DNA of 64,000 nt, from assembly GCF_018224955.1 (NCBI RefSeq), contig NZ_JAGTUU010000001.1, positions 310,001 to 374,000 on the forward strand, in the 5' to 3' direction. The notes below the pieces were generated by a model. It ran no database searches, had not been told where the DNA came from, and was given only the letters and a program-made list of their open reading frames with translations. Shown piece by piece: positions 1 to 64,000 of this stretch (position 1 is its first letter; every line of letters begins with the position of its first letter). The stretch is from Thetidibacter halocola. Its GTDB lineage: Bacteria > Pseudomonadota > Alphaproteobacteria > Rhodobacterales > Rhodobacteraceae. Position numbers and translations under genes: made by a program.

Positions 1-2996
1 TGGTCGTCGGCTTCGGAGAGACCCTCCATCGCGCCGGAGCGGATCTTGGCGATCGCCTCTTCCAGCATGGATTGATAGAGTTCGTATCCCACGTCGCGCA
101 TCTGGCCCGACTGTTCCTCGCCCAGAAGGTTCCCGGCGCCCCTGATATCAAGGTCTTGCGAGGCGAGGTTGAAGCCCGCGCCAAGCGCGTCGAGCGAGCC
201 CAGCACGCGCAGCCGCTTTTCCGCCTGCACGGTCAACTTGGCGCGCGGTTTCGTCGTGAGATAGGCATAGGCGCGGGTCTTGGACCGCCCAACACGTCCC
301 CGGATCTGATACAGTTGCGCCAGGCCGAACATGTCGGCGCGATGCACGATCATCGTGTTGGCGGTCGGAATGTCGAGGCCGGATTCCACGATGGTCGTCG
401 CCAGCAGCACATCATATTGCCCGTCGTAAAAGGCGTTCATCTTGTCGTCGAGTTCGCCCGCCGGCATCTGGCCGTGGGCCACGACATAGGTCACCTCGAG
501 CACCTGTTCCTTGAGGAAGTCCTCGATCTCGGGCAGGTCGGTCAGGCGCGGCACGACGTAGAAGGATTGCCCGCCGCGATAGTGCTCGCGCAGCAGCGCC
601 TCGCGCACCGTGACCGGGTCGAATTCCGAGACATAGGTGCGGATCGCCAGCCGGTCGACGGGGGGCGTGCCGATCACAGACAGGTCACGCACCCCGGTCA
701 GCGACAGTTGCAGCGTGCGCGGGATGGGCGTGGCGGTCAGCGTCAGCACGTGGATATCGCTGCGCAGCTGTTTCAGCCGTTCCTTGTGCTGCACCCCGAA
801 ATGCTGTTCCTCGTCGATAATCAGCAGGCCGAGATTGTGGAACTTGATCCCCTTGGCCAGCAGCGCATGGGTGCCGATGGCGATGTCGACCGTGCCCTTG
901 GCAATGCCCTCTCGCGTCAGCGTCGCCTGTTTTGCCGAGACGAATCGCGACAGCGGTGCGACCTGCACCGGGAAGCCGCGAAAGCGTTCGGCGAAACTCT
1001 TGTAGTGCTGGCGTGCCAGCAGCGTCGTGGGCGCGATCACAGCCACCTGCACACCAGACATGGCCGCGACAAAGGCCGCGCGCATGGCGACCTCGGTCTT
1101 GCCGAAACCCACGTCGCCGCAGATCAGGCGATCCATCGGCTGGCCGGAATGCATGTCGGCCATCACGTCCTCGATGGCGCGCAACTGGTCGTCGGTCTCC
1201 TCGTAGGGGAAACGCGCGGCGAAACTCTCGTAGGCGCCCACGGGCGGGTCCATCACCGGCGCCGTGCGCAGGGCGCGTTCGGCCGCGATGCGGATCAGCT
1301 TGTCGGCCATCTCGCGGATGCGTTCCTTGAGCTTGGCCTTCTTGGCCTGCCAGGCGCCGCCGCCCAGCCGATCCAGCAAGCCTTCCTCATGGCCGTATTT
1401 CGACAGCAGTTCGATGTTCTCGACCGGCAGATACAGACGCGATCCTTCGGCATATTCGAGGGACAGGCATTCATGCGCCGCACCCACCGCGGTGATGACC
1501 TCCATCCCCTGATACCGGCCGATTCCGTGGTCCACGTGAACGACAAGGTCGCCGGGCGTAAGGCTCTGGTGCTCGGTGAGGAAGTTCTCGGCCTTGCGGC
1601 GCTTTTTAGGCTGGCGGATCAACCGGTCGCCCAGCACGTCCTGTTCGCTGATGACCGTCAGGCGCCCGTCGCCAAAGGGCGCCTCGAACCCGGCCTCCAG
1701 CGCCCAGACGGCCAGATGCAGCCCGCGCTTGCCGATACGGGTGCCGTTGCGGATCGGGATGACCTCGGCCAGGCCCTCGTCCTCGATCAGGCCGGTAAGG
1801 CGCTCGCGCGCGCCCTCGGAGTAAGAGGCGATGACAACGGGACCACCCTTCATCCGCGCTTTCACATGCGCCGCCAAGGCACCGAAAAGACTGATGGATT
1901 CCTGCTGTCGCTCGGGTGCGAAATTGCGCCCGATCCGCCCGCCCGCATCCACCACGCCCGGCCCGCTGGCCTGCGGCAACGGATGGAACTGCATCACACG
2001 GCGCGTCCCCAGCGCGGCCGTCCAGTCGGCATCGTCGAGGTAAAGCTGCGCAGGCGGCACAGGCTTGTAGACCGAGCCCATGGTCTTCTTCTGCGCCATC
2101 GCGAGGCGGCGGGTCTCGTACTGGTCGGCGATGCTGTCCCAGCGCGCCAGCCGCGCGGGCGTCAACTGGTCGTCCATCAGAACCGGTGCGTCCGGCAGGT
2201 AGTCGAACAGCGTCTCCATCCGCTCGTGGAAGAACGGCAGCCAATGCTCGGCGCCCTGGTGTTTGCGGCCCGCGCTGACCGCCTCATATAGCGGATCGTC
2301 GGACGTGCCCGCGCCGAACTCGATCCGGTAATTCTGGCGAAAGCGGGTGATCGCCGCCTCGTCGAGGATCACCTCGGAGACCGGGGCGAGTTCCACCATG
2401 TCGAGCTTTTCGGTGGTGCGCTGGGTCGCGGCGTCGAAGCGCCGCGCGCCGTCCAGCACGTCGCCGAAGAAATCGAGCCGCACCGGCCCGCCCTCGCCCG
2501 GCGGGAAGATGTCGATGATGCCGCCACGGATGGCGTAATCACCCGGTTCCGACACGGTTGGTGCCTGACTGAAGCCCATCCGCACAAGGAAGGTGCGCAG
2601 CGCCTCTTCGTCCACCCGGTCGCCGACGCGGGCGGTAAAGGCGGCCTCGCGCAGCACCTCGCGCGCCGGGATCCGCTGCATCGCGGCCGAAAGCGTCGTC
2701 AGCAGCACGAACCGCCCCGGCATCCCGTGCACCAGCCCCGCCAGCGCGGCCATGCGCCCGGCCGAGATGTCGGGATTGGGCGACACCCGGTCATAGGGCA
2801 GGCAATCCCAGGCCGGGAAGGTCACCACCGGCATTTCGGGTGCGAAGAACGTCAGCGCGTCGCGCATCGAGGCCAGCCGCCGGTCGTCGCGCGCGATATG
2901 CACGACCGGGCCGCCAGCGCGGTCCACTTCCTTCAGGATCAGCGTCGCGTCGAATCCCTCGGGCGCGCCGCCCATGATGATCGGTTTGTCTGCCAT
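1..2996 (-). CDS. mfd: Transcription-repair coupling factor Mfd (3' end beyond window)
   Basis: Mfd is a dsDNA translocase that removes stalled RNA polymerase from lesions and recruits UvrA. About 998 codons are present of a family length near 1150; the C-terminus lies off the left edge. The start is the ATG at 2996, which begins MADKPIIMGGAPEGFDATL. The Walker A segment GDVGFGKTE is at residues about 627-635 and the DEEQ box at about 728-731, in the order expected for the RecG-like helicase core. The N-terminal part contains the UvrB-like stretch WDCLPYDRVSPNPD. The long plus-strand frame over this gene is an antisense artefact. The next gene upstream, an XRE regulator, is read in the same direction. 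Confidence 0.95.
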   Translation of the reverse strand, partial: MADKPIIMGGAPEGFDATLILKEVDRAGGPVVHIARDDRRLASMRDALTFFAPEMPVVTFPAWDCLPYDRVSPNPDISAGRMAALAGLVHGMPGRFVLLTTLSAAMQRIPAREVLREAAFTARVGDRVDEEALRTFLVRMGFSQAPTVSEPGDYAIRGGIIDIFPPGEGGPVRLDFFGDVLDGARRFDAATQRTTEKLDMVELAPVSEVILDEAAITRFRQNYRIEFGAGTSDDPLYEAVSAGRKHQGAEHWLPFFHERMETLFDYLPDAPVLMDDQLTPARLARWDSIADQYETRRLAMAQKKTMGSVYKPVPPAQLYLDDADWTAALGTRRVMQFHPLPQASGPGVVDAGGRIGRNFAPERQQESISLFGALAAHVKARMKGGPVVIASYSEGARERLTGLIEDEGLAEVIPIRNGTRIGKRGLHLAVWALEAGFEAPFGDGRLTVISEQDVLGDRLIRQPKKRRKAENFLTEHQSLTPGDLVVHVDHGIGRYQGMEVITAVGAAHECLSLEYAEGSRLYLPVENIELLSKYGHEEGLLDRLGGGAWQAKKAKLKERIREMADKLIRIAAERALRTAPVMDPPVGAYESFAARFPYEETDDQLRAIEDVMADMHSGQPMDRLICGDVGFGKTEVAMRAAFVAAMSGVQVAVIAPTTLLARQHYKSFAERFRGFPVQVAPLSRFVSAKQATLTREGIAKGTVDIAIGTHALLAKGIKFHNLGLLIIDEEQHFGVQHKERLKQLRSDIHVLTLTATPIPRTLQLSLTGVRDLSVIGTPPVDRLAIRTYVSEFDPVTVREALLREHYRGGQSFYVVPRLTDLPEIEDFLKEQVLEVTYVVAHGQMPAGELDDKMNAFYDGQYDVLLATTIVESGLDIPTANTMIVHRADMFGLAQLYQIRGRVGRSKTRAYAYLTTKPRAKLTVQAEKRLRVLGSLDALGAGFNLASQDLDIRGAGNLLGEEQSGQMRDVGYELYQSMLEEAIAKIRSGAMEGLSEADD

Positions 2997-3048
2997 GGCG
3001 CGCCACATGGCGCGCCGGGCGCGTCAGGTCAACAGCGCTTTGCGCCTG

Positions 3049-3669
3049 TCACCCCAGCGAAGTGACCCAGAGAATGGTGGCGTCATCCTCGCTGACCGAG
3101 ATCACGTTGTGCCCCATGGTCGCGTCGTAATAGGCGCTGTCGCCGCGACGCATCTCGATCGGCTCGTAGAACTCGGTATACAGCCGAACCACCCCGGTCA
3201 GGACGTAGAGGAATTCCTCGCCGTCATGGCGCACCCAGCCGTCGAATTCCGACAGGTCGCGGGCGCGGATGCGGGCGCGGTAGGGCAGCATCCGCTTGCG
3301 CGTCAGGGTCTCGGCCAGCAGCGTGTGCTCATAGGTGGCGGTGGCGTGGTGGTTGCCCTCACCCAAGCGCGTGACCGCCATCCGCCCGTTGACCTTTTCC
3401 GCCTGCGGCGGCGTGAACAGCTGCGGGATCGAGATTTCCAGCCCCACCGCCAGCTTCTTCAGCGCGTCGTAGGTGGGCGACATCTGGCCGTTTTCGATCT
3501 TGGACAGGGTCGAGCGCGCTAGGCCGGCCTTTTTCGCCGCCTGCTCCAGCGTCCAGTCTTTCTGCTTGCGCAATTCGCGGACGCGAGCCCCCAGGTCGAC
3601 GGGTTCACCGGCCAGTTCCTCGCCCTCGGCCCTAGCGATGCGGATCAGGGATTTCGGGTCCTTGCTCAT
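3049..3669 (-). CDS. XRE-family regulator with C-terminal cupin domain
   Basis: A DNA-binding regulator of 206 residues. An XRE-type helix-turn-helix occupies residues about 28-82, with ARVRELRKQKDWTLEQAAKK followed by the recognition-helix segment STLSKIENGQMSPTYDALKK. A cupin sensor fold covers about 130-200, with RHDGEEFLYVLTGVVRLY and RRGDSAYYDATMGHNV. HTH-cupin proteins of this size (SutR/PuuR-like) usually sense a small metabolite and act on a neighbouring operon. The gene is divergent from the acyl-CoA ligase at 3739 with only 69 bp between the starts, so that ligase and the regulator itself are the obvious targets. The ligand cannot be read from the sequence. Confidence 0.9.
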   Translation of the reverse strand: MSKDPKSLIRIARAEGEELAGEPVDLGARVRELRKQKDWTLEQAAKKAGLARSTLSKIENGQMSPTYDALKKLAVGLEISIPQLFTPPQAEKVNGRMAVTRLGEGNHHATATYEHTLLAETLTRKRMLPYRARIRARDLSEFDGWVRHDGEEFLYVLTGVVRLYTEFYEPIEMRRGDSAYYDATMGHNVISVSEDDATILWVTSLG

Positions 3670-3738
3670 GTGTTTGCGCTATAGGGTCGCGCGGACAGGC
3701 TTGCAAGCGCGGGGCTTGCGCTGGCATAGGCTGACCGC

Positions 3739-5256
3739 ATGGAGTCCGTATTCCACGACGGCGCCTTTGCGCCCTGCCCCGCCCCGTTCAACCTGGCCGC
3801 GCATGTGCTCGCGGCGGGCGAACGCATGCCCGACAAGATCGCGCTGGCGCTGGTGAAACCCACCGGGGCAGAGCGCTGGTCCTATGCTCGCCTCATCGCG
3901 GCGGTGCGCGGCACCGCGACGGGGCTGTTGCAGGCGGGGCTGAAGCCGGGGGACATCGTGCTGCTGCGGCTGGGCAACAGCGTGGATTTCCCAATCGCCT
4001 ACCTGGGCGCCATCGCGGCCGGAATCGTGCCCGTTCCGACCTCTTCCCAGCTGGTCGAGCGTGAAGTGACCGGAATCGTGCAACAGGTGACGCCCGCCGC
4101 GATCCTGCGTGCCAAGGGCGTGGCCTGCCCCGAAGGTCTTACCCCCGTCATCGCCGAAGATGTCTTCCGCCGCTGGCGCGACCTGCCGCAAGCCGATTAC
4201 GCCATGGGCGACCCGGACCGGCTGGGATACATCGTCTTCACCTCGGGCACCTCGGGCACGCCGCGTGCCGTGATGCATGCGCATCGGGCGGTCTGGGCGC
4301 GGCAGATGATGATGCGCGACTGGTATGACCTGCACGAGGGCGACAGGCTGCTGCATGCGGGCGCGTTCAACTGGACCTTCACGCTGGGCACCGGGCTGAT
4401 GGACCCGTGGGCGGCGGGGGCGACCGCGCTGATCCCGGCGCAGGGCACCGACCCGGCCCAGTTGGCGCTACTGCTCCGGCGCAACGACGCCACGCTGTTC
4501 GCGGCGGCGCCGGGCGTGTTCCGCCAGATGCTGAAATACCCGCTGCCTGCCATGCCCCGTCTGCGCCACGGCCTCGCCGCCGGCGAGAAACTGTCCGAGA
4601 CGGTGCGCACCGGCTGGCGCGAGGCGACGGGGACCGAGATCTACGAGGCGTTTGGCATGTCGGAATGCTCGACCTTCGTTTCCGCAGCGCCGGGGCGCCC
4701 GGCGGCCGAGGGCTGTCTCGGCCTGCCGCAGCGCGGGCGGCACATGGCGATCCTCGGACCGGATGGCAGCCCGGTGCCGCGCGGCACGCCGGGCATCATC
4801 GCCGTGCACCGCGACGATCCCGGCCTGATGTTGGGCTATCGCGGCGCCGAGGCAGAGACGCGGGCACGCTTCTCCGGCGACTGGTTCCTGACCGGCGACG
4901 GTTCGGTGATGCGCGAGGACGGGCAGATCGCCTATCTGGGCCGCGACGACGACATGATGAACGCCGGCGGCTACCGGGTCTCGCCGCTCGAGGTCGAGGC
5001 GGCGCTGGCGGGCCTGCCCGGCGTGACCGAGATCGCCGTGACCGACATCGCCGTGCGCGCCGACGTGCGGGTGATCGCCGCCTTCTACACCGGCGCACCG
5101 CAGGACGAGGCCGTGCTGCTGGCTGCCGCCGCCGAACGGCTCGCCCGATACAAGCAGCCACGCGCCTTCTTCCATGTCGAGACGCTGCCACGCAATCCCA
5201 ACGGCAAGCTGCGCCGCTCTGCGCTGCGCCGCCTCGCCGAAGGCGACCAGGGTTGA
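3739..5256 (+). CDS. AMP-forming acyl-CoA ligase (ANL superfamily)
   Basis: An adenylate-forming enzyme that would activate a carboxylic acid to acyl-AMP and then acyl-CoA, in the cytoplasm. At 505 residues it has normal length. The phosphate-binding motif TSGTSGTPR is at 168-176, the EAFGMSECS segment near 310, a TGDGSVMREDG hinge region near 390, and the C-terminal catalytic-lysine segment NPNGKLRRS near 488. The layout resembles benzoate/cyclohexanecarboxylate-CoA ligases and other aromatic or branched acid ligases, but substrate is not decidable here. It starts 69 bp from the divergent XRE-cupin gene, its probable regulator, and is followed 69 bp later by a FrnE-like oxidoreductase. Confidence 0.88.
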   Translation: MESVFHDGAFAPCPAPFNLAAHVLAAGERMPDKIALALVKPTGAERWSYARLIAAVRGTATGLLQAGLKPGDIVLLRLGNSVDFPIAYLGAIAAGIVPVPTSSQLVEREVTGIVQQVTPAAILRAKGVACPEGLTPVIAEDVFRRWRDLPQADYAMGDPDRLGYIVFTSGTSGTPRAVMHAHRAVWARQMMMRDWYDLHEGDRLLHAGAFNWTFTLGTGLMDPWAAGATALIPAQGTDPAQLALLLRRNDATLFAAAPGVFRQMLKYPLPAMPRLRHGLAAGEKLSETVRTGWREATGTEIYEAFGMSECSTFVSAAPGRPAAEGCLGLPQRGRHMAILGPDGSPVPRGTPGIIAVHRDDPGLMLGYRGAEAETRARFSGDWFLTGDGSVMREDGQIAYLGRDDDMMNAGGYRVSPLEVEAALAGLPGVTEIAVTDIAVRADVRVIAAFYTGAPQDEAVLLAAAAERLARYKQPRAFFHVETLPRNPNGKLRRSALRRLAEGDQG

Positions 5257-5325
5257 AAACACGGGTCACGGCCTGTCGCGTCCCGGCGTGAAGCCTGCTA
5301 AACCGGCCCCAAGGAGGCGCCTGCC

Positions 5326-5970
5326 ATGATTCAGCTCGATATCTTTTCCGACCCGATTTGCCCCTGGTGCTATATCGGAAAGGCCCACCTGGACCGCGCG
5401 CTGGAGGCCAATCCGGACCACCCGTTCCGCATCCGCTGGCTGCCCTTTATGCTGAACCCCGACATGCCCGCCGAGGGCAAGGACCGCCGCACCTACCTCG
5501 AAACGAAATTCGGCGGCAAGGACGCGGCGGTAAAAGCCTACATGCCGGTGGCCGAGCATGCGAAAAAGGCCGGTCTTGACCTGAAGCTCGACAGTATCGC
5601 GCGCACGCCGTCCACGATCGACGCGCATCGGCTGATCCACTGGGCGGAGCTGGAAGGGGTGCAAACGCCGGTCGTCTCGGCCCTGTTCCGGGCCTATTTC
5701 ATCGAGGGCCGCGACATCGGCGATACCGAGGTGCTGGCGGACATCGCCGACGCCTGCGGCATGGATGCCAGCGTGGTGCTGCGCCTGCTGGCCAGCGACT
5801 CCGACCGGCGCGAGATCGTGGAACGCGACGCGGCGGCGCGTGGCATGGGCGTGACGGCGGTGCCAACCTTCATCGTCGCGGGCAAGCACGCAGTGCCCGG
5901 CGCACAGCCGCCCGAACTGTGGACGCAGGTCATCGCCGAGCTGCGCGAAGGGGCGGATCCGGCGGCATGA
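5326..5970 (+). CDS. DsbA-family oxidoreductase, FrnE-like
   Basis: A 214-residue thioredoxin-fold protein of the FrnE / 2-hydroxychromene-2-carboxylate isomerase branch of the DsbA superfamily. The redox motif CPWC is at residues 12-15, right after the first beta strand (IQLDIFSDPICPWC). There is no signal peptide, so it is cytoplasmic. The cis-Pro region GVTAVPTFIV lies near 184-193. The ATG has a good ribosome-binding site (AAGGAGG about 10 bases upstream). Its TGA overlaps the start of the potassium-channel gene as ATGA, so the two are probably translationally coupled. Many relatives act on polyketide or glutathione adducts, or as disulfide isomerases; which applies here is unknown. Confidence 0.88.
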   Translation: MIQLDIFSDPICPWCYIGKAHLDRALEANPDHPFRIRWLPFMLNPDMPAEGKDRRTYLETKFGGKDAAVKAYMPVAEHAKKAGLDLKLDSIARTPSTIDAHRLIHWAELEGVQTPVVSALFRAYFIEGRDIGDTEVLADIADACGMDASVVLRLLASDSDRREIVERDAAARGMGVTAVPTFIVAGKHAVPGAQPPELWTQVIAELREGADPAA

Positions 5971-6326
5971 AACGCCTGGGGCTGATCACCCTCTTCGCCA
6001 CGCCAGTGGGGATCATCGCGCTGGGCACGGTGTTCTTCCACCTGGTCGAAGGGTGGTCGCTGCTCGATTCCTATTTCTTCACCGTGGTCACGTTGTCCAC
6101 CGTGGGCTATGGCAACCTCGTGCCCGTCACCGTGGCAGGCAAGATCGCGACAACCGTCTTCATCTTGCTTGGCCTCGGCATATTCGCCGTCGCGATCCAG
6201 CAATTCGGTGTCTTCGCCATGCGAAAGCGCGAAGAACACGTGGAATGGCTGATCGGCCGGCTGGGCGAAGGCAAGGCCGCCAATGCTGACGATCCACCAG
6301 GCGAGGACAGGGACAGCCCGCGCTGA
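5967..6326 (+). CDS. Two-TM potassium channel family protein
   Basis: A 119-residue inner-membrane pore subunit. It has a first TM helix (about 6-28), a pore loop with the K+ selectivity filter TVGYG at residues 45-49, and a second TM helix (about 58-80), then a short charged cytoplasmic tail without an RCK/TrkA-N domain. The start at 5967 is chosen because it overlaps the previous stop as ATGA and gives MKRLGLITLF directly before TM1; an upstream in-frame ATG at 5919 would add 16 basic non-membrane residues inside the previous gene. It would form a KcsA-like tetramer. Its gating signal is unknown. Confidence 0.87.
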   Translation: MKRLGLITLFATPVGIIALGTVFFHLVEGWSLLDSYFFTVVTLSTVGYGNLVPVTVAGKIATTVFILLGLGIFAVAIQQFGVFAMRKREEHVEWLIGRLGEGKAANADDPPGEDRDSPR

Positions 6327-6400
6327 CCCTGCGTTTGCGCAGGTCCGACCCTGCGGAAATGGCCCTGTTCGGCATGGCCGCACGGTGTTAGCTGCGGATC

Positions 6401-7654
6401 ATGCACAGTCACGCGATCCCACAGCAGATGCCCGGACGGACCGAGTTCATCGCGCTTGTCGCGATGCTGTTCGCCACCATCGCCTTTTCCATAGACGGGA
6501 TGCTGCCCGCCCTGCCCGCGATGGCCGAGCAGTTCTCGCCCGACGCGCCGAACCGGGCGCAGTTCGTGGTCACCAGCTTCGTGCTGGGGATGGGGATCGG
6601 AACGCTGTTCACCGGGCCGTTGTCGGATGCACTGGGCCGCAAGCCGGTGGTGCTGGGCGGCGCCGCGCTCTACATCGCCGGGTCGTTCCTGGCCGCAATG
6701 GCGCAGTCGCTGGAGATGCTGCTGCTGGCGCGGCTCTTGCAGGGCCTGGGCGCCGCAGGTCCCCGCGTGGTGGCGCTGGCGATCATCCGCGACCTCTTTG
6801 CCGGGCGCGGCATGGCGCAGATCATGTCCTTCGTGATGATGGTCTTCACCATCGTGCCGGCGCTGGCGCCCTCGATCGGGGCGGGGCTGATCGCGCTCTG
6901 GGGCTGGCGGGCGGTTTTCGGTGCCTTCATCCTGTTCTCGGCCATCTCGGCGCTGTGGCTGGCGCTGCGCCTGCCCGAGACCCTGCCCGAGGAACAGAGG
7001 CGCCCCTTTCGCCTTGCGCTGATCCGCGACGCCGCGCGCGAGATGGCTGCACACCCGATGGTGCGCCTGTCCATCGTCACACAGGGCCTGTGCTTCGGCA
7101 TGCTGTTCACCATGATCTCGACCGTGCAGCCGATCTACGACCAGGCCTTTGGCCGGGCCGACAGCTTTCCGATGTGGTTCGGGATCGTGGCGATCCTCGC
7201 CGCCTCGGGCAGTTTCGTGAACGCGCGGCTGGTGATGCGGCTGGGCATGCGGCGGCTGGTCAGCCGGATGCTGCTGGCGCAGACCGGACTGAGTGCAGTG
7301 ATGGTGTTGCTGACCCTTTCGGGCCTGTCGGGAGACCCGCTCTTCGCCGCCTTCGTGACCTGGCAGGTCTCGGTCTTCTTCCAGGCCGGCCTGACGCTGG
7401 GAAACCTGAACGCGCTTGGGATGGAGCCGATGGGCCATATCGCCGGCCTGGCGGCCTCGATCATCGGCGGTGTCGCGACGGTGGTGGCGGTGGTGCTGGC
7501 GCTGCCGGTCAGCCTGGCCTTTGACGGCACACCGCTGAGCACGGCCGTGGCCATCCTCGTCTATGCCGTCCTTGGCGTCGGGCTGAGCCGCCGCATGGCG
7601 CGGCTGGAGCGCGAGGGCACCGGGTCCGCGCCCATCACGCCCGCTGCGCCCTGA
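6401..7654 (+). CDS. Bcr/CflA-family MFS drug exporter
   Basis: A 417-residue major-facilitator transporter with about 12 TM helices. The conserved loop 2-3 motif appears as GPLSDALGRKPVVLGG, and TM4 carries LLLARLLQGLGAAGPRVVAL, where the family has RxxQGxGAA followed by an Arg in the helix. This pattern is typical of the Bcr/CflA (DHA1) subgroup, which exports drugs such as bicyclomycin and chloramphenicol by proton antiport. Substrate is not predictable. It is convergent with the chemoreceptor gene, with only 15 bp between the two stops. Confidence 0.9.
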   Translation: MHSHAIPQQMPGRTEFIALVAMLFATIAFSIDGMLPALPAMAEQFSPDAPNRAQFVVTSFVLGMGIGTLFTGPLSDALGRKPVVLGGAALYIAGSFLAAMAQSLEMLLLARLLQGLGAAGPRVVALAIIRDLFAGRGMAQIMSFVMMVFTIVPALAPSIGAGLIALWGWRAVFGAFILFSAISALWLALRLPETLPEEQRRPFRLALIRDAAREMAAHPMVRLSIVTQGLCFGMLFTMISTVQPIYDQAFGRADSFPMWFGIVAILAASGSFVNARLVMRLGMRRLVSRMLLAQTGLSAVMVLLTLSGLSGDPLFAAFVTWQVSVFFQAGLTLGNLNALGMEPMGHIAGLAASIIGGVATVVAVVLALPVSLAFDGTPLSTAVAILVYAVLGVGLSRRMARLEREGTGSAPITPAAP

Positions 7655-7669
7655 CCCGGGCGCCTGCCG

Positions 7670-9214
7670 TCAGGCCACCCTGCGCCGTTGCGCCGGATGG
7701 CCCCGGCGGTTGCCGAAGGCCGCCATGCTGTCGCTCAGCGCATGGGCCTGTTCGCGCAGGCGCAGGCCCATCGCAGCCAGTTCCTCGCTTTCGCCGGCTG
7801 TGGCCTGCGTGCGCCGGTCAAGGTCCGAGATCGTCTGCGCCAGCTGTCCCATTCCGCCGGCCTGGTCCTGCGCCTCGTCGCGGATACGGCCGATCTGACC
7901 GCTGACCTCGCCGATCTGGCTGACGATCCGCGACAGCCGCTTGCCCGCCTCGTTGACCAGGTTCGCCCCCTCGGAAACCTGCGCGGCGCTGGTCGCGATC
8001 AGCGACTTGACGCCATTGGCCGCCTCGGCGGTGCGCTGCGCCAGCCCCTGCACCTCGCCCGCGACGACGGCAAAGCCACGACCCGAGTCGCCCGCGCGCG
8101 CCGCCTCGACCCCGGCGTTGAGCGCGAGAAGGTTGGTCTGGAAGGCGATGTCGTCGATCAGGTCCATGATCTGCGCAACCTCGGAAGAGCTCTTTTCGAT
8201 CAGGTGCATCGCGGCGATGGCCTGTTCGGTCACCATGCCGCCCTGCTCGGCCTCGGAGCGAGTCGCGTCGGCGCGCGAGGCCAGGGCGCTGGCCTCGTCC
8301 GCGGTCCTGCGCACCTTGCCGGTGATGTCGGTCAGGGTCTCGGCCGCGTCGCTCAGCGCCTGGGCCTGCGCCTCGTTCCGGGTTGACAGCGAGGCAGTCA
8401 TGGATTCGAGCGCGACCGCATCCTGGTTGAAGGACAGCGCCGCGTCCTGCGCCTGTTCCACCGCCTCGGCCAGCAACGCGACGGCCCGGTTGAAATCGGC
8501 GCGCAGCGCCTCGAAGCCTTCGGGCATGTCGGTCTCGATCCGGCAGTTCAGGTCGCGGTCTGCCATCTGGGAAAGGTGCGCCTGAAGACGGGTGACGACG
8601 GCCGCCGTCTCGTCCCGCTTGCGAGCGGCCTCGGCGCGGGCGGCCTCGGCCCGGTCGCTTTCCTCGGCCAGCGCGGCCCGCTGCGCCGCCATTTCACCGG
8701 CCATCGCGGCGCGCTGGAGGATCGCGATCGTCAGCAGGGCACCTTCGGCGACGACAGCGCCGCCATGGATCGCGGTGCGCACCACGTTCTCGGCCAGGTC
8801 GGCCGAGGGATAGACCAGCGACGGCAGCAGCACCGTCAGGCCCAAGTGGTGCAGCGCGACGACGCCACAACCGGTCAGCAACGGCCAGGGCGAGGGAAAG
8901 ACCGACAGGATGGCAAGCGACACGAAAAAGATCATGTGTGCGTCGATCTGCCAGGGATGACCGGCAAAGGCCGCCGTCAGCAGCATCGGCTGCGCCACGC
9001 AGCACAGCGCCAACACGTAGTCCGTCAGCCGCGAGTCGAGCCGCAGTGCAAGCCAGCCGACCAGGCCTACCGTGCAGGCGGCCGCTGCCTCGACATACAC
9101 GTCGCGTCCCAGCAAGACATCCACCAGCGCGATGAAGGGGATCATCAACCAGGTGCACGCGAGAACCGTCACCCGCTGGAATCGTGCCTCGCCATTCGAA
9201 AGAAACCGTTTCAT
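7670..9214 (-). CDS. Methyl-accepting chemotaxis protein with polytopic membrane sensor
   Basis: A 514-residue chemoreceptor. The N-terminal 170 residues form about five or six TM helices with short loops rather than the usual two TMs around a periplasmic domain. A HAMP-like/linker coiled coil follows, then a full signalling domain with the hairpin tip [20 protein letters not shown] and [20 protein letters not shown]. The start at 9214 overlaps the previous stop as ATGA; the ATG at 9232 is inside the upstream gene. It signals to CheA/CheW in the cytoplasm. The membrane-embedded input region suggests it senses something in or across the membrane, for example energy state. Confidence 0.9.
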
Positions 9215-9540
9215 GTTCTGTCCAGTCCGCAAAGGAGGGCCAGCGCCGAGCCGTCGCGCACCGCCCAGGCGCCCAGTTCATAGAGCACAGGCCGGGGATC
9301 CGGCCCGTCGAAGGTGGCAAGCGTGCCGAACGGCGCCGAAACCGGCCCCAGCGGCGTGCCACCCGCCTGCAGGACGATCGACGCCGCACCCGCCCCCCAG
9401 GGCGGTGCCAGGACCAGCACCGGTCCGCTGCCGGGCCGAGCATCGGGGCCGAGCGCCGCCGCCACGGGCACCGCCGCGATCAGCACCGCCACGACAAGCC
9501 CGAGCGCGAGGTTCGCCATTTCCGCCGTTTGTCTCTTCAT
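9211..9540 (-). CDS. Small membrane-anchored protein coupled to the chemoreceptor
   Basis: I do not recognise this 109-residue protein. One hydrophobic helix lies at about 8-30 ([20 protein letters not shown]), followed by a short Gly/Pro/Ala-rich globular part with [19 protein letters not shown] near the end. The helix could be an uncleaved anchor or a signal peptide, so the rest is likely periplasmic. The ATG at 9540 is preferred over an upstream in-frame ATG at 9753, because the extra residues look like antisense of the region before the YitT gene. The stop overlaps the chemoreceptor ATG as ATGA, so the two are made together and this protein may work with that receptor. Confidence 0.62.
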
Positions 9541-9717
9541 GCTGCCGGAGTAGCAGCCAAACCTTACCGGGTGGTTGCCGGTCGCACGAAACCCGCGCGC
9601 CGAAGCTGCCGGATTTTCATGCAGATGCGGGCATGGGCGCGCGCAATCGGGGCATCGCGACCGCCGCATCCCGACCGGCCCTTGCGGCCCGCGGCACCAT
9701 CCGGCACAGGCTGAATC

Positions 9718-10338
9718 ATGCTGCTGCTGGACATGCCCCCTCCCGACCGCCACCGCCCGTGGGAAGACGCGCAGGGCATCGTCATCGGTGCGACTCTGGT
9801 GGCGCTGTCGATCCAGTTCCTGCGCGCCTCCGAGCTGTTTACCGGCCAGATCGCGGGCCTGTCGCTGCTGATCGCCTACCCGTCAGGCTGGTCCTTTGGC
9901 GCGGTGTTCTTCGTGCTGAACCTGCCGTTCTACGCGCTGGCGATCACGCAGCTGGGCTGGCGCTTCACGCTGAAGAGCTTTGCCGCGGTCACGCTGATGT
10001 CGACCATGGCCGAACTGCTGCCGCTGGTTCTGACGGTCAACACGCTGCATCCGGCGCTGGGCGCGGCGCTGTTCGGCGTGCTGGCGGGGGTGGGCCTGCT
10101 GTCGCTGTTCCGGCACGGCGCGACGCTGGGCGGAGTCGGCATCGTGGCGCTGTGGTTGCAGGACACGCGCGGCATCCGCGCCGGCAACACGCAATTGCTG
10201 TTCGACCTCTGCGTCTTTGCCGTGGCACTGGCGCTGTTCCCGTGGGAGCGCGTCGCCTGGTCGCTGCTGGGCGCGGTCATCCTGAATGCGATCATCACGA
10301 TCAACCACCGCCGCGACCGCTATATCGCGCGCTCCTAG
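9718..10338 (+). CDS. YitT-family (DUF161) membrane protein
   Basis: A 206-residue inner-membrane protein with about five or six TM helices, in the pattern of the YitT/DUF161 family but without the C-terminal DUF2179 domain found in Bacillus YitT. Typical features are the first helix with GIVIGATLVALSIQFL, the loop QIAGLSLLIAYPSG, and a later RHGATLGGVGIVALWLQ segment, where the family has a Gly-rich GG-x-D/GI region. Function in this family is not established. The gene is convergent with the glycosyltransferase: the stops overlap by 4 bp. Confidence 0.85.
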   Translation: MLLLDMPPPDRHRPWEDAQGIVIGATLVALSIQFLRASELFTGQIAGLSLLIAYPSGWSFGAVFFVLNLPFYALAITQLGWRFTLKSFAAVTLMSTMAELLPLVLTVNTLHPALGAALFGVLAGVGLLSLFRHGATLGGVGIVALWLQDTRGIRAGNTQLLFDLCVFAVALALFPWERVAWSLLGAVILNAIITINHRRDRYIARS

Positions 10339-11204
10339 CCCTGCGCGGCAAAGCGTTCGGGCAGGACCGTCCGGACGGTCTGTTTCAAAGCGCGGGCCTT
10401 GACGATGCCGCGTTCCTCGATCCGCACCGGGTCATGCGCCAGCTGCGCACGGGCCTGCGCCTCGGCTTCCTCCCACGATACCAGCGGCTTGGCGGCGAAG
10501 GTGCGATGGAAGGTTTCGACATCGCGCCCGGCCTCTTTCCAGCCGCCGCCTGGCAGGCCGCGCGCGTCGGTGTTTCCCACCTCTTCGCGCACGATCGTGG
10601 CCTCTGCCAGGGCGGCGCCATTGGCGTATTTGAGATGCGCCAGGAAAAGTCCCGGCGGCATGGTGAAGGGGAAGTCAGCCAGGCGGCGCGGCGGCACGCG
10701 CACCCCGTGCAGGGCAAAAGGGATCGGGCGGCGCGCCGCCACCGCCTTGGAATAATGACCGGAAAACGACAGGTTGCGGCGCGATGTGAATGTCGGCTCA
10801 TTGGCCAGCGCCGCGTCTCCGGGCATCTCGACCAGGTCGAATCCCAGCGCGGTCAAAACCGGCGCGTCACCCTGCGCGGCTACCGCCTCGGGAAGCGAGC
10901 GATAGCGGTCGGGATCGAAACAGACGAGTTCGTCGGCATCGGTTCGGATCACCCAGTCGTAAAGCTGCGCCAGTCCGGCATGGATGCCGTCCAGCAACGC
11001 GCCACGGCGGCGGTCGAAATGGCTGAGATCGTCGCGGGGCACGGTGATGATGCTGGCACCGGGACAGAGGTCCGGGAGGCGTGGATCGGGTCCGTGGGCC
11101 ACGACATAGAGGCTCTGCGCGCCCAGTTGCGCAGCGTGATGGGCATACCAGCGCGACAGCGCCCAGTGGTCGCGATAGACCATGGTCAAGGCGCAGACTT
11201 CCAT
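10335..11204 (-). CDS. Glycosyltransferase family 2-like (GT-A fold) protein
   Basis: A 289-residue cytoplasmic protein that resembles bacterial GT2/GT92-type glycosyltransferases. It opens with VCALTMVYRDHWALSRWYAH, the pattern of 'accumulating detail, walk-to-another-place' enzymes in which a nucleotide-sugar binding strand is followed by a W-x-x-HY/WYAH helix. The metal-binding DxD motif is RTDADELVCF at about 87-96. A histidine segment FLAHLKYANG lies near 205. No TM helix is seen. Donor and acceptor are unknown; relatives in Rhodobacterales decorate surface polysaccharides. It stands alone, downstream of the nrdJ terminator. Confidence 0.8.
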   Translation of the reverse strand: MEVCALTMVYRDHWALSRWYAHHAAQLGAQSLYVVAHGPDPRLPDLCPGASIITVPRDDLSHFDRRRGALLDGIHAGLAQLYDWVIRTDADELVCFDPDRYRSLPEAVAAQGDAPVLTALGFDLVEMPGDAALANEPTFTSRRNLSFSGHYSKAVAARRPIPFALHGVRVPPRRLADFPFTMPPGLFLAHLKYANGAALAEATIVREEVGNTDARGLPGGGWKEAGRDVETFHRTFAAKPLVSWEEAEAQARAQLAHDPVRIEERGIVKARALKQTVRTVLPERFAAQG

Positions 11205-11281
11205 CCCCGGCTTCCCTCGTGACGTTCACACGACGGCGACAATGGCCGCCAAGCGTGGCGATTGTTGGGCAAGAAACCAAG

Positions 11282-11307
11282 AAAAAGGGCCCCCGAGGGG
11301 ACCCTTT
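11282..11307 (-). terminator. Intrinsic terminator of the nrdJ transcript
   Basis: Read on the minus strand, AAAGGGTCCCC and GGGGGCCCTTT pair over about ten base pairs with one G-U, around a CTCG-type loop, followed by more T residues. It lies about 300 bp beyond the nrdJ stop and just before the glycosyltransferase start. Confidence 0.7.
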
Positions 11308-11492
11308 GAGTTTCGCTGACAAGGCTCGATGTTTCACCGCCCGAGTTTTTTCTGCCTGCGGCCATGTCCGCGCCTGGGGCCAGCGCACCGGCCCCGGAGG
11401 ATGGCCTGTCCCACAGCCCACCCAGCATCGCGCGCCGCGCCGGTCTCAGGTCCGGCAGGATGCGCGTCACCCCCCAGGGGTGATTTCGTCGC

Positions 11493-11531
11493 CGCGGGGT
11501 CTGAAGACCTGAGAGGTCATCGGACCCCGCG
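11493..11531. repeat. Two-tier inverted repeat downstream of nrdJ
   Basis: The outer arms CGCGGGGTC (11493-11501) and GACCCCGCG (11523-11531) are perfectly complementary; inside them GACCT (11506-11510) pairs with AGGTC (11514-11518) around GAG. No T-run follows on either strand, so it looks like a structured 3' UTR element rather than a classic terminator. Confidence 0.6.
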
Positions 11532-11604
11532 ACTTCGGAGCAGGGACGCGCCCTGCTCCGCATTTCCGTGCGCCCCGCCGCGATTCCGCGACAGGGCGGA
11601 CCCA

Positions 11605-14600
11605 TCAGCTACAGCCGCTCGTCGCGCCGCAGGTGTTGCACTTCATGCAGGTGCCGTTGCGCACCAGCGTGTAGTTGCCGCACTCGCCGCAGGCCTCGCC
11701 TTCGTAGCCCTGCATCTTGGCCTTGGTGCGCTCGTCCATCGTCATCGTGGCCGAAGCCACCGCAACGGTGGAGGTCGCCTGCGCCGCCGAGACCGAGGTG
11801 ACGGGAACCAGCGTGTTCAGCGCAATCATCGGATCGGTGCCGGTCGCCATGCCGCCCTGAAGGACAACCAGTTCCTGCGGCAGGCGCTTGCGCAGGTAGC
11901 CGGTCGAGCTGATCTGCTTGAGCACTTCCAGGCTGCGCGACGCGGCGCTTTCGCTCAGTTCGCGGACGTTCGACACGCCCTCTTCCTCGCCGCGACCGAT
12001 GTCATCAAAGGTCGCGCCCTCGGGCTTCACATGCGCGAGATCGGTGCGGTCCAGATAGGACACGGCCAGTTCGCGGAAGATGTAGTCGAGGATCGAAGTG
12101 GCGTTCTTGATGCTGTCATTGCCCTGCACCATGCCCGCCGGTTCGAACTTGGTGAAGGTGAAGGCATCGACGAACTCCTCCAGCGGCACGCCGTATTGCA
12201 GGCCGACCGACACCGCGATGGCGAAGTTGTTCATCATCGCCCGGAAGCCCGCGCCTTCCTTGTGCATGTCGATGAAGATCTCGCCCAGGGAGCCATCGGA
12301 ATACTCGCCGGTTCGCAGGTAGACCTTGTGGCCGCCCACGATCGCCTTTTGCGTATAGCCCTTGCGGCGGTCGGGCATCTTCTGGCGATGCGCCTTGACG
12401 ATCTCCTTGATGACAACCTTCTCGACGATCTTCTCGGCCAGGACCTGCGCCTTGGCGGCGGGCGATCCCGTCTCGAGGATTTCCTGCGCCTCTTCGTCGT
12501 CCTCGACCAGGGCCGAGGCGAGCGGCTGCGACAGTTTCGATCCGTCGCGATACAGCGCGTTGGCCTTGACGCCAAGGCTGTGCGACAGCTCGTAGGCGCG
12601 CTGGCAATCCTCGATGGTGGCGTCGTTGGGCATGTTGATCGTCTTGGAGATCGCCCCCGAGATGAAGCTCTGCGCCGCCGCCATCATGGTGATGTGGCTG
12701 TCCACCGAGAGGAAGCGCTTGCCCCTCTTGCCGCAGGCATTCGCGCAATCGAACACGTGGTAGTGCTCTTCCTTGAGGTGCGGCGCGCCTTCCAGCGTCA
12801 TCGTCCCGCAGACATGGTCATTGGCCGCGTCGACGTCACGCTTGGCAAAGCCGAGGTGCTTGAGCATGTCGAAGGTCGGGTCGTTCAGCTTTTCCGCCGG
12901 GATGCCCAGCACCTCGCGGCAGAATTCCTCACCCAGCGTCCACTGGTTGAAGACAAAGCGGATGTCGAAGGCGGTGGCCAGCGCCTGTTCCACCTTCTCG
13001 ATCTGCGCGGGGCCGAAACCGTGGCCGATCAGCGCCGTGTGGTTGATGCCCGGCGCGTTGCCCAGCGTGCCATGACCCACCGCGTAGGAGATGATCTCTT
13101 CGATCTGCGCCGAGCCATAGCCCAGCTTTTCCAGCGCCGCCGGCACCGAGCGGTTGATGATCTTGAAGTAGCCGCCGCCGGCCAGCTTCTTGAACTTCAC
13201 CAGGGCAAAGTCCGGCTCGATCCCGGTGGTGTCGCAATCCATGACCAGGCCGATCGTGCCGGTCGGCGCGATGACAGAGACCTGCGCATTGCGGTAGCCG
13301 TGCTTCTTGCCCAGTTCCAGCGCCTCGTCCCAGGCCTGCTTGGCCAGCGCGGACAGGTCGGCGTCGGGGCAGTTGGCGTGATCCAGCGGCACCGGCTTCA
13401 CCGCGAGATCCTCGTAGCCGACACTCTTGCCATAGGCGGCCGTGCGGTGGTTGCGGATGACGCGCAGCATGTGCTCGGCGTTGCGCTGGTAGCCCGGGAA
13501 GGTGCCCAGCTCTCCGGCGATCTCGGCCGAGGTGGCGTAGGAGACACCGGTCAGGATCGCGGTCAGCGCACCGCACAGGGCGCGGCCCTCGTCGCTGTCA
13601 TAGCCCAGCCCCAGGTTCATCAGCAGGCCGCCGATATTGGCATAGCCCAGGCCCAGTGTGCGGAAGTCGTAGGACAGCTGCGCGATTTCCTTGGACGGGA
13701 ACTGCGCCATCAGCACCGATATTTCGAGGGTCAGCGTCCACAGGCGGGTGGCGTGCATGTAGGCATCGGCGTCGAACTTGCCCTTCTTGAGGAAGGTCAG
13801 CAGGTTCATCGATGCCAGGTTGCACGCGGTATCGTCCAGGAACATGTATTCCGAGCACGGGTTCGAGCCGCGGATCGCACCGTCCTCTGGGCAGGTGTGC
13901 CAGGCGTTCACGGTGTCGTGGAACTGGATGCCCGGATCGGCGCAGGCCCAAGCGGCGTGGCCCACCTGTTCCCACAAATCGCGCGCCTTGATCGTCTTGG
14001 CGACGCCGCCATCGGTGCGGCGCAGCAGCTCCCAGTCTGCATCGTCCTTGACCGCCTGGAGGAAGGCGTCGGTCACGCGGATCGAGTTGTTCGAGTTCTG
14101 GCCGGAGACCGATGCATAAGCCTCGGAATCCCAATCGGTGTCGTAGGTCGGGAATTCGATGCTGGAATAGCCCTGCCGCGCATAGTCGAGCACGCGCTTG
14201 ATGTAGGTCTCGGGGATCATCGCGCCCTTGGCGGCACGGATCGCACCCTTCAGCGCATCGTTCTTGGCCGGGTCATAGGCGTCTGCCTCGGCCCCGTCCC
14301 AGGTCTTGAGCGCCTGGAAGATGCCGTTGAGCATCTTCTCGTGCATCTTGGAGCCGGCGACGATGCTGGCGACCTTCTGCTCCTCGATGACCTTCCAGTT
14401 GATGAACTCTTCGATATCGGGGTGATCGACGTCGCAGATCACCATCTTGGCGGCGCGGCGCGTGGTGCCGCCCGACTTGATGGCGCCGGCCGCGCGGTCG
14501 CCGATCTTGAGGAAGCCCATCAGGCCAGAGGACTTGCCACCGCCCGACAGCGGCTCGCTAGCGGCGCGCAAGCTGGAAAAGTTGGTGCCGGTGCCCGACC

Positions 14601-15261
14601 CATACTTGAACAGGCGCGCCTCGCGCACCCAGAGGTCCATGATGCCGCCGTCGCCAACCAGATCATCCCTGACCGACTGGATGAAGCAGGCATGCGGCTG
14701 CGGGTGCTCGTAGGCCGAGTCGGACTTGGTCAGCTTGCCGGTCTTGTAGTCGACGTAGAAATGCCCCTGCGAGGGGCCGTCGATGCCGTAGGCCCAGTGC
14801 AGGCCAGTGTTGAACCATTGCGGGCTGTTCGGCGCCGCCATCTGGGTGGCCAGCATGTAGCGCATCTCGTCGAAATAGGACTGCGCGTCTTCCTCGGTCG
14901 AGAAGTAGCCGCCCTTCCAGCCCCAGTAGGTCCACGCGCCTGCGAGGCGGTCGAAGACCTGCTTGGCCGATTGCTCGCCGATGCGCGGCGTGTCGTCGGA
15001 TTCGGGAACCGAGCGCCACAGGAATTCCGGCACGCCCTTTTCGCGCACCTTCTTCAGCGCCTCGGGCACGCCCGCCTTGCGGAAATACTTCTGCGCGATC
15101 ACGTCTGATGCGACTTGGCTCCACTTGGCGGGAACTTCGAGGTTCTCCAGCCGGAACACGACCTTGCCGTCGGGATTGCGAATCTCCGACGTGGTGGTGG
15201 TGAAGGCAACGCCCGCATAGGCGTCCTGACCTGCCTTGGTGAATTTCCGTTCGATCCTCAT
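11605..15261 (-). CDS. nrdJ: Adenosylcobalamin-dependent (class II) ribonucleoside-diphosphate reductase
   Basis: NrdJ reduces ribonucleotides to deoxyribonucleotides using adenosylcobalamin, without oxygen dependence, in the cytoplasm. The protein is 1218 residues, the long form usual in alphaproteobacteria. The radical-site and substrate motifs are visible: [33 protein letters not shown], and [20 protein letters not shown]. The C-terminus ends in a zinc-ribbon-like cluster (CGECGN...[14 protein letters not shown]) that carries the redox cysteines. The start at 15261 ([15 protein letters not shown]) matches the family; a longer frame to 15417 runs through the promoter. Two NrdR-box-like sites lie 120-220 bp upstream, so NrdR repression is likely. 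No cobalamin riboswitch was recognised. Confidence 0.96.
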
Positions 15262-15380
15262 TCCCGTGCCCCTATCAGATGTGACCCCAATCCACAGGCG
15301 ACAGTCGCTGTCTCCCGCACCTGAGAATGCGGGCCCTGGCCTTGCTGGCTGGATTTGCAGAACTGTCCCTGTGCCGCCGG

Positions 15381-15396
15381 ACACTATATGTTGTGG
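15381..15396. promoter_or_regulatory. NrdR-box-like site 1
   Basis: ACACTATATGTTGTGG agrees with the NrdR consensus acaCwAtATaTwGtgt at 14 of 16 positions. It lies 120 bp before the nrdJ start. NrdR boxes usually occur in pairs in ribonucleotide reductase promoters, and a second site lies exactly 84 bp further upstream. Confidence 0.72.
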
Positions 15397-15464
15397 TGGC
15401 CCGACTGGCCCGCACAACCTGACGCAAGCCGACCTCTATCGTCAACGGCTTTTTCCTTAACTTG

Positions 15465-15480
15465 ACCATATATTTTGTGT
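15465..15480. promoter_or_regulatory. NrdR-box-like site 2
   Basis: ACCATATATTTTGTGT agrees with the NrdR consensus at about 13 of 16 positions. It is offset by 84 bp from site 1, eight helical turns at 10.5 bp per turn, so the two sites would face the same side of the helix. Confidence 0.62.
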
Positions 15481-15797
15481 TGACCCAGGGGGTATCTACC
15501 ACCGGCGGTAGGCGCCAGGCGATTCACCCCCCGGTCCCGGTCTGTCCGATCCCGCGGCGGATACAGGGAAAACGGAGGTAATCCTCAGAGTTATGCACAG
15601 ACCCTGCGATGACGGTCGAATGTTAACCTTTTACGACGCGAAAACAACGCGCCCACCACATATTGCGGCAATGCCACAGGCAACCCGGCAGATGTGGCGT
15701 GAAAGGTCGAATCGAGCCGGCTGCCCACGCGATGCGCAGGCCGCTGCATCCACAGGCAGGTGGACGGTCAGGAACGATTTCAGAGATGCGGCAGGAA

Positions 15798-15874
15798 TGG
15801 TCGGGGCGGCGAGATTCGAACTCACGACCTTCTGTACCCAAAACAGACGCGCTACCAGGCTGCGCCACGCCCCG
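15798..15874 (-). tRNA. tRNA-Pro(TGG)
   Basis: On the minus strand the sequence folds into a standard 77-nt tRNA with encoded CCA. The acceptor stem CGGGGCG pairs with CGCCCCG, the D-arm is GCGC-AGCCTGGTA-GCGC, the anticodon loop is TTTGGGT with anticodon TGG, and the T-loop is TTCGAAT. The TGG anticodon reads most proline codons by wobble. Confidence 0.95.
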
Positions 15875-15917
15875 ACGCGGCGGGTCTACCCGCACCGCCC
15901 GGCTTTGGAAAGCCCTT

Positions 15918-16382
15918 TCAGCAGGGCCAGGCGGGCTCGTCGATGGAAGGGTGGCGCATCTGCGCGCCGGGACCGATCCCCATCTGCCGCGCCAGCCCGC
16001 CATTGATCTCGAGCACGTATTGCGCGGGCCCGCCGCTGGGCAGCCCGGTCAGGTCGCCGGGAATCGCGTTCTCGTGCACGCGGATCACCGTGCCGGTGTC
16101 GTCGGCAAACAGGATGTCGAGCGGGATCAGCGTGTTCTTCATCCAGAAGGCGACAGGACGGGCGACATCATAGACGAACAGCATACCGTTCGAGGTCGGC
16201 ATGGTTTCGACGAACATCAGGCCCCGGGCGCGTTCCTCGGCATCGTCGGCGATCGAGACCGAAAATCGCGCAGTCCCGAAATCGCCGCGCAGCCAAAGCG
16301 TGTCGTCGCGGCAGACCTCGTCGGCCGCTGCTCCGGTTGCGAAACAGACGACGAACGTCAGCGCGGCAAGGCGGATTCCCAT
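15918..16382 (-). CDS. DUF192-family secreted protein
   Basis: A 154-residue exported protein. An N-terminal signal peptide (MGIRLAALTFVVCFATGAAA, about 1-20) is followed by a DUF192 domain with the family hallmarks RARGLMFVETMP, GMLFVYD, and VAFWMKNTLIPLDILFAD. DUF192 proteins are small periplasmic beta folds of unknown role. The start at 16382 is chosen because it begins the signal peptide; it lies 25 bp inside the 3' end of the cold-shock gene, so the pair is probably one transcript. The next feature downstream is tRNA-Pro(TGG). Confidence 0.87.
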   Translation of the reverse strand: MGIRLAALTFVVCFATGAAADEVCRDDTLWLRGDFGTARFSVSIADDAEERARGLMFVETMPTSNGMLFVYDVARPVAFWMKNTLIPLDILFADDTGTVIRVHENAIPGDLTGLPSGGPAQYVLEINGGLARQMGIGPGAQMRHPSIDEPAWPC

Positions 16383-16885
16383 GCATGTATCTCCATCGCC
16401 ATGCGCCCCCGTTTGCCCTGGATCACCCGGATCGCCAGCGCCTCGCCGGGCAGCAGGTCGGCCAGACCCGAGCGGCGCAGCACCTCGACATGGATGAAGA
16501 CGTCCTCGGGCTTGCCGAAGACATTGGCAAACCCGAACCCCTTTGCCCTGTCGAACCATTTAACCCGCGCCGGTTCAAGCGGCGCATTGGCCATCTCCTC
16601 GGGGTCGATGTCGTCGAAATCCGCCAAGGGCACGGCGGCGGTTTCCTCGGGCGGCTCGATGCGGAAGACCACGGTCGCCTGCATCCCCCGCTCGGTGCGC
16701 TGGACCGCGATCTCGATCCGCGCGCCGTCAGCGACAGAACTCTGCCCGAAATTCCGTAGCACGTTGGCATGCAGCAGAATGTCCGAGCCCCCGGCTTCCG
16801 CCACGACGAACCCGAATCCCTTCGCTGGATCGAACCATTTGACCCGCCCCTTCAGGCGCGCGTCCGTGTTGTCTTCCTGTGTCAC
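16358..16885 (-). CDS. Cold-shock protein with two CSD domains
   Basis: A 175-residue nucleic-acid-binding protein with two cold-shock OB folds: the first at about 11-75 with RNP1-like KGFGFV (22-27), the second at about 105-172 with KGFGFA (115-120), joined by an acidic linker (DFDDIDPEEM). Two-domain CSPs of this size are common in alphaproteobacteria and act as RNA chaperones. The first domain has ILLHANVL where RNP2 usually has VFVHxS. The start follows a 140-bp spacer that carries a 22-bp dyad at 16977-16998, a possible operator. Confidence 0.9.
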   Translation of the reverse strand: MTQEDNTDARLKGRVKWFDPAKGFGFVVAEAGGSDILLHANVLRNFGQSSVADGARIEIAVQRTERGMQATVVFRIEPPEETAAVPLADFDDIDPEEMANAPLEPARVKWFDRAKGFGFANVFGKPEDVFIHVEVLRRSGLADLLPGEALAIRVIQGKRGRMAMEIHAWESALPR

Positions 16886-16976
16886 CGTGTCGCCCAGTCG
16901 ACTGTCTTCTTCACGTTCGGTTGCGAACCAATGAAACTACCCCAGCGTTTTTTCAAGAAGCCAAGCTAATGCAATT

Positions 16977-16998
16977 TGTGTCAGGTCACACTGACACA
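16977..16998. repeat. Perfect 8-bp-arm dyad between pdxH and the cold-shock gene
   Basis: TGTGTCAG (16977-16984) and CTGACACA (16991-16998) are exact reverse complements around the six bases GTCACA. It lies 28 bp after the pdxH stop and 92 bp before the cold-shock start. No T-run follows, so an operator is as plausible as a terminator. Confidence 0.6.
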
Positions 16999-17025
16999 GG
17001 TCAAGAACAGGCCCTGGTGGCAGGC

Positions 17026-17628
17026 TCAGGGATTGAGCCGCAGGACCTGCCAGCCGCCCGATCCGTCGCGCCGCCAGCGGAACCGGTCATGCAGTCGGAA
17101 CGCGCCGTCGGCCCAGAACTCGATCTCGACCGGATCGATGCGAAAGCCGCCCCAGAAGGGCGGGCGGGACGGATTTGTCCCCTGCTGCGCGGTCACCTTC
17201 GCCACCTCGGCCATCAGCGCCGCGCGCGACGACAACGGCTGGCTCTGCTGCGAGGCCCAGGCGCCCAGGCGGCTCTTCATCGAGCGCGAAGCATAATAGT
17301 CGTCGGCCTTGGGCCCGTCCTCGCGGGTGACGGTGCCGCGCACCCGGATCTGCCGATGCAGCGACTTCCAGTGCATCACGAAGGCAGCCTTGCCCGCCTG
17401 CTCGATTTCCTGCGCCTTCACCGAGCCGTAATTGGTGTAGAAGACAAAGGCCGCGTCCTCGATCTCCTTTAGCAGCACCATTCGGACGTTGGGCAGCCCG
17501 TCGCCATCCACCGTCGCCAGTGCGATGGCGTTCGGGTCGTTGACCTCGGTCTTCTCGGCCTCTGCCAGCCAGCGCCGCGCGATGGCGAAAGGATCGTCGC
17601 CCGCGAAAATACCCGTTCTGTCGCTCAT
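17026..17628 (-). CDS. pdxH: Pyridoxamine/pyridoxine 5'-phosphate oxidase
   Basis: PdxH uses FMN and oxygen to make pyridoxal 5'-phosphate from PNP or PMP, in the cytoplasm. The 200-residue length is typical. FMN- and substrate-binding segments are present: [20 protein letters not shown], the GSVKAQEI stretch, [10 protein letters not shown] and [14 protein letters not shown]; the C-terminus GWQVLRLNP matches the family end. The start at 17628 ([14 protein letters not shown]) has GAGGTGA about seven bases upstream; the 70 codons before it in the same frame overlap the divergent fabI promoter and are not coding. Confidence 0.95.
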
Positions 17629-17761
17629 GCCCGTCACCTCCGTGTCGTGTTCGTGGCGCATCCCCGCGCGGGGCGCAAGCGGCCTGTCCGCAGGCTGCGT
17701 CTTGCCCGTCTGCCGGGGATGCCCTAAAGGAACCCGCGATGAAATGGGGGAAACGGCGCTC

Positions 17762-18568
17762 ATGTCAAATACGTTGATGGCGGGAAAACGCGGCCTGATC
17801 ATGGGTCTGGCCAATGACAAGTCGATCGCCTGGGGCATCGCGCGCGCCTGCGCCGATGCTGGCGCGGAGCTGGCTTTCTCCTACCAGGGGGACGCGCTGA
17901 AAAAGCGGGTCGAACCGCTGGCGGGTCAGTTGGGCAGCAAGATCGTGCTGCCCTGCGACGTGGGCGACGAGGACTCGATCGACGGGCTGTTCAAGGCGCT
18001 GCGTACGCATTGGAGCAGCCTCGATTTCATCGTGCACGCCATCGGCTTTTCCGACAAGAACGAGTTGCGTGGTCGCTACGTGGACACGACTCGCGGCAAC
18101 TTCATGATGACGATGGACATCTCTGTCTACAGCTTCACCGCCGTGATGCAACGCGCCGAGAAGATGATGAAAAACGGCGGCAGCGCCGTGACCCTGACCT
18201 ATTATGGCGCCGAGCGGATCATGCCGCATTACAACGTGATGGGTGTGGCAAAGGCCGCTCTGGAGGCATCCGTGCGCTACATGGCCGAGGACCTCGGCAA
18301 GGACGGCATCCGCGTCAACGCGATCAGCGCCGGGCCGATCAAGACGCTGGCAGCCTCAGGCATCGGCGATTTCCGCTACATCATGAAGTGGAACGAATAC
18401 AACTCGCCGCTGCGCCGCAACGTGACAATCGAGGACGTGGGCAAGTCGGCGCTGTATCTGCTGTCGGACCTCGGTTCCGGCGTGACTGGCGAGACGCATC
18501 ACGTCGACGCGGGATACCACGTCGTCGGGATGAAGGCTGTGGACGCGCCCGACATCACCAAGGGCTGA
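17762..18568 (+). CDS. fabI: Enoyl-[acyl-carrier-protein] reductase (NADH)
   Basis: FabI carries out the last reduction of each fatty-acid elongation cycle. The protein has 268 residues, an SDR fold with [13 protein letters not shown] at 15-27 as the nucleotide-binding turn, and the FabI catalytic pair in YNVMGVAK (Tyr157, Lys164), with a further Tyr148 in [12 protein letters not shown]. The start at 17762 gives [15 protein letters not shown], the usual N-terminus. It is divergent from pdxH with a 133-bp spacer. FabI is the triclosan and isoniazid-class target; no resistance substitution is evident. Confidence 0.96.
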
Positions 18569-18688
18569 GCGCCCCCGGCGCCCGCCCCTCTCGCAGACGA
18601 CACGCGCGCCGGCCTTTGTGCCGGGGCGTCTTCATTTGACGGCGGGCGCGGCGCGTGTGCAGATGGCGGCGACACCTCGGAGCACGCC

Positions 18689-19291
18689 ATGGACTGGACC
18701 CATTTCCTTGCCTTCAACCTGACCCTGCTGGCGGCGATGGCCGCACCCGGCCCCGCGCTGCTGTATGCGCTGCGCCAGTCCATCGCCGGCGGGTTCCGCA
18801 CCGGGGTTGCGACCGGCGCGGGGCTGGGTCTGGTGGCAAGCCTGTGGACGGCGGCCGCGCTGCTGGGGCTGGAGGCGGTCTTTCGCCTTGTCCCGGCGGC
18901 CTTCGTTGCGGTCAGGATCGCGGGGGCGTTGTATCTGCTGTGGATCGCCTATGGCCTCTGGCGGGACGCGCACCTGCCGGTGGCTGACAGCGCGCGGCCC
19001 GGCGCGCGGGCGTTCTTCGGCGGGATGCTGGTCAACCTCGCCAATCCGAAATCGGTGCTGTTCGCCGCCTCGGTACTGGTGGTGATCTTTCCGCCCGGCC
19101 TGACGCTGGCGGACAAGGCGCTGGTCGTGGCCAACCATTTCGCGGTGGAACTGACGGTCTACGCCCTGTTCGCCGCGCTTCTCTCGACGCCGCCCGCCCG
19201 TGCCGGCTACCTGCGGCTCAAACCCGCCATCGACCGCGCCGCGGCTGCGGTGCTGGGCGCGCTGGGGCTGCGGCTGCTGCTGGGGCGTTGA
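18689..19291 (+). CDS. LysE/RhtB-family amino-acid exporter
   Basis: A 200-residue inner-membrane protein with about six TM helices. The N-terminus LLAAMAAPGPALLYALRQSI matches the family motif with the conserved Pro-Gly-Pro after the first helix, and GGMLVNLANPKSVLFAASVL is the second hallmark (NPK). LysE/RhtB exporters remove excess amino acids or derivatives. Substrate is unknown. It lies 120 bp after fabI and 68 bp before gpt. Confidence 0.88.
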   Translation: MDWTHFLAFNLTLLAAMAAPGPALLYALRQSIAGGFRTGVATGAGLGLVASLWTAAALLGLEAVFRLVPAAFVAVRIAGALYLLWIAYGLWRDAHLPVADSARPGARAFFGGMLVNLANPKSVLFAASVLVVIFPPGLTLADKALVVANHFAVELTVYALFAALLSTPPARAGYLRLKPAIDRAAAAVLGALGLRLLLGR

Positions 19292-19359
19292 GACTTGCCC
19301 GCCGCGCCCGCGCTGGCGTATAGCCGGAACCCAGAGCGCCACCCGAGGAGACGAGCACG

Positions 19360-19863
19360 ATGACCGACCGCCTGCCGCACGAGAAAGGCTTTCACGTCAG
19401 TTGGGACCAGTTGCACCGCGACGCCCGCGCGCTGGCGTGGCGGTTGCAGGGCCAGGGCCCGGACGAGGGCGCCTGGCGCGCCGTGGTGGCCATCACCCGC
19501 GGCGGCATGGCCCCGGCGATGATCGTCGCGCGCGAACTGGACATCCGCGTGGTCGACACGATCAGCGTGAAATCCTACAACCACCAGACCCAGGCCGCGC
19601 CGAAGATCATCAAGTCGCCCGACATGGACGTGATCGGCGATGGCACCGGCGTGCTGGTGATCGACGACCTGGTGGACACGGGCAAGACGATCGAGGCGGT
19701 GCGCCGGCACATGCCCAAGGCGCAGATCGCCACGGTCTATGCCAAGCCGATGGGCCGCCCGCAGGTCGACACGTTCATCACCGAGGTGAGCCAGGACACC
19801 TGGATCTTCTTCCCCTGGGACATGGCGCTGCAATACGTGAAGCCCTATCGCGGCACTGACTGA
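19360..19863 (+). CDS. gpt: Xanthine phosphoribosyltransferase
   Basis: Gpt salvages xanthine, guanine and, less well, hypoxanthine to nucleotides using PRPP. At 167 residues it has family length. The PRPP-binding loop [10 protein letters not shown] is at 101-110 and the [20 protein letters not shown] segment at 42-61 matches type I PRTases. The sequence [13 protein letters not shown] and the WIFFPWD end are typical of Gpt rather than Hpt. A strong ribosome-binding site (GAGGAGACG) precedes the ATG. The next gene starts five bases after its stop. Confidence 0.94.
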
Positions 19864-19868
19864 AACGC

Positions 19869-20330
19869 GTGGATCGCCTCGTCGAATACGCCTATCGCCT
19901 CAGCCTTGTGGGCAAGGGTGCACTCGGACTGACACAACTCATTGGGGCGCTGGGTCTCTGGCTTGCGCCGGAGAGCGCCCTGCCCGCCCTGGTCGATTGG
20001 CTGACACGACATGAACTGGCGCAAGACCCGGTCGACCCGATTGCGCTGGGCCTGCAACACTGGGCCGCGTCGCTGACGCTGGGCTCGGACCAGTTCTATG
20101 CAATCTACCTGCTCGGTCACGGGACGCTCAACTTCAGCGTTGTGGTCGCGCTACTGCTGTCGCTTCCCGGGGCTTTCCGGGTCTCGTTGATCGTTCTCGG
20201 CAGCTTCATCGCCTACCAAGTGTATTCCTACGGCATGGCGCCGGACCCCGCGCTGCTTGTGCTGACGGCGATCGACCTCGTCGTGATCGTTCTGGTCGTT
20301 CTGGAGCGGCGGATCGGCGCGCGACGCTAG
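19869..20330 (+). CDS. DUF2127-family membrane protein
   Basis: A 153-residue membrane protein with four predicted TM helices: about 12-33, 73-95, 98-115 and 125-145. The start is GTG, five bases after the gpt stop; the first codons overlap no other gene. The pattern of a first helix with KGALGLTQLIGALGLWLAP, then a DPVDPIALGLQHWAASLTLG loop and an FYAIYLLGHG-rich helix, matches DUF2127. Function is unknown. The tight spacing suggests co-translation with gpt, though no functional link is evident. Confidence 0.82.
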   Translation: MDRLVEYAYRLSLVGKGALGLTQLIGALGLWLAPESALPALVDWLTRHELAQDPVDPIALGLQHWAASLTLGSDQFYAIYLLGHGTLNFSVVVALLLSLPGAFRVSLIVLGSFIAYQVYSYGMAPDPALLVLTAIDLVVIVLVVLERRIGARR

Positions 20331-20388
20331 CGATCACCGCACCGGGCTGCTAGTCCTGATGCGAACGAACCCAAGCCGAGAGATCCCG

Positions 20389-21585
20389 ATGACGACCCGC
20401 ACGGAATCGACCTTTCCCCCGCCCATCCCCGAGGCGAGACGCTGGACCGAGGGCGTGGTCTTTCCCGCCGACCGGCCACTGATCAATCTCAGCCAGGCCG
20501 CGCCGGTCGAGTCGCCGCCACCGGCACTGCGCCGCGCGATGGCCGAGGCGCTGGAGGATCCGGCGGCGCATCTCTATGGGCCGGTGCTGGGCAATTCCGA
20601 CCTGCGCGCGGCGCTGGCGCGCAACTGGGCGGCGCATTACGGCGCGCCGGTCGCGGCCGCGCAGGTGGCGATCACCACGGGCTGCAACCAGGCCTTTGCG
20701 GCAACGATCACGGCCCTTTGCACCGAGGGGCACGAAGTGATCCTGCCGGTGCCGTGGTACTTCAATCACAAGATGTGGCTGGACATGAGCGGAGTCACGG
20801 CCGTGGCGCTGCCCACTGGCGACAGCCTGATCCCCGATGCCGCCGCCGCGCGCGCCCTGATTACGCCGCGCACGCGCGCCATCGCGCTGGTCACGCCGAA
20901 CAACCCGGGCGGGGTCGAATATCCCGCGCAGACGCTGTCGGCGTTCTTCGATCTCGCGCGCGAGGCGGGCATCCGGCTGATCGTGGACGAGACCTATCGC
21001 GACTTCGACTCGCGGACGGGTGCGCCGCATGACCTGCTGACGCGGCCCGGCTGGGACGAGACGCTGGTGCAGCTTTACAGCTTTTCCAAGGCCTACCGGC
21101 TGACCGGCCACCGGGTCGGGGCCATCGTGGCGTCGCCCGGCTTGCTCTACGAGATCGAGAAATTCATCGACACGGTCACCATCTGCCCGCCGCAGATCGG
21201 CCAGCGTGCAGCCCTTTGGGGGCTCGAGAACCTCGGCCAGTGGCTGGCCGGCGAACGGGACGAGATACTCGACCGCCGCGCCACCATCCTGCGCAACATG
21301 CCGCGGCTCGAGGCACAGGGCTGGCGCCTGAAGGGGCTGGGCGCCTATTTCGCCTATCTCGAACATCCCTTTGCCCTGCCCGCCAGCGAGGCCGCGCCGC
21401 GGCTGGTGCGCGATGCGGGCATCCTGATCCTGCCCGCCACCATGTTCGTGCCCAAGGGCGACCCCAGCGGCGAGCGGCATTTCCGCGTCGCCTTTGCCAA
21501 TGCCGACCGGGCCACGCTGACGCGGGTCTTCGACCGGCTCGTGGCGCTGGACTGGCCCCTTGCGGGGGGCGGACTGGACGGGTAG
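20389..21585 (+). CDS. PLP-dependent aminotransferase (class I/II)
   Basis: A 398-residue fold-type I aminotransferase. The PLP-Schiff-base lysine is Lys234 in SFSKAY (231-236). VTPNNPGGVEY near 168-178 holds the conserved Asn, IVDETYRDFD (198-207) the Asp that contacts the pyridine nitrogen, and RVAFAN near the C-terminus the substrate-carboxylate Arg. The start at 20389 is preferred because GAGAGA lies about seven bases upstream; an ATG at 20359 in the same frame is possible. Substrate cannot be assigned; the relatives known to me act on aspartate or aromatic amino acids. Confidence 0.88.
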   Translation: MTTRTESTFPPPIPEARRWTEGVVFPADRPLINLSQAAPVESPPPALRRAMAEALEDPAAHLYGPVLGNSDLRAALARNWAAHYGAPVAAAQVAITTGCNQAFAATITALCTEGHEVILPVPWYFNHKMWLDMSGVTAVALPTGDSLIPDAAAARALITPRTRAIALVTPNNPGGVEYPAQTLSAFFDLAREAGIRLIVDETYRDFDSRTGAPHDLLTRPGWDETLVQLYSFSKAYRLTGHRVGAIVASPGLLYEIEKFIDTVTICPPQIGQRAALWGLENLGQWLAGERDEILDRRATILRNMPRLEAQGWRLKGLGAYFAYLEHPFALPASEAAPRLVRDAGILILPATMFVPKGDPSGERHFRVAFANADRATLTRVFDRLVALDWPLAGGGLDG

Positions 21586-21619
21586 TCAGTCCCGGACCAG
21601 ACGGGCGGGAGAGACAGGC

Positions 21620-23461
21620 ATGACCAAGCGCAAGGGTTCCATCGGCAGAACGGCGATCTGGATTCTTCTGGGCCTGCTCATCGTGGGACTGGCGGGCTTC
21701 GGCACGACCAATTTCTCGGGCAATGTCCGCAGCATCGGCGCTGTCGGCGAGACCGAGATCGACATAACCGAATACTCCCGCGCCCTCGACAACGAGATGC
21801 AGGCGTTGCAGGCGCAGACCGGCCAGCCGGTGACCTTTCCGCAGGCGCAGACGCTGGGCCTGCCGCAGCAGGTGCTGGCGCAACTGGTCGTCACCGCCGC
21901 GCTGGAGGACGAGGCGCGGCGCATCGGGCTGTCCGCCGGCGACGAGCGGGTGGCAGAGCAGCTGTCGGGAATCCAGGCGTTTCGCGGGCAGGACGGGCAG
22001 TTCAGCCGCGACGCCTATGCCTTTGCCCTGCGCAATGCCGGCCTGACCGAGCAGGAATTCGAGGAATCGCTGCGCTCGGAGGCGGCCTCGGCCATTCTTC
22101 AGGGCGCGGTTCTGGCCGGAACCGCCCTGCCCGACACCTACACGAATACGCTGGTCTCCTACGCGCTCGAGGAACGCTCTGTCACCTGGGCGCGGCTTGG
22201 CGACGAGGCGCTGACCACCGGCCTGCCGGTGCCCTCCGAGGACGACCTGCGCGCCTATTACGAGGCGAATATCGACGCCTTCACCCTGCCCCTCACCAAG
22301 GTGCTGACCTTTGCCTGGCTGACGCCCGAGATGATCGTCGACAGCGTCGAGGTGGACGAGGCCGCGCTGCGCGCCGCCTACGAGGAGCGCGCGGCGGAGT
22401 TCAACCTGCCCGAACGGCGGCTGGTGGAACGGCTGGTCATGGCCGACGAGGCCGCGGCGCAGGCCGCGCTGGACCGGATCGCCGGCGGCGAGAGGTTCGA
22501 GGCACTGGTGGCGGAACGCGGGCTGCGCCTGTCGGATACCGACCTGGGCGACGTGACCCTGGGCGACCTGGGCGCGGCGGGCGACGCGGTGTTCGGCGCC
22601 GAGGTGGGTGCGATCGTCACCGGCCCGTCCGACCTGGGCCCGGCGCTGTTCCGCGTGAATGCCGTCCTGGCCGCGCAGGAGACGCCCTTCGAGGAAGCGG
22701 TGCCGATGATGCGCGACGAACTCGCGCTGGACCGCGCGCGCCGGGTGATCGAGGGCCAGGCGCAGAGCCTCGAGGACGAGTTGGCGGCAGGCGCCACGCT
22801 GGAGGATCTTGCGCAGCTGACCGACATGGACCTGGGCAAGATCGACTGGACCGGCGCCGAGGCCGAGGGCATCGCGGGCTACGAAGCCTTCCGGGCTGCC
22901 GCCGACGCGGTGGTCGCGGGCGATTTCCCGACGATCGCCGAACTGGGCGATGGCGGCGTCTTTGCCCTGCGGCTGGACGAGATCCGCGAGCCCGCGCCCG
23001 AACCCTTCGACGACGCCCGCGACCGGGTCGAGGCCGCGTGGGAGGTTCAGGTCCGCACCGACGCGCTGGTGACGCAGGCCGAGACGCTGCGCGCGCAACT
23101 GGCTGAAGGGGTGGAATTCGCCGCGCTGGGTCTGGCGTCCAGCGAGGCCCCGGCGCTGACGCGCAGCAGCGCGGCGGCCGGCTTGCCCGCCGGTCTGGTC
23201 GAACGCGCTTTCACGATGACGCCGGGCGAGGTTGCTGTCCTGCCGGGCAACGGCGCCGCAATCCTGATCCGGCTGGACAGCGTGACCGCCGCCGACCTGG
23301 CCAGCGAGGGCGCCGAGGCGGTCGCGCGCTTCTACGGCGACCAGGCGGCCAGCGCCGTGGCGCAGGACCTGTTCCGCGCCCTGGCCAGCGACATCCAGAC
23401 CCGCGCGGGCGTGGTGATCGACCAGGCGGCGATCAATGCCGTCCACGCCAACATGCGGTAA
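21620..23461 (+). CDS. PpiD-type peptidyl-prolyl isomerase / periplasmic chaperone
   Basis: A 613-residue inner-membrane-anchored folding factor. A single TM helix (about 10-30) is followed by a SurA_N/trigger-factor-like helical region (about 40-250) with GLPQQVLAQLVVTAALEDEA and FSRDAYAFALRNAGLTEQEF, then parvulin-like PPIC sequence (about 255-370), then a second helical domain. The active-site parvulin residues are poorly conserved, as in many PpiD proteins, so chaperone activity may dominate. The start at 21620 follows a GAGAGA site; the frame is open further upstream but overlaps the aminotransferase. It lies five bases before trpE, the order usual in Rhodobacterales. Confidence 0.88.
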   Translation: MTKRKGSIGRTAIWILLGLLIVGLAGFGTTNFSGNVRSIGAVGETEIDITEYSRALDNEMQALQAQTGQPVTFPQAQTLGLPQQVLAQLVVTAALEDEARRIGLSAGDERVAEQLSGIQAFRGQDGQFSRDAYAFALRNAGLTEQEFEESLRSEAASAILQGAVLAGTALPDTYTNTLVSYALEERSVTWARLGDEALTTGLPVPSEDDLRAYYEANIDAFTLPLTKVLTFAWLTPEMIVDSVEVDEAALRAAYEERAAEFNLPERRLVERLVMADEAAAQAALDRIAGGERFEALVAERGLRLSDTDLGDVTLGDLGAAGDAVFGAEVGAIVTGPSDLGPALFRVNAVLAAQETPFEEAVPMMRDELALDRARRVIEGQAQSLEDELAAGATLEDLAQLTDMDLGKIDWTGAEAEGIAGYEAFRAAADAVVAGDFPTIAELGDGGVFALRLDEIREPAPEPFDDARDRVEAAWEVQVRTDALVTQAETLRAQLAEGVEFAALGLASSEAPALTRSSAAAGLPAGLVERAFTMTPGEVAVLPGNGAAILIRLDSVTAADLASEGAEAVARFYGDQAASAVAQDLFRALASDIQTRAGVVIDQAAINAVHANMR

Positions 23462-23466
23462 GACAG

Positions 23467-24981
23467 ATGGCGACGCTGATCCCCTCTTTCGACGATTTCG
23501 CGCCGGGCTACGAGGCAGGGCGCAACCAGGTCGTCCATGCGCGGCTGGCAGCAGACCTCGACACACCGGTGTCGCTCATGCTGAAGCTGACGGGCGCGGC
23601 GCGCGACGCCTTCATGTTGGAATCCGTCACTGGCGGCGAGGTGCGCGGTCGCTACTCGATCATCGGGATGAAGCCGGACCTGATCTGGCAATGCCATGGC
23701 AAGACCTCTCGGATAAACCGGCAGGCGCGGTTCGACGCGGATGCCTTTGTCCCGCAGCAGGCCGAGCCCCTGGCCGCCCTGCGCGCGCTGATCGCCGAAA
23801 GCCGGATCGACCTGCCCGCCGACCTGCCGCAGGCATCGGCCGGGCTGTTCGGATACCTTGGCTACGACATGATCCGGCTGGTGGAACACCTGCCCAACGT
23901 CAATCCCGACCCGCTGGGCCTGCCCGATGCGACACTGATACGCCCCTCGGTCGTGGCCGTGCTGGACGGCGTCAAGGGCGAGGTCACGGTGGTCTCTCCG
24001 GCCTGGGTGCAGGAGGGGCTCTCGGCCCGCGCCGCCTATGCGCAAGCGGCCGAACGGGTGATGGACGCCGTGCGCGACCTCGAACGCGCCCTGCCGCAGG
24101 CCAGCCGCGACCTGGGCGAGGCCGCCGACCTGGGCGAGCCGGTGTCGAATTTCTCTCATCAGGCCTACCTGGAGGCGGTGGAAAAGGCCAAGGATTACAT
24201 CCGCGCGGGCGACATCTTCCAGGTCGTGCCGGCGCAGCGCTGGACGCAGGAGTTTCCGCTGCCGCCCTTCGCGCTGTATCGCTCGCTGCGGCGGACCAAC
24301 CCCTCGCCCTTCATGTTCTATTTCAACTTCGGCGGTTTCCAGGTGATCGGCGCCAGCCCCGAGATCCTCGTGCGCGTCTTTGGTCGCGAGGTGACGATCC
24401 GCCCGATCGCCGGCACCCGCCCACGGGGCGCCACGCCGGAACAGGACAAGGCGCTGGAACTGGATCTGCTGGCGGACAAGAAGGAACTGGCCGAGCATCT
24501 GATGCTGCTGGACCTTGGTCGCAACGACGTGGGCCGCGTGGCCAGGATCGGCACGGTGCGCCCGACCGAGGAATTCATCATCGAGCGCTACAGCCACGTG
24601 ATGCACATCGTGTCGAACGTGGTGGGCGAGCTGAGCGAGGAGCATGACGCGCTGTCGGCCCTGCTGGCCGGCCTGCCGGCGGGCACCGTGTCGGGCGCGC
24701 CCAAGGTCCGCGCGATGGAGATCATCGACGAGCTGGAGCCGGAAAAGCGCGGCGTCTACGGCGGCGGCGTGGGCTATTTCAGCGCCGGCGGCGACATGGA
24801 CATGTGTATTGCGCTGCGCACCGCCATCGTGAAGGATGCAAAGCTGTATATCCAGGCCGGCGGCGGCGTGGTCTATGACAGCGACCCCGAGGCCGAGTAC
24901 CAGGAGACGGTGCACAAGTCGAACGCGATCCGGCGCGCGGCGGCCGATGCCGCGCGGTTCACCGGCTCGGGCAACGGCTGA
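23467..24981 (+). CDS. trpE: Anthranilate synthase component I
   Basis: TrpE makes anthranilate from chorismate with TrpG supplying ammonia. The 504-residue length is typical. The chorismate-binding fold is marked by PFMFYFNFGGFQVIGASPEI, the Mg2+ motif near LDLGRNDVGRVARIG, LPAGTVSGAPKVRAMEIIDE, and GVGYFSAGGDMDMCIALRT. The N-terminal segment with LKLTGAARDAFMLESV carries the Leu-rich allosteric region that binds tryptophan in homologues. Its ATG is five bases after the ppiD stop. In relatives trpG-trpD-trpC follow; here the next gene is a RACo-like protein after a repeat-like spacer, so trpG is not next door. Confidence 0.96.
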   Translation: MATLIPSFDDFAPGYEAGRNQVVHARLAADLDTPVSLMLKLTGAARDAFMLESVTGGEVRGRYSIIGMKPDLIWQCHGKTSRINRQARFDADAFVPQQAEPLAALRALIAESRIDLPADLPQASAGLFGYLGYDMIRLVEHLPNVNPDPLGLPDATLIRPSVVAVLDGVKGEVTVVSPAWVQEGLSARAAYAQAAERVMDAVRDLERALPQASRDLGEAADLGEPVSNFSHQAYLEAVEKAKDYIRAGDIFQVVPAQRWTQEFPLPPFALYRSLRRTNPSPFMFYFNFGGFQVIGASPEILVRVFGREVTIRPIAGTRPRGATPEQDKALELDLLADKKELAEHLMLLDLGRNDVGRVARIGTVRPTEEFIIERYSHVMHIVSNVVGELSEEHDALSALLAGLPAGTVSGAPKVRAMEIIDELEPEKRGVYGGGVGYFSAGGDMDMCIALRTAIVKDAKLYIQAGGGVVYDSDPEAEYQETVHKSNAIRRAAADAARFTGSGNG

Positions 24982-25150
24982 AACCGGGCTGGGGGCTCTG
25001 CCCCCGTCTCCCGTTCCGGCAGACTCCCCCGGAGTTTCCTCGGCAAGATGAAGCCGCGGGACGTTTTCGGCACGGGGGATGCCGTGGATCGGCTTTCCCT
25101 TGCGCCACGCGCCGCTATTGTCCGCCATGACAGACTGACAGGAGTTTTCG
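24982..25150. repeat. GC-rich inverted-repeat element of the kind scattered in Rhodobacterales genomes
   Basis: After the trpE stop comes GGGGGCTCTGCCCCC (a 6-bp-arm hairpin at about 24991-25005), then CTCCCCCGGAGTTTCC and GGCAAGATGAAG. From memory, very similar strings occur many times between genes in Rhodobacteraceae. Only one copy is visible in this window, so repeat status rests on prior knowledge. Confidence 0.45.
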
Positions 25151-27196
25151 ATGTCCGAGACCGATCCGCTCGTCGTGTTCACGCCTTCCGGTAAACGGGG
25201 GCGGTTTCCTGCGGGCACGCCGGTCCTGCAGGCCGCGCGTCAGCTGGGGGTGGATCTCGACTCCGTCTGCGGCGGTCGCGGCATCTGCTCCAAGTGCCAG
25301 ATCACGCCATCCTACGGCGATTTCCCAAAGCATGGCGTGACGGTGCGCGACGGCGCTCTGACGGAATGGAACGCGGTCGAGCAGCGCTACAAGGACAAGC
25401 GCGGGCTGAAGGAGGGGCGGCGGCTGGGCTGCCAGGCGCGGATCGAGGGCGACGTGGTGATCGACGTGCCTCCCGAAAGCCAGGTGCACCGGCAGGTGGT
25501 GCGCAAGGCCGCGGACGCGCGCGCCGTGGCGATGGACCCGGCGACGCGGCTGCATTTCATCGAGGTGGACGAGCCCGACATGCACGAGCCCACCGGCGAT
25601 CTCGAACGGATCGGCCGGGCGCTCAAGGCGCAATGGGACATCGCGCGCGTGACCGTCGCCATGCCGGTCCTGCGTGGCTTGCAGACGGTGCTGCGCAAGG
25701 GCAACTGGCAGGTGACGGTGGCGCTGCACACGCCGCGCGAGGGCGCCGTGCCGCAGATCACCGCGATCTGGCCTGGGCTGCGCGAGGGCGGGCTGCACGG
25801 GCTGGCGATCGACCTGGGCTCGACCACAATCGCGGCGCACCTGACCTCGCTGGAGACCGGGGCCGTCATCGCCTCGTCCGGCGTGATGAACCCGCAGATC
25901 CGCTTTGGCGAGGACCTGATGAGCCGGGTCTCCTACGCGATGATGAACCCCTCGGGCGCCGTGGACATGACCGCGGCCGTGCTCGAGGCGATCGACGGAC
26001 TGGCCACCGCCATCGCGGCCGAAGCAGGGGTAGAGCGCGAGACGATTGTCGAAACGGTCTTTGTCTGCAACCCGGTGATGCACCATCTGCTGCTGGGGAT
26101 CGACCCGGTGGAACTGGGCCAGGCGCCCTTTGCGCTGGCGACCTCGGACCCGGTCACGCTGGATGCCGCGACCCTCGGGCTGAAGGCACTGCCGGCCTCG
26201 GCGCAGATCTACATCCTGCCTTGCATCGCGGGTCATGTCGGCGCCGACGCCGCCGCGGTCGCGCTGTCGGAACAGCCGGGCCAGTCCGACGACCTCGCGC
26301 TGATCGTCGACGTGGGCACCAATGCCGAGATCCTGCTAGGCGACAAGACCCGCGTGCTGGCCTGTTCCTCGCCCACCGGACCGGCCTTCGAGGGGGCGCA
26401 GATCAGTTCCGGCCAGCGCGCCGCGCCTGGCGCCATTGAGGCGATCCGCATCGATCCGGTCACGAAGGAGCCGCGATTCAAGGTGATCGGCTGCGACAAG
26501 TGGTCGGACGAAGAGGGTTTCTGGCAGGAGACCGCCCAGAGCGGCATCACCGGAATCTGCGGCTCGGGCATCATCGAGGCGGTGGCAGAGATGCGCATGG
26601 CCGGTCTGCTGGACCCGTCGGGCCTGGTCGGCTCGGCCGCGGCGACGGGGACCGACCGCTGCATCCCCGAGGGGCGGACCCATGCCTACCTGATCCATGA
26701 CGCCAGCGCCGCGGGCGGGCCGCGGATCACCGTGACACAAGGCGACATCCGCGCGATCCAGTTGGCGAAATCGGCGCTTTATGCGGGCGCGCGCCTGCTG
26801 ATGGACGAGCGCGGCGTGGACAAGGTGGACCGCGTGGTGCTGGCCGGTGCGTTTGGCGCGCATATCTCGCCGCTGCACGCGATGGTGCTGGGGATGATCC
26901 CGGACGTTCCCCTCGACAAGGTCACGAGCGCGGGCAACGCCGCCGGCACGGGCGCGCGCATCGCGCTGTGTTCGCGCGAGGCCCGGGCCGATGTGGAGCG
27001 CATCGTGCGCCAGATCACCAAGGTCGAAACCGCGATCGAGCCCCGCTTCCAGGAGCATTTCGTCAACGCCAACGCCATTCCGCATGCCACCGACCCGTTC
27101 CCGGAACTGGCCAAGCTTGTGACGCTGCCGCATGTCGGCTTCAACACCGGTGGCAGCGGGGACGATGGCGGGCGGCGCAGGCGGCGGCGCGGCTGA
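25151..27196 (+). CDS. RACo-like reductive activator of corrinoid proteins (2Fe-2S + ASKHA)
   Basis: A 681-residue protein. An N-terminal ferredoxin-type 2Fe-2S domain has Cys40, Cys46, Cys49 (CGGRGICSKC) and Cys93 (LGCQ). A middle linker (about 110-215) is followed by an ASKHA ATPase domain with LAIDLGSTTIAAHLTS and IVDVGTNAEILLGDKT as the two phosphate loops, and the family signature SGQRAAPGAIEAIRI. RACo/RamA proteins use ATP to reduce Co(II) corrinoid back to Co(I) in methyltransferase systems, which in Rhodobacterales serve methylated amines, betaines or sulfonium compounds. No corrinoid protein or methyltransferase is next to it. The C-terminus is a run of Arg/Gly. Confidence 0.88.
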   Translation: MSETDPLVVFTPSGKRGRFPAGTPVLQAARQLGVDLDSVCGGRGICSKCQITPSYGDFPKHGVTVRDGALTEWNAVEQRYKDKRGLKEGRRLGCQARIEGDVVIDVPPESQVHRQVVRKAADARAVAMDPATRLHFIEVDEPDMHEPTGDLERIGRALKAQWDIARVTVAMPVLRGLQTVLRKGNWQVTVALHTPREGAVPQITAIWPGLREGGLHGLAIDLGSTTIAAHLTSLETGAVIASSGVMNPQIRFGEDLMSRVSYAMMNPSGAVDMTAAVLEAIDGLATAIAAEAGVERETIVETVFVCNPVMHHLLLGIDPVELGQAPFALATSDPVTLDAATLGLKALPASAQIYILPCIAGHVGADAAAVALSEQPGQSDDLALIVDVGTNAEILLGDKTRVLACSSPTGPAFEGAQISSGQRAAPGAIEAIRIDPVTKEPRFKVIGCDKWSDEEGFWQETAQSGITGICGSGIIEAVAEMRMAGLLDPSGLVGSAAATGTDRCIPEGRTHAYLIHDASAAGGPRITVTQGDIRAIQLAKSALYAGARLLMDERGVDKVDRVVLAGAFGAHISPLHAMVLGMIPDVPLDKVTSAGNAAGTGARIALCSREARADVERIVRQITKVETAIEPRFQEHFVNANAIPHATDPFPELAKLVTLPHVGFNTGGSGDDGGRRRRRRG

Positions 27197-27200
27197 CCAC

Positions 27201-27229
27201 TTGACGCGGGCGCGCACCGTGGATAGCTA
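27201..27229 (+). promoter_or_regulatory. Sigma-70-type promoter of tRNA-Gly
   Basis: TTGACG (27201-27206) is followed after exactly 17 bp by TAGCTA (27224-27229), and the tRNA begins 10 bp later. It starts just after the RACo-like stop, so the tRNA has its own promoter. Confidence 0.6.
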
Positions 27230-27239
27230 ATCGAGCGAA

Positions 27240-27313
27240 GCGGGTATGATGTAATGGTAGCCTGTCAGCTTCCCAAGCTGAACGCGCGGGTTCGATTCCC
27301 GCTACCCGCTCCA
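27240..27313 (+). tRNA. tRNA-Gly(CCC)
   Basis: A 74-nt tRNA with encoded CCA. The acceptor stem GCGGGTA pairs with TACCCGC, the anticodon stem TCAGC/GCTGA holds the loop TTCCCAA with anticodon CCC, and the T-loop is TTCGATT. Confidence 0.95.
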
Positions 27314-27318
27314 GCCCT

Positions 27319-28419
27319 TCACAGTCTTTGCCGCAGACGCGCCAGGTCGGTGCGGATCCCGTCGCGGATCGGGCCCTCGCGCGGTGCATCGATGAGGCTG
27401 TTCAGCAGCGCGGGCGCGGGCTTTCCCTTACGAGCCCAGACCTGCCGGGCCAGCACCTCGCTTGCCGCTTCCGGCAGATCCCTGGGCAGCGCCTGGCCCG
27501 AGAGTTCCGCCCAGACCCGCGTCCAGCACCGCGCCACTGTCCACGGATTGTAACCGCCCCCGCCGGATACGATCAGCCGCGGCGCCAGCCGGCGCAGGGC
27601 GCGCACCGCCGACACATGCGCATTGTTCGACAGCGCAAGGCGTGACAACGGATCCTCTGTCACCGCATCAGCGCCGGATTGCAGGAAGATCGCCTGCGGT
27701 CGGAACGCCTCGACGGCGGGCAGGATCAACTCGTTCAGGATCAGCGCGAACTCCGTGTCGTTGAAGCCGCGCGGAACCGGCAGGTTAAAGGCCGCGCCGC
27801 CTGCCTCATCCTCGACCCGGCCGGTGCCGGGCCAGCGCCCCGCCTCGTGCACCGAGACCAGCCGCACCTGCTCGGAACCGTGAAACGCCGCCTCGACCCC
27901 GTCGCCGTGATGCGCGTCGATGTCAACATAGGCCACGCGCGACAGCCCCATGTCCAGAAGGCGCAGGATCGTCAGGACCGGTTCGTTGAGATAGCAGAAC
28001 CCGGCGGCACGGTCGGCCATGCCGTGATGCGTGCCGCCACCGGGGTTGAACACCACGCCGCCCTGCGCCACCAACTCTGCCGCCAACAGCCCGCCGCCCG
28101 CCGCCGTCGCCGGGCGGCGATACATCTCGGGAAAGACCGGGTTCGACAGCGTGCCCAGCCCGTGCCGCGCCCGCGTCGCCTCGGACACCGCGCCCTTGGA
28201 CTCGGCCTGCATCAACGCCGCTACGTAATCCTCTGTATGAAAAGCATGAAGCGCGGCAGGCTTGGCACGTGGCGAAGTCCGATACAGGCGATCCGGCAGG
28301 ATGCCGAGGGCACGCGACAAGTCGATCACGGCGGGCACCCGCTCGATCGAGAGCGGGTGCAGCCGGCCATAGCGCGAGCCGCGATAGATCGTCGATCCGA
28401 TGAAAAGCGCCTGTTCCAT
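27319..28419 (-). CDS. Histone-deacetylase-family (AcuC-like) amidohydrolase
   Basis: A 366-residue zinc amidohydrolase of the arginase/deacetylase fold. The catalytic histidine pair is His131-His132 in GGGTHHGM, and the zinc ligands are in VDIDAHHGDG (166-174), with a second Asp in LQSGADAVTEDPLS. ALSNNAHVSAVRAL and VSGGGGYNP complete the active site, though the usual aromatic Tyr region is GGGGYN. Bacterial members act on acetylated lysines, polyamines or acetoin-pathway proteins; the substrate here is unknown. It ends six bases from tRNA-Gly and is divergent from the AbrB-type membrane gene. Confidence 0.9.
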   Translation of the reverse strand: MEQALFIGSTIYRGSRYGRLHPLSIERVPAVIDLSRALGILPDRLYRTSPRAKPAALHAFHTEDYVAALMQAESKGAVSEATRARHGLGTLSNPVFPEMYRRPATAAGGGLLAAELVAQGGVVFNPGGGTHHGMADRAAGFCYLNEPVLTILRLLDMGLSRVAYVDIDAHHGDGVEAAFHGSEQVRLVSVHEAGRWPGTGRVEDEAGGAAFNLPVPRGFNDTEFALILNELILPAVEAFRPQAIFLQSGADAVTEDPLSRLALSNNAHVSAVRALRRLAPRLIVSGGGGYNPWTVARCWTRVWAELSGQALPRDLPEAASEVLARQVWARKGKPAPALLNSLIDAPREGPIRDGIRTDLARLRQRL

Positions 28420-28495
28420 ACCGCGCAGGGTAATGCGCGCTGCGGCACAGCCAAGCCCGATTGCATGCGGCGTCGGACCGCCTTAAGCCTCTGGC

Positions 28496-29569
28496 ATGAT
28501 ACTGCCGCAACCCCTGCCGCGTTTCGCCGCGCTGACCACCCTGATGATCGCCACGGGCGCCATCGGCGGTTTCGCGGCAAGCCAGGCGGGCCTGCCGATG
28601 CCGTGGATGCTGGGCAGCCTGCTGGCCAGCGCGCTGGTGGTGTTGCTCTGGGCGCCGCCGATGCTGCGCGACTACAGCTTTCCGAACCCGTGGCGATCCT
28701 TCTTCATCGCGCTGATCGGGGTCATGATCGGTAGCCAGGTGACGCCTGACGTGCTGCGGCAGGCGGCGTCGCTACCCTTAACGCTGCTGGCGCTGCTGGT
28801 GTTCATCGGGGTGGCGCATTGGGGCAACTACCTGATCTTTCGCCGGCTCGGCGGCTATGACCGGGCAACGGCCTTCTATTCCGGCACGCCGGGCGGGCTG
28901 ATGGAAAGCATCATGCTGGGCGAAGGCGCGGGCGCCGACGTCCGTATCCTGACCGCGCAGCAATTCCTGCGCATCATTCTCGTCATCACGACGATTCCGC
29001 TGGCCCTGTCGCTCTGGACGGGCACGGCGGTGGGCAGCGCGGCGGGGCTCACCGGCCCGGCGGCAGAACCGGTCAGTCCGCAGAATCTCGCGCTGATCGC
29101 GCTGACGGCGGGATTGGGCCTCTGGGGCGGCCAGCGCCTCGGCCTGCCGGCGGCACAACTGTCGGGACCGCTGATCCTGGCGGCGGCGGCGACCATGACC
29201 GGCGCGCTGGACCTGCACCTGCCCTTCTGGCTGATCGCGACGGCACAGCTGGTGATCGGCATGACGCTGGGCCTGCGCTTCAAGGGCACGGATGGTGCGC
29301 TGCTGCGCCGCTGCCTGTGGCTCAGCGCGGTCTCCGTGGCCTACATGCTAATCCTCGGCGCCGTCCTGGCGGTGATCCTGCACGCGCTGACGGATCTCGG
29401 CTACCTGACGCTGCTGCTGAGCTTCGCGCCGGGCGGCGTGTCGGAAATGTCGCTGGTGGCGCTCTCGCTGGCGGTCAGCCCGGCGCTGGTCAGCCTGCAC
29501 CACATCCTGCGCATCGTGCTGACCGTGCTGCTGCTCGGCTGGGCGGCGAAACGCTTTGGGTTCAACTGA
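28496..29569 (+). CDS. AbrB-type membrane protein (PF05145 family)
   Basis: A 357-residue inner-membrane protein with about ten TM helices made of two similar halves. The first half has AGLPMPWMLGSLLASALVVL and the second LGLPAAQLSGPLILAAAAT, and LTLLLSFAPGGVSEMSLVAL is the family's C-terminal hallmark (PGG-x-x-EM; the first half has STPGGLMESIML). It is often labelled 'AbrB family transcriptional regulator' or 'ammonia monooxygenase', but nothing in the sequence supports DNA binding or oxidation; a transporter is more likely. Confidence 0.85.
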   Translation: MILPQPLPRFAALTTLMIATGAIGGFAASQAGLPMPWMLGSLLASALVVLLWAPPMLRDYSFPNPWRSFFIALIGVMIGSQVTPDVLRQAASLPLTLLALLVFIGVAHWGNYLIFRRLGGYDRATAFYSGTPGGLMESIMLGEGAGADVRILTAQQFLRIILVITTIPLALSLWTGTAVGSAAGLTGPAAEPVSPQNLALIALTAGLGLWGGQRLGLPAAQLSGPLILAAAATMTGALDLHLPFWLIATAQLVIGMTLGLRFKGTDGALLRRCLWLSAVSVAYMLILGAVLAVILHALTDLGYLTLLLSFAPGGVSEMSLVALSLAVSPALVSLHHILRIVLTVLLLGWAAKRFGFN

Positions 29570-29653
29570 CGGGACCGGTCCGACCTTCTGCTGATCCAAA
29601 GTATCCCGGGCAGCGCGCGGGGCTGGCAACTCGCTCCTGCCGCTACCGCCGGA

Positions 29654-31483
29654 TCAACCCGCCTCAGCCTTTTCGGCCAGGTCCAGCCATTCCTCCTCGG
29701 CGGCGATCAGCGCCTGCTGGCGCTGGGTCAGCCCCTCGGTCGCCTTGCGGAACTTGACCGGCTCGCGGCCGAACAAATCCGGGTCAGCCAGCAGCGCCTC
29801 GAGCTTGCCGATCTCGGCGGTCAGGCGATCGATCTCGGCGGGCAGCGCCTCCAGCCGGTGCTTCTCGGTGAAACTGAGCCCTTTGGAGGCTTTCGGCCCC
29901 GACGCCGCGCGGGTGGGTGCGGGTGCAGGCTCTGCCTTGTCCGCCGCGGGCTTGGCCCGGGCCACCGGCGCATCCGCCCCTGCTTTCTGGGTCTGGTAGT
30001 CGCTCCAGCCGCCGGCATAGACGGTGGCGCGGCCATCGCCCTCCATGGCGATCGTGGTATCGGCAACCCGGTCGAGGAAATCGCGGTCGTGGCTGACCAG
30101 CAGCACTGTGCCGTCATACTCGCCCAGCAGGTCCTGCAACAGGTCCAGTGTTTCCACGTCGAGGTCGTTGGTCGGTTCGTCCAGCACCAGCAGGTTCGAA
30201 TCGCGCGCCATGATCCGCGCCAGCAGCAGCCGCGCCTTCTCTCCACCCGAGAGCGAGCGCACCGGCGCCCGCGCCTGCCGCTCGTCGAACAGGAATTCCT
30301 TGAGATAGCCTACCACGTGCTTGGGCTGGCCGCGCACCAGGACCTGGTCGGCCTTGCCCGACACGCGCATGTCCTTGTCGCCGGTCAGGCTTTCCCAAAG
30401 CGTCATGTCGGGGTCGAGCTGAGACCGCGTCTGGTCGAAGACTGCGGGCAGCAGGTTGGTCCCCAGCGTGACGCTGCCCTGATCCGGCGCCATCTCGCCG
30501 GTCAGGATTCGGATCAGGGTGGTCTTGCCCACGCCGTTCGGCCCGACCAGAGCCACCCGGTCACCACGCTGGATGGTGATCGAGAAATCCCGGACGATGG
30601 TCTTGTCGCCGAAGCCGTGGCTGACGCCCTTGGCCTCGATCACCTTCTTGCCGCTCTTGGACCCTGCGGCGAGATCCATCGCCGCGGTGCCCTGGCGGCG
30701 GATCTGTCCCGAACGCTCGGCCCGCAGCGCCTGGAGCGCGCGCACCCGTCCCTGGTTGCGCTTGCGCCGCGCGCTGATTCCCTCGACCGCCCATCGCGCC
30801 TCGGCCTTGATCTTGCGATCCAGCTTGTGGCGCTGCATGTCCTCGTCCTCGAAGATCTTGTCGCGCCAGTCCTCGAAGGCGGCGAACCCGCGCTCCAGCC
30901 GCCGCACCTCGCCCCGGTCGACCCAGAGCGTGGCGCGGCTGAGCTCGGTCAGGAAACGGCGGTCGTGACTGATCAGGACAAAGGCCGCGCGGGTCGCCCG
31001 CAACTCGTCCTCCAGCCAGCCGATCGCCTCGATGTCGAGGTGGTTGGTCGGTTCGTCCAGCAGCATCAGGTCAGGCTCCGCCGCCATCAGCCGGGCCAGC
31101 GCCGCACGCCGCCGCTCGCCGCCCGAGGCAGTGGCCACGGGGCGGGCGGGGTCGAATTTCAGCCCCTCACCCGCGCGTTCCACCCGATACATCTCGGCGG
31201 GCGGCAGGCCGGCGGCGGCGAAATCGCCCAGCGTGGCGAATCCCGACAGGTCGGGGTCCTGTTCCATGTAGCCGACGCTGGTGCCCGCGGGCACGACAAC
31301 GGTGCCACGGTCGGGTTCGACCAGTCCGGCCATGACCTTCATCAGGGTCGACTTGCCCGATCCGTTGCGGCCGACCAGCGCGATCCGGTCGCCCTGCTGG
31401 ACGGCCAGGGACAGGTCGGAGAAGACGGGATCGCCACCAAAGGTCAGCGAGATATCGGTGAGTTGGAGAAGTGGTGCGGCCAT
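29654..31483 (-). CDS. uup: ABC-F family ATPase (Uup-like)
   Basis: A 609-residue soluble protein with two ABC ATPase domains and no membrane part. The first domain has GRNGSGKST at 38-46 and LMLLDEPTNHLDIEAIGWLE; the second has GPNGVGKTT near 315 and LLVLDEPTNDLDVETLDLLQ. The linker between them is basic (RRKRNQGRVRALQALRAERS). A C-terminal region with KHRLEALPAEIDRLTAEIGK forms a coiled coil, as in Uup, which binds branched DNA and the ribosome. ABC-F proteins act at the ribosomal E site, and Uup affects transposon excision. A tail segment rich in Ala/Pro/Lys (about 510-545) precedes the coiled coil. Confidence 0.9.
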   Translation of the reverse strand: MAAPLLQLTDISLTFGGDPVFSDLSLAVQQGDRIALVGRNGSGKSTLMKVMAGLVEPDRGTVVVPAGTSVGYMEQDPDLSGFATLGDFAAAGLPPAEMYRVERAGEGLKFDPARPVATASGGERRRAALARLMAAEPDLMLLDEPTNHLDIEAIGWLEDELRATRAAFVLISHDRRFLTELSRATLWVDRGEVRRLERGFAAFEDWRDKIFEDEDMQRHKLDRKIKAEARWAVEGISARRKRNQGRVRALQALRAERSGQIRRQGTAAMDLAAGSKSGKKVIEAKGVSHGFGDKTIVRDFSITIQRGDRVALVGPNGVGKTTLIRILTGEMAPDQGSVTLGTNLLPAVFDQTRSQLDPDMTLWESLTGDKDMRVSGKADQVLVRGQPKHVVGYLKEFLFDERQARAPVRSLSGGEKARLLLARIMARDSNLLVLDEPTNDLDVETLDLLQDLLGEYDGTVLLVSHDRDFLDRVADTTIAMEGDGRATVYAGGWSDYQTQKAGADAPVARAKPAADKAEPAPAPTRAASGPKASKGLSFTEKHRLEALPAEIDRLTAEIGKLEALLADPDLFGREPVKFRKATEGLTQRQQALIAAEEEWLDLAEKAEAG

Positions 31484-31523
31484 GGCGCGCAGCTATGGTG
31501 CGCGACGCGCGTCGTCAAGCGCC

Positions 31524-31568
31524 GCAAAAGCCTTTCAGGGCTTTTGCAAATCCCGTCGACGGAATTTG
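31524..31568. repeat. Two adjacent inverted repeats between olsB and uup
   Basis: GCAAAAGCC (31524-31532) pairs with GGCTTTTGC (31539-31547). It directly abuts a 22-bp near-palindrome at 31547-31568 built on CCGTCGACGG with one mismatched pair. On the minus strand they follow the olsB stop and precede uup, so they may end the olsB transcript or be interspersed palindromes. Confidence 0.55.
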
Positions 31569-31573
31569 TCCCG

Positions 31574-32308
31574 CTACCCGGCCAGCGCGCGCAGCATCCG
31601 CTTGCGGGCCGGCGGAATCGCCGCGATCTCGACACCGGTGAAGACATGCAGCGTGTTCATCCGGCGATCCACCACCGCATGGTCGCTGACCCAGCCGCCC
31701 ATCATCAGGTAGGTCCGCAACAGCGGCGGCATCCGCGACATGGCCTTCTTCGCATCCGGCTGGCGGCGCAGCCGCGCGGCAAAGCGGAACACGTCGGGCG
31801 CCTTGACCCGCGGCAGCCAGCGCAACGGCGCAAGGTGGCGCGCCTTGAGCATGGCGAACGCGTCGTAATAGGCGCGCGCATCGGTGCCGGCGAAACTGGT
31901 GCAGCCGAACAGCAACTCGACGCCGGTTTCATCGACGTAATCAGTCATCGCCGCCCAGGCGACACGCAGGATGTCGGGGTCATGCCAGTCGGGATGCAGG
32001 CAGAACCGGCCCAGCTCGACCATCCGTCCTTCGAAGGATTCGAGCCCCGACAACTCGTAATACTGCGCCGAATAGCTGCGCCCGATCTCGCGTCCCTGCG
32101 CCAGCGGCAAAAAGCGGCAGCAGCAGACCAGCACGCCGCTGCGCGTCTCCTCGACCAGCAGGTGATCGCAGATCGCGTCGAACCGGTCAGAATCAAGACC
32201 GTCACCCTCACCGTGAAAGGCAAGCGCCCGCAGGCGTTGAGCCGCGCGCAGGTCGCACGCGTCAGAGGCCAGACGTGCCCGGTATCGCCCGCGTTCCAGT
32301 CCGGTCAT
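31574..32308 (-). CDS. olsB: L-ornithine N-alpha-acyltransferase (GNAT)
   Basis: OlsB transfers a 3-hydroxyacyl chain from ACP to the alpha-amino group of ornithine, giving lyso-ornithine lipid, a phosphorus-free membrane lipid. The protein has 244 residues. Family hallmarks are the N-terminal RALAFHGEGDGLDSDRFDAI, EIGRSYSAQYYELSGLESFE, and the strongly conserved ELGRFCLHPDWHDPDILRVA. It lacks an adjacent olsA acyltransferase in this window. It is convergent in layout with nothing; bamE lies upstream on the same strand with a 64-bp spacer. Confidence 0.88.
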   Translation of the reverse strand: MTGLERGRYRARLASDACDLRAAQRLRALAFHGEGDGLDSDRFDAICDHLLVEETRSGVLVCCCRFLPLAQGREIGRSYSAQYYELSGLESFEGRMVELGRFCLHPDWHDPDILRVAWAAMTDYVDETGVELLFGCTSFAGTDARAYYDAFAMLKARHLAPLRWLPRVKAPDVFRFAARLRRQPDAKKAMSRMPPLLRTYLMMGGWVSDHAVVDRRMNTLHVFTGVEIAAIPPARKRMLRALAG

Positions 32309-32372
32309 CGCGCCCTTCCCCGTATCCGCCGCGGCACGCTTGACCGAATTGTATGACGGCCCGACGACGGCG

Positions 32373-32828
32373 TCAGTTGTTCAGGAGATCCGAGGCCGAA
32401 AATCCGCCGATATTGCCGAAGAGCTGCCGGATAAAGCCGATATTGCCATCGCCCGACTTCGTCACACGGCGCGTCAGCGGCACGACCTGCCCATCCTCAA
32501 GACCGTATGTCACGATATTCTCCACAACGCCGGCACCGTCGAAGGTGATCGCCAGCACGGTGCGGTCGACCACTTCGGGACGCTGCCATGCGAAACTGCG
32601 CACCTGGCTTTCGACGTAATAGAACCCGCTGTCGTCCTGCACGCCCGCCGTGCTGGGCACGCCGACCACGTCCTCGACCGAGGCGCGCGTGTCGACGCCA
32701 GGAACGATCTGTTGCAGGTCTTCCTCGGGTGGCACATAGCCATGCACGCGATACTGCGCCGAGCAGCCCGCCAGTCCCAGCGCCACCGCCAGAATCAGCC
32801 CCGCACTTGCCTTGCTCAGACGCCGCAT
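32373..32828 (-). CDS. bamE: Outer-membrane assembly lipoprotein BamE (SmpA/OmlA)
   Basis: A 151-residue lipoprotein. The signal peptide ends in the lipobox LAGC with Cys22 as the lipid-modified residue. The BamE fold follows, with HGYVPPEEDLQQIVPGVDTR, VGVPSTAGVQDDSGFYYVES and the beta strand VLAITFDGAGVVENIVTYGL. BamE supports insertion of beta-barrel proteins by the BAM complex at the outer membrane. The start at 32828 begins the signal peptide; a frame open to 33179 overlaps the divergent DUF177 gene and is not coding. The divergent arrangement with DUF177-rpmF-plsX is the usual alphaproteobacterial order. Confidence 0.92.
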   Translation of the reverse strand: MRRLSKASAGLILAVALGLAGCSAQYRVHGYVPPEEDLQQIVPGVDTRASVEDVVGVPSTAGVQDDSGFYYVESQVRSFAWQRPEVVDRTVLAITFDGAGVVENIVTYGLEDGQVVPLTRRVTKSGDGNIGFIRQLFGNIGGFSASDLLNN

Positions 32829-32913
32829 GCCCACCTCTTGCCTTGGTCTTCCATGCCTCCTATTCGGAATAGAGGCGAAAATCCAGCCATGCAAGCGATG
32901 GAAGGCAAAGCGC

Positions 32914-33480
32914 ATGACCGAAGAGAGACAGGATGCCACGCGACTGCGGGTCGAGTCGCTTCGCCAGAGCGGCCCAACGCCCTTTGCACTGCTCCCCGAC
33001 GCCCCGGCGCGCACCGCCCTGGCCGAGTCGCTGGGCGCGCAGGCGATCCGCAAGCTGCGCTTCGAAGGCCGGCTGGAGCCGCGCGGCCGCGACGGCTGGC
33101 ACCTGAAGGCCACGCTGGGCGCCACGGTGGTGCAGCCCTGCGTCGTGACGCTGGAACCCGTGACCACCCGCATCGACACAGAGGTCGAGCGGCTTTACGT
33201 GCCCGCGGACCGCCTCGCGCGCGAGGCCGGCTCCGAGACCGAGATGGACGACGAGGACGACATCCTGGAACCGCTTGGCCCGGTGATCGACCTTGCCGCC
33301 GTGATGGCCGAGTCGCTGGCCCTGGCACTGCCGGCCTACCCGCGCAAGGAGGGCGCCGACCTGGGTGCCGCGCGTTTCGCCGAGGATGGCGTGACGCCGC
33401 TCTCGGACGAGGCGGTGCGGCCTTTTGCCGGGCTGGCGGGACTGCGCGAACAACTGGGAAAGGACGATGACGAGGGGTGA
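32914..33480 (+). CDS. DUF177 (YceD-like) protein
   Basis: A 188-residue cytoplasmic protein of the DUF177/YceD family, which almost always precedes rpmF and is linked to 23S rRNA accumulation in bacteria and plastids. The family cysteine/Thr segment LGATVVQPCVVTLEPVTTRI is at about 71-90, followed by the acidic strand ETEMDDEDDILEPLGPVIDL. The start at 32914 is the first ATG that does not overlap the divergent bamE gene; an upstream frame to 32812 is a bamE antisense extension. It is followed by rpmF 149 bp later. Confidence 0.88.
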   Translation: MTEERQDATRLRVESLRQSGPTPFALLPDAPARTALAESLGAQAIRKLRFEGRLEPRGRDGWHLKATLGATVVQPCVVTLEPVTTRIDTEVERLYVPADRLAREAGSETEMDDEDDILEPLGPVIDLAAVMAESLALALPAYPRKEGADLGAARFAEDGVTPLSDEAVRPFAGLAGLREQLGKDDDEG

Positions 33481-33629
33481 TTTTCCCCCTTGCCAAGCGC
33501 GGCTTTCCGCGTATTTTCGCGCGCTCATGCGAATTGCCGGGTTGTGCCCCTGCCGGTCTATCCGGTAAGAGGCCGCAACCCCCGAAACAGCGGGCGAACG
33601 CGCCCCCCTAGGAAGATCGAGGACGAGAG

Positions 33630-33836
33630 ATGGCTGTCCAGCAGAACAAGGTGTCGAAGTCGCGCCGCAACAACCGCCGCGCCCACGACGCACTGACCGC
33701 CGGCAATCCGAACGAATGCGGCAATTGCGGCGAACTCAAGCGCCCGCATCACGTCTGCCCGTCCTGCGGGCATTATGGCGAGCGTGAAGTGATCGCCATG
33801 AACGACGAGATCGACCTGGACGAAGACGCGGCCTGA
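33630..33836 (+). CDS. rpmF: 50S ribosomal protein L32
   Basis: A 68-residue ribosomal protein. The N-terminus [20 protein letters not shown] is characteristic, and the zinc-type cluster CGNCGE...CPSCGHY keeps all four cysteines. The acidic C-terminal tail ([12 protein letters not shown]) is normal for alphaproteobacteria. The start has GAGGACGAG upstream. It sits between DUF177 and plsX, a conserved operon that ties ribosome assembly to phospholipid synthesis. Confidence 0.97.
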
Positions 33837-33859
33837 TTGCGCCGCAGGACACCCGCTGA

Positions 33860-34966
33860 ATGGCCTCGATGAAGGATCATAACTCGGCGGGCAGCGGCAG
33901 GATCGTGATTTCCGTCGACGCCATGGGCGGCGACCGCGGGCCGGCGACAGTCGTCGCCGGCATTGCGCATTCTGCGCAACGCAATCCCGACATCCATTTC
34001 CTGCTGCACGGTCCGCGCGACGAGCTGGAGCGGCTTGTGGCCCGCCGCAAGGCACTGTCCGAGCGCTGCGAGATCTGCGACGCCTCGGGCGTGGTCCAGA
34101 TGACGGACAAGCCCAGCCAGGTGATGCGCCACGGCAAGGACACGTCGATGTGGTCCGCGCTGGAATCGGTGCGCGCGGGCGAGGCCAAGGTGGCAGTCTC
34201 CTGCGGCAATACCGGCGCGCTGATGGCGCTCAGCATGGTGCGCCTGCGCAAGCTGCCCGGCGTCAACCGCCCCGCCATCGCGATCCTGTGGCCCTCGCGC
34301 AACCCGCAGGGCTTCAACGTGATGCTCGACGTGGGCGCCGACATCCGCGCCGATGCGCAGGACCTGCTGCAATACGCGCTGATGGGCGCCTCCTATGCGC
34401 GCAATGCGCTGGACATGCCGCGTCCGCGCGTCGGCCTGCTGAACGTCGGCACAGAGGAACACAAGGGCCGGACAGAGCTGCACGAGGCGCACGCGCTGAT
34501 CGCGGCCCATACCGAGGACGGCAAGTTCGATTTCGTCGGCTTCGTCGAGGGCGGCGACATTCCGGGCGCGCGGTGCGACGTGATCGTGACCGACGGCTTT
34601 ACCGGCAACGTGGCGCTCAAGACCGGCGAGGGCACCGCCTCGCTGATCGGCGACCTGCTGCGGCAGGCCTTCGCGTTCAGCCCGCTGTCGCGCCTCGCCT
34701 CGCTGCTGGCCTATACCTCGCTGCGCCGCCTGAAGAAGCGCATCGATCCGCGCCGCGTCAACGGCGGCGTGTTCCTGGGCCTCAACGGCACGGTGGTCAA
34801 GTCGCACGGCTCGGCCGATGCGACCGGTGTCTCGGCGGCGGTCAAGCTGGCCTTCGAGCTGGCGAAGTCTGGCTTTGGCGACCGGCTGGCGGCACGGGTT
34901 GCCTCTGCCGCGCAGCAGGCGCAGGATGCGACCGGGGTCGAGCGCAAGAAAGAAGAGAATCCATGA
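33860..34966 (+). CDS. plsX: Phosphate acyltransferase PlsX
   Basis: PlsX converts acyl-ACP to acyl-phosphate, the donor for PlsY in phospholipid synthesis; it is a peripheral membrane enzyme. The protein has 368 residues. Hallmarks are ISVDAMGGDRGP near the N-terminus, SCGNTGALMALSMVRLRKLP, NPQGFNVMLDVGADIRADA, and DVIVTDGFTGNVALKTGEG. Its TGA overlaps the fabH ATG as ATGA, so the two are translationally coupled. The ATG at 33860 is used; an in-frame ATG four codons on is also possible. Confidence 0.96.
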   Translation: MASMKDHNSAGSGRIVISVDAMGGDRGPATVVAGIAHSAQRNPDIHFLLHGPRDELERLVARRKALSERCEICDASGVVQMTDKPSQVMRHGKDTSMWSALESVRAGEAKVAVSCGNTGALMALSMVRLRKLPGVNRPAIAILWPSRNPQGFNVMLDVGADIRADAQDLLQYALMGASYARNALDMPRPRVGLLNVGTEEHKGRTELHEAHALIAAHTEDGKFDFVGFVEGGDIPGARCDVIVTDGFTGNVALKTGEGTASLIGDLLRQAFAFSPLSRLASLLAYTSLRRLKKRIDPRRVNGGVFLGLNGTVVKSHGSADATGVSAAVKLAFELAKSGFGDRLAARVASAAQQAQDATGVERKKEENP

Positions 34967-35934
34967 CCACAAGGGCCGTCGTCATCGGCGCAGGGCATTA
35001 CCTGCCCGAACGAGTCGTTGAGAATGCCGAGTTCGAGGCCTCGCTCGACACGACGGACGAGTGGATTCGTGCGCGCTCGGGTATCGAGCGCCGCCATTTC
35101 GCCGCAGAGGGTCAGACCACCTCGGACCTCGCCACCCGGGCCGCCCGCGCCGCGCTGAGCGATGCCAGGCTGGAACCCGACGATATCGATGCGATCATCC
35201 TGGCCACCTCGACCGCCGACCTGACCTTTCCCTCCGCCGCGACCATGGTGCAGGCCGCGCTTGGTATGACGCGTGGTTTCGCCTTCGACGTGCAGGCGGT
35301 CTGCGCGGGCTTCATCTTTGCACTGGCCAATGCCAACGCGCTGATCCTGTCGGGCCAGGCGAAACGCGTGCTGGTCATCGGCGCCGAGACATTCTCGCGC
35401 CTGATGGACTGGACCGACCGAGGAACCTGCGTGCTGTTCGGCGATGGCGCCGGAGCGCTGGTGATCGAAGCCCGCGACGGCGAGGGCACCACCGCCGATC
35501 GCGGCATCCTGTCGACCGACCTGAACAGCGACGGGCGGCACCGCGACATCCTGTATGTCGATGGCGGCGTCTCAACCGGCACGACCGGGCACCTGCGGAT
35601 GGAAGGCAAGGAAGTCTTTCGCCACGCGGTCGAAAAACTGGCCCAGACCGCGCAGACCGCGCTGGACAAGGCGGGTCTGGACAGCGGTGACGTCGACTGG
35701 ATCGTGCCCCACCAGGCCAATATCAGGATCATCGCGGGCACCGCGAAAAAGATGAACCTGCCGATGGACAACGTGATCGTCACCGTCCAGGACCACGGCA
35801 ACACCTCGGCCGCGTCGATCCCGCTGGCGCTGTCCGTGGGCAAGGCGCGCGGCCAGATCAAGACCGGCGACCTGCTGGTGACAGAGGCGATCGGCGGGGG
35901 CCTCGCCTGGGGCGCCGTCGTGTTGCGCTGGTAG
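34963..35934 (+). CDS. fabH: 3-oxoacyl-[ACP] synthase III
   Basis: FabH starts fatty-acid synthesis by condensing acetyl-CoA with malonyl-ACP. The 323-residue protein has Cys114 in VQAVCAGF as the nucleophile, the His in VPHQANIRI and the Asn in DHGNTSAASIPLAL, which together make the thiolase-fold triad. TDEWIRARSGIERRHF near the N-terminus is typical of bacterial FabH. The start is the ATG overlapping the plsX stop. The following 97 bp hold the ihfA promoter. Confidence 0.96.
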   Translation: MTTRAVVIGAGHYLPERVVENAEFEASLDTTDEWIRARSGIERRHFAAEGQTTSDLATRAARAALSDARLEPDDIDAIILATSTADLTFPSAATMVQAALGMTRGFAFDVQAVCAGFIFALANANALILSGQAKRVLVIGAETFSRLMDWTDRGTCVLFGDGAGALVIEARDGEGTTADRGILSTDLNSDGRHRDILYVDGGVSTGTTGHLRMEGKEVFRHAVEKLAQTAQTALDKAGLDSGDVDWIVPHQANIRIIAGTAKKMNLPMDNVIVTVQDHGNTSAASIPLALSVGKARGQIKTGDLLVTEAIGGGLAWGAVVLRW

Positions 35935-35976
35935 CCCCTCGCCCGGCTTTTCAGCTTCTTCCCCCAAGCCACGTTA

Positions 35977-36006
35977 TTGACTTGCGAATTTCTTCTCGCC
36001 TATCGT
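35977..36006 (+). promoter_or_regulatory. Candidate promoter of ihfA
   Basis: TTGACT (35977-35982) is followed, after 17 to 18 bp, by CTATCG/TATCGT at 36000-36006, with the ihfA ribosome-binding site GGGAGG beginning about 14 bases further on. It is the only convincing -35 element in the fabH-ihfA spacer. Confidence 0.45.
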
Positions 36007-36031
36007 TCGCACAACGTCGGGAGGGATGGAA

Positions 36032-36334
36032 ATGGGCGAAAAGACACTGACACGCATGGACCTGAGCGAAGCGGTATTCCGCGAGGTCGGTCTGTCGCGC
36101 AACGAAAGCGCCGAACTGGTCGAGGCGGTGTTGCAGCACATGTCCGATGCGCTGGTGGATAACGAGCAGGTCAAGATCTCGTCCTTCGGGACGTTTTCCG
36201 TCCGGGAAAAGGCCGCGCGCGTGGGCCGCAATCCCAAGACCGGCGAAGAGGTTCCGATCCAGCCGCGCCGGGTGCTGACTTTCCGGCCCTCCCACCTGAT
36301 GAAAGAGCGCGTCGCGGCCGGCAACAAGGCCTGA
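36032..36334 (+). CDS. ihfA: Integration host factor subunit alpha
   Basis: IhfA pairs with IhfB to bend DNA at promoters, origins and recombination sites. The 100-residue length is exact for the family. Hallmarks are [20 protein letters not shown], the [20 protein letters not shown] arm region, and [19 protein letters not shown]. The start at 36032 is chosen because the strong site GGGAGG lies about seven bases upstream; for the ATG at 36026 it would be almost adjacent. The following MerR gene begins five bases after the stop, the normal pairing in alphaproteobacteria. Confidence 0.95.
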
Positions 36335-36338
36335 CGCC

Positions 36339-37685
36339 ATGAGCAAGTCCCGCGACGCGTTCCGCACGATTTCCGAGGTGGCCGACTGGCTGGACACCCC
36401 GGCGCATGTGCTGCGCTTCTGGGAAAGCAAGTTCAGCCAGGTCAAGCCGATCAAGCGCGCCGGTGGGCGGCGCTATTACCGGCCTGCGGACATGGCGTTG
36501 CTGGCAGGCATCAAGAAGCTGCTGCACGAGGACGGGCTGACCATCAAGGGCGCGCAGAAAGTGCTGCGCGAACAAGGGGTCAAGTATGTCTCAGGCCTGT
36601 CGACAATGGCGCTGGACACTGACGATGACCTGCATGAGGGCGACGCGCCCTATGTCGAGGTAGAGCCGCCCGAACCCGAACAGACGCTGGTCAGCTTCGC
36701 CGAGGCTTCGGCGGCGCGCGCCTCGGCTGCGCAGGCCGAGAACGCCGATGATGCCGAGGCGCCGGCGGTTGAGACGCCGGACTCAGAGCCGGTCGCTGAA
36801 CCGATGACGATGGCCGGGGAAGAGACGGCAGCGGCCAGTGCCCCATTGCCGGAGGACGCCGCCGAGACCGCCGACGAGTGGTCGGCACCGCCGGACGAGC
36901 TCGCGGCACCAGTCACCCCCGAGCCTGCCGAGGCCGACAGTGCCGCCGAAGCCGCCACTGCGGTGACGGAGATGCCGCCTGACGTTGCGGCCGTCCCCGA
37001 CGAGGCCACGGACAGCACCGCCGCCGACACGCCCGAACCCGACGAGCGCTGGGCCAACCCGCAGCGCGACATGTTCGAATCACCCGGCGCCATGGCGACA
37101 GAGCCCGCGACCGACCCGACGGAACCGCCCGCCGAAGCGGATACCGACGCTGATGCCGTCACGGACCCGCAGCTTGCCGCCGACATGAACGATGCGGCGC
37201 CCGAAACCGCCGACGAGCGGTCTGAGGTCTTTGCAACCGGCATCGTGGTCGAGGACATGCCGCCGCCGGAGGAACCCAGCGCAACGTCCGCAGCCGACGA
37301 CACGCCACCCGCAATGGCAGATATGTCAGAGGCCAGAATGGACGAGCTGGAGCCGGAAACCACGATCACCGCTGATCCGGACTCGGAACCTGAACCGCTG
37401 CCGCAGGCCGCCATCGAGGCCGGGCCGGAATCCGAACCGGAGCCCGAAACCACCCGTGCCGACGAACCCAAGCAGGTCCCTGCCCCGCAGCCGCTGCCAG
37501 ATGTGCCGCTGACCGCCCAGCAGCGGGCCGAGCGCATCATGGCCGGGGCGCATCCGCACGCGCCCGGCCCGCTGTCGCTGCTCGACCGCGTCGAGCGGCT
37601 GACGCCCGAGCAGGCCCAGGCGCTGCGCGCGGCACTGCCACGGCTGAAGGCGCTGCACGACCGGTTGACCGCGCCGCAAGACTGA
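36339..37685 (+). CDS. MerR-family regulator with long acidic disordered region
   Basis: A 448-residue protein. A MerR winged-helix domain is at about 5-85 ([20 protein letters not shown] and [20 protein letters not shown]), without the effector-binding domain of classic MerR proteins. Residues about 100-390 are almost pure Ala/Glu/Pro/Asp/Thr, strongly acidic and with no predicted fold. A short conserved C-terminal helix with [20 protein letters not shown] ends the protein. Homologues directly after ihfA are conserved in alphaproteobacteria, but the acidic stretch varies in length. Target genes are not known from sequence. Confidence 0.88.
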
Positions 37686-37757
37686 CCGGCAGGCGGGATT
37701 TGCCCACGAAAAAGGGGTTGCCCCTGCGGCGAAAACCAGTATGACGGCGGGACAAGT

Positions 37758-37834
37758 CGGGCTATGGCGCAGCCTGGTAGCGCGTCCGTCTGGGGGACGG
37801 AAGGTCGCAGGTTCGAGTCCTGCTAGCCCGACCA
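37758..37834 (+). tRNA. tRNA-Pro(GGG)
   Basis: A 77-nt tRNA with encoded CCA. The acceptor stem CGGGCTA pairs with TAGCCCG, the anticodon stem TCCGT/ACGGA holds the loop CTGGGGG with anticodon GGG, and the T-loop is TTCGAGT. Confidence 0.95.
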
Positions 37835-37979
37835 AAATCACCGACTTGATCCCCGCGATGCCTCCCTGCCCTACTTGGCCGGGACTGATGCACATGCGGT
37901 CGCTTTCACTGCCTTTCCCCCTCCCCCTCGTCCGCCTCGCTTGCTAAGACCGTCCGGAGGCCACGGGCGGAGAGGACGG

Positions 37980-39059
37980 ATGACAGGGGTTCTGGCAAGC
38001 CAGCAGATCGCGGCGCTAAGCGACGCGGGCGCGATCCGCGCCGAAACACCCTTTGTCGAGGGGCAGATTCAGCCCGCCAGCCTGGACCTGCGGCTGGGCC
38101 ACGTGGCCTATCGCGTGCGCGCCTCGTTCCTGGCGGGCGAAGGGCGCAGCGTGGCCGACCGGATCGCCGCTTTTGAAATGCACCACATCGACCTGTCGCA
38201 GGGCGCGGTGCTGGAAAAGGGCTGCGTCTATGTCGTGCCCCTGATGGAGCGGCTGGCCCTGCCGCAGGGCGTCCAGGCCATCGCCAATGCCAAGAGTTCG
38301 ACCGGCAGGCTAGACCTGTTGACCCGGGTCATCGCCGATGGCGGGGTCGAGTTCGACCGCATCCCCGAAGGCTATGACGGCCCACTCTATGCCGAGATCT
38401 GCCCGCGCAGTTTCTCGGTACTGGTCCGGCCCGGAATGCGGCTGAACCAGATCCGCTTTCGCCGGGGCCGCGCGATCCTGGACGATGCGGAACTGCGCGC
38501 GCTGCATGCGCGCGAGACGCTGGTCTCGGGCGGACCCGCCGTGATCGGCGAAGGCCTGGGATTCTCCGTAGACCTGCGTCCCGGTCCGGGTGGGCTGGTG
38601 GGCTGGCGGGCCAAGCCGCATACCGGCGTGATCGATCTCGACCGGATCGGCCAGTATGAGCCCGCCGATTTCTGGGACCGGCTGGAAACCCATGACGAGC
38701 AACTGATCCTCGACCCCGGGGCCTTCTATATCCTTGTCAGCCGCGAGGCGGTGCATATCCCCCCCGGCTACGCCGCCGAGATGGCGCCCTACCTCGCCAT
38801 GGTGGGCGAGTTCCGGGTGCATTACGCGGGCTTCTTCGACCCCGGTTTCGGCCATGCGGCAGCGGGTGGCACCGGCGCGCGCGGCGTGCTCGAGGTGCGC
38901 TGCCACGAGGCGCCCTTCGTGCTGGAGCATGGCCAGGTCGTGGGCCGGCTGGTCTATGAGCGGATGTCCGAGGTGCCCCAGCAGCTATATGGTGCTGGCA
39001 TCGCATCGAATTACCAGGGCCAGGGCTTGAAGCTCAGCAAGCATTTCCGCGCGGGCTGA
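37980..39059 (+). CDS. dcd: Double-domain 2'-deoxycytidine 5'-triphosphate deaminase
   Basis: A 359-residue protein made of two dUTPase/Dcd-like halves, about twice the length of E. coli Dcd. The first half has PASLDLRLGHVAYRVRASFL, the substrate-binding AIANAKSSTGRLDLLTRVIA and EICPRSFSVLVRPGMRLNQI; the second half has FYILVSREAVHIPPGYAAEM, and EVRCHEAPFVLEHGQVVGRL. The fused form is the usual annotation for this family in Rhodobacterales. It converts dCTP to dUTP for thymidylate synthesis. The start at 37980 follows GGAGAGGA; the frame is open to 37875 but that part is non-coding after the tRNA. Confidence 0.87.
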   Translation: MTGVLASQQIAALSDAGAIRAETPFVEGQIQPASLDLRLGHVAYRVRASFLAGEGRSVADRIAAFEMHHIDLSQGAVLEKGCVYVVPLMERLALPQGVQAIANAKSSTGRLDLLTRVIADGGVEFDRIPEGYDGPLYAEICPRSFSVLVRPGMRLNQIRFRRGRAILDDAELRALHARETLVSGGPAVIGEGLGFSVDLRPGPGGLVGWRAKPHTGVIDLDRIGQYEPADFWDRLETHDEQLILDPGAFYILVSREAVHIPPGYAAEMAPYLAMVGEFRVHYAGFFDPGFGHAAAGGTGARGVLEVRCHEAPFVLEHGQVVGRLVYERMSEVPQQLYGAGIASNYQGQGLKLSKHFRAG

Positions 39060-39062
39060 GGC

Positions 39063-39740
39063 TCAGTCCTCGAACAGCTCGCTCTGGCCTTCGTCGATCT
39101 CATCATCCGCGTCGTCGTCACCCGCACGCGGGGCGCCGCCCGGCAAGGGGCGACTTTCCAGCAGACCGGCGGCGCGCAGGTCGGCCAGGCCCGGCAGGTC
39201 GCGCGCCGATTCCAGCCCGAAATGATCCAGGAACTCCTGGGTGACGACAAAGGTCACAGGCCGCCCCGGTGTCATACGCCTGCGGCCAAAGCGGATCCAC
39301 TCCATCTCGAGCAACTGATCCACCGTGCCGCGACTGACGCTGACGCCGCGAATTTCCTCGATCTCGGCGCGGGTGACGGGCTGGTGATAGGCGATGATCG
39401 CCAGCGTCTCGATCGCCGCGCGCGAGAGTTTGCGCTGCTCGACCGTTTCGCGCTGCATCAGGAAACCAAGGTCGGGCGCGGTGCGGATCGCCCAGGCGTC
39501 GCCGACGCGCACGACACGCACCCCGCGCCCCTCGTAGCGCTTGCGCAGGTAGACCAGCGCCTCGGCCGGGTCGCAGCCATGTGGCATGCGCTCGGACAAC
39601 TCGCGTACCGACACGGGGTCTGCCGAGGCAAAGAGGATCGCCTCGACCATGCGTTCCTGTTCGGCGATCGGCGGCGCCTCGAACAGGCTGTCGCGCGGCG
39701 GTGCCTCGCCGGTTTCGTCCTGCATGGTCTCGTCACTCAT
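39063..39740 (-). CDS. scpB: Segregation and condensation protein B
   Basis: ScpB binds ScpA and stabilises the SMC complex that organises and separates chromosomes. The protein has 225 residues. Two winged-helix domains are marked by AEQERMVEAILFASADPVSV-type sequence and by ETLAIIAYHQPVTRAEIEEI followed by GVSVSRGTVDQLLEMEWI and GRPVTFVVTQEFLDHFGL. The C-terminus is an acidic tail (GDDDADDEIDEGQ). The start at 39740 overlaps the scpA stop as ATGA; a longer frame to 39884 lies inside scpA. Confidence 0.93.
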   Translation of the reverse strand: MSDETMQDETGEAPPRDSLFEAPPIAEQERMVEAILFASADPVSVRELSERMPHGCDPAEALVYLRKRYEGRGVRVVRVGDAWAIRTAPDLGFLMQRETVEQRKLSRAAIETLAIIAYHQPVTRAEIEEIRGVSVSRGTVDQLLEMEWIRFGRRRMTPGRPVTFVVTQEFLDHFGLESARDLPGLADLRAAGLLESRPLPGGAPRAGDDDADDEIDEGQSELFED

Positions 39741-40537
39741 GGACGCCCCTCGCGGCGGCGCAGCTGGATCGGGGCGAACAGTTCGGACTGACGCAACTCG
39801 GCCTTGCCTTCCTTGACCAGTTCCAGCGAGGCGGCGAAGGTCGCCGCTGTGGCCGAGCGCCACTTGACCGGATCGGCGTCCCAACCATCTGGCAGGTAAG
39901 AGGAAATGTCGGTCCAGGTCCCGGCAAAGCCGATCAGCCCGCGCATCCGTTCCAGCGCCTGTTCCATGGTGAAGACGCTGTCTCGGTCCAGCACGAAAGG
40001 GCGGAATTCGTCGCGCGTGCGGATGCGGGCATAGGCCTGCATCAGGTCGATCAGCGTGGCGCTGTATTGGATGCGGCGCACGCGCTCGACCCCCTCGGGG
40101 ATGCCGCGGGAAAAGAAATCCTGCCCCAGTCGGTCGTGCGCCATCAGCCGCGCGGCTGCGTCGCGCATCGCCTGGAGGCGCTCCAGTTGAAAGGCCAGGT
40201 GCGCGGCAAGGTCCTCTCCCGACGGCCCCTCTTCGGTAGGATCGGGCGGCAGCAGCAGGCGCGACTTCAGAAAGGCGAGCCAGGCCGCCATGACAAGGTA
40301 GTCGGCGGCCAGTTCGATGCGCAGCGCCTTGGCCTTTTCGACGAAGAGCAGGTATTGCTGCGCCAGTGCGAGGATCGAGATCTTGCGCAGGTCCACCTTC
40401 TGCGTGCGCGCCATCATCAGCAGCAGGTCAAGCGGCCCCTCGAACCCGTCCACGTCAACGACCAACGCCTCGGCAGCCAGCCGGTCGGCGACGGAGATCG
40501 CGGTTTCCGCTTCGGTCCAGTCCTGTTGATCGGCCAT
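39737..40537 (-). CDS. scpA: Segregation and condensation protein A
   Basis: ScpA is the kleisin that bridges the SMC head domains. The protein has 266 residues. The N-terminal ALVVDVDGFEGPLDLLLMMA and the helical DLRKISILALAQQYLLFVEK are diagnostic, with the winged-helix C-terminus RQSELFAPIQLRRREG ending the protein. The ATG at 40537 shares one base with the nagZ stop; a GTG one codon upstream is an alternative. Its stop overlaps the scpB start by 4 bp. Confidence 0.93.
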   Translation of the reverse strand: MADQQDWTEAETAISVADRLAAEALVVDVDGFEGPLDLLLMMARTQKVDLRKISILALAQQYLLFVEKAKALRIELAADYLVMAAWLAFLKSRLLLPPDPTEEGPSGEDLAAHLAFQLERLQAMRDAAARLMAHDRLGQDFFSRGIPEGVERVRRIQYSATLIDLMQAYARIRTRDEFRPFVLDRDSVFTMEQALERMRGLIGFAGTWTDISSYLPDGWDADPVKWRSATAATFAASLELVKEGKAELRQSELFAPIQLRRREGRP

Positions 40538-41538
40538 CACGCGCCCTTGGGTTCAAGGGCCTCAAACTCGGCAAGGGCGGCGGCAATGTCAAGATTCGCA
40601 GGGTCGCCACGGCGGGCCAGCGCCGCCTCGGCCCGGTCTTGCGCGGCGTCCATCATCATGCCGACCTCGTCCATAAGCGCCCGCATCTCGGAAAGGTCGC
40701 CGTTACAATGCAGGACCAGGTCGCAGCCGGCCTCCAGCGCGGCGCGGCAGCGTTCCGGCACCGTGCCAGACAGCGCCTGCATCGAGATGTCGTCGGTCAT
40801 CAGCAGCCCGGCAAAGCCGATCTCGCAGCGGATGAGGTCGATCATCACCGGCGATGTGGTCGCCGGGCGCGCATCAATCGCCTCGAAGACGAGATGCGCC
40901 GACATGCCCAAAGGCGCGTCGGCAAAGGCCGCGAAGGCCGCGAAATCCTGTGTCCTCAGCGTCTCGCGGTCGGCTGCGACGCGCGGCAGGTCCAGGTGGC
41001 TGTCCAGCGTGCCACGCCCGTGGCCGGGCATGTGCTTGATCACCGGCAGGACTCCCGCCGCCTCGCAACCCGCGATCACGGCGCGACCCATCGCGACGAC
41101 CGTTTCCAGATCCTCGCCATAACAGCGGTTGCGCAGGACGGGATGCGTGTCTGGTCGCGCGATGTCCAGCGTCGGCACGCAATTGCCGTCCAGCCCCAGC
41201 GCCCGCAACTCGGCGCCGATGATCCGGTAGCGCAGTGCCATCGCCTGCTCGGCATTCGGTCCGAAGCGTGCCACGTCCTCCAGCGGCGGGCGCCATTCGG
41301 TCGCCAGCGGCGGGCACAGGCGCTGCACGCGGCCGCCCTCCTGGTCAATGAAGATGGGCGCATCATGCCCCGCCGCCTCGCGCAACTCGGCGCAGAGCGC
41401 GCGGATCTGGTCAGGCGCACGCAGGTTGCGGTCGAACAGGATGAAGCCGAAGGGGCGCGTCGCGGCGAAAAGCCGTTTCTCGGCATCGGTCAGAAGCGGT
41501 CCGGACGGCGCGAGGATCGCCGCGCCGAACCGACTCAC
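40537..41538 (-). CDS. nagZ: Beta-N-acetylhexosaminidase (NagZ, GH3)
   Basis: NagZ removes N-acetylglucosamine from anhydromuropeptides during cell-wall recycling in the cytoplasm. The 333-residue protein shows the GH3 markers IFIDQEGGRVQRLCPPLATE, CVPTLDIARPDTHPVLRNRC, the histidine-bearing VIKHMPGHGRGTLDSHLDLP and the nucleophile Asp in LLMTDDISMQAL. In many Gram-negatives its products control ampC-type beta-lactamase induction; no such gene is present here. It lies between scpA and the SPOR protein and overlaps the latter's stop by 4 bp. Confidence 0.94.
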   Translation of the reverse strand: MSRFGAAILAPSGPLLTDAEKRLFAATRPFGFILFDRNLRAPDQIRALCAELREAAGHDAPIFIDQEGGRVQRLCPPLATEWRPPLEDVARFGPNAEQAMALRYRIIGAELRALGLDGNCVPTLDIARPDTHPVLRNRCYGEDLETVVAMGRAVIAGCEAAGVLPVIKHMPGHGRGTLDSHLDLPRVAADRETLRTQDFAAFAAFADAPLGMSAHLVFEAIDARPATTSPVMIDLIRCEIGFAGLLMTDDISMQALSGTVPERCRAALEAGCDLVLHCNGDLSEMRALMDEVGMMMDAAQDRAEAALARRGDPANLDIAAALAEFEALEPKGA

Positions 41539-42482
41539 CGCGTCACCACCGGGATACAGTCGACATTGCCCGCGACGAGGGCGGCGCAGAAGCGCCGCGC
41601 GTCGTTGAGATCGTCAAAGCCGTGCGCCCGCAGCCGGTAGAAGGTGCGCCCGCCGGAACTTGCCTGCTGGATCACCCGATCCTTGCCTTTCAGGTAATCG
41701 CCGAACCGCTGGTCCAGCTTGCCCCAGGCCGCGCGCGCATCCTCGGCGCTGTCAAAGGCGCCGATCTGCACCAGCCGCGTACCCAGCGGCAGCGTGTCGG
41801 CGTCGACCTCGCGCGTTTCGGCGGCGGCGGGCAGCACCGGGTCCAGCGAGGCGACCTGCAATCCGCCGGGTCGCATCCGGGGCCGAAGCGAGCGGCGCAG
41901 GCCCGGGCCGTCATCCACGAGGATCTCGGCCTCGGCACTGTCGGCGCCGTCCTGGGCTGCGTCGAGCGGGGCAAGCGGCTCAACGCCCTGGATCAGTTGC
42001 GCCACGACCTTGTCCACGTCCGACATATGCGCCAACGGGCTGTCCGGCGGAAAGCTGACCTGTGGATCGTCACCGAGGGCGGGCACGTCGCCTTCGCGCA
42101 TCGAGACGGCCTGCAACATGGGCGGGACAGGCTGGATCAGGCCCAGCGCCACGTCCTCTTCCGCAAGACCCGCCGGGCTGGGCGCCAGAACAAGGCGGTC
42201 GGCCGGCGGCGCGGCGGTGCCGGTGCCCGCCACCGCGTTCACCGAAAGCCCCTGGTGGTCGGCCTGTTCGCCGCCGGGCTTTTCCGGTGCGATCCGCATC
42301 GGCCCCTGCATCGCCATGACCACCGGAACGCCGCTGACGTCTCGCGCGATCAGCTTGTATCCCCAGACGCCGATGCCCAAGACCAGCGTCAGTGACACCG
42401 CTGCACCGGCCCAGTTGGCCATTGTCGCCACGTTGCGCGCACGCGGGGCCTGCTGGCCCCCGTCAAAGCTGTAATCCGCCAT
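41535..42482 (-). CDS. SPOR-domain membrane protein
   Basis: A 315-residue protein with one TM helix at about 25-47 (WAGAAVSLTLVLGIGVWGYK), a long low-complexity periplasmic linker (about 60-225), and a C-terminal SPOR fold (about 235-312) with RLVQIGAFDSAEDARAAWGK and RAHGFDDLNDARRFCAALVA. SPOR domains bind denuded peptidoglycan at the division septum. Its place between nagZ and argS is conserved in Rhodobacterales, and its partner in cell-wall work is probably the same operon's NagZ. The start gives a short cytoplasmic N-terminus rich in basic residues. Confidence 0.88.
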   Translation of the reverse strand: MADYSFDGGQQAPRARNVATMANWAGAAVSLTLVLGIGVWGYKLIARDVSGVPVVMAMQGPMRIAPEKPGGEQADHQGLSVNAVAGTGTAAPPADRLVLAPSPAGLAEEDVALGLIQPVPPMLQAVSMREGDVPALGDDPQVSFPPDSPLAHMSDVDKVVAQLIQGVEPLAPLDAAQDGADSAEAEILVDDGPGLRRSLRPRMRPGGLQVASLDPVLPAAAETREVDADTLPLGTRLVQIGAFDSAEDARAAWGKLDQRFGDYLKGKDRVIQQASSGGRTFYRLRAHGFDDLNDARRFCAALVAGNVDCIPVVTR

Positions 42483-42585
42483 TCTCCGCCTCGTCTCCCC
42501 CGTGCGATACGTGCCGCACGGGTGGTCTGCCCTGGTTCATGAACCCCGGTGGGGTGTGCCTGTCGGAACCGGCGGGGCGCCTTTG

Positions 42586-44328
42586 TCAGCGCATTTCCTC
42601 GACCGGTGTGACGCCAAGGATACCAAGGCCTGCGGAAATCACAACAGCCACCGCACGTGCCAGCGCGATCTTGCTCCGGGATGTGGCCGGATCGTCCTGG
42701 ATGAAGCGCAGGCTGGTGTCGTCATTACCCATGTTCCAAAGCCCGTGCAGGTCCGAGGCGAGTTCCGTCAGGTAGGTCGCGACGCGGTGCGGCTCGTGGT
42801 TGCGGGCGGCGATCTCGACCAAGCGTGGCCATTCCGCCAGCTTGCCCGCCAACGCCAGTTCCGCCTTGTGGGTCATGCCGGACGTGTCCGCCGCCGCCAG
42901 CGTGGCGTCCGACACGTCGATCCCCTGCTCGGCCGCCTTGCGCAGCACCGAGCAGATCCGCGCATGGGCGTATTGCACGTAGAAGATCGGGTTTTCCTTG
43001 GACTGTTCCACAACCTTGTCGAAATCGAAATCCAGCGGCGCGTCGTTCTTGCGCGTCAGCATCTGGAACCGCGCGGCATCGGCGCCCACCATGTCGACCA
43101 CGTCGCGCAGCGTGACAAAAGTCCCGGCCCGCTTGGACATCTTGAAGGGCTCGCCGTTCTTGTAAAGCTTGACCAGCTGCAACAGCTTGATGTCCAGCGG
43201 CACGCGGCCGTCGGACAGCGCCGAAACCGCCGCCTTCATCCGCTTGACGTAGCCGCCATGATCGGCGCCGAAGATGTCGATCAGCTGGTCGAAACCGCGG
43301 GTGATCTTGTCATAGTGATAGGCGATGTCGGGGGCGAAATAGGTCCAGCTGCCGTCCGATTTCATGATCGGGCGGTCGACATCGTCGCCATGCTCGGTGG
43401 ACTTGAACAGGGTTTGTTCGCGCGGCTCCCAATCCTCGGGGGTCTTGCCCTTGGGCGGCTGCAACACGCCGCGATAGATCAGGCCCTTGGCGCGCAGGCT
43501 CTCGATGGCCGCCTCGATCTTGCCCGTGCCATACAGCGACTTCTCGGAAAAGAAGTGGTCCATGTGCACGCCAAGTGCGGCCAGGTCCTCGCGGATCAGG
43601 TCCATCATCGCGTCGGTGGCGAATTCGCGCACCGGCTCCAGCCAGACCTCCTCGGGGGCGTTCAGCCAGATGTCGCCCACCTTGGCCTTGAGCGCCTCGC
43701 CCACCGGCTCCAAGTATTCGCCGGGATAGGATTCCGCGGGCCAGTCCACCGTCAGGTCATGCGCCTCGAGATAGCGGTTGTAGACCGACCGGGCGAGGAC
43801 ATCGACCTGCGCGCCGCCATCGTTGATATAGTATTCGCGCGTCACGTCATAACCGGCATAGGCCAGCAGGCTGGCGATGGCGTCGCCCACGATGGCGCCG
43901 CGGGCATGACCGACATGCATCGGCCCTGTCGGGTTGGCCGAGACATATTCCACGTTGACCTTCAGCCCTGCGCCCAGGTCAGAGCGCCCGTAATCCCGGC
44001 CCAGCCGCAGGATCGCCGCAGGCAGGCCCTGCCAGACGGTGTTTTCCAGCCGCAGGTTCAGGAAGCCGGGCCCGGCAACCTCGGCGCTGGCGATGCGCGG
44101 GTCGTCCGCCAGCTTCGCGGCCAGCGTCTCGGCGATGTCGCGCGGCTTCAGGCCGGCGGGCTTGGCCAGCACCATCGCGGCGTTCGTGGCCATGTCGCCA
44201 TGCAGCGGGTCGCGCGGCGGCTCGACGGTGACGGGATCGGTGTTGAGCCCCTCGGGCAGCGCGCCCTCTGCCTGCATCGCGGCGATGGCGCCCAGCACGG
44301 CGGTGCGGATATCGGAAAAGAGGTTCAT
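42586..44328 (-). CDS. argS: Arginyl-tRNA synthetase
   Basis: ArgS charges tRNA-Arg with arginine. The 580-residue class I enzyme has the HIGH motif as HVGH at 138-141 within [18 protein letters not shown], and the KMSKS-like motif KMSKRAGTF near 370. The N-terminal Add-1 domain (about 1-110) and the C-terminal DALR anticodon-binding helices (with [18 protein letters not shown]) are complete. The start at 44328 ([11 protein letters not shown]) matches the family; the frame open to 44400 adds nothing like it. Confidence 0.96.
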
Positions 44329-44411
44329 GGATAGGCTCCTGCGTGACGGGCACCCTCTATCATGTGGATCGGGCGGGTCAAACAGGATCGGTTTTCTCAC
44401 GCCCCCGCCAG

Positions 44412-46250
44412 TCAGCCCGCCTGTCCGCCCCCCTGCCGGCGCTCCTGCCGGGCTGGCATCAAGGCAATGAAGCGCGCGCCTTTGTTCGCCTTGGGCCGTT
44501 CTCCTTCCGCGAACAGGCGCAGCGTTCCGTTCGGGCCCATTTCGGCGGTGATGATGGCCTCGGGATGCTTGGCGATCCAGTCGTCCATGGTGAATTCCTC
44601 GGTCACGCGCGTGACGCGGAATTCCCAGCCCTCGGACAGGCGCGCGTTGGCGTCGAAGAAGGTGTCGTCGGCGCCGATCGCCCTTCCGCCCAGCGTGGCG
44701 GGCAGCGCGTGGCGGGTGCTGGACTGCTTGACTCGCTTGAGCTGAAAGATGTTCTCGCGGCCGAATTCCGGCGCGAGATCGGTAGCGGCCAGCGTGTTGT
44801 AGGCATCGTTGTCGGTGGCGCAGATCAGCTTTTCATAGGCCGCTAGTTCCAGCCGGTGTTCGGCCGCCTCGGACAGGATGTCGCCCCAGAAGACCGGCAA
44901 ACCCGCCTCGCGCGCGGCGCGCAGATGGGCGTGGTTCGCATCGGCCACCATCACCGGCAGTTCCAGCTTGGTCAGCGCCTGGCCCAGCGCCACCGACCAG
45001 CGGCTGCCGCCCAGGATCAGCACGCCGGGCGCCTCGGAGGCCGACAGGCCCAGCAGCCGTGCCATCGGCGCAAGGGTGAATCCATGCAGCACCACCGTGG
45101 CCGAGACCAGCGCAAAAGCCAGCGGTGCGATGCGGTCGGCATCGGCGATGCCCAGGCTGACCAGCCGCTCGCCGAACAGGCCCGCCACCGCCACCAGCAC
45201 CACGCCGCGCGGCCCGGTGAAGGCCACCAGCAGGCGTTCGCGCCACGGGATATTGGAAAAGGCCAGCGCGGCCAGAACCGGCAGCGGCCGCGCCACCAGG
45301 ATCACGGCCAGGACAAAGGCCGCAGCCCGCCAATCCAGCGTCGACAGCACGTCCAGGCTCATCCCCGCCGCCAGCAGGATGAACACGCCCGAAACCAGCA
45401 GGATCGTCGCGTGTTCCTTGAAGCGCCGCATCTCAGCGTAGCTTGGCAGGTCGGCATTGGCGATCCACAGCCCCATGATCGTCACGGCCAGCAGCCCGGA
45501 TTCGTGCAGCACGGAGTCGGACATCGCAAAGACACCCAGCATGACCACGAACAGCACCGGCACCTTCATGTACTCCGGCACCCAGGCCATGCGGAACGCC
45601 TTGGACAGGCCCCAGCCCGCTGCGCCGCCCAGCACGCTCGCCACCGCGATTCCGGTCAGCAGCGCACCCGCCGCCTCGGCCGGGCCGGTGGCGGTCTGCA
45701 TCACGATGACCACCTCGAAGGCCAGCACGGCAGCCAGCGCGCCGACCGGATCGTTGACGATCGCCTCCCATTGCAGCAGGGCGGCGGGACGTTTCGACAG
45801 CCGCGCCTGCCTCAGGAGCGGCGCGATCACGGTCGGACCGGTGACGATCATGATGCCACCAAAGACCGCCGCCGCCTCGATGCTGAGGCCCGCAACATAA
45901 TAGAGCGCGGCGGTCGAGGCCGCCCAGCCCAGCGGCCCGCCGACGATCACCAGCCGCCGCACGCCCTTGGCAGCGTCGGACAGCGACCGAAAGTTCAGCG
46001 TGAGGCCGCCCTCGAACAGGATGATCGCGACGGCGATGGCGACCATCGGCGCCAGCATGTCGCCGAACTGCTCCCGCGGATTGAGCAGGCCCAGCCCCGG
46101 CCCGATGATCAGACCTGCCAACAGCATCAGCACGATCGCCGGCAGGCGCAACCGCCAGGCCAGCCACTGGCTGCCGACGCCCAATGCACCCACCAGCGCA
46201 AAGGCCAGTGTCGCGTCCAGCCCGCTGGACGCAGCCTCGGTTACTGCCAT
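44412..46250 (-). CDS. CPA1-family sodium/proton antiporter with TrkA-like tail
   Basis: A 612-residue inner-membrane antiporter. About 12-13 TM helices span residues 10-395, with the ion-binding region [20 protein letters not shown] (the ND pair of electroneutral CPA1 antiporters) and [21 protein letters not shown] cytoplasmic Rossmann/RCK-like domain follows (about 405-520) with [20 protein letters not shown]-type sequence and [20 protein letters not shown], then a C-terminal beta-rich segment. The start at 46250 has GAGGGG about ten bases upstream. It sits between argS and dgt, where many relatives have no antiporter. Confidence 0.88.
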
Positions 46251-46255
46251 TCTTG

Positions 46256-46921
46256 TTACCCCTCGTCCGTCAAACGGTCCTGCCCCAACGCTCCCGCCTC
46301 TTGCGGGTTCCATGACAGGATGACACCGCCCTTCAGCCCGCGCGAGGCGTTTTCCGACAGCGACAGGATCGCGTCGGCGGCCGAGTCGATCTCGGCCCCG
46401 GTCCAGTCCGGGTGCGGCGGAAAGGACAGGCCCAGCATCCGGCCCGGCCGAAGGTCGCTGTCCAGTTGCCGCACCAGCCCCTCGAAGCTGCGCGGCGCGG
46501 CATCGCTGCCCTCGATCCGCGGCACGGCGATCACGCCGCGCGCGCTACCGGCGCGGATGCCCTGCCCCAGCGCCGCGGCCAGCGCGGCGGCCCGCGCGAT
46601 GCGTTCGCTGCCCTGCGCCTCGGGAGTCTCGGCCAGCGCCATCAGGTCGACATAGACCGTGACCGGCATGGCGCCCCAGGCTTCGCGCAGATGGGTGAAA
46701 AGCGCTCCGCGACCCGGGCGCAGCCCGAGGGTATCGACCATCGGGCCGACGGCGCGGGCGATATTCATTAGGCATTCCTCGTCGGCGCCGATTGCCACGC
46801 CGCGCAGGCCGCGCGCCACCAGCCGCTCCAGCAGGCAACGACCCACCGGGTGCTCGGCACCGCCGATCACGGCGACGGGTTCGGGCGGTATATCGCGTTT
46901 CCTGGTGGCGGGCTGGATCAT
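46256..46921 (-). CDS. Rossmann-like (SDR-related) protein of unknown function
   Basis: A 221-residue soluble protein. The N-terminus EPVAVIGGAEHPVGRCLLER has a glycine-rich nucleotide-binding turn, followed by an alternating beta/alpha pattern with VTVYVDLMALAE and GVIAVPRIEG. The catalytic Tyr-x-x-x-Lys of SDR enzymes is absent, so a dehydrogenase activity is doubtful. Its stop is five bases before the antiporter start, so the two are almost certainly one operon. It could supply a nucleotide-sensing partner for the antiporter; that is inference. Confidence 0.6.
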   Translation of the reverse strand: MIQPATRKRDIPPEPVAVIGGAEHPVGRCLLERLVARGLRGVAIGADEECLMNIARAVGPMVDTLGLRPGRGALFTHLREAWGAMPVTVYVDLMALAETPEAQGSERIARAAALAAALGQGIRAGSARGVIAVPRIEGSDAAPRSFEGLVRQLDSDLRPGRMLGLSFPPHPDWTGAEIDSAADAILSLSENASRGLKGGVILSWNPQEAGALGQDRLTDEG

Positions 46922-46967
46922 GGCCGGTGTTCTGCCATAACCGCGCCGACGCGCCTAGCGCGCATCG

Positions 46968-48155
46968 TCAGCTTCCGTCCCGCATCACGTCCTCGCCGGT
47001 CAGGCGCGCGTGTTCCTGGAGTGCGAACCGGTCGGTCATGCCGGCAATGTAATCTGCGACCAGCCGCGCCAGCGCGGTTTCGGTCGTCGCGGCCTCGATC
47101 TCGGACTGCCAGCGCCGCGGCAGCAGCGCGGGGTCGTTCATGTATAGCGGGAACAGCGCTTCGAGCGCGCGGGTCACGCGGGCGCGCTGCTCCATGACGC
47201 GGGGCGCGCGATACATGTTGGCAAAGAGAAAGGCGCGGATGTCGCGGATCGCCGCGGTCATGCCCGAGGAAAAGGCGATCACCGGGTGGCCCAGGTCACG
47301 GATCGCCTGCGCGTCGGCACAACCCGCCGCCTGAAGACGGGCCCGCGATGTCTCCAGCACGTCGCCGACCATGGCGCCGAAGACCCGCCGCAGCGCCTCG
47401 TGCTGGCGGCGATAGGGATCGAGACACGGATAGCGCGCATCGACCTCGGCGTAGGCCGGACCGACCAGCGGCAGGTGGGCGATCTGCTCTTCCTCGAATA
47501 GCCCGGCGCGCAACCCGTCATGCAGGTCGTGGTTGTTGTAGGCGATATCGTCGGAAAGCGCCGCGACCTGTGCCTCGGCGCTGGCGTGACTGTGCAGTTC
47601 CAGGTCGTGCAAGGCGTTGTATTCCGCCAAGGCATAGGGCAGTGGGCCGAGGGAGATCGGCAGGCCATCCGGGCCGACGACCGGGCCGTTATGCTTGGCG
47701 ATGCCTTCGAGCGTGTCCCAGGTCAGGTTCAGCCCGTCGAACTCGGCGTAATGGCGCTCCAGCCTTGTCACGATGCGGATGGTCTGCGCGTTGTGGTCGA
47801 ACCCGCCATAGGGATGCATCAGCGCGTTCAGCGCATCCTCGCCGGTATGGCCGAAGGGCGTGTGACCCAGGTCATGCGCCAGCGCCACCGCCTCTGTCAG
47901 GTCGGTATCCAGACCCAGCGCGTTCGAGATCGTGCGCGCGACCTGCGCCACCTCGATCGAATGCGTCAGCCGGGTGCGATAGAAATCGCCCTCGTGTTCG
48001 ACGAAGACCTGCGTCTTGTGCTTCAGCCGCCGGAAGGCGCTGCAATGGATGATGCGGTCGCGGTCGCGCTGGAAGCACGAGCGAAAGGCGCTTTCCTCTT
48101 CAGGATGAAGCCGCCCGCGCGCCTGCGCGGGATCGCATGCATAGGCCGCCGGCAT
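46968..48155 (-). CDS. dgt: Deoxyguanosinetriphosphate triphosphohydrolase-like protein
   Basis: A 395-residue HD-domain dNTPase. The metal-binding HD motif is in VALAHDLGHTPFGHTGEDAL, and RDRDRIIHCSAFRRLKHKTQ near the N-terminus binds the triphosphate; LTHSIEVAQVARTISNALGL and LSDDIAYNNHDLHDGLRAGL complete the family pattern. Dgt-like proteins hydrolyse dNTPs to deoxynucleosides and triphosphate and so shape dNTP pools. It is divergent from erpA with a 78-bp spacer, the arrangement typical of Rhodobacterales. Confidence 0.93.
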   Translation of the reverse strand: MPAAYACDPAQARGRLHPEEESAFRSCFQRDRDRIIHCSAFRRLKHKTQVFVEHEGDFYRTRLTHSIEVAQVARTISNALGLDTDLTEAVALAHDLGHTPFGHTGEDALNALMHPYGGFDHNAQTIRIVTRLERHYAEFDGLNLTWDTLEGIAKHNGPVVGPDGLPISLGPLPYALAEYNALHDLELHSHASAEAQVAALSDDIAYNNHDLHDGLRAGLFEEEQIAHLPLVGPAYAEVDARYPCLDPYRRQHEALRRVFGAMVGDVLETSRARLQAAGCADAQAIRDLGHPVIAFSSGMTAAIRDIRAFLFANMYRAPRVMEQRARVTRALEALFPLYMNDPALLPRRWQSEIEAATTETALARLVADYIAGMTDRFALQEHARLTGEDVMRDGS

Positions 48156-48233
48156 TGCGCGCCGCTCCTTGTCGTCCGTCCCGATGCCTCATATATTCTT
48201 CATTGACGCGAAGATAAACCGCCGAGGATCGCC

Positions 48234-48557
48234 ATGAACCTGCCACCCAAAGTCACCGAACGCGCCTTTGACCGCCTGGCCGAGATCGGCGCGGGCAACG
48301 AGGGCAAGGCGCTGCGCGTGGCCGTCGAAGGCGGTGGCTGCTCGGGCTTTCAATACGAGATCAAGCTGGACGATCCCGCAACCGAGGACCTTGTGATCGA
48401 GGGACAAGGCCAGCGGGTCGTCGTCGACCCGGTTTCGCTGCCTTTCCTCGCCGGCGCGGTGATCGACTTTTCCGACGAGCTGATCGGCGCGCGCTTCGTC
48501 ATCGACAACCCGAACGCCTCAAGTTCCTGCGGTTGCGGCACGTCCTTCTCGATCTGA
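48234..48557 (+). CDS. erpA: A-type iron-sulfur carrier (ErpA/HesB family)
   Basis: A 107-residue A-type carrier that passes Fe-S clusters to apoproteins. The three ligand cysteines are Cys36 (EGGGCSGFQY), Cys99 and Cys101 (SSCGCGTSFSI at the C-terminus). A-type carriers are close enough that ErpA, IscA and SufA are hard to tell apart; the neighbour dgt favours ErpA. An 11-bp-arm terminator follows 20 bp after the stop. Confidence 0.9.
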   Translation: MNLPPKVTERAFDRLAEIGAGNEGKALRVAVEGGGCSGFQYEIKLDDPATEDLVIEGQGQRVVVDPVSLPFLAGAVIDFSDELIGARFVIDNPNASSSCGCGTSFSI

Positions 48558-48577
48558 CGGGTTTACCGGACAAGCCA

Positions 48578-48601
48578 AAGGGCGCCCCGAGGGGCGCCCT
48601 T
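48578..48601. terminator. Terminator between erpA and the EamA exporter
   Basis: AAGGGCGCCCC (48578-48588) and GGGGCGCCCTT (48591-48601) are exact complements; with a four-base loop the stem is ten pairs. It lies between two convergent genes and has short T-runs on both sides, so it can stop transcription from erpA and from the repeat-peptide operon. Confidence 0.75.
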
Positions 48602-48618
48602 GTCGTTGAACACGAGAC

Positions 48619-49488
48619 TCAGGCCCGGGCGGTGCGGCCGCGCACCACGCTTTCCTCGGCCACCAGCCACAGGCCCGAGGCGATGACCAGCATCACGCCC
48701 AGCACCGTGCCCGTGCCCGGCACCTCGCCGAAGGCGGCCATGCCGATGGCGACCATCCAGACGAATTGCAGGTTCATCAGCGGCGTCGCGACATAGGCGG
48801 GCAGCAGGCGCAGCGCCTCGGCCACCACGTAACGTGCGCCGAACAGCGCCACCGCGTAGGCCATGACCCAGCCGAAATCCGTCGCGGTCATCGGCTGCCA
48901 GACAAAGGGCAGCGCCACGCCCATGGTCAGCATCAGGCCAAGATTGGGCCAGAAGACCTGCGCCAGCGGCTTGCGCTCCTGCCGCGCGATCACCCGCGCG
49001 GCCAGCATCGAGCCGCAGCCGGTCAGCGCCGCCAACAGCGCCCAGGCATGGCCTGCCTGCGCCGCGCTGAGACCGCCGGGCATCAGGAACAGGATTCCCC
49101 CTGCCCCAAGGCTCAGCGCCATCCAGGCCATCGGGCGCGGCGTCTCGCCCAGCACCGGGCCGGACAGGGCCGCGGCAAACAGCGGGATCAGCCCGATGAA
49201 CAGGAACACGTCGGCGAAGGGCAGCAGCCGGAATGCCATGAAGAAGGCCAGCGACGCGATCACCGTCAGCCCCGTGCGCAACGCCATCACGCCCCGCGCC
49301 TGCACCCGCAGCCCCTCACCGGTCTGCCGGGCGGCGGCGGCGGAGAAGGCGCAGACCATCAGCGCCGAGAGCGCAAACAGCTGCGGCGCGGAATAGCCGC
49401 CGGCGATCAGCTTGGTGATGCCGTCGGCGGCGGCCATCATGCCGGTGTAAAGCACCACCAGCACGGCCCCGAGGGTCGCGCCCTTCAT
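48619..49488 (-). CDS. EamA/DMT-family transporter (third gene of the repeat-peptide operon)
   Basis: A 289-residue inner-membrane protein with ten TM helices in two EamA repeats: the first with LGAVLVVLYTGMMAAADGIT, ARQTGEGLRVQARGVMALRT and LPFADVFLFIGLIPLFAAAL, the second with WALLAALTGCGSMLAARVIA and VAIGMAAFGEVPGTGTVLGV. DMT exporters carry amino acids, nucleosides or small peptides outward. The start at 49488 overlaps the stop of the 352-residue gene as ATGA. In this position it is the natural candidate to move the repeat peptide or its products, although no DMT protein is known to me to export a peptide as large as 160 residues. Confidence 0.88.
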   Translation of the reverse strand: MKGATLGAVLVVLYTGMMAAADGITKLIAGGYSAPQLFALSALMVCAFSAAAARQTGEGLRVQARGVMALRTGLTVIASLAFFMAFRLLPFADVFLFIGLIPLFAAALSGPVLGETPRPMAWMALSLGAGGILFLMPGGLSAAQAGHAWALLAALTGCGSMLAARVIARQERKPLAQVFWPNLGLMLTMGVALPFVWQPMTATDFGWVMAYAVALFGARYVVAEALRLLPAYVATPLMNLQFVWMVAIGMAAFGEVPGTGTVLGVMLVIASGLWLVAEESVVRGRTARA

Positions 49489-50543
49489 GCTGCACCCGCC
49501 CGGGCAAACCCTTCGAAGAAGGCGTCGAAATGCACGCTCGAGGCGGCTGCGATCTCGATCAGATCGACGGTTTCGGGAGACAGGTGTGGCGCCATGCGCC
49601 GTCGCATCACGGGCCACTCGCCGCAACGCGCGCCCTCGAGTTCCATCAGCGCAAGGCTGATCTCGCGCAGCGGCGCGGGGCGCGCGGCGCGGTCGAACCG
49701 CGTCCGTTCCATCGCGACCGGTATCCGGAACACCGGCGCGCCGACCGTCGCCGCGTGCCAGTTGCACACGAAGAACTCGTGGTAATCGTCCTGCAAGGGC
49801 ACGCCGGGGCCGCTTTCGGTGGCAAAGCCGCGGGTCTGCGCGCCAAGCCAGTCGGTCCAGATCTCGGGCGGCGTCTCTCCGGCATGGATCAGCGCGATGC
49901 AGATCTCGGCCAGCAGGTCGGCATTCTGTTCGAGGAAGGCGGTCAGCCCGGCGAAATGCAGGCTGCGGACCGCCGATTGCGGCAGGCGCGGGTCGCGGCG
50001 ACCGTATTCCGACAGGTAATAAGCGATATGGGTCAGCTCGTAGGCCGCTTTCTTGTTCGGCAGGGCAAAGGTGCGGTCGCGGGCAGCGAAGGCGCGCAGC
50101 CGGTCGTCCAGCCCCGGATCGTTCAGCGGATCGATGCCGCGCCGCATCATCAGCCGCCGCGCCTCGGCGCGTTGCAGGTCCGACAGTTCGGCATCGGCCA
50201 GGCCCTGGTCGGCGGCGAAATGCGCCATCCGTTCGCCCGCATCACCCTTCATGCCCAGTGCTTCGATATCCAGCGTCAAAGACAGGATAAAGCGGTAGTA
50301 CTGAGGAAAGAAACGCAGGCGTTCCTCTGCCCGGGTGTAAAAACCCTCATGCACGGCAAGGGACGCCGGATCGACGGAGATGCCCGTGCATTCCAGGATG
50401 TTCAGAAGCTCGGCGTTTTCCTTCAGCCAGAACACGTCGTCCTCGACCCGCCGCTGCGTGGCGAAAAGCCCGATCAGCGCCGAGACACGCTCTGCCATTG
50501 GTGCGATTCGGGACGGAAGGGAAAGCTGGATAACGGTGCCCAT
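49485..50543 (-). CDS. Helical 352-residue protein, second gene of the repeat-peptide operon
   Basis: A soluble, probably all-helical protein that I cannot name with certainty. Histidine-bearing motifs suggest an active or metal site: AYELTHIAYYLSEYG (ELTH at 169-172), DDYHEFFVCNWHAAT (Tyr254-His255, His263), and an LLAEICIALIHAGE helix (210-223). The ELTH...YG and D-x-YH pattern reminds me of helical DUF proteins found near biosynthetic genes, which I could not check. No Fe-S, flavin, ATP or methyltransferase motif is visible. The start at 50543 (MGTVIQLSLPSRIAPM) follows AGGAGCAG; the frame is open upstream through the repeats but reads as low-complexity. It lies 64 bp after the peptide gene and overlaps the exporter. 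Confidence 0.8.
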   Translation of the reverse strand: MGTVIQLSLPSRIAPMAERVSALIGLFATQRRVEDDVFWLKENAELLNILECTGISVDPASLAVHEGFYTRAEERLRFFPQYYRFILSLTLDIEALGMKGDAGERMAHFAADQGLADAELSDLQRAEARRLMMRRGIDPLNDPGLDDRLRAFAARDRTFALPNKKAAYELTHIAYYLSEYGRRDPRLPQSAVRSLHFAGLTAFLEQNADLLAEICIALIHAGETPPEIWTDWLGAQTRGFATESGPGVPLQDDYHEFFVCNWHAATVGAPVFRIPVAMERTRFDRAARPAPLREISLALMELEGARCGEWPVMRRRMAPHLSPETVDLIEIAAASSVHFDAFFEGFARAGAA

Positions 50544-50607
50544 GATCTGCTCCTGTCGATTGGTGTGGCGTCGGGGCGGCCTGGGCCGCCCCCGCACGGG
50601 GTGGGGA

Positions 50608-51090
50608 TCAGGCCTTGACCGGGCCGGACCACGAGGTGAAGGCCTCGACATTGTCGCCGGTGCCACGCTCGCCGCGCGCCGGGCCGGACCAGGAGGTGAA
50701 CGCCTCGACCGCGTCGCCTGCGTCGCGGGCGGTGGTCGACGGGCCGGACCACGAGGTGAAGGCCTCGACATTGTCGCCGGTGCTACGCTCGCCGCGCGCC
50801 GGGCCGGACCAGCTGGTGAACGCCTCGACCGCGTCGCCTGCATCGCGGGCGGTGGTCGACGGGCCGGACCACGAGGTGAAGGCCTCGACATTGTCGCCAG
50901 TGCCGCGCTCGCCGCGTGCCGGGCCGGACCAGGAGGTGAAGGCCTCGACCGAGCAGCCCGATGCCAGGTCACCCGCTGCGGGTCCCGACCACGAGGTGAA
51001 CGCCTCGACGGCGTCGCCGGTCAGGGCCGCGGTGGTGCCACGGGTCGAAAGGATTTCTTCAGACTTCAGGTGCTTCTTGAGAGCGGTCAT
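50608..51090 (-). CDS. Leader plus seven-copy VEAFTSWSGP repeat peptide (candidate multi-core precursor)
   Basis: A 160-residue protein: a 27-residue leader (MTALKKHLKSEEILSTRG then TTAALTGDA), six 20-residue units and a final 13-residue unit. Each unit begins with VEAFTSWSGP, identical in all seven. The 10-residue spacers alternate between ARGERGTGDN-type (one copy reads ARGERSTGDN) and STTARDAGDA; the first is AAGDLASGCS and the last is VKA. The Ser codon before Trp is TCG, TCC or AGC across copies, and Ala and Gly codons also change, always silently, which shows this frame is the coding one. AAAGGAG lies seven bases before the ATG. No signal peptide is seen. A RiPP-like precursor is the leading idea; a structural repeat protein is the alternative. 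Confidence 0.85.
   Translation of the reverse strand: MTALKKHLKSEEILSTRGTTAALTGDAVEAFTSWSGPAAGDLASGCSVEAFTSWSGPARGERGTGDNVEAFTSWSGPSTTARDAGDAVEAFTSWSGPARGERSTGDNVEAFTSWSGPSTTARDAGDAVEAFTSWSGPARGERGTGDNVEAFTSWSGPVKA
50620..51009 (-). repeat. 60-bp tandem repeat, seven copies, inside the peptide gene
   Basis: The DNA repeats with an exact 60-bp period without gaps; the most conserved 30 bp of each unit encode VEAFTSWSGP, and a 120-bp super-period comes from the alternating spacers. Codons 28-157 of the peptide gene are covered. Confidence 0.93.
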
Positions 51091-51103
51091 CGTGTTTCTC
51101 CTT

Positions 51104-51112
51104 TGTGGATGA
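51104..51112 (-). promoter_or_regulatory. Near-match DnaA box
   Basis: TGTGGATGA matches the complement of TTATCCACA at eight of nine positions, just upstream of the peptide gene's ribosome-binding site. Confidence 0.35.
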
Positions 51113-51191
51113 GTGGTTTGATGACCAAACGATGCGCGCCCTGCATGAAATCTGGGAAGTGTTTTCTAGTTAAAGTTTATTAACTTTTGAA

Positions 51192-51200
51192 TTATCCACA
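51192..51200 (+). promoter_or_regulatory. Perfect DnaA box 1
   Basis: TTATCCACA, the strong DnaA-binding 9-mer. On the minus strand the same bases give GATAAT, a good -10-like hexamer facing the repeat-peptide gene, so DnaA could block that promoter. Confidence 0.6.
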
Positions 51201-51266
51201 TGAAGATTGATCACCAAAATTTGTTGCCAAAACGGAAACAAAAGATCTCCACAGGCACAAGTTTTC

Positions 51267-51275
51267 TGTGGATAA
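51267..51275 (-). promoter_or_regulatory. Perfect DnaA box 2
   Basis: TGTGGATAA, the exact complement of the DnaA 9-mer, 75 bp from box 1. The DNA between them is unusually AT-rich for this genome. Confidence 0.6.
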
Positions 51276-51392
51276 CTGTTTTTCGCCCCAGGCAACGGCC
51301 ATCGAACGCCCTTCATGCAACACGAATCGGGTCTGCTTGCGTCCCGGCGCGGCATGGGCGATAGCTGGATCAAACGTCCGGAGGCGCGCCAA

Positions 51393-52175
51393 ATGAAGAT
51401 CGCAACCTTCAACATCAACGGCATCAAGGCGCGGCTGACCGCCCTCACCGACTGGCTGGACGAGGCGCAGCCCGATGTCGTCCTGTGCCAGGAGATCAAG
51501 TCGGTCGACGAGGCCTTTCCCCGCGAGCCTTTCGAAGACCGCGGCTACAATGTCGAAACGCACGGGCAGAAGGGGTTCAACGGCGTTGCAATCCTGTCGA
51601 AACATCCGCTCGAGGACGTGACGCGCGGCCTGCCGGGCGACGACAGCGACGAACAGGCCCGCTGGATCGAGGCGACGGTGATTGGCGAGAAGCATGCCTG
51701 CCGGCTCTGCGGTCTGTATCTGCCCAACGGCAACCCGGCGCCGGGTCCGAAATACGACTACAAGCTGGCCTGGATGGAACGGCTCGAGGCGCGCGCGCGC
51801 GATCTGTTGGCGTCCGAGATGCCGGCGATGATGGCAGGCGACTACAACGTGATCCCGCAGCCCGAGGATGCCGCCCGCCCCGAGGCCTGGACCGAGGACG
51901 CGCTGTTCCGCCCCGAGACGCGCGCGGCGTTCCGGCGGATCGTGAACCTCGGCTTCACCGAGGCGTTCCGCGCCCGCGTGCAGGCGCCGGGACATTACTC
52001 GTTCTGGGATTACCAGGCGGGCGCATGGGAAAGAGACAATGGCATACGCATCGACCACCTGCTGCTGACGCCGCAGGCCGCGGACCTGATGACCGATTGC
52101 CAGATCGACCGCGCCGTGCGCGGCCGCGACAAGCCGTCGGATCACGTGCCGGTCTGGGTCGACCTGGATCTCTGA
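51393..52175 (+). CDS. xthA: Exodeoxyribonuclease III
   Basis: A 260-residue AP endonuclease / 3'-5' exonuclease of the EEP fold. Motifs are KIATFNINGIKARL at the N-terminus, CQEIKSVDEAFP with the metal-binding Glu, GLYLPNGNPAPGPKYDYKLA, MMAGDYNVIPQPED (Asp-Asn), and the C-terminal catalytic pair in IRIDHLLLTPQ and KPSDHVPVWVDLDL. It repairs abasic sites and 3' blocks. The start at 51393 has GGAGG nine bases upstream; the frame opens earlier at 51315 without a site. It is convergent with rnd. Confidence 0.95.
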   Translation: MKIATFNINGIKARLTALTDWLDEAQPDVVLCQEIKSVDEAFPREPFEDRGYNVETHGQKGFNGVAILSKHPLEDVTRGLPGDDSDEQARWIEATVIGEKHACRLCGLYLPNGNPAPGPKYDYKLAWMERLEARARDLLASEMPAMMAGDYNVIPQPEDAARPEAWTEDALFRPETRAAFRRIVNLGFTEAFRARVQAPGHYSFWDYQAGAWERDNGIRIDHLLLTPQAADLMTDCQIDRAVRGRDKPSDHVPVWVDLDL

Positions 52176-52206
52176 GGCCGGGGGGGGGGGCGAGGCGCAC
52201 GGCGTA

Positions 52207-52227
52207 GGGCGGGATTTCGTCCCGCCC
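52207..52227. terminator. Hairpin between convergent xthA and rnd
   Basis: GGGCGGGA (52207-52214) pairs with TCCCGCCC (52220-52227) around a five-base loop. Together with the short spacer it probably serves both genes. A run of eleven G residues lies just before it at 52180-52190. Confidence 0.55.
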
Positions 52228-52234
52228 GGGTCGT

Positions 52235-53392
52235 TCAGATCTCGATGACCTTGACGGTCTTGCCTTTTGCCGCCAGCGCGATCCGCCCGTCACACAGCCG
52301 CAGCGCATCCTCGCCGAAGACCTCGCGCCGCCAGCCCGACAGCGCCGCCACGTCACGCGCGCCGCTGGCGATGCGGTCCAGATCGGCGGCCTGCGCGATC
52401 AGCTTGGACGCGACGCCGAAATCCTCGGTCTTGGCCTTGAGCAAGACCCGCAGCAGGTCGGCCAGCGCCGGGTTGACCTGAGCCTTGTCGGCTTCCTCCT
52501 CGACGCGGGGCAGGTCTTCCTTGGGGCAGTTCACGCCGCGATCCACAGCGGCGAGAATCCCGTCGGCGATCTCGCCCTTGCGCGCCTCGCGCAGCAACAG
52601 GCGCGAGCGGCCAAGGTCCTGGTGCGTCACAGGCTTGGTCGAGGCCAGCTCGACCAGCGCATCGTCCTTGAACACCCGGCTGCGCGGGATGTTGCGCGAC
52701 TGGGCGAAATCCTCGCGGAACGCCGCCAGTTCCCGCACGATGGCCAGGAAGCGCGGGCTGGAGGACCGCGTCTTGACCCGCATCCACGCCTCATGCGGGC
52801 GGGTGATGTAGGTTTCCGGGTCCATCAGCACGCCCAGTTCCTCGGCCACCCAGCGGTCGCGGCCGGACTCGTGCAGCTTGCGGTTCAGAAACTCGTAGAT
52901 CTGGCGCAGATGGGTCACGTCGGCCAGCGCGTATTTCTTTTGCGCGTCGGTCAGCGGGCGGCGCGACCAGTCGGTAAAGCGGCTGGACTTGTCGACCTGC
53001 GCCTTGGCGATGCGCTTGACCAGCGTCTCGTAGCCCACCTGCTCGCCGAAGCCGCAGACCATCGCGGCCACCTGGGTGTCGAAGAGCGGCGCCGGGATCA
53101 CGCGATTGTCGATGAAGAAGATTTCCAGGTCCTGCCGCGCCGCGTGGAACACCTTGACGATGTTCGGGTCGCGGAACACCTCCAGCAGCGGCTCGAGTGA
53201 CAGGCCGTCTTCCAGTGGATCGATCAGGACCGCGTCGGCATCGTCCTTGCCGGGCAAGGCCAACTGCACCAGGCAGAGTTTCGAATAGTAGGTCCGTTCC
53301 CGCAGGAATTCGGTATCCACGGAGACATAGGGCTGACCCTTGGCACGCGCGCAAAAGGCGGCGAGGGCGTCGGTCGTGGTGATGGTCTGCAT
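52235..53392 (-). CDS. rnd: Ribonuclease D
   Basis: A 385-residue 3'-5' exoribonuclease that trims tRNA precursors. The DEDD-type catalytic residues are in YVSVDTEFLRERTYYSKLCL, KVFHAARQDLEIFFIDNRVI and the KKYALADVTHLRQIYEFL segment. Two HRDC domains follow (about 210-290 and 295-380). It has the usual RNase D length. It starts 84 bp before purN on the same strand. Confidence 0.94.
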   Translation of the reverse strand: MQTITTTDALAAFCARAKGQPYVSVDTEFLRERTYYSKLCLVQLALPGKDDADAVLIDPLEDGLSLEPLLEVFRDPNIVKVFHAARQDLEIFFIDNRVIPAPLFDTQVAAMVCGFGEQVGYETLVKRIAKAQVDKSSRFTDWSRRPLTDAQKKYALADVTHLRQIYEFLNRKLHESGRDRWVAEELGVLMDPETYITRPHEAWMRVKTRSSSPRFLAIVRELAAFREDFAQSRNIPRSRVFKDDALVELASTKPVTHQDLGRSRLLLREARKGEIADGILAAVDRGVNCPKEDLPRVEEEADKAQVNPALADLLRVLLKAKTEDFGVASKLIAQAADLDRIASGARDVAALSGWRREVFGEDALRLCDGRIALAAKGKTVKVIEI

Positions 53393-53476
53393 AGGGTCGG
53401 ATCTTCTTCTTTCGTTATTGTCGCGGCACCCCGTGTGCCAGTGTATACCATGCCATGCGCATAGGGAAAAGCACGC

Positions 53477-54067
53477 TCACGGCAGCAGAACGGCAGTTCG
53501 GTCCCCGGCGGCGAAGCGGCGCAGCACAGCCGGATACAGGATGTGCTCCTGCTCAAGAACGCGGGCGGCGAGCGTCTCGGGCGTGTCGCCCGGCAGGATC
53601 GGCACCCGCGCCTGGCCCAGGATCGGGCCATCGTCCAGAGCTGGCGTGACCTCGTGCACCGTGCAGCCGGCCTCGGTGTCGCCTGCTGCGAGCGCGCGGG
53701 CATGAGTGTGCAGCCCGCGGTATTTCGGCAAGAGCGACGGGTGGATGTTGAGCATTCGGCCCGCCCACGGCGTCACGAAATGAGCGGTCAGGACGCGCAT
53801 GAACCCGGCAAGGCAGATCAGGTCGGGCTCATGCGGCGCCAGCGCCGCCTGTAGCGCATCCTCGAAGCCCACGCGATCACCCTTGAACGGGCGGTGATCC
53901 ACAACCTCGGTCGGGACGCCCAGGGCGCGCGCCCTGGCTAGGCCGCCCGCATCGTCGGAATTGGCCAGCACCACGCAGGGCCGCGCCGGGTGGTCGCCTG
54001 TCATGTCTCGGGCAAGGGCCACCATGTTCGACCCGCCGCCCGAGATCAGGATCGCGACGCGCCTCAA
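53477..54067 (-). CDS. purN: Phosphoribosylglycinamide formyltransferase
   Basis: PurN formylates GAR with 10-formyl-THF in purine synthesis. The 196-residue protein has [20 protein letters not shown] at the N-terminus, [20 protein letters not shown], the catalytic-loop [19 protein letters not shown], and the [13 protein letters not shown] segment with the catalytic Asp near 143. Its ATG overlaps the purM stop as ATGA, so the two are translationally coupled. Confidence 0.95.
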
Positions 54068-55110
54068 ACCAGCCGGCCCTCGTAGTGCATGCCGGGCGTG
54101 TCGGTGACATGGCCCAGGCGCAGCACCGTCTCACCCGCCTGCGTCAGCAGGTCCGTTAGCGCATCCGCCCGGTCGGCGGCGACGACGGCAACCATGCCGA
54201 TGCCGCAGTTGAAGGTCTTGAGCATCTCTGCCTCGGCGATGTCGCCCACGCCGCGCATCCAGCGGAAGATGTCGGGCAGCGCCCAAGCCGAAAGGTCGAT
54301 CGTCGCGCCCATGCCCTCGGGCAGCACTCGCGGCAGGTTCTCTGTCAGGCCGCCGCCGGTGATGTGGGCCAGGCCATGCACGCCGCCCGCCTTCACCGCC
54401 GCCAGCGCCGGCCGCACATACAGCCGCGTCGGCGTCAGCAACTGTTCGCCCAGCGTGCCCGCGCCCCAGGGACAGGCCGCATCCCAGTCGATACCAGACA
54501 GTTCCACCAACTTGCGCACCAGGCTGTAGCCGTTGGAATGCACCCCGTCCGAGGCCAGCCCCAGCAGCACGTCGCCCACCGCGACATCCGCGGGCAGCGC
54601 GCCGCCGCGTTCCATCGCGCCGACAGCGAACCCGGCCAGGTCGAAATCGCCCGCCGGATACATGCCCGGCATTTCCGCCGTTTCGCCGCCGATCAGCGCG
54701 GCGCCCGAGCGCAGGCAGCCCTCGGCGATGCCCTCGATCACCCGCGCGGCAACTTCTGTCTCCAGCTTGCCGGTGGCGAAGTAGTCGAGGAAGAACAACG
54801 GCTCCGCCCCCTGGCAGACCAGGTCGTTGACACACATGGCGACCAGGTCGATGCCGACGCCGTCGACCAGGCCGGTGTCGATGGCAATGCGCAGCTTGGT
54901 CCCCACGCCATCCGTCGCCGCGACCAGCACCGGGTCGTTGTAGCCCGCCGCCTTAAGGTCGAACAGCGCGCCGAAGCCACCGAGGCCCGATACCGTGCCC
55001 GGGCGGTCGGTGCGTTTCGCCGCCGGCTTGATCCGCTCGACCAGCGCATTGCCCGCATCGATATCCACGCCCGCCTGCGCGTAGGTCATCCCTGTCTTGC
55101 CGTTGGTCAT
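54064..55110 (-). CDS. purM: Phosphoribosylformylglycinamidine cyclo-ligase
   Basis: PurM closes the imidazole ring to give AIR, using ATP. The protein has 348 residues. Family markers are [80 protein letters not shown] and the [20 protein letters not shown] stretch. The start at 55110 is the ATG giving [16 protein letters not shown]; a longer frame to 55779 runs antisense to the next gene. It is coupled to purN. Confidence 0.96.
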
Positions 55111-55227
55111 TGCGCCCTCCGCATGTTGCGGGCCGCTTAGCCTATCCGCAGCCGCGCTGCAACGGCGAGGGTTGATGCGCGGCACCGGGCGCGAAAACCT
55201 CAACCGTGACGGGCTGAAGGGGACGTC

Positions 55228-55902
55228 GTGCCAGGAACATGGTTTCAGTGGTTCGATTGGGGGCTGATGATTGCTCTCGGCCTGTTCTCGGGTATCGCGG
55301 TCGCGCTCTGGCAGGGCTGGTGGCTGCGGCTCGAGGCGGTCATCGCCTCGCCCGACCATCGTGCGGCCCTGATCGACCCGCACGAATGCCGCGAGGCGGA
55401 CGGCTACTACCTGACACTGGACGGGCTGCTGGGCTGGGTCGGGCGCGTCTATGGCCCGCCCCTTGGGTGGCGCGCCTTCAACCTGTGCCTGATGCTGGCT
55501 TTCCTCTACACGCTTCTGGCCGCCCTGATCGGGCTGCTGGAACTCTTGGTCATGATCCATCCGACCTCCCTGCCCTTTGACCGGCGTGCCTATTGGACCG
55601 CCGCGCGGGACAATCCGTGGAACGGCCTGGCACTTGTCCTGATGGCCTTCACAACGCTTCTGCTCACACTTGTCCATGTGGTCTGGGCCATCACCGTCTG
55701 GAAGGCGCAGAAATCCGATTTCACCCGACGCGCCGTCGCGCTCATGCACGATCTGGCGGATACCCCGACCAAGGCGCAACGGATCGAGATCGCAGACCTG
55801 ATCAAGCGCGGCCAGCCGTCTGGCTTTCTGCGCGGCCTGATTTACGGGCTGCCGCTCATGGCGGCACTTGTCCTGCGAGTCTACACCTTGATCGCGTCTT
55901 GA
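55228..55902 (+). CDS. Four-TM membrane protein of unknown function
   Basis: I do not recognise this 224-residue protein. TM helices are predicted at about 10-30, 83-108, 133-155 and 205-222. The GTG start at 55228 has AAGGGGA about five bases upstream. The segment between TM1 and TM2 contains [20 protein letters not shown] and the last loop is basic with a helical [13 protein letters not shown]-like stretch, likely cytoplasmic. It is divergent from purM and ends 35 bp before a tRNA. Confidence 0.7.
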
Positions 55903-55937
55903 CCTGCCCGCGCCTGATGCTAGTCAAACATCCATGG

Positions 55938-56014
55938 TGGGCCTGTAGCTCAATTGGTTAGAGCAGGGCGCTCATAACGCCTTGGTTGGGGGTTCGAGTC
56001 CCTCCGGGCCTACC
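55938..56014 (+). tRNA. CAT-anticodon tRNA, probably tRNA-Ile2 (lysidine type)
   Basis: A 77-nt tRNA with encoded CCA and anticodon loop CTCATAA (CAT). Acceptor bases 4 and 5 are both C and the extra arm is TGGTT, as in E. coli tRNA-Ile2, and not the GGGGTC of elongator tRNA-Met. The first acceptor pair is G1-U72 by my count. An elongator tRNA-Met call is the alternative. Its 3' end abuts integrase debris, so it is probably an attachment site. Confidence 0.85.
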
Positions 56015-56096
56015 AAAATCCAATTTTATCATTGCTTTCATTGGACTTTTGTCAATTGTGGACCGCGCCAAAATCCTCGTGGTCCACATTGAGGCC

Positions 56097-56232
56097 TCAG
56101 AATCGAGTCATACCGGTTCGCGCAAGGAGGGCCCGCTCGACATTGCGGGTGTAGATCTCTGAGGTCTTGGCCTCGGTGTGCGACATGACGGACATGACTT
56201 CGTATTGTGAGGCGCCGCACTGCGCCAAAAGG
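56097..56232 (-). pseudogene. C-terminal remnant of a tyrosine recombinase (integrase)
   Basis: The minus-strand frame ending at TGA 56097 encodes GASQYEVMSVMSHTEAKTSE then IYTRNVERALLA, the C-terminal part of a phage-type integrase with the box-II His region and the nucleophilic Tyr in EIYT. Everything upstream of about 56232 is missing: the frame is cut by the end of an IS3 remnant. It lies directly downstream of the CAT tRNA 3' end, the position where such integrases sit. Confidence 0.78.
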
Positions 56233-56434
56233 TTTGACCTGCTCCCCTTTGAGTCCGCTAATTTTGGTTAGCTCTGTCCAGGTTTTCGTCTTATTCTGAC
56301 CGGATAGCCTATTCGAATGGCGTCAGACCAGCGAGGCTGGAGTGAGGCCGTTGGTGATTGTAGTCAGTGCGCCATGCCACAATCGTGAGGCAGGCATGGC
56401 ACAGAGACGGGAACAGGTGTTCGTTTAGGCATTC
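56233..56434 (-). pseudogene. IS3-family transposase remnant with terminal repeat
   Basis: The frame ending at 56309 encodes ECLNEHLFPSLCHACLTIVA then WRTDYNHQRPHSSLAGLTPFE, the C-terminus of an IS3-family OrfB transposase (DDE, WRxDYNxxRPHSSL). The sequence TGACCTGCTCCCC at 56233-56245 looks like the terminal inverted repeat of the IS407 subgroup. The rest of the element is gone; the frame loses homology before residue E about 56434. Confidence 0.78.
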
Positions 56435-56503
56435 GGTCTTAGGTAGCAGATGCACCAAGTTGCCGGATGGACCAGGATTGCGGCTTGGGGTGCAATTGAG
56501 GGT

Positions 56504-56911
56504 ATGAGCGAGCCCCTGATCGTCCAGACACTGAAGCACAAGCGCGCCGAGATCCTCGGGCAGATCAAGGCGTACGAGGCCCAGATCGCGCACGCCAAGC
56601 ACGACCTCGCCCACGTGAACGCGACCATCGAGCTGTTCGCGGCGCCAGAGCGTCATCAGGCGCGCTATATTGTGAGCCATGGTTTCTTCAAGAAGGACGA
56701 GATCGCCGAGATCTGTGTGCGGCACCTCGGGGATGGGGCCGAGATGAAGACGCGGGAGTTGGCCGAACGGGTAATGATCGAGCGCGACCTCGAGATCACG
56801 GACACGGTGCCGCGGAACTCTGTGGTGTTCAAGGTCGTCCAGGCGCTGCGTCACGCCAAGCGCCGCAAGCTCGTGCGCATGTTGGAGAAGCGGCAAGGCA
56901 TGTGCGTCTGA
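56504..56911 (+). CDS. Small coiled-coil protein of unknown function
   Basis: A 135-residue protein. The first half is a helical coiled coil (LKHKRAEILGQIKAYEAQIA, HAKHDLAHVNATIELFA), the second half a compact basic part ending in VVQALRHAKRRKLVRMLEKR. I know similar uncharacterised proteins from mobile regions of alphaproteobacteria. The start at 56504 (MSEPLIVQTL) follows GAGGGT; 18 codons before it are in frame but overlap the IS3 remnant. It sits in the decayed mobile region and has no obvious partner. Confidence 0.6.
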   Translation: MSEPLIVQTLKHKRAEILGQIKAYEAQIAHAKHDLAHVNATIELFAAPERHQARYIVSHGFFKKDEIAEICVRHLGDGAEMKTRELAERVMIERDLEITDTVPRNSVVFKVVQALRHAKRRKLVRMLEKRQGMCV

Positions 56912-57597
56912 GCGGCAGGAGACGCTGTCACGCTGCACGTCGATGCCAGTAGCCCTTCCAGGCCCGACTAACCGGCGCGGCGAGCGCGCCGCCATGTCTA
57001 TCTCCTGCCTGGTGACGCGCAGGAGATGGGCCTGCTTGCCCCCGTGCAAAAACCGCTTCACACCGTGCAAACAGCCGTCAGCACCGTACAAATGACCAAC
57101 CCGCACCGCACAGACGCTGAAGCCCGCCGTGTGTGCGGCAGCAAATTCCGTGCAACTCGGTCGAGATTCCGGACTTTTCGACGCCATCACCGTGCAACGG
57201 GAGGCAAAATCCAGGTTTAGATCGGCGACAGCGACCCAACCCTCTGGCCCGGCTCAAGAATATCCCAAAAGAATGCCTTGGAACGTCAGAACAAGAGTGG
57301 AATACAAAAGAAGCGGCGCCAGAAAACAGCGACGAGACTGGGCTGGATCGCGACGACACAAGGAATTTTCCGCCGGGCAAGCCGTGCATACAAGTGTTCT
57401 TCATCAATCCAAAGCACACGAAAGGAGACCACTGGTGCCGATCGACAAAATTGAAACAGGGACGGCCGTCGAGAGATTGCTGCGCGTCGCAACAGTGACG
57501 TGTCGGCTGACGAGGAAACGGCTCTTTCGCATTCGTCTGCTCCTTCAAAGTTGGCGCAGACCCGACACCACGGTGAGGGATTTCGCGGGAGGCATGT
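56912..57597. other. Decayed mobile-region spacer without recognisable genes
   Basis: About 690 bp with no credible gene. A GC-rich hairpin (arms CGGCGCG at 56973-56979 and CGCGCCG at 56985-56991) follows the small coiled-coil gene. CACCGTGCAAA recurs near 57060, 57082 (one change) and 57190. Frames on both strands have mixed composition and no homology I know; base composition is less GC-rich than the surroundings. Confidence 0.5.
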
Positions 57598-57612
57598 ATG
57601 AACTGCCTTCCC
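57598..57612 (+). repeat. Right inverted repeat of the IS110/IS1111 element
   Basis: ATGAACTGCCTTCCC, exact inverted partner at 58897-58911. Confidence 0.7.
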
Positions 57613-57834
57613 CTGCAAGCGATTTTTCGATGCACCGGTGACCCTGCTTCTATGTATTCGGTCTTTTTGCGGGGCATGCATTCGCCCCTGACCAAGATGG
57701 GAAGTCGCGCGGCGTGCGTCTGATTAGGTCATCGGCTCTCCCAGGCCATGCCCCCGTCAGACTTGCTCACCGCCGATCAGGTCGTTTGTCCATCTCCTTC
57801 TCGCCCGCAGATCCCTTCTCCGTTTCCGTTCAGA
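57613..57834 (-). ncRNA. Candidate guide (bridge/seek) RNA region of the IS element
   Basis: IS110-family transposases use an RNA from the element's non-coding end to choose target and donor DNA; in the IS1111 group it lies downstream of the transposase. This 222-bp stretch is in that place and is not coding. On the minus strand it contains TGACCTAAT (57723-57731), identical to a string just outside the left repeat (58915-58923), as expected of a target-binding loop. No fold was computed. Confidence 0.35.
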
Positions 57835-58842
57835 TCACTCTGCCAGTAGAGCGCTCGGTCGGTACCGTTCGCCCTTGGTCAGCACGGCCCATGCGATCCG
57901 TGCCAGTTTGTTTGCCATGGCGACGCCGGCAACGTTGGCGTGCGCTCTCGATCTCAGCGCATCGACCCATCGCGCCAACGGCGTCGATCGGTGCAGGATA
58001 GTCCGGGCACCATGGATGAACAGCTTTCGAAGATAGCTGTTGCCGTGCTTGGAAATGCCAATGAGGCGCGCCCTGCCGCCGGTCGTGATCTGCCTCGGCA
58101 CCAGTCTCAGCCAAGCGGACAGGTCCCTCGCACGTTTGAAACTGCCGCCGTCGCCGATTGCCGCGACGAGCGCAGTGGCGATGGTGGGGCCTACGCCCGG
58201 GATCTCCATGAGGCGTTGCATGTAGGCGTCGCGGCGCGCATGAGCACGGATCTCTGCATCGAGGCCGGTCACGCGTTCGTTGATCTCGGCCAATTCGACC
58301 GCCATGTCGGACGGGATGCGGATCTTGCCTGGCATCAGAGAGGCGTCGTCATCTTCCAGCAGCCTCGCCAGTTCGCGCTGAAAGACATGCCGGCCAGTGC
58401 CGATACGAATGCCTCGCTCCATCAGAAAGCCGCAGGCCTGGTTCACCAGGCGGGTCCGGTTCTGGACAAGACGTTCCCGCGCCCGATGGATCGCCTGAAG
58501 ATCGAGTTGCTCGGGCGCTTTCAATGTCACGAAGGACATGGTCGGACGCGTGGCTGCTTCCGCGATCGCTTCGGCGTCTCGGTCGTCGGTCTTGTGGACC
58601 TTCACGTAGGGCCGAACATACAGGGGCGACATCAGGCGCGGCTCGTGTCCTTGCTCGACGCAGAAATGGCCGATGTGGCGAGCGCCGCCGCATGCCTCCA
58701 TCGCTACTATGCAAGGTGAGAGAAAGGCCAACAAGCGATGGCGCTGAATGCGTTTGCGCACAACAACTGCGCCGTCACCATCCAGACCCGCAACACTGCA
58801 AGATGCCTTCCCCAGATCGATGCCCAAAACTGCGATCTCCAT
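57835..58842 (-). CDS. IS110-family transposase
   Basis: A 335-residue DEDD-type transposase with a C-terminal Tnp20 domain. The RuvC-like N-terminus has AVLGIDLGKASCSVAGLDGD with Asp9, then HKTDDRDAEAIAEAATRP and the long helical middle. The C-terminal domain has MEIPGVGPTIATALVAAIGD and GISKHGNSYLRKLFIHGART, the segment that bears the catalytic Ser region. The start at 58842 begins MEIAVLGIDLGK; the frame open to 58911 overlaps the left inverted repeat. No frameshift or stop is seen, so it may still be active. Confidence 0.92.
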   Translation of the reverse strand: MEIAVLGIDLGKASCSVAGLDGDGAVVVRKRIQRHRLLAFLSPCIVAMEACGGARHIGHFCVEQGHEPRLMSPLYVRPYVKVHKTDDRDAEAIAEAATRPTMSFVTLKAPEQLDLQAIHRARERLVQNRTRLVNQACGFLMERGIRIGTGRHVFQRELARLLEDDDASLMPGKIRIPSDMAVELAEINERVTGLDAEIRAHARRDAYMQRLMEIPGVGPTIATALVAAIGDGGSFKRARDLSAWLRLVPRQITTGGRARLIGISKHGNSYLRKLFIHGARTILHRSTPLARWVDALRSRAHANVAGVAMANKLARIAWAVLTKGERYRPSALLAE

Positions 58843-58896
58843 CAGGATGCTCCTTCCTCCTCCGCCGATCTCCACGACCATAGCCGCGGTCATGGC

Positions 58897-58911
58897 GGGA
58901 AGGCAGTTCAT
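58897..58911 (-). repeat. Left inverted repeat of the IS110/IS1111 element
   Basis: Reads ATGAACTGCCTTCCC on the minus strand; exact inverted partner of 57598-57612. Confidence 0.7.
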
Positions 58912-58998
58912 CCCATTAGGTCAGGTGGAACTTGCTATTGCTAAGTGACGCTGCGGCGTAAGCCGTCTGACCAAGGCCATTCAGTCCATCACGAACCG

Positions 58999-59021
58999 AA
59001 AAAACGCGCTCTGGACGCGTT
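58999..59021 (-). terminator. Terminator of the CMD-to-permease operon
   Basis: On the minus strand AACGCG and CGCGTT form a six-pair stem around TCCAGAG-type loop, followed by six T residues. It lies eight bases after the CMD-family stop. Confidence 0.65.
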
Positions 59022-59028
59022 GCAGCCC

Positions 59029-59364
59029 TTACAGGCCTCGAAACGTCTCCAGCGCCTTGCCGGCATACATCAGCGCGGGCCCGCCGCCCATCTCGACCGC
59101 GACTTCGAGCGCCTCGATGAGGTCGGCCTCTTCGGCGCCATGACGACGGGCGCCGTCGACGTGATAGAGGATGCAGTCCTCACAGCCTTTCGCGACGGCG
59201 ATGGCTGTGGCGATCAGCTCCTTCTGCGCCGAAGAAAAGCGGCCCGCGGCCGTCGCGGTCTTCGAGACCTTTACGAACCCCTCCATCAAGCCGGGCGCGG
59301 CCTTGGCGAAGGCGCCCATGCGCGTCTTGGCGGCGGTCAGTTTGTCCTTGGTATCCGTGGCCAT
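59029..59364 (-). CDS. Carboxymuconolactone decarboxylase-family (AhpD-like) protein
   Basis: A 111-residue helical protein of the CMD/AhpD family. The redox motif is GCEDCILYHVDGARRHGA, with a C-x-x-C and the nearby His typical of AhpD-like peroxidatic disulfide proteins; the N-terminal KAAPGLMEGFVKVSKTATAA matches the family. The start at 59364 has GAAAGA about seven bases upstream; an in-frame ATG at 59391 is possible. It is the last gene of the HAD-kinase-dehydrogenase operon and lies 45 bp after the HAD stop. Its role there is unclear; oxidative protection is the usual one. Confidence 0.86.
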   Translation of the reverse strand: MATDTKDKLTAAKTRMGAFAKAAPGLMEGFVKVSKTATAAGRFSSAQKELIATAIAVAKGCEDCILYHVDGARRHGAEEADLIEALEVAVEMGGGPALMYAGKALETFRGL

Positions 59365-59409
59365 GTCCGTATCTTTCGTTTGGTGTGTCATGAGGAAAGG
59401 GCTCGCCAG

Positions 59410-60345
59410 TCAGATCGACGGCAGGGCGATGTCGGGAACGATGCCGCTGGCGGCGATGAAGGGCGCAGTGTCCTGCCCGGCGAAGAGCCCGTGGTCGGTG
59501 ACCAGAATGGTCGCCAGCCCCGCCGCCTGGCCGCCGAGGATGTCGGTGTGCAGCGTGTCGCCGATCATCGCGTATCGGCCCGGCCCCATGTCGGACAAGG
59601 CGATCTCGAAGGCCTCTGGATAGGGCTTGCCGAAGAAACGCGGGACGATCCCGGTCCGGTCCTGCAGATCATGCGCCCAGAAGCCGGGCTCGACCGTCAG
59701 ACCGCCTTCGCGTGGGGCGACAAGGTCGGGATTGCCGATCACCGCGGGCCGGGGCCGGCGCATGAGTGCCTCGGCAAGCCGGTCCTGCAAGGGGACGGTC
59801 CAGCGCGCCGAGGACAGGAAGACGAAACCCTCGACCGCGTCCCATGACACACCCGGATCAAGCAGGTCGACCATCGCATGTCCCACGGCATCGGCAAAGC
59901 AGTCGTCCTCGGCCGCGATGGCGCCCCAGCGCAATCCCTGGGCCACGCTGCCGAGATGGGCCAGGGTCACGTCCCGGCTGGACACGATCTCGTCGCGGGC
60001 GACGTCTAGGTTCATGCGGCGATACTTGGCCAGCGCGGCGTCGCCGGTATAGCTGGCGGCGTTGGTCAGGATGCGGATGCGCTTGCCCATCCGGCGCAGC
60101 GCCGTCAGGCACTCGGCGGCGCCGGGAATGGCGGTCTCGCCCACGTTCAGAACGCCGAAACTGTCGAACAGGAAGCCGTCGAATTCGTCGGCCACGTCCA
60201 GCAGCCCGGCCACCTGCCGGGTCCGGCCCGGCGCTCCGGCGGCGGGCAGGCGGTCGCGGATCGCCTCGTAGCGCGCCCAGGCCTCGGCCAGCGGCAGCAT
60301 CGGCACCGCCGAGGCGGCGGTCATGCGTCGGTCAGGAAAGCTCAT
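59410..60345 (-). CDS. HAD-superfamily (subclass IIA) phosphatase
   Basis: A 311-residue HAD hydrolase of the NagD/IIA type. The nucleophile motif is EFDGFLFDSFGVLNVGETAI (DxD-like FDSFG), with the Lys and Asp motifs in FFGKPYPEAFEIALSDMGPG and YAMIGDTLHTDILGGQAAGL. Residues about 100-210 form the C2-type cap. Members of this family remove phosphate from sugar or glycerol phosphates. It overlaps the kinase stop by 14 bp at 60332-60345, so the two are co-translated, and it may act on the kinase's or dehydrogenase's product. Confidence 0.86.
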   Translation of the reverse strand: MSFPDRRMTAASAVPMLPLAEAWARYEAIRDRLPAAGAPGRTRQVAGLLDVADEFDGFLFDSFGVLNVGETAIPGAAECLTALRRMGKRIRILTNAASYTGDAALAKYRRMNLDVARDEIVSSRDVTLAHLGSVAQGLRWGAIAAEDDCFADAVGHAMVDLLDPGVSWDAVEGFVFLSSARWTVPLQDRLAEALMRRPRPAVIGNPDLVAPREGGLTVEPGFWAHDLQDRTGIVPRFFGKPYPEAFEIALSDMGPGRYAMIGDTLHTDILGGQAAGLATILVTDHGLFAGQDTAPFIAASGIVPDIALPSI

Positions 60346-61849
60346 GCATCACGTCCTTGAGGCGCGCGAACTGGTCGCGCAGGGCCGGGTAAAGGTCCTT
60401 GTAGACCCCGAACAGGCGGTCATAGCGGGTGGTCTGGTCGGGGTCCGGCAAATGCTGGCGCCCACCCCCGCTCATCGCGTCCGAGGCCGCGCCGATGCTC
60501 GGGAACAGCCCGGCGCCCGCGGCGGCCAGCATGCCCGCACCAAGGCAGGTCGCCTCGGCCTCGCGGGCGATTTCCACCGGGCGATCCAGCACGTCGGCGA
60601 CGATCTGGCTCCACAGCCGGCTGCGCGTGCCACCGCCCATCAGGCGAAAACGCTCGGTCCGCGTGCCCATCGCCGCCTCGGCTCCGGTGGTCGACAGCCG
60701 CTGTTCCAGCGCCAGCCCCTCGAGGATGGCGCGATAGACATGCGCCTTGCCGTGGCGCGGCGACAGGCCGAACAGCACACCGCGCGCGTTGCTGTCCCAG
60801 TAGGGCGTCAGCACGCCGGTCAGGTAGGGCAGCGCCAGCAGCCCCTCGGCCCCGGCGGGCAGGTCGGCGGCGGCGGCCTCGAGGATGCGCTCGGGCGACA
60901 GGTCCAACCCGAAGGGCTGCCCGCCGATGCCGGAAAAGCGCTCGGTGAACCAGGTGACGTTGTAGGTGCCGCCGCCGAAGAAGGTCTCGATCAGGTAGGT
61001 GCCCGGCACCCCGCCCGTCATGGTGCGAAAGGCGCGGTCGGTGCGATACTCGGCGCTGAACGTGCCCGAGACGATGCCTGTGCCGAGGTTCAGATAGGCC
61101 TCGCCCGGACGGGTGATGCCGACACCCAGCCCGGCCGCCTGCCCGTCACCCAGCCCCGCCACGACCGGCAGACCGGGGGTCAGGCCCAGCAGGTCGGCCA
61201 CCTCGCGCCGCAGCGTTCCCAGAACGGTGCCGGGCGCATGGACGCTGGGGAATTGCGCCTTGGTCAGGCCGATCCGGTCGATCAGATCGTCATCCAGCGC
61301 GAAGGTTTCGAGGTCGAGTACGCCCAGCGGGTCGATACTGCCCCAGGAGGTCGCCCACTCGCCGGTCAGGCGGTTGACCAGGTAGGCATGCACGTCGGCG
61401 ATCCGCGCGGTGCTGTCCAGCGTGCGGGGTTCGTGCGCCCGCAGCCAGAGCAGCTTGTACCAGCTGGTCGCGGTGTTGGGCGGCTTGCCGGTCTTGCGAT
61501 GCACGGCATCCGAGCCAAATTGCGCGACCTCTTCCGTCGCGCGGGTGTCGAGCCACAGCATCGCGGGGCGTAGTGCATGGCCCGCCTCGTCGAGGCAGAC
61601 GAAGGTCTCGCGCTGATGGGTGATCGACAGCGCGGCCAGGCGCGAGACGTCGATCCGCCCGCAAGCCTTGCCGATCGCCGTGACCGTCGCTGTCCACCAG
61701 TCGCCGGGGTCCTGTTCGCCCCAACCCGGCTGCGGCGCGGCGTGGCTGAACCCCGCATGGCCCATGCTGACCGCGCGGCCCTGCATGTCCCAGACGACCG
61801 CCTTGGACGCGGTGGTCGAGCAGTCGATGGCAAGGACGAGATCGCCCAT
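60332..61849 (-). CDS. FGGY-family carbohydrate kinase
   Basis: A 505-residue sugar/polyol kinase. The ATP/phosphate-binding N-terminus is GDLVLAIDCSTTASKAVVWD; the family domain follows with ALSITHQRETFVCLDEAGHA, GLGDGQAAGLGVGITRPGEA and RLMGGGTRSRLWSQIVADVL. It resembles xylulokinase and other polyol kinases more than glycerol kinase, but the substrate is not decidable. The start at 61849 overlaps the stop of the dehydrogenase as ATGA, so the operon is read dehydrogenase, kinase, HAD phosphatase. Confidence 0.86.
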   Translation of the reverse strand: MGDLVLAIDCSTTASKAVVWDMQGRAVSMGHAGFSHAAPQPGWGEQDPGDWWTATVTAIGKACGRIDVSRLAALSITHQRETFVCLDEAGHALRPAMLWLDTRATEEVAQFGSDAVHRKTGKPPNTATSWYKLLWLRAHEPRTLDSTARIADVHAYLVNRLTGEWATSWGSIDPLGVLDLETFALDDDLIDRIGLTKAQFPSVHAPGTVLGTLRREVADLLGLTPGLPVVAGLGDGQAAGLGVGITRPGEAYLNLGTGIVSGTFSAEYRTDRAFRTMTGGVPGTYLIETFFGGGTYNVTWFTERFSGIGGQPFGLDLSPERILEAAAADLPAGAEGLLALPYLTGVLTPYWDSNARGVLFGLSPRHGKAHVYRAILEGLALEQRLSTTGAEAAMGTRTERFRLMGGGTRSRLWSQIVADVLDRPVEIAREAEATCLGAGMLAAAGAGLFPSIGAASDAMSGGGRQHLPDPDQTTRYDRLFGVYKDLYPALRDQFARLKDVMHELS

Positions 61850-63315
61850 CACGCCCCCCGTTCGGCCGCCACGCAGGCCGCCTCGACCCGGTCCAGCACG
61901 CGGGCGACGCCCGCCTCGTCCCACCAGCCCGCCAATGTCAGCAGGTCAGCCACGGTGAAACGCTCGCGCATGAACTGGCAATTCGCCACGACCCAGGCCA
62001 GCCGGTCTGCCGAAGGGGCGGGATCGAGATCTATGAAGCGCTTGGGCGATCCGGCGCGGTGCAGGTAGCGCGCGAGCCGGTGCGAACCGAAGACCAGCCG
62101 GTCATGCTCGGCCCGCAGCGCGCTCCAGTCCGCGAAGGTCGCCTCGATCCGTGCGCGGTTGCCATGCCAGGCGGTCATCTTGGCCTGGTAGCGACCCCAG
62201 CATTCCGCGCCGATCCGGCCCGAAGCGTCGAGCCAGGCAAAGCTGTCCTTCACCGCTGCCTCGCGCGTGCCGACCCCTGGGAACAGGCGGTCAGTGTCCA
62301 GCCCCTCTTCCTCGACACGCTCGCAGAACACTTCCCAGGCGGCGGCGCGGATGACCGAGCCGACTCCCACCTGCGCGCCGTGCAGGCCAGTGGGTTCGTG
62401 CAACTCGCCCGCGACCATGTCGAACATGTGGCTGACGAGATGCTCCATCCCCGACAGCGAGGCGGTGGTGCCGCCCACGCCGGTCACGATCCCGCGCATG
62501 GCGAGCGCGGTGGCCAGGCGGGCGCAGGCTTCGGGCTCTCCGGTGCCGACACCGGTCGACCACTCCTCGACGCCCTCTCCGCAGAGGCCCAGCATTTCCA
62601 GCAGGACGGGCGCGTATTTCGGGTCCATCCCCATGCGCGAGGCCAGATACCAGTCGCCCGGCGCGGCATACATCGACAGAAGCTCGCCAAAGCCCGAGGC
62701 GTTCAGGTAATGCGGCGCGTCGGCGATCACGCGGGTGTCGGTCAGCACGGCCTCGGGCCAGCGCGACAGCAGCGTGGTCTTGACCCCGTTCTGCAGGACC
62801 ACGGCGAAGTTGTCGGTATAGCCGTCGACAGAGGCTGCGGTCTGCACCACAACGTGCACCGGCACGCCTGCCCGCTCGGCGGCGATCTTGGCGACGTCCG
62901 TTATGGTGCCGCCACCGACCGACACGATCACGTCGGCGCCTACCGAGGCGCGCGCGGCAGCGTCCAGCACGGGCTCATCCGCGTGCAGGATGGCATGGCC
63001 GTCATCCAGCGTGACGCGGGTCACGGCATAGCGCGCCCGCAGCAGAGCCTCGACCTCGGCCTTCAGGTCAGCCGCACCCCGCCGGATCGTCACGGGGTCC
63101 ACGATCATGCGGACTTCGGTCGACCGGCTTGGCGGCCTGCCGGCGGTCAGCAGGTGGCGGTCGATCACCTCGGTCAGCTGCGAGAGCACCTCGTCCGAGA
63201 TATGCACCTCGGCCATGTCGAGCGCGGCGAACTGGCGGTTCGGGTCGTTCTCGGCCAGCACCTGCCGCACGCGGTCGAGCCGGGAAAGATCGCTGAGGAC
63301 GAGATCGAGGGGCAT
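61849..63315 (-). CDS. Iron-containing ADH / glycerol-1-phosphate dehydrogenase-like protein
   Basis: A 488-residue protein. The NAD(P)-binding turn SVGGGTITDVAK lies near 131-142, and histidines that could bind metal are in VTGVGGTTASLSGMEHLVSH and ELHEPTGLHGAQVGVGSVIR, with HEP-x-x-LHG typical of the AraM/EgsA group. Length is about 100 residues longer than EgsA, with extra helical sequence at both ends. It would interconvert a sugar-alcohol phosphate and a keto-sugar phosphate. It stands between the permease and the kinase, and overlaps the kinase start. Confidence 0.84.
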   Translation of the reverse strand: MPLDLVLSDLSRLDRVRQVLAENDPNRQFAALDMAEVHISDEVLSQLTEVIDRHLLTAGRPPSRSTEVRMIVDPVTIRRGAADLKAEVEALLRARYAVTRVTLDDGHAILHADEPVLDAAARASVGADVIVSVGGGTITDVAKIAAERAGVPVHVVVQTAASVDGYTDNFAVVLQNGVKTTLLSRWPEAVLTDTRVIADAPHYLNASGFGELLSMYAAPGDWYLASRMGMDPKYAPVLLEMLGLCGEGVEEWSTGVGTGEPEACARLATALAMRGIVTGVGGTTASLSGMEHLVSHMFDMVAGELHEPTGLHGAQVGVGSVIRAAAWEVFCERVEEEGLDTDRLFPGVGTREAAVKDSFAWLDASGRIGAECWGRYQAKMTAWHGNRARIEATFADWSALRAEHDRLVFGSHRLARYLHRAGSPKRFIDLDPAPSADRLAWVVANCQFMRERFTVADLLTLAGWWDEAGVARVLDRVEAACVAAERGA

Positions 63316-63345
63316 GGGAACCTCCGGTTTCCGGTTGTTGGGGCG

Positions 63346-64000
63346 TCAGCGCTGCGATCGGCGGTCGAGCATCACCGCGATGATGATGGCCACGCCGATC
63401 ACGACGGGTTGCAGGTTGGGTGAGACGTTCAGAAGTGCCATGCCGTTGCGCAGCACGCCGATGATCAACAGGCCGATGAAGGTGCCGAACATGCCGCCCG
63501 ACCCGCCCGACAGGCTGGCGCCGCCGATCACGACGACCGCGATGACAGAAAGCAGGTCCCCTGCCCCGGCCGTGGGATGCGCCGAGTCGAGCCGTGCGCC
63601 CAGGATCAGCCCGGCCAGTGCCGCCAGAAGCCCGGCGATGACATAGACCAGGATCTTGACCTTCTGGGTGTCGATGCCGGACAGCCGCGCCACTTCCTCG
63701 CTGCCGCCTATGGCATAGAGCGCGCGGCCCGTCGGGCGGAAGTTCAGCCAGAAGGCCACCGCCAGGTATACAGAGACGAGGATGATCATCTCGAGCGGGA
63801 TGCCTGCCACGCGGATGGTCGCCAGCGCCGTGAACCACTCGGGGAACCCGGTGACCGGCCCGCCATTGGTGACGAACAGCGCGATCCCCGAACAGGCCGA
63901 CATGGTGGCCAGCGTGGCGACGAAGGGCTGGATGCGCCCGTAGGTCGACAGGATGCCGTTGACGAAGCCCACCAGCGCTCCGACGCCCAGACCCACCAGA
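63346..64000 (-). CDS. RbsC-type sugar ABC-transporter permease (5' end beyond window)
   Basis: The C-terminal 217 residues of an inner-membrane permease; the N-terminus lies off the right edge. Several TM helices and the pattern NGGPVTGFPEWFTALATIRV, the ATP-coupling loop around RALYAIGGSEEVARLSGIDT and the end helix LLSVIAVVVIGGASLSGGSG match RbsC/AraH-type (carbohydrate ABC, family 2) permeases, which import ribose, xylose, polyols or autoinducer 2. The stop is 30 bp before the dehydrogenase gene, so the permease is the head of the visible operon and its ATPase and binding protein should lie to the right. Confidence 0.88.
   Translation of the reverse strand, partial: LVGLGVGALVGFVNGILSTYGRIQPFVATLATMSACSGIALFVTNGGPVTGFPEWFTALATIRVAGIPLEMIILVSVYLAVAFWLNFRPTGRALYAIGGSEEVARLSGIDTQKVKILVYVIAGLLAALAGLILGARLDSAHPTAGAGDLLSVIAVVVIGGASLSGGSGGMFGTFIGLLIIGVLRNGMALLNVSPNLQPVVIGVAIIIAVMLDRRSQR

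Follow-up and report, generated by a model that had tools for sequence, protein, structure and literature searches.

Multi-core RiPPs are represented by the cyanobactins, the microviridins, and the fungal dikaritins. Lasso peptides offer another point of comparison. MslH, the peptide epimerase of the lasso peptide MS-271, has a calcineurin-like fold and is reported to epimerize by His/Asp acid-base chemistry without an organic cofactor (PMC10406935). In the literature searched, DUF6895 is mentioned by a single review (PMC13352647), which cites Shi et al. (2026), a paper whose title refers to an epimerase of the DUF6895 family in the context of lasso-peptide modification. The literature searched contained no mention of the related family DUF6902, and, as far as these searches go, the system of a repeat-peptide gene and a DUF6902 gene that is analyzed here would be undescribed. 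Many Rhodobacteraceae appear to carry such a repeat-peptide gene together with a gene for an uncharacterized, probably core-modifying enzyme.

The cassette was found in a stretch of 64,000 nucleotides from Thetidibacter halocola (the window), and its features are listed in Table 1. Reading of the open frames confirmed the layout described in the initial annotation, i.e., a peptide of 160 residues with seven exact VEAFTSWSGP units, a protein of 352 residues that begins 64 bp further on, and an EamA gene that overlaps with the latter by 4 bp (ATGA). The ribosome-binding site that had been noted is also present (AAAGGAG, 7 bases ahead of the precursor ATG), and a consensus scan of the cassette found no sigma-70-type promoter. 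The units start at residues 28, 48, 68, 88, 108, 128, and 148, thus with a spacing of 20 residues; the spacers between them alternate, and the copies differ from one another by synonymous codons. The TRF scores of 608 (period 120) and 399 (period 60) were obtained for the repeat, and the former, together with the existence of 94 other distinct precursors, argues against a chance repeat. The genome of the window contains one precursor gene and one DUF6902 gene, and the GC content of the cassette is ordinary and matches that of its surroundings. The strong terminator postulated before is confirmed only in part. The 66-nt hairpin region folds better than shuffled sequences (z -2.44; 6 of 200 shuffles were equally good), but hardly any T tail follows the stem (48601-48578) and it is absent from the list of the consensus terminator scan.

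Table 1. Features of the cassette and their positions in the window.
Feature	Position	Strand	Remarks
Multi-core precursor peptide, 160 aa	50608..51090	minus	ATG at 51090; leader of about 24 aa followed by seven VEAFTSWSGP units (probable core FTSWS)
Precursor leader MTALKKHLKSEEILSTRGTTAALT	51019..51090	minus	many relatives have similar leaders of the form M[ST]A-x-x-K
DUF6902 protein, 352 aa	49485..50543	minus	candidate core-modifying enzyme; invariant E45, Y168, H172, D209, E213, Y254, H255
EamA-family transporter, 289 aa	48619..49488	minus	candidate exporter; some relatives without EamA
GC-rich 10-bp hairpin, possible terminator	48578..48601	minus	between EamA and the convergent erpA

The cassette had been described as an undescribed three-gene system. 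However, the family of the 352-residue protein is a known one, as it belongs to Pfam DUF6902 (PF21843; 1.8e-153, 511 bits versus a cut-off of 27, residues 1-349 of 352) and is kin to DUF6895 (PF21836; 2e-19, 70.5 bits versus a cut-off of 23.8), and EamA is optional (see below). All 66 DUF6902 proteins of set A1 match both families. The third protein passes the EamA cut-off in two stretches (PF00892; 45.7 bits versus 28.2); the query began seven residues before 49488 in the Pfam, NCBIfam, and locus scans, and at 49488 in the PADLOC, PHROGs, and hydropathy analyses. A Kyte-Doolittle plot of this protein has eight hydrophobic segments, two of which are each long enough for two helices, which is compatible with, but no proof of, the ten transmembrane helices that had been assigned to it. 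Its sequence (48622-49488) is also similar to phrog_18638 (1.1e-20), a family of phage proteins to which no function is assigned. The precursor matches no Pfam or NCBIfam family, apart from a single chance-level Pfam line (E 1.9). Pfam and NCBIfam scans of the three cassette proteins found neither a protease or leader-binding domain nor a known maturation enzyme or a known oxidase family.

DUF6902 is present in 69 of 248 genomes of the Rhodobacteraceae, the family of the window, and among 385 genomes sampled from the class four have a protein above the cut-off, all of them from the same family. The precursor profile A3 matches 64 of the 248 genomes, every one of which is among the 69 with DUF6902, and none of the 179 genomes without it. 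Inspection by eye revealed three precursors that the profile had missed, which are short and have two copies (L167, L168, and L169), so that a repeat precursor accompanies DUF6902 in 67 of 69 genomes. The other two of the five DUF6902 genomes outside the profile matches are G139, a contig-edge fragment in which the precursor is not judgeable, and G039, which has a divergent DUF6902 and no visible precursor. Two properties by which RiPP systems are recognized were thus found, namely a small precursor gene in a conserved pair with a dedicated enzyme gene, and a leader and a conserved core that can be discerned by comparison. The RiPP-like order with repeated cores and an uncharacterized maturation protein, as proposed in the initial annotation, is supported. 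The expectation that the genes travel together was strongly borne out for precursor and DUF6902, but not for EamA, which is present in 62 of 80 loci (L032-L111, the best 80 of 291 candidates). Therefore, the unit consists of two genes and an optional exporter. Among the 18 loci of this sample (best 80 of 291) that lack EamA, 16 have erpA right after DUF6902, i.e., a clade of 14 rows (12 titled Marivita) as well as L091 and L095, and L079 and L096 have other genes there. Half of 20 further divergent DUF6902 regions (10) contain EamA. The order xthA-precursor-DUF6902-EamA-erpA-dgt, known from Rhodobacteraceae, was also seen on a contig of Enemella evansiae (L045), by its name presumably an actinobacterium, and therefore this record may be mislabeled or contaminated.

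The genomic site does not support the inserted accessory module that had been supposed. Nine flanking ORFs (42589-55110) were scanned with Pfam, and eight belong to housekeeping families, while 46259-46921 matches none. The neighbors that we take to be erpA, xthA, and dgt have Fe-S biosynthesis, exo/endonuclease/phosphatase, and HD domains, respectively. Among the best 80 of 291 loci (L032-L111), xthA lies upstream in 74, the other six having at most 1053 bp there, and erpA lies downstream in 64; the 16 loci without erpA comprise two short contigs and 14 that have other genes within 5 kb. The gene xthA is also found in 18 of the 20 further divergent regions. The exceptions are L171, a short contig, and L177 (G234), around which neither xthA nor erpA is seen, so that at least this DUF6902 copy lies elsewhere. 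Eight cassette-less genomes, which were found among the best 30 of 77 erpA matches (L198, L200, L204, L210, L213, L218, L219, and L220), have an erpA-xthA spacing of 52-699 bp, and the two widest gaps could fit a small gene. The shared xthA/erpA site, the ordinary GC content, and these eight loci argue against a recent insertion, and the place beside xthA is an old and widely shared one, with gains or losses. A phage origin was also considered, but a scan of viral contigs gave 55 pattern matches, none of which is a relative, and the PHROGs matches are restricted to EamA (phrog_18638) and, weakly, the repeats (phrog_32007). DUF6902 has no plasmid match, and the precursor has weak matches on two plasmids, which fall within coding sequences labeled autotransporter and TPR protein. 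PADLOC gave no match to a defense system.

The anatomy of the precursors was deduced from 95 distinct sequences from 111 loci, including that of the window, which encode 97 distinct DUF6902 proteins. Besides the window's own copy, the sample comprises the 80 best of 291 candidate loci and the 30 best of 70 matches, which biases the counts toward close relatives; the counts omit L029 and L032 (repeat masked by N) as well as L073 (masked, no anchored core), and six of the 95 ORFs are truncated at the edge of a contig or locus. If a copy may deviate from the dominant 5-mer of its precursor at no more than one position, the 95 precursors contain 789 copies, 740 of which are identical to that 5-mer (in L079, one of 11). 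The dominant 5-mers are of 26 different kinds, and the copy number ranges from 4 to 20 with a median of 8. The leaders mostly have 21-34 residues and start with M[ST]A or similar (a few starts were misplaced by the script). The precursor ends 36-137 bp before DUF6902 in 94 of 95 cases and 342 bp before it in one. Because 62 of 95 ORFs stop precisely where their final 5-mer does, the core is probably FTSWS, and not all ten residues of VEAFTSWSGP, so that of the earlier proposal the repeated cores are retained, but not their length. Precursors of the window type (FTSWS) extend a few residues past the core, and the final copy in L039 reads FTSWS-VKA, without GP.

For core positions 1-4 the majority within a precursor is 1.00, versus 0.59-0.95 between genomes, and the non-synonymous share of codon differences is 0.049 in the core and 0.671 in the spacer (94 precursors in both cases, L048 being omitted as well), figures in which the choice of copies with at most one mismatch favors the core. 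With core-blind anchors the agreement is 89-93%; a few of the exceptions are genuine second cores, e.g., three FSSLS in L053 and three VSSCS in L008, and the others look like anchors set at the wrong place. On a quick 97-tip tree of DUF6902, which has strong support for only 20 of its 94 inner branches and for which the cores of L029/L032, L073, and L079 were assigned by hand, at least 25 changes occur at core positions 3-4, and Trp versus another residue at position 3 changes three times. The enzymes of L086 and L094 are close (branches 0.025 and 0.023), but the core is uniformly FSSGS in one precursor and uniformly FTSGS in the other. The overall pattern looks like concerted core switching. 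In one genus (L134 of G922 and L135 of G950), a quite different many-copy core, STSSF, lies beside DUF6902. Some records read N within the repeat array (L029/L032, L048, and L073), and in G027 precursor matches lie at the ends of two contigs (C6 and C20); therefore, assemblies may fail on these precursors.

For the enzyme, AlphaFold2 with 66 sequences predicted a fold that is nearly all helix (pLDDT 93.5, pTM 0.91). Foldseek gave no match in the PDB at E 0.001 or better (best E 0.08), and sequence searches of the PDB with DUF6902 found no similar solved structure. An alignment of 19 sequences, nine of DUF6902 and ten of the DUF6895 type from Pseudomonadota, Actinomycetota, Bacillota, and Gemmatimonadota, revealed eight invariant residues, i.e., G181 (window numbering) and the seven polar residues listed in Table 1. 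All 97 DUF6902 proteins conserve them, as do seven additional divergent homologues that were examined, a check that excludes L168, which was missed by the motif filter. The homologue of G039 (L166, 2292-3428; about 26% identity) is an open frame flanked by xthA and erpA, in which the eight positions are occupied by F, V, Q, G, L, R, L, and T, so that all seven polar residues are lost. As this genome has no visible precursor, this one case links the putative polar center with the substrate, and the homologue may have taken on a new function.

Ten loci of the DUF6895 type, none of them DUF6902, were judged by eye (L129-L133 and L186-L190); the latter five are tblastn relatives outside the Pfam scan, and five further family matches below the cut-off were left uncounted. 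A small precursor-like ORF lies just upstream on the same strand in nine of the ten loci, a count made by eye with no control for chance small upstream ORFs. Also by eye, Trp is found in the presumed core of eight of these nine, examples of cores being GPWYIYK, GPWFVL, GPWYAYH, DWTFVSPNYVYKG, AWAFIVKGKFVFK, and EWELATKHFLL, and seven of the ORFs have a leader-like motif in common, [AS]G-[ILA]-[ILV]-[ND]. No such ORF was visible in L188, and that of L190 is weak. The former, on a Streptomyces chartreusis plasmid, has two tandem DUF6895-type genes, which lie in a stretch for which no genes are listed (4619-6903). In L129 (G719, 5490-8703), the precursor-like ORF with GPWFVL and the DUF6895 gene lie near genes for an O-methyltransferase and a papain-like (C39/C70) cysteine protease, possibly a fuller maturation set.

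We propose that the observed genes, repeats, tight pairing, core constancy, and invariant residues belong to a multi-core RiPP-type system with DUF6902 as the core epimerase, a reading to which we assign a probability of about 0.5. That the two genes form a RiPP-type substrate-enzyme pair with some chemistry, be it epimerization or another, is quite likely. We infer recognition, modification by epimerization, cleavage, and export as follows. The ribosome would produce a precursor in which a short leader precedes numerous copies of a single core (in the window, FTSWS in G-x-x-VEA-FTSWS-GP). DUF6902 would bind to the leader and/or to the G-[DE] element ahead of each core and would alter the cores one after another, the likeliest change being the L-to-D epimerization of a core residue by a His/Asp/Glu/Tyr center in the all-helical fold, which may hold a metal. 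Proteases from other loci would cut the chain such that the fifth residue becomes the C-terminus of the core, and in strains that have EamA this transporter would export the product, leading to one peptide "dialect" per strain. The epimerase reading derives from one paper title (Shi et al., 2026) and a distant family link (14-18% identity); the step itself is suggested by this kinship and by the invariant His, Asp, Glu, and Tyr residues, which are reminiscent of the His/Asp pairs reported for MslH.

It is somewhat unlikely that DUF6902 catalyzes another reaction within the same RiPP-type pair, e.g., a metal-dependent oxidation, a hydroxylation, or a cross-link on core Phe/Trp/Ser/Thr. The two His, one Asp, two Glu, and two Tyr, all invariant, could hold one or two metals, and the nearly all-helical model has no solved relative. 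Moreover, the cores beside DUF6902 are without Trp except for the window type (W at position 3 in 28 of 97 tips), unlike most cores beside DUF6895, and therefore the reaction may differ. However, epimerization is the only activity of the superfamily that was seen named, in a title, and no known oxidase family was matched in Pfam or NCBIfam. The lack of a classical RiPP modification enzyme in the cassette would also fit a peptide that is secreted or cut but chemically unchanged, with DUF6902 as a protease, chaperone, or carrier that frees or delivers the units, and a defined cut is likely because the ORF ends coincide with the core end. This is improbable, as DUF6902 matches no protease family and the precursor-like ORFs beside DUF6895 hold one or two cores, so that no separation of many units is needed there. 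Least credible is a repeat protein that is no precursor but functions intact within the cell as a scaffold or binding protein, partnered by DUF6902; the absence of a hydrophobic stretch or signal peptide from the precursor by hydropathy and its single copy in the window genome would agree with it, but the copy number varies from 4 to 20, the spacers diverge around a stable core, this core closes 62 of 95 ORFs, and the DUF6895 kin have short peptides with one or two cores.

If the reading of DUF6902 as a core epimerase is true, it would provide a function for Pfam DUF6902 and a wider function for DUF6895. It would define a compact two-gene RiPP type, in which presumably no enzyme would be recognized by a cluster finder, and would supply dozens of naturally occurring core variants together with the enzymes that match them. 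More tentatively, the system might represent an undescribed peptide language of the Rhodobacteraceae, with 4-20 copies of one core per lineage, many concerted switches, and iterative maturation by a new helical, non-radical epimerase superfamily that would extend over at least four phyla and act on one- to many-core precursors outside lasso clusters. A core that is constant per strain and changes in concert would suit a signal or a self-specific antimicrobial.

The closest known relatives are the DUF6895 proteins. The likeness consists of a significant profile match (2e-19), common invariant polar residues, and a precursor-like ORF at nine of ten loci, as judged by eye. In contrast, DUF6902 is 14-18% identical to the three DUF6895 proteins aligned, and its precursor is multi-core and has another leader. 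A lasso peptide system can be rejected for the window, because the flanks scanned (nine ORFs, 42589-55110) contain no genes for a macrolactam synthetase, a leader peptidase, or a recognition element, whereas the DUF6895 title concerns lasso peptides. As reported for MslH, DUF6902 would epimerize by His/Asp acid-base chemistry without an organic cofactor. However, MslH has a calcineurin-like fold and belongs to a lasso system, and such a fold is rejected for DUF6902 by a model that is nearly all helix (pLDDT 93.5). With other multi-core RiPPs the system has in common a single precursor with repeated cores and spacers, and it differs from them in that Pfam and NCBIfam recognize no known maturation enzyme in the cassette and in that the core is nearly invariant within each precursor.
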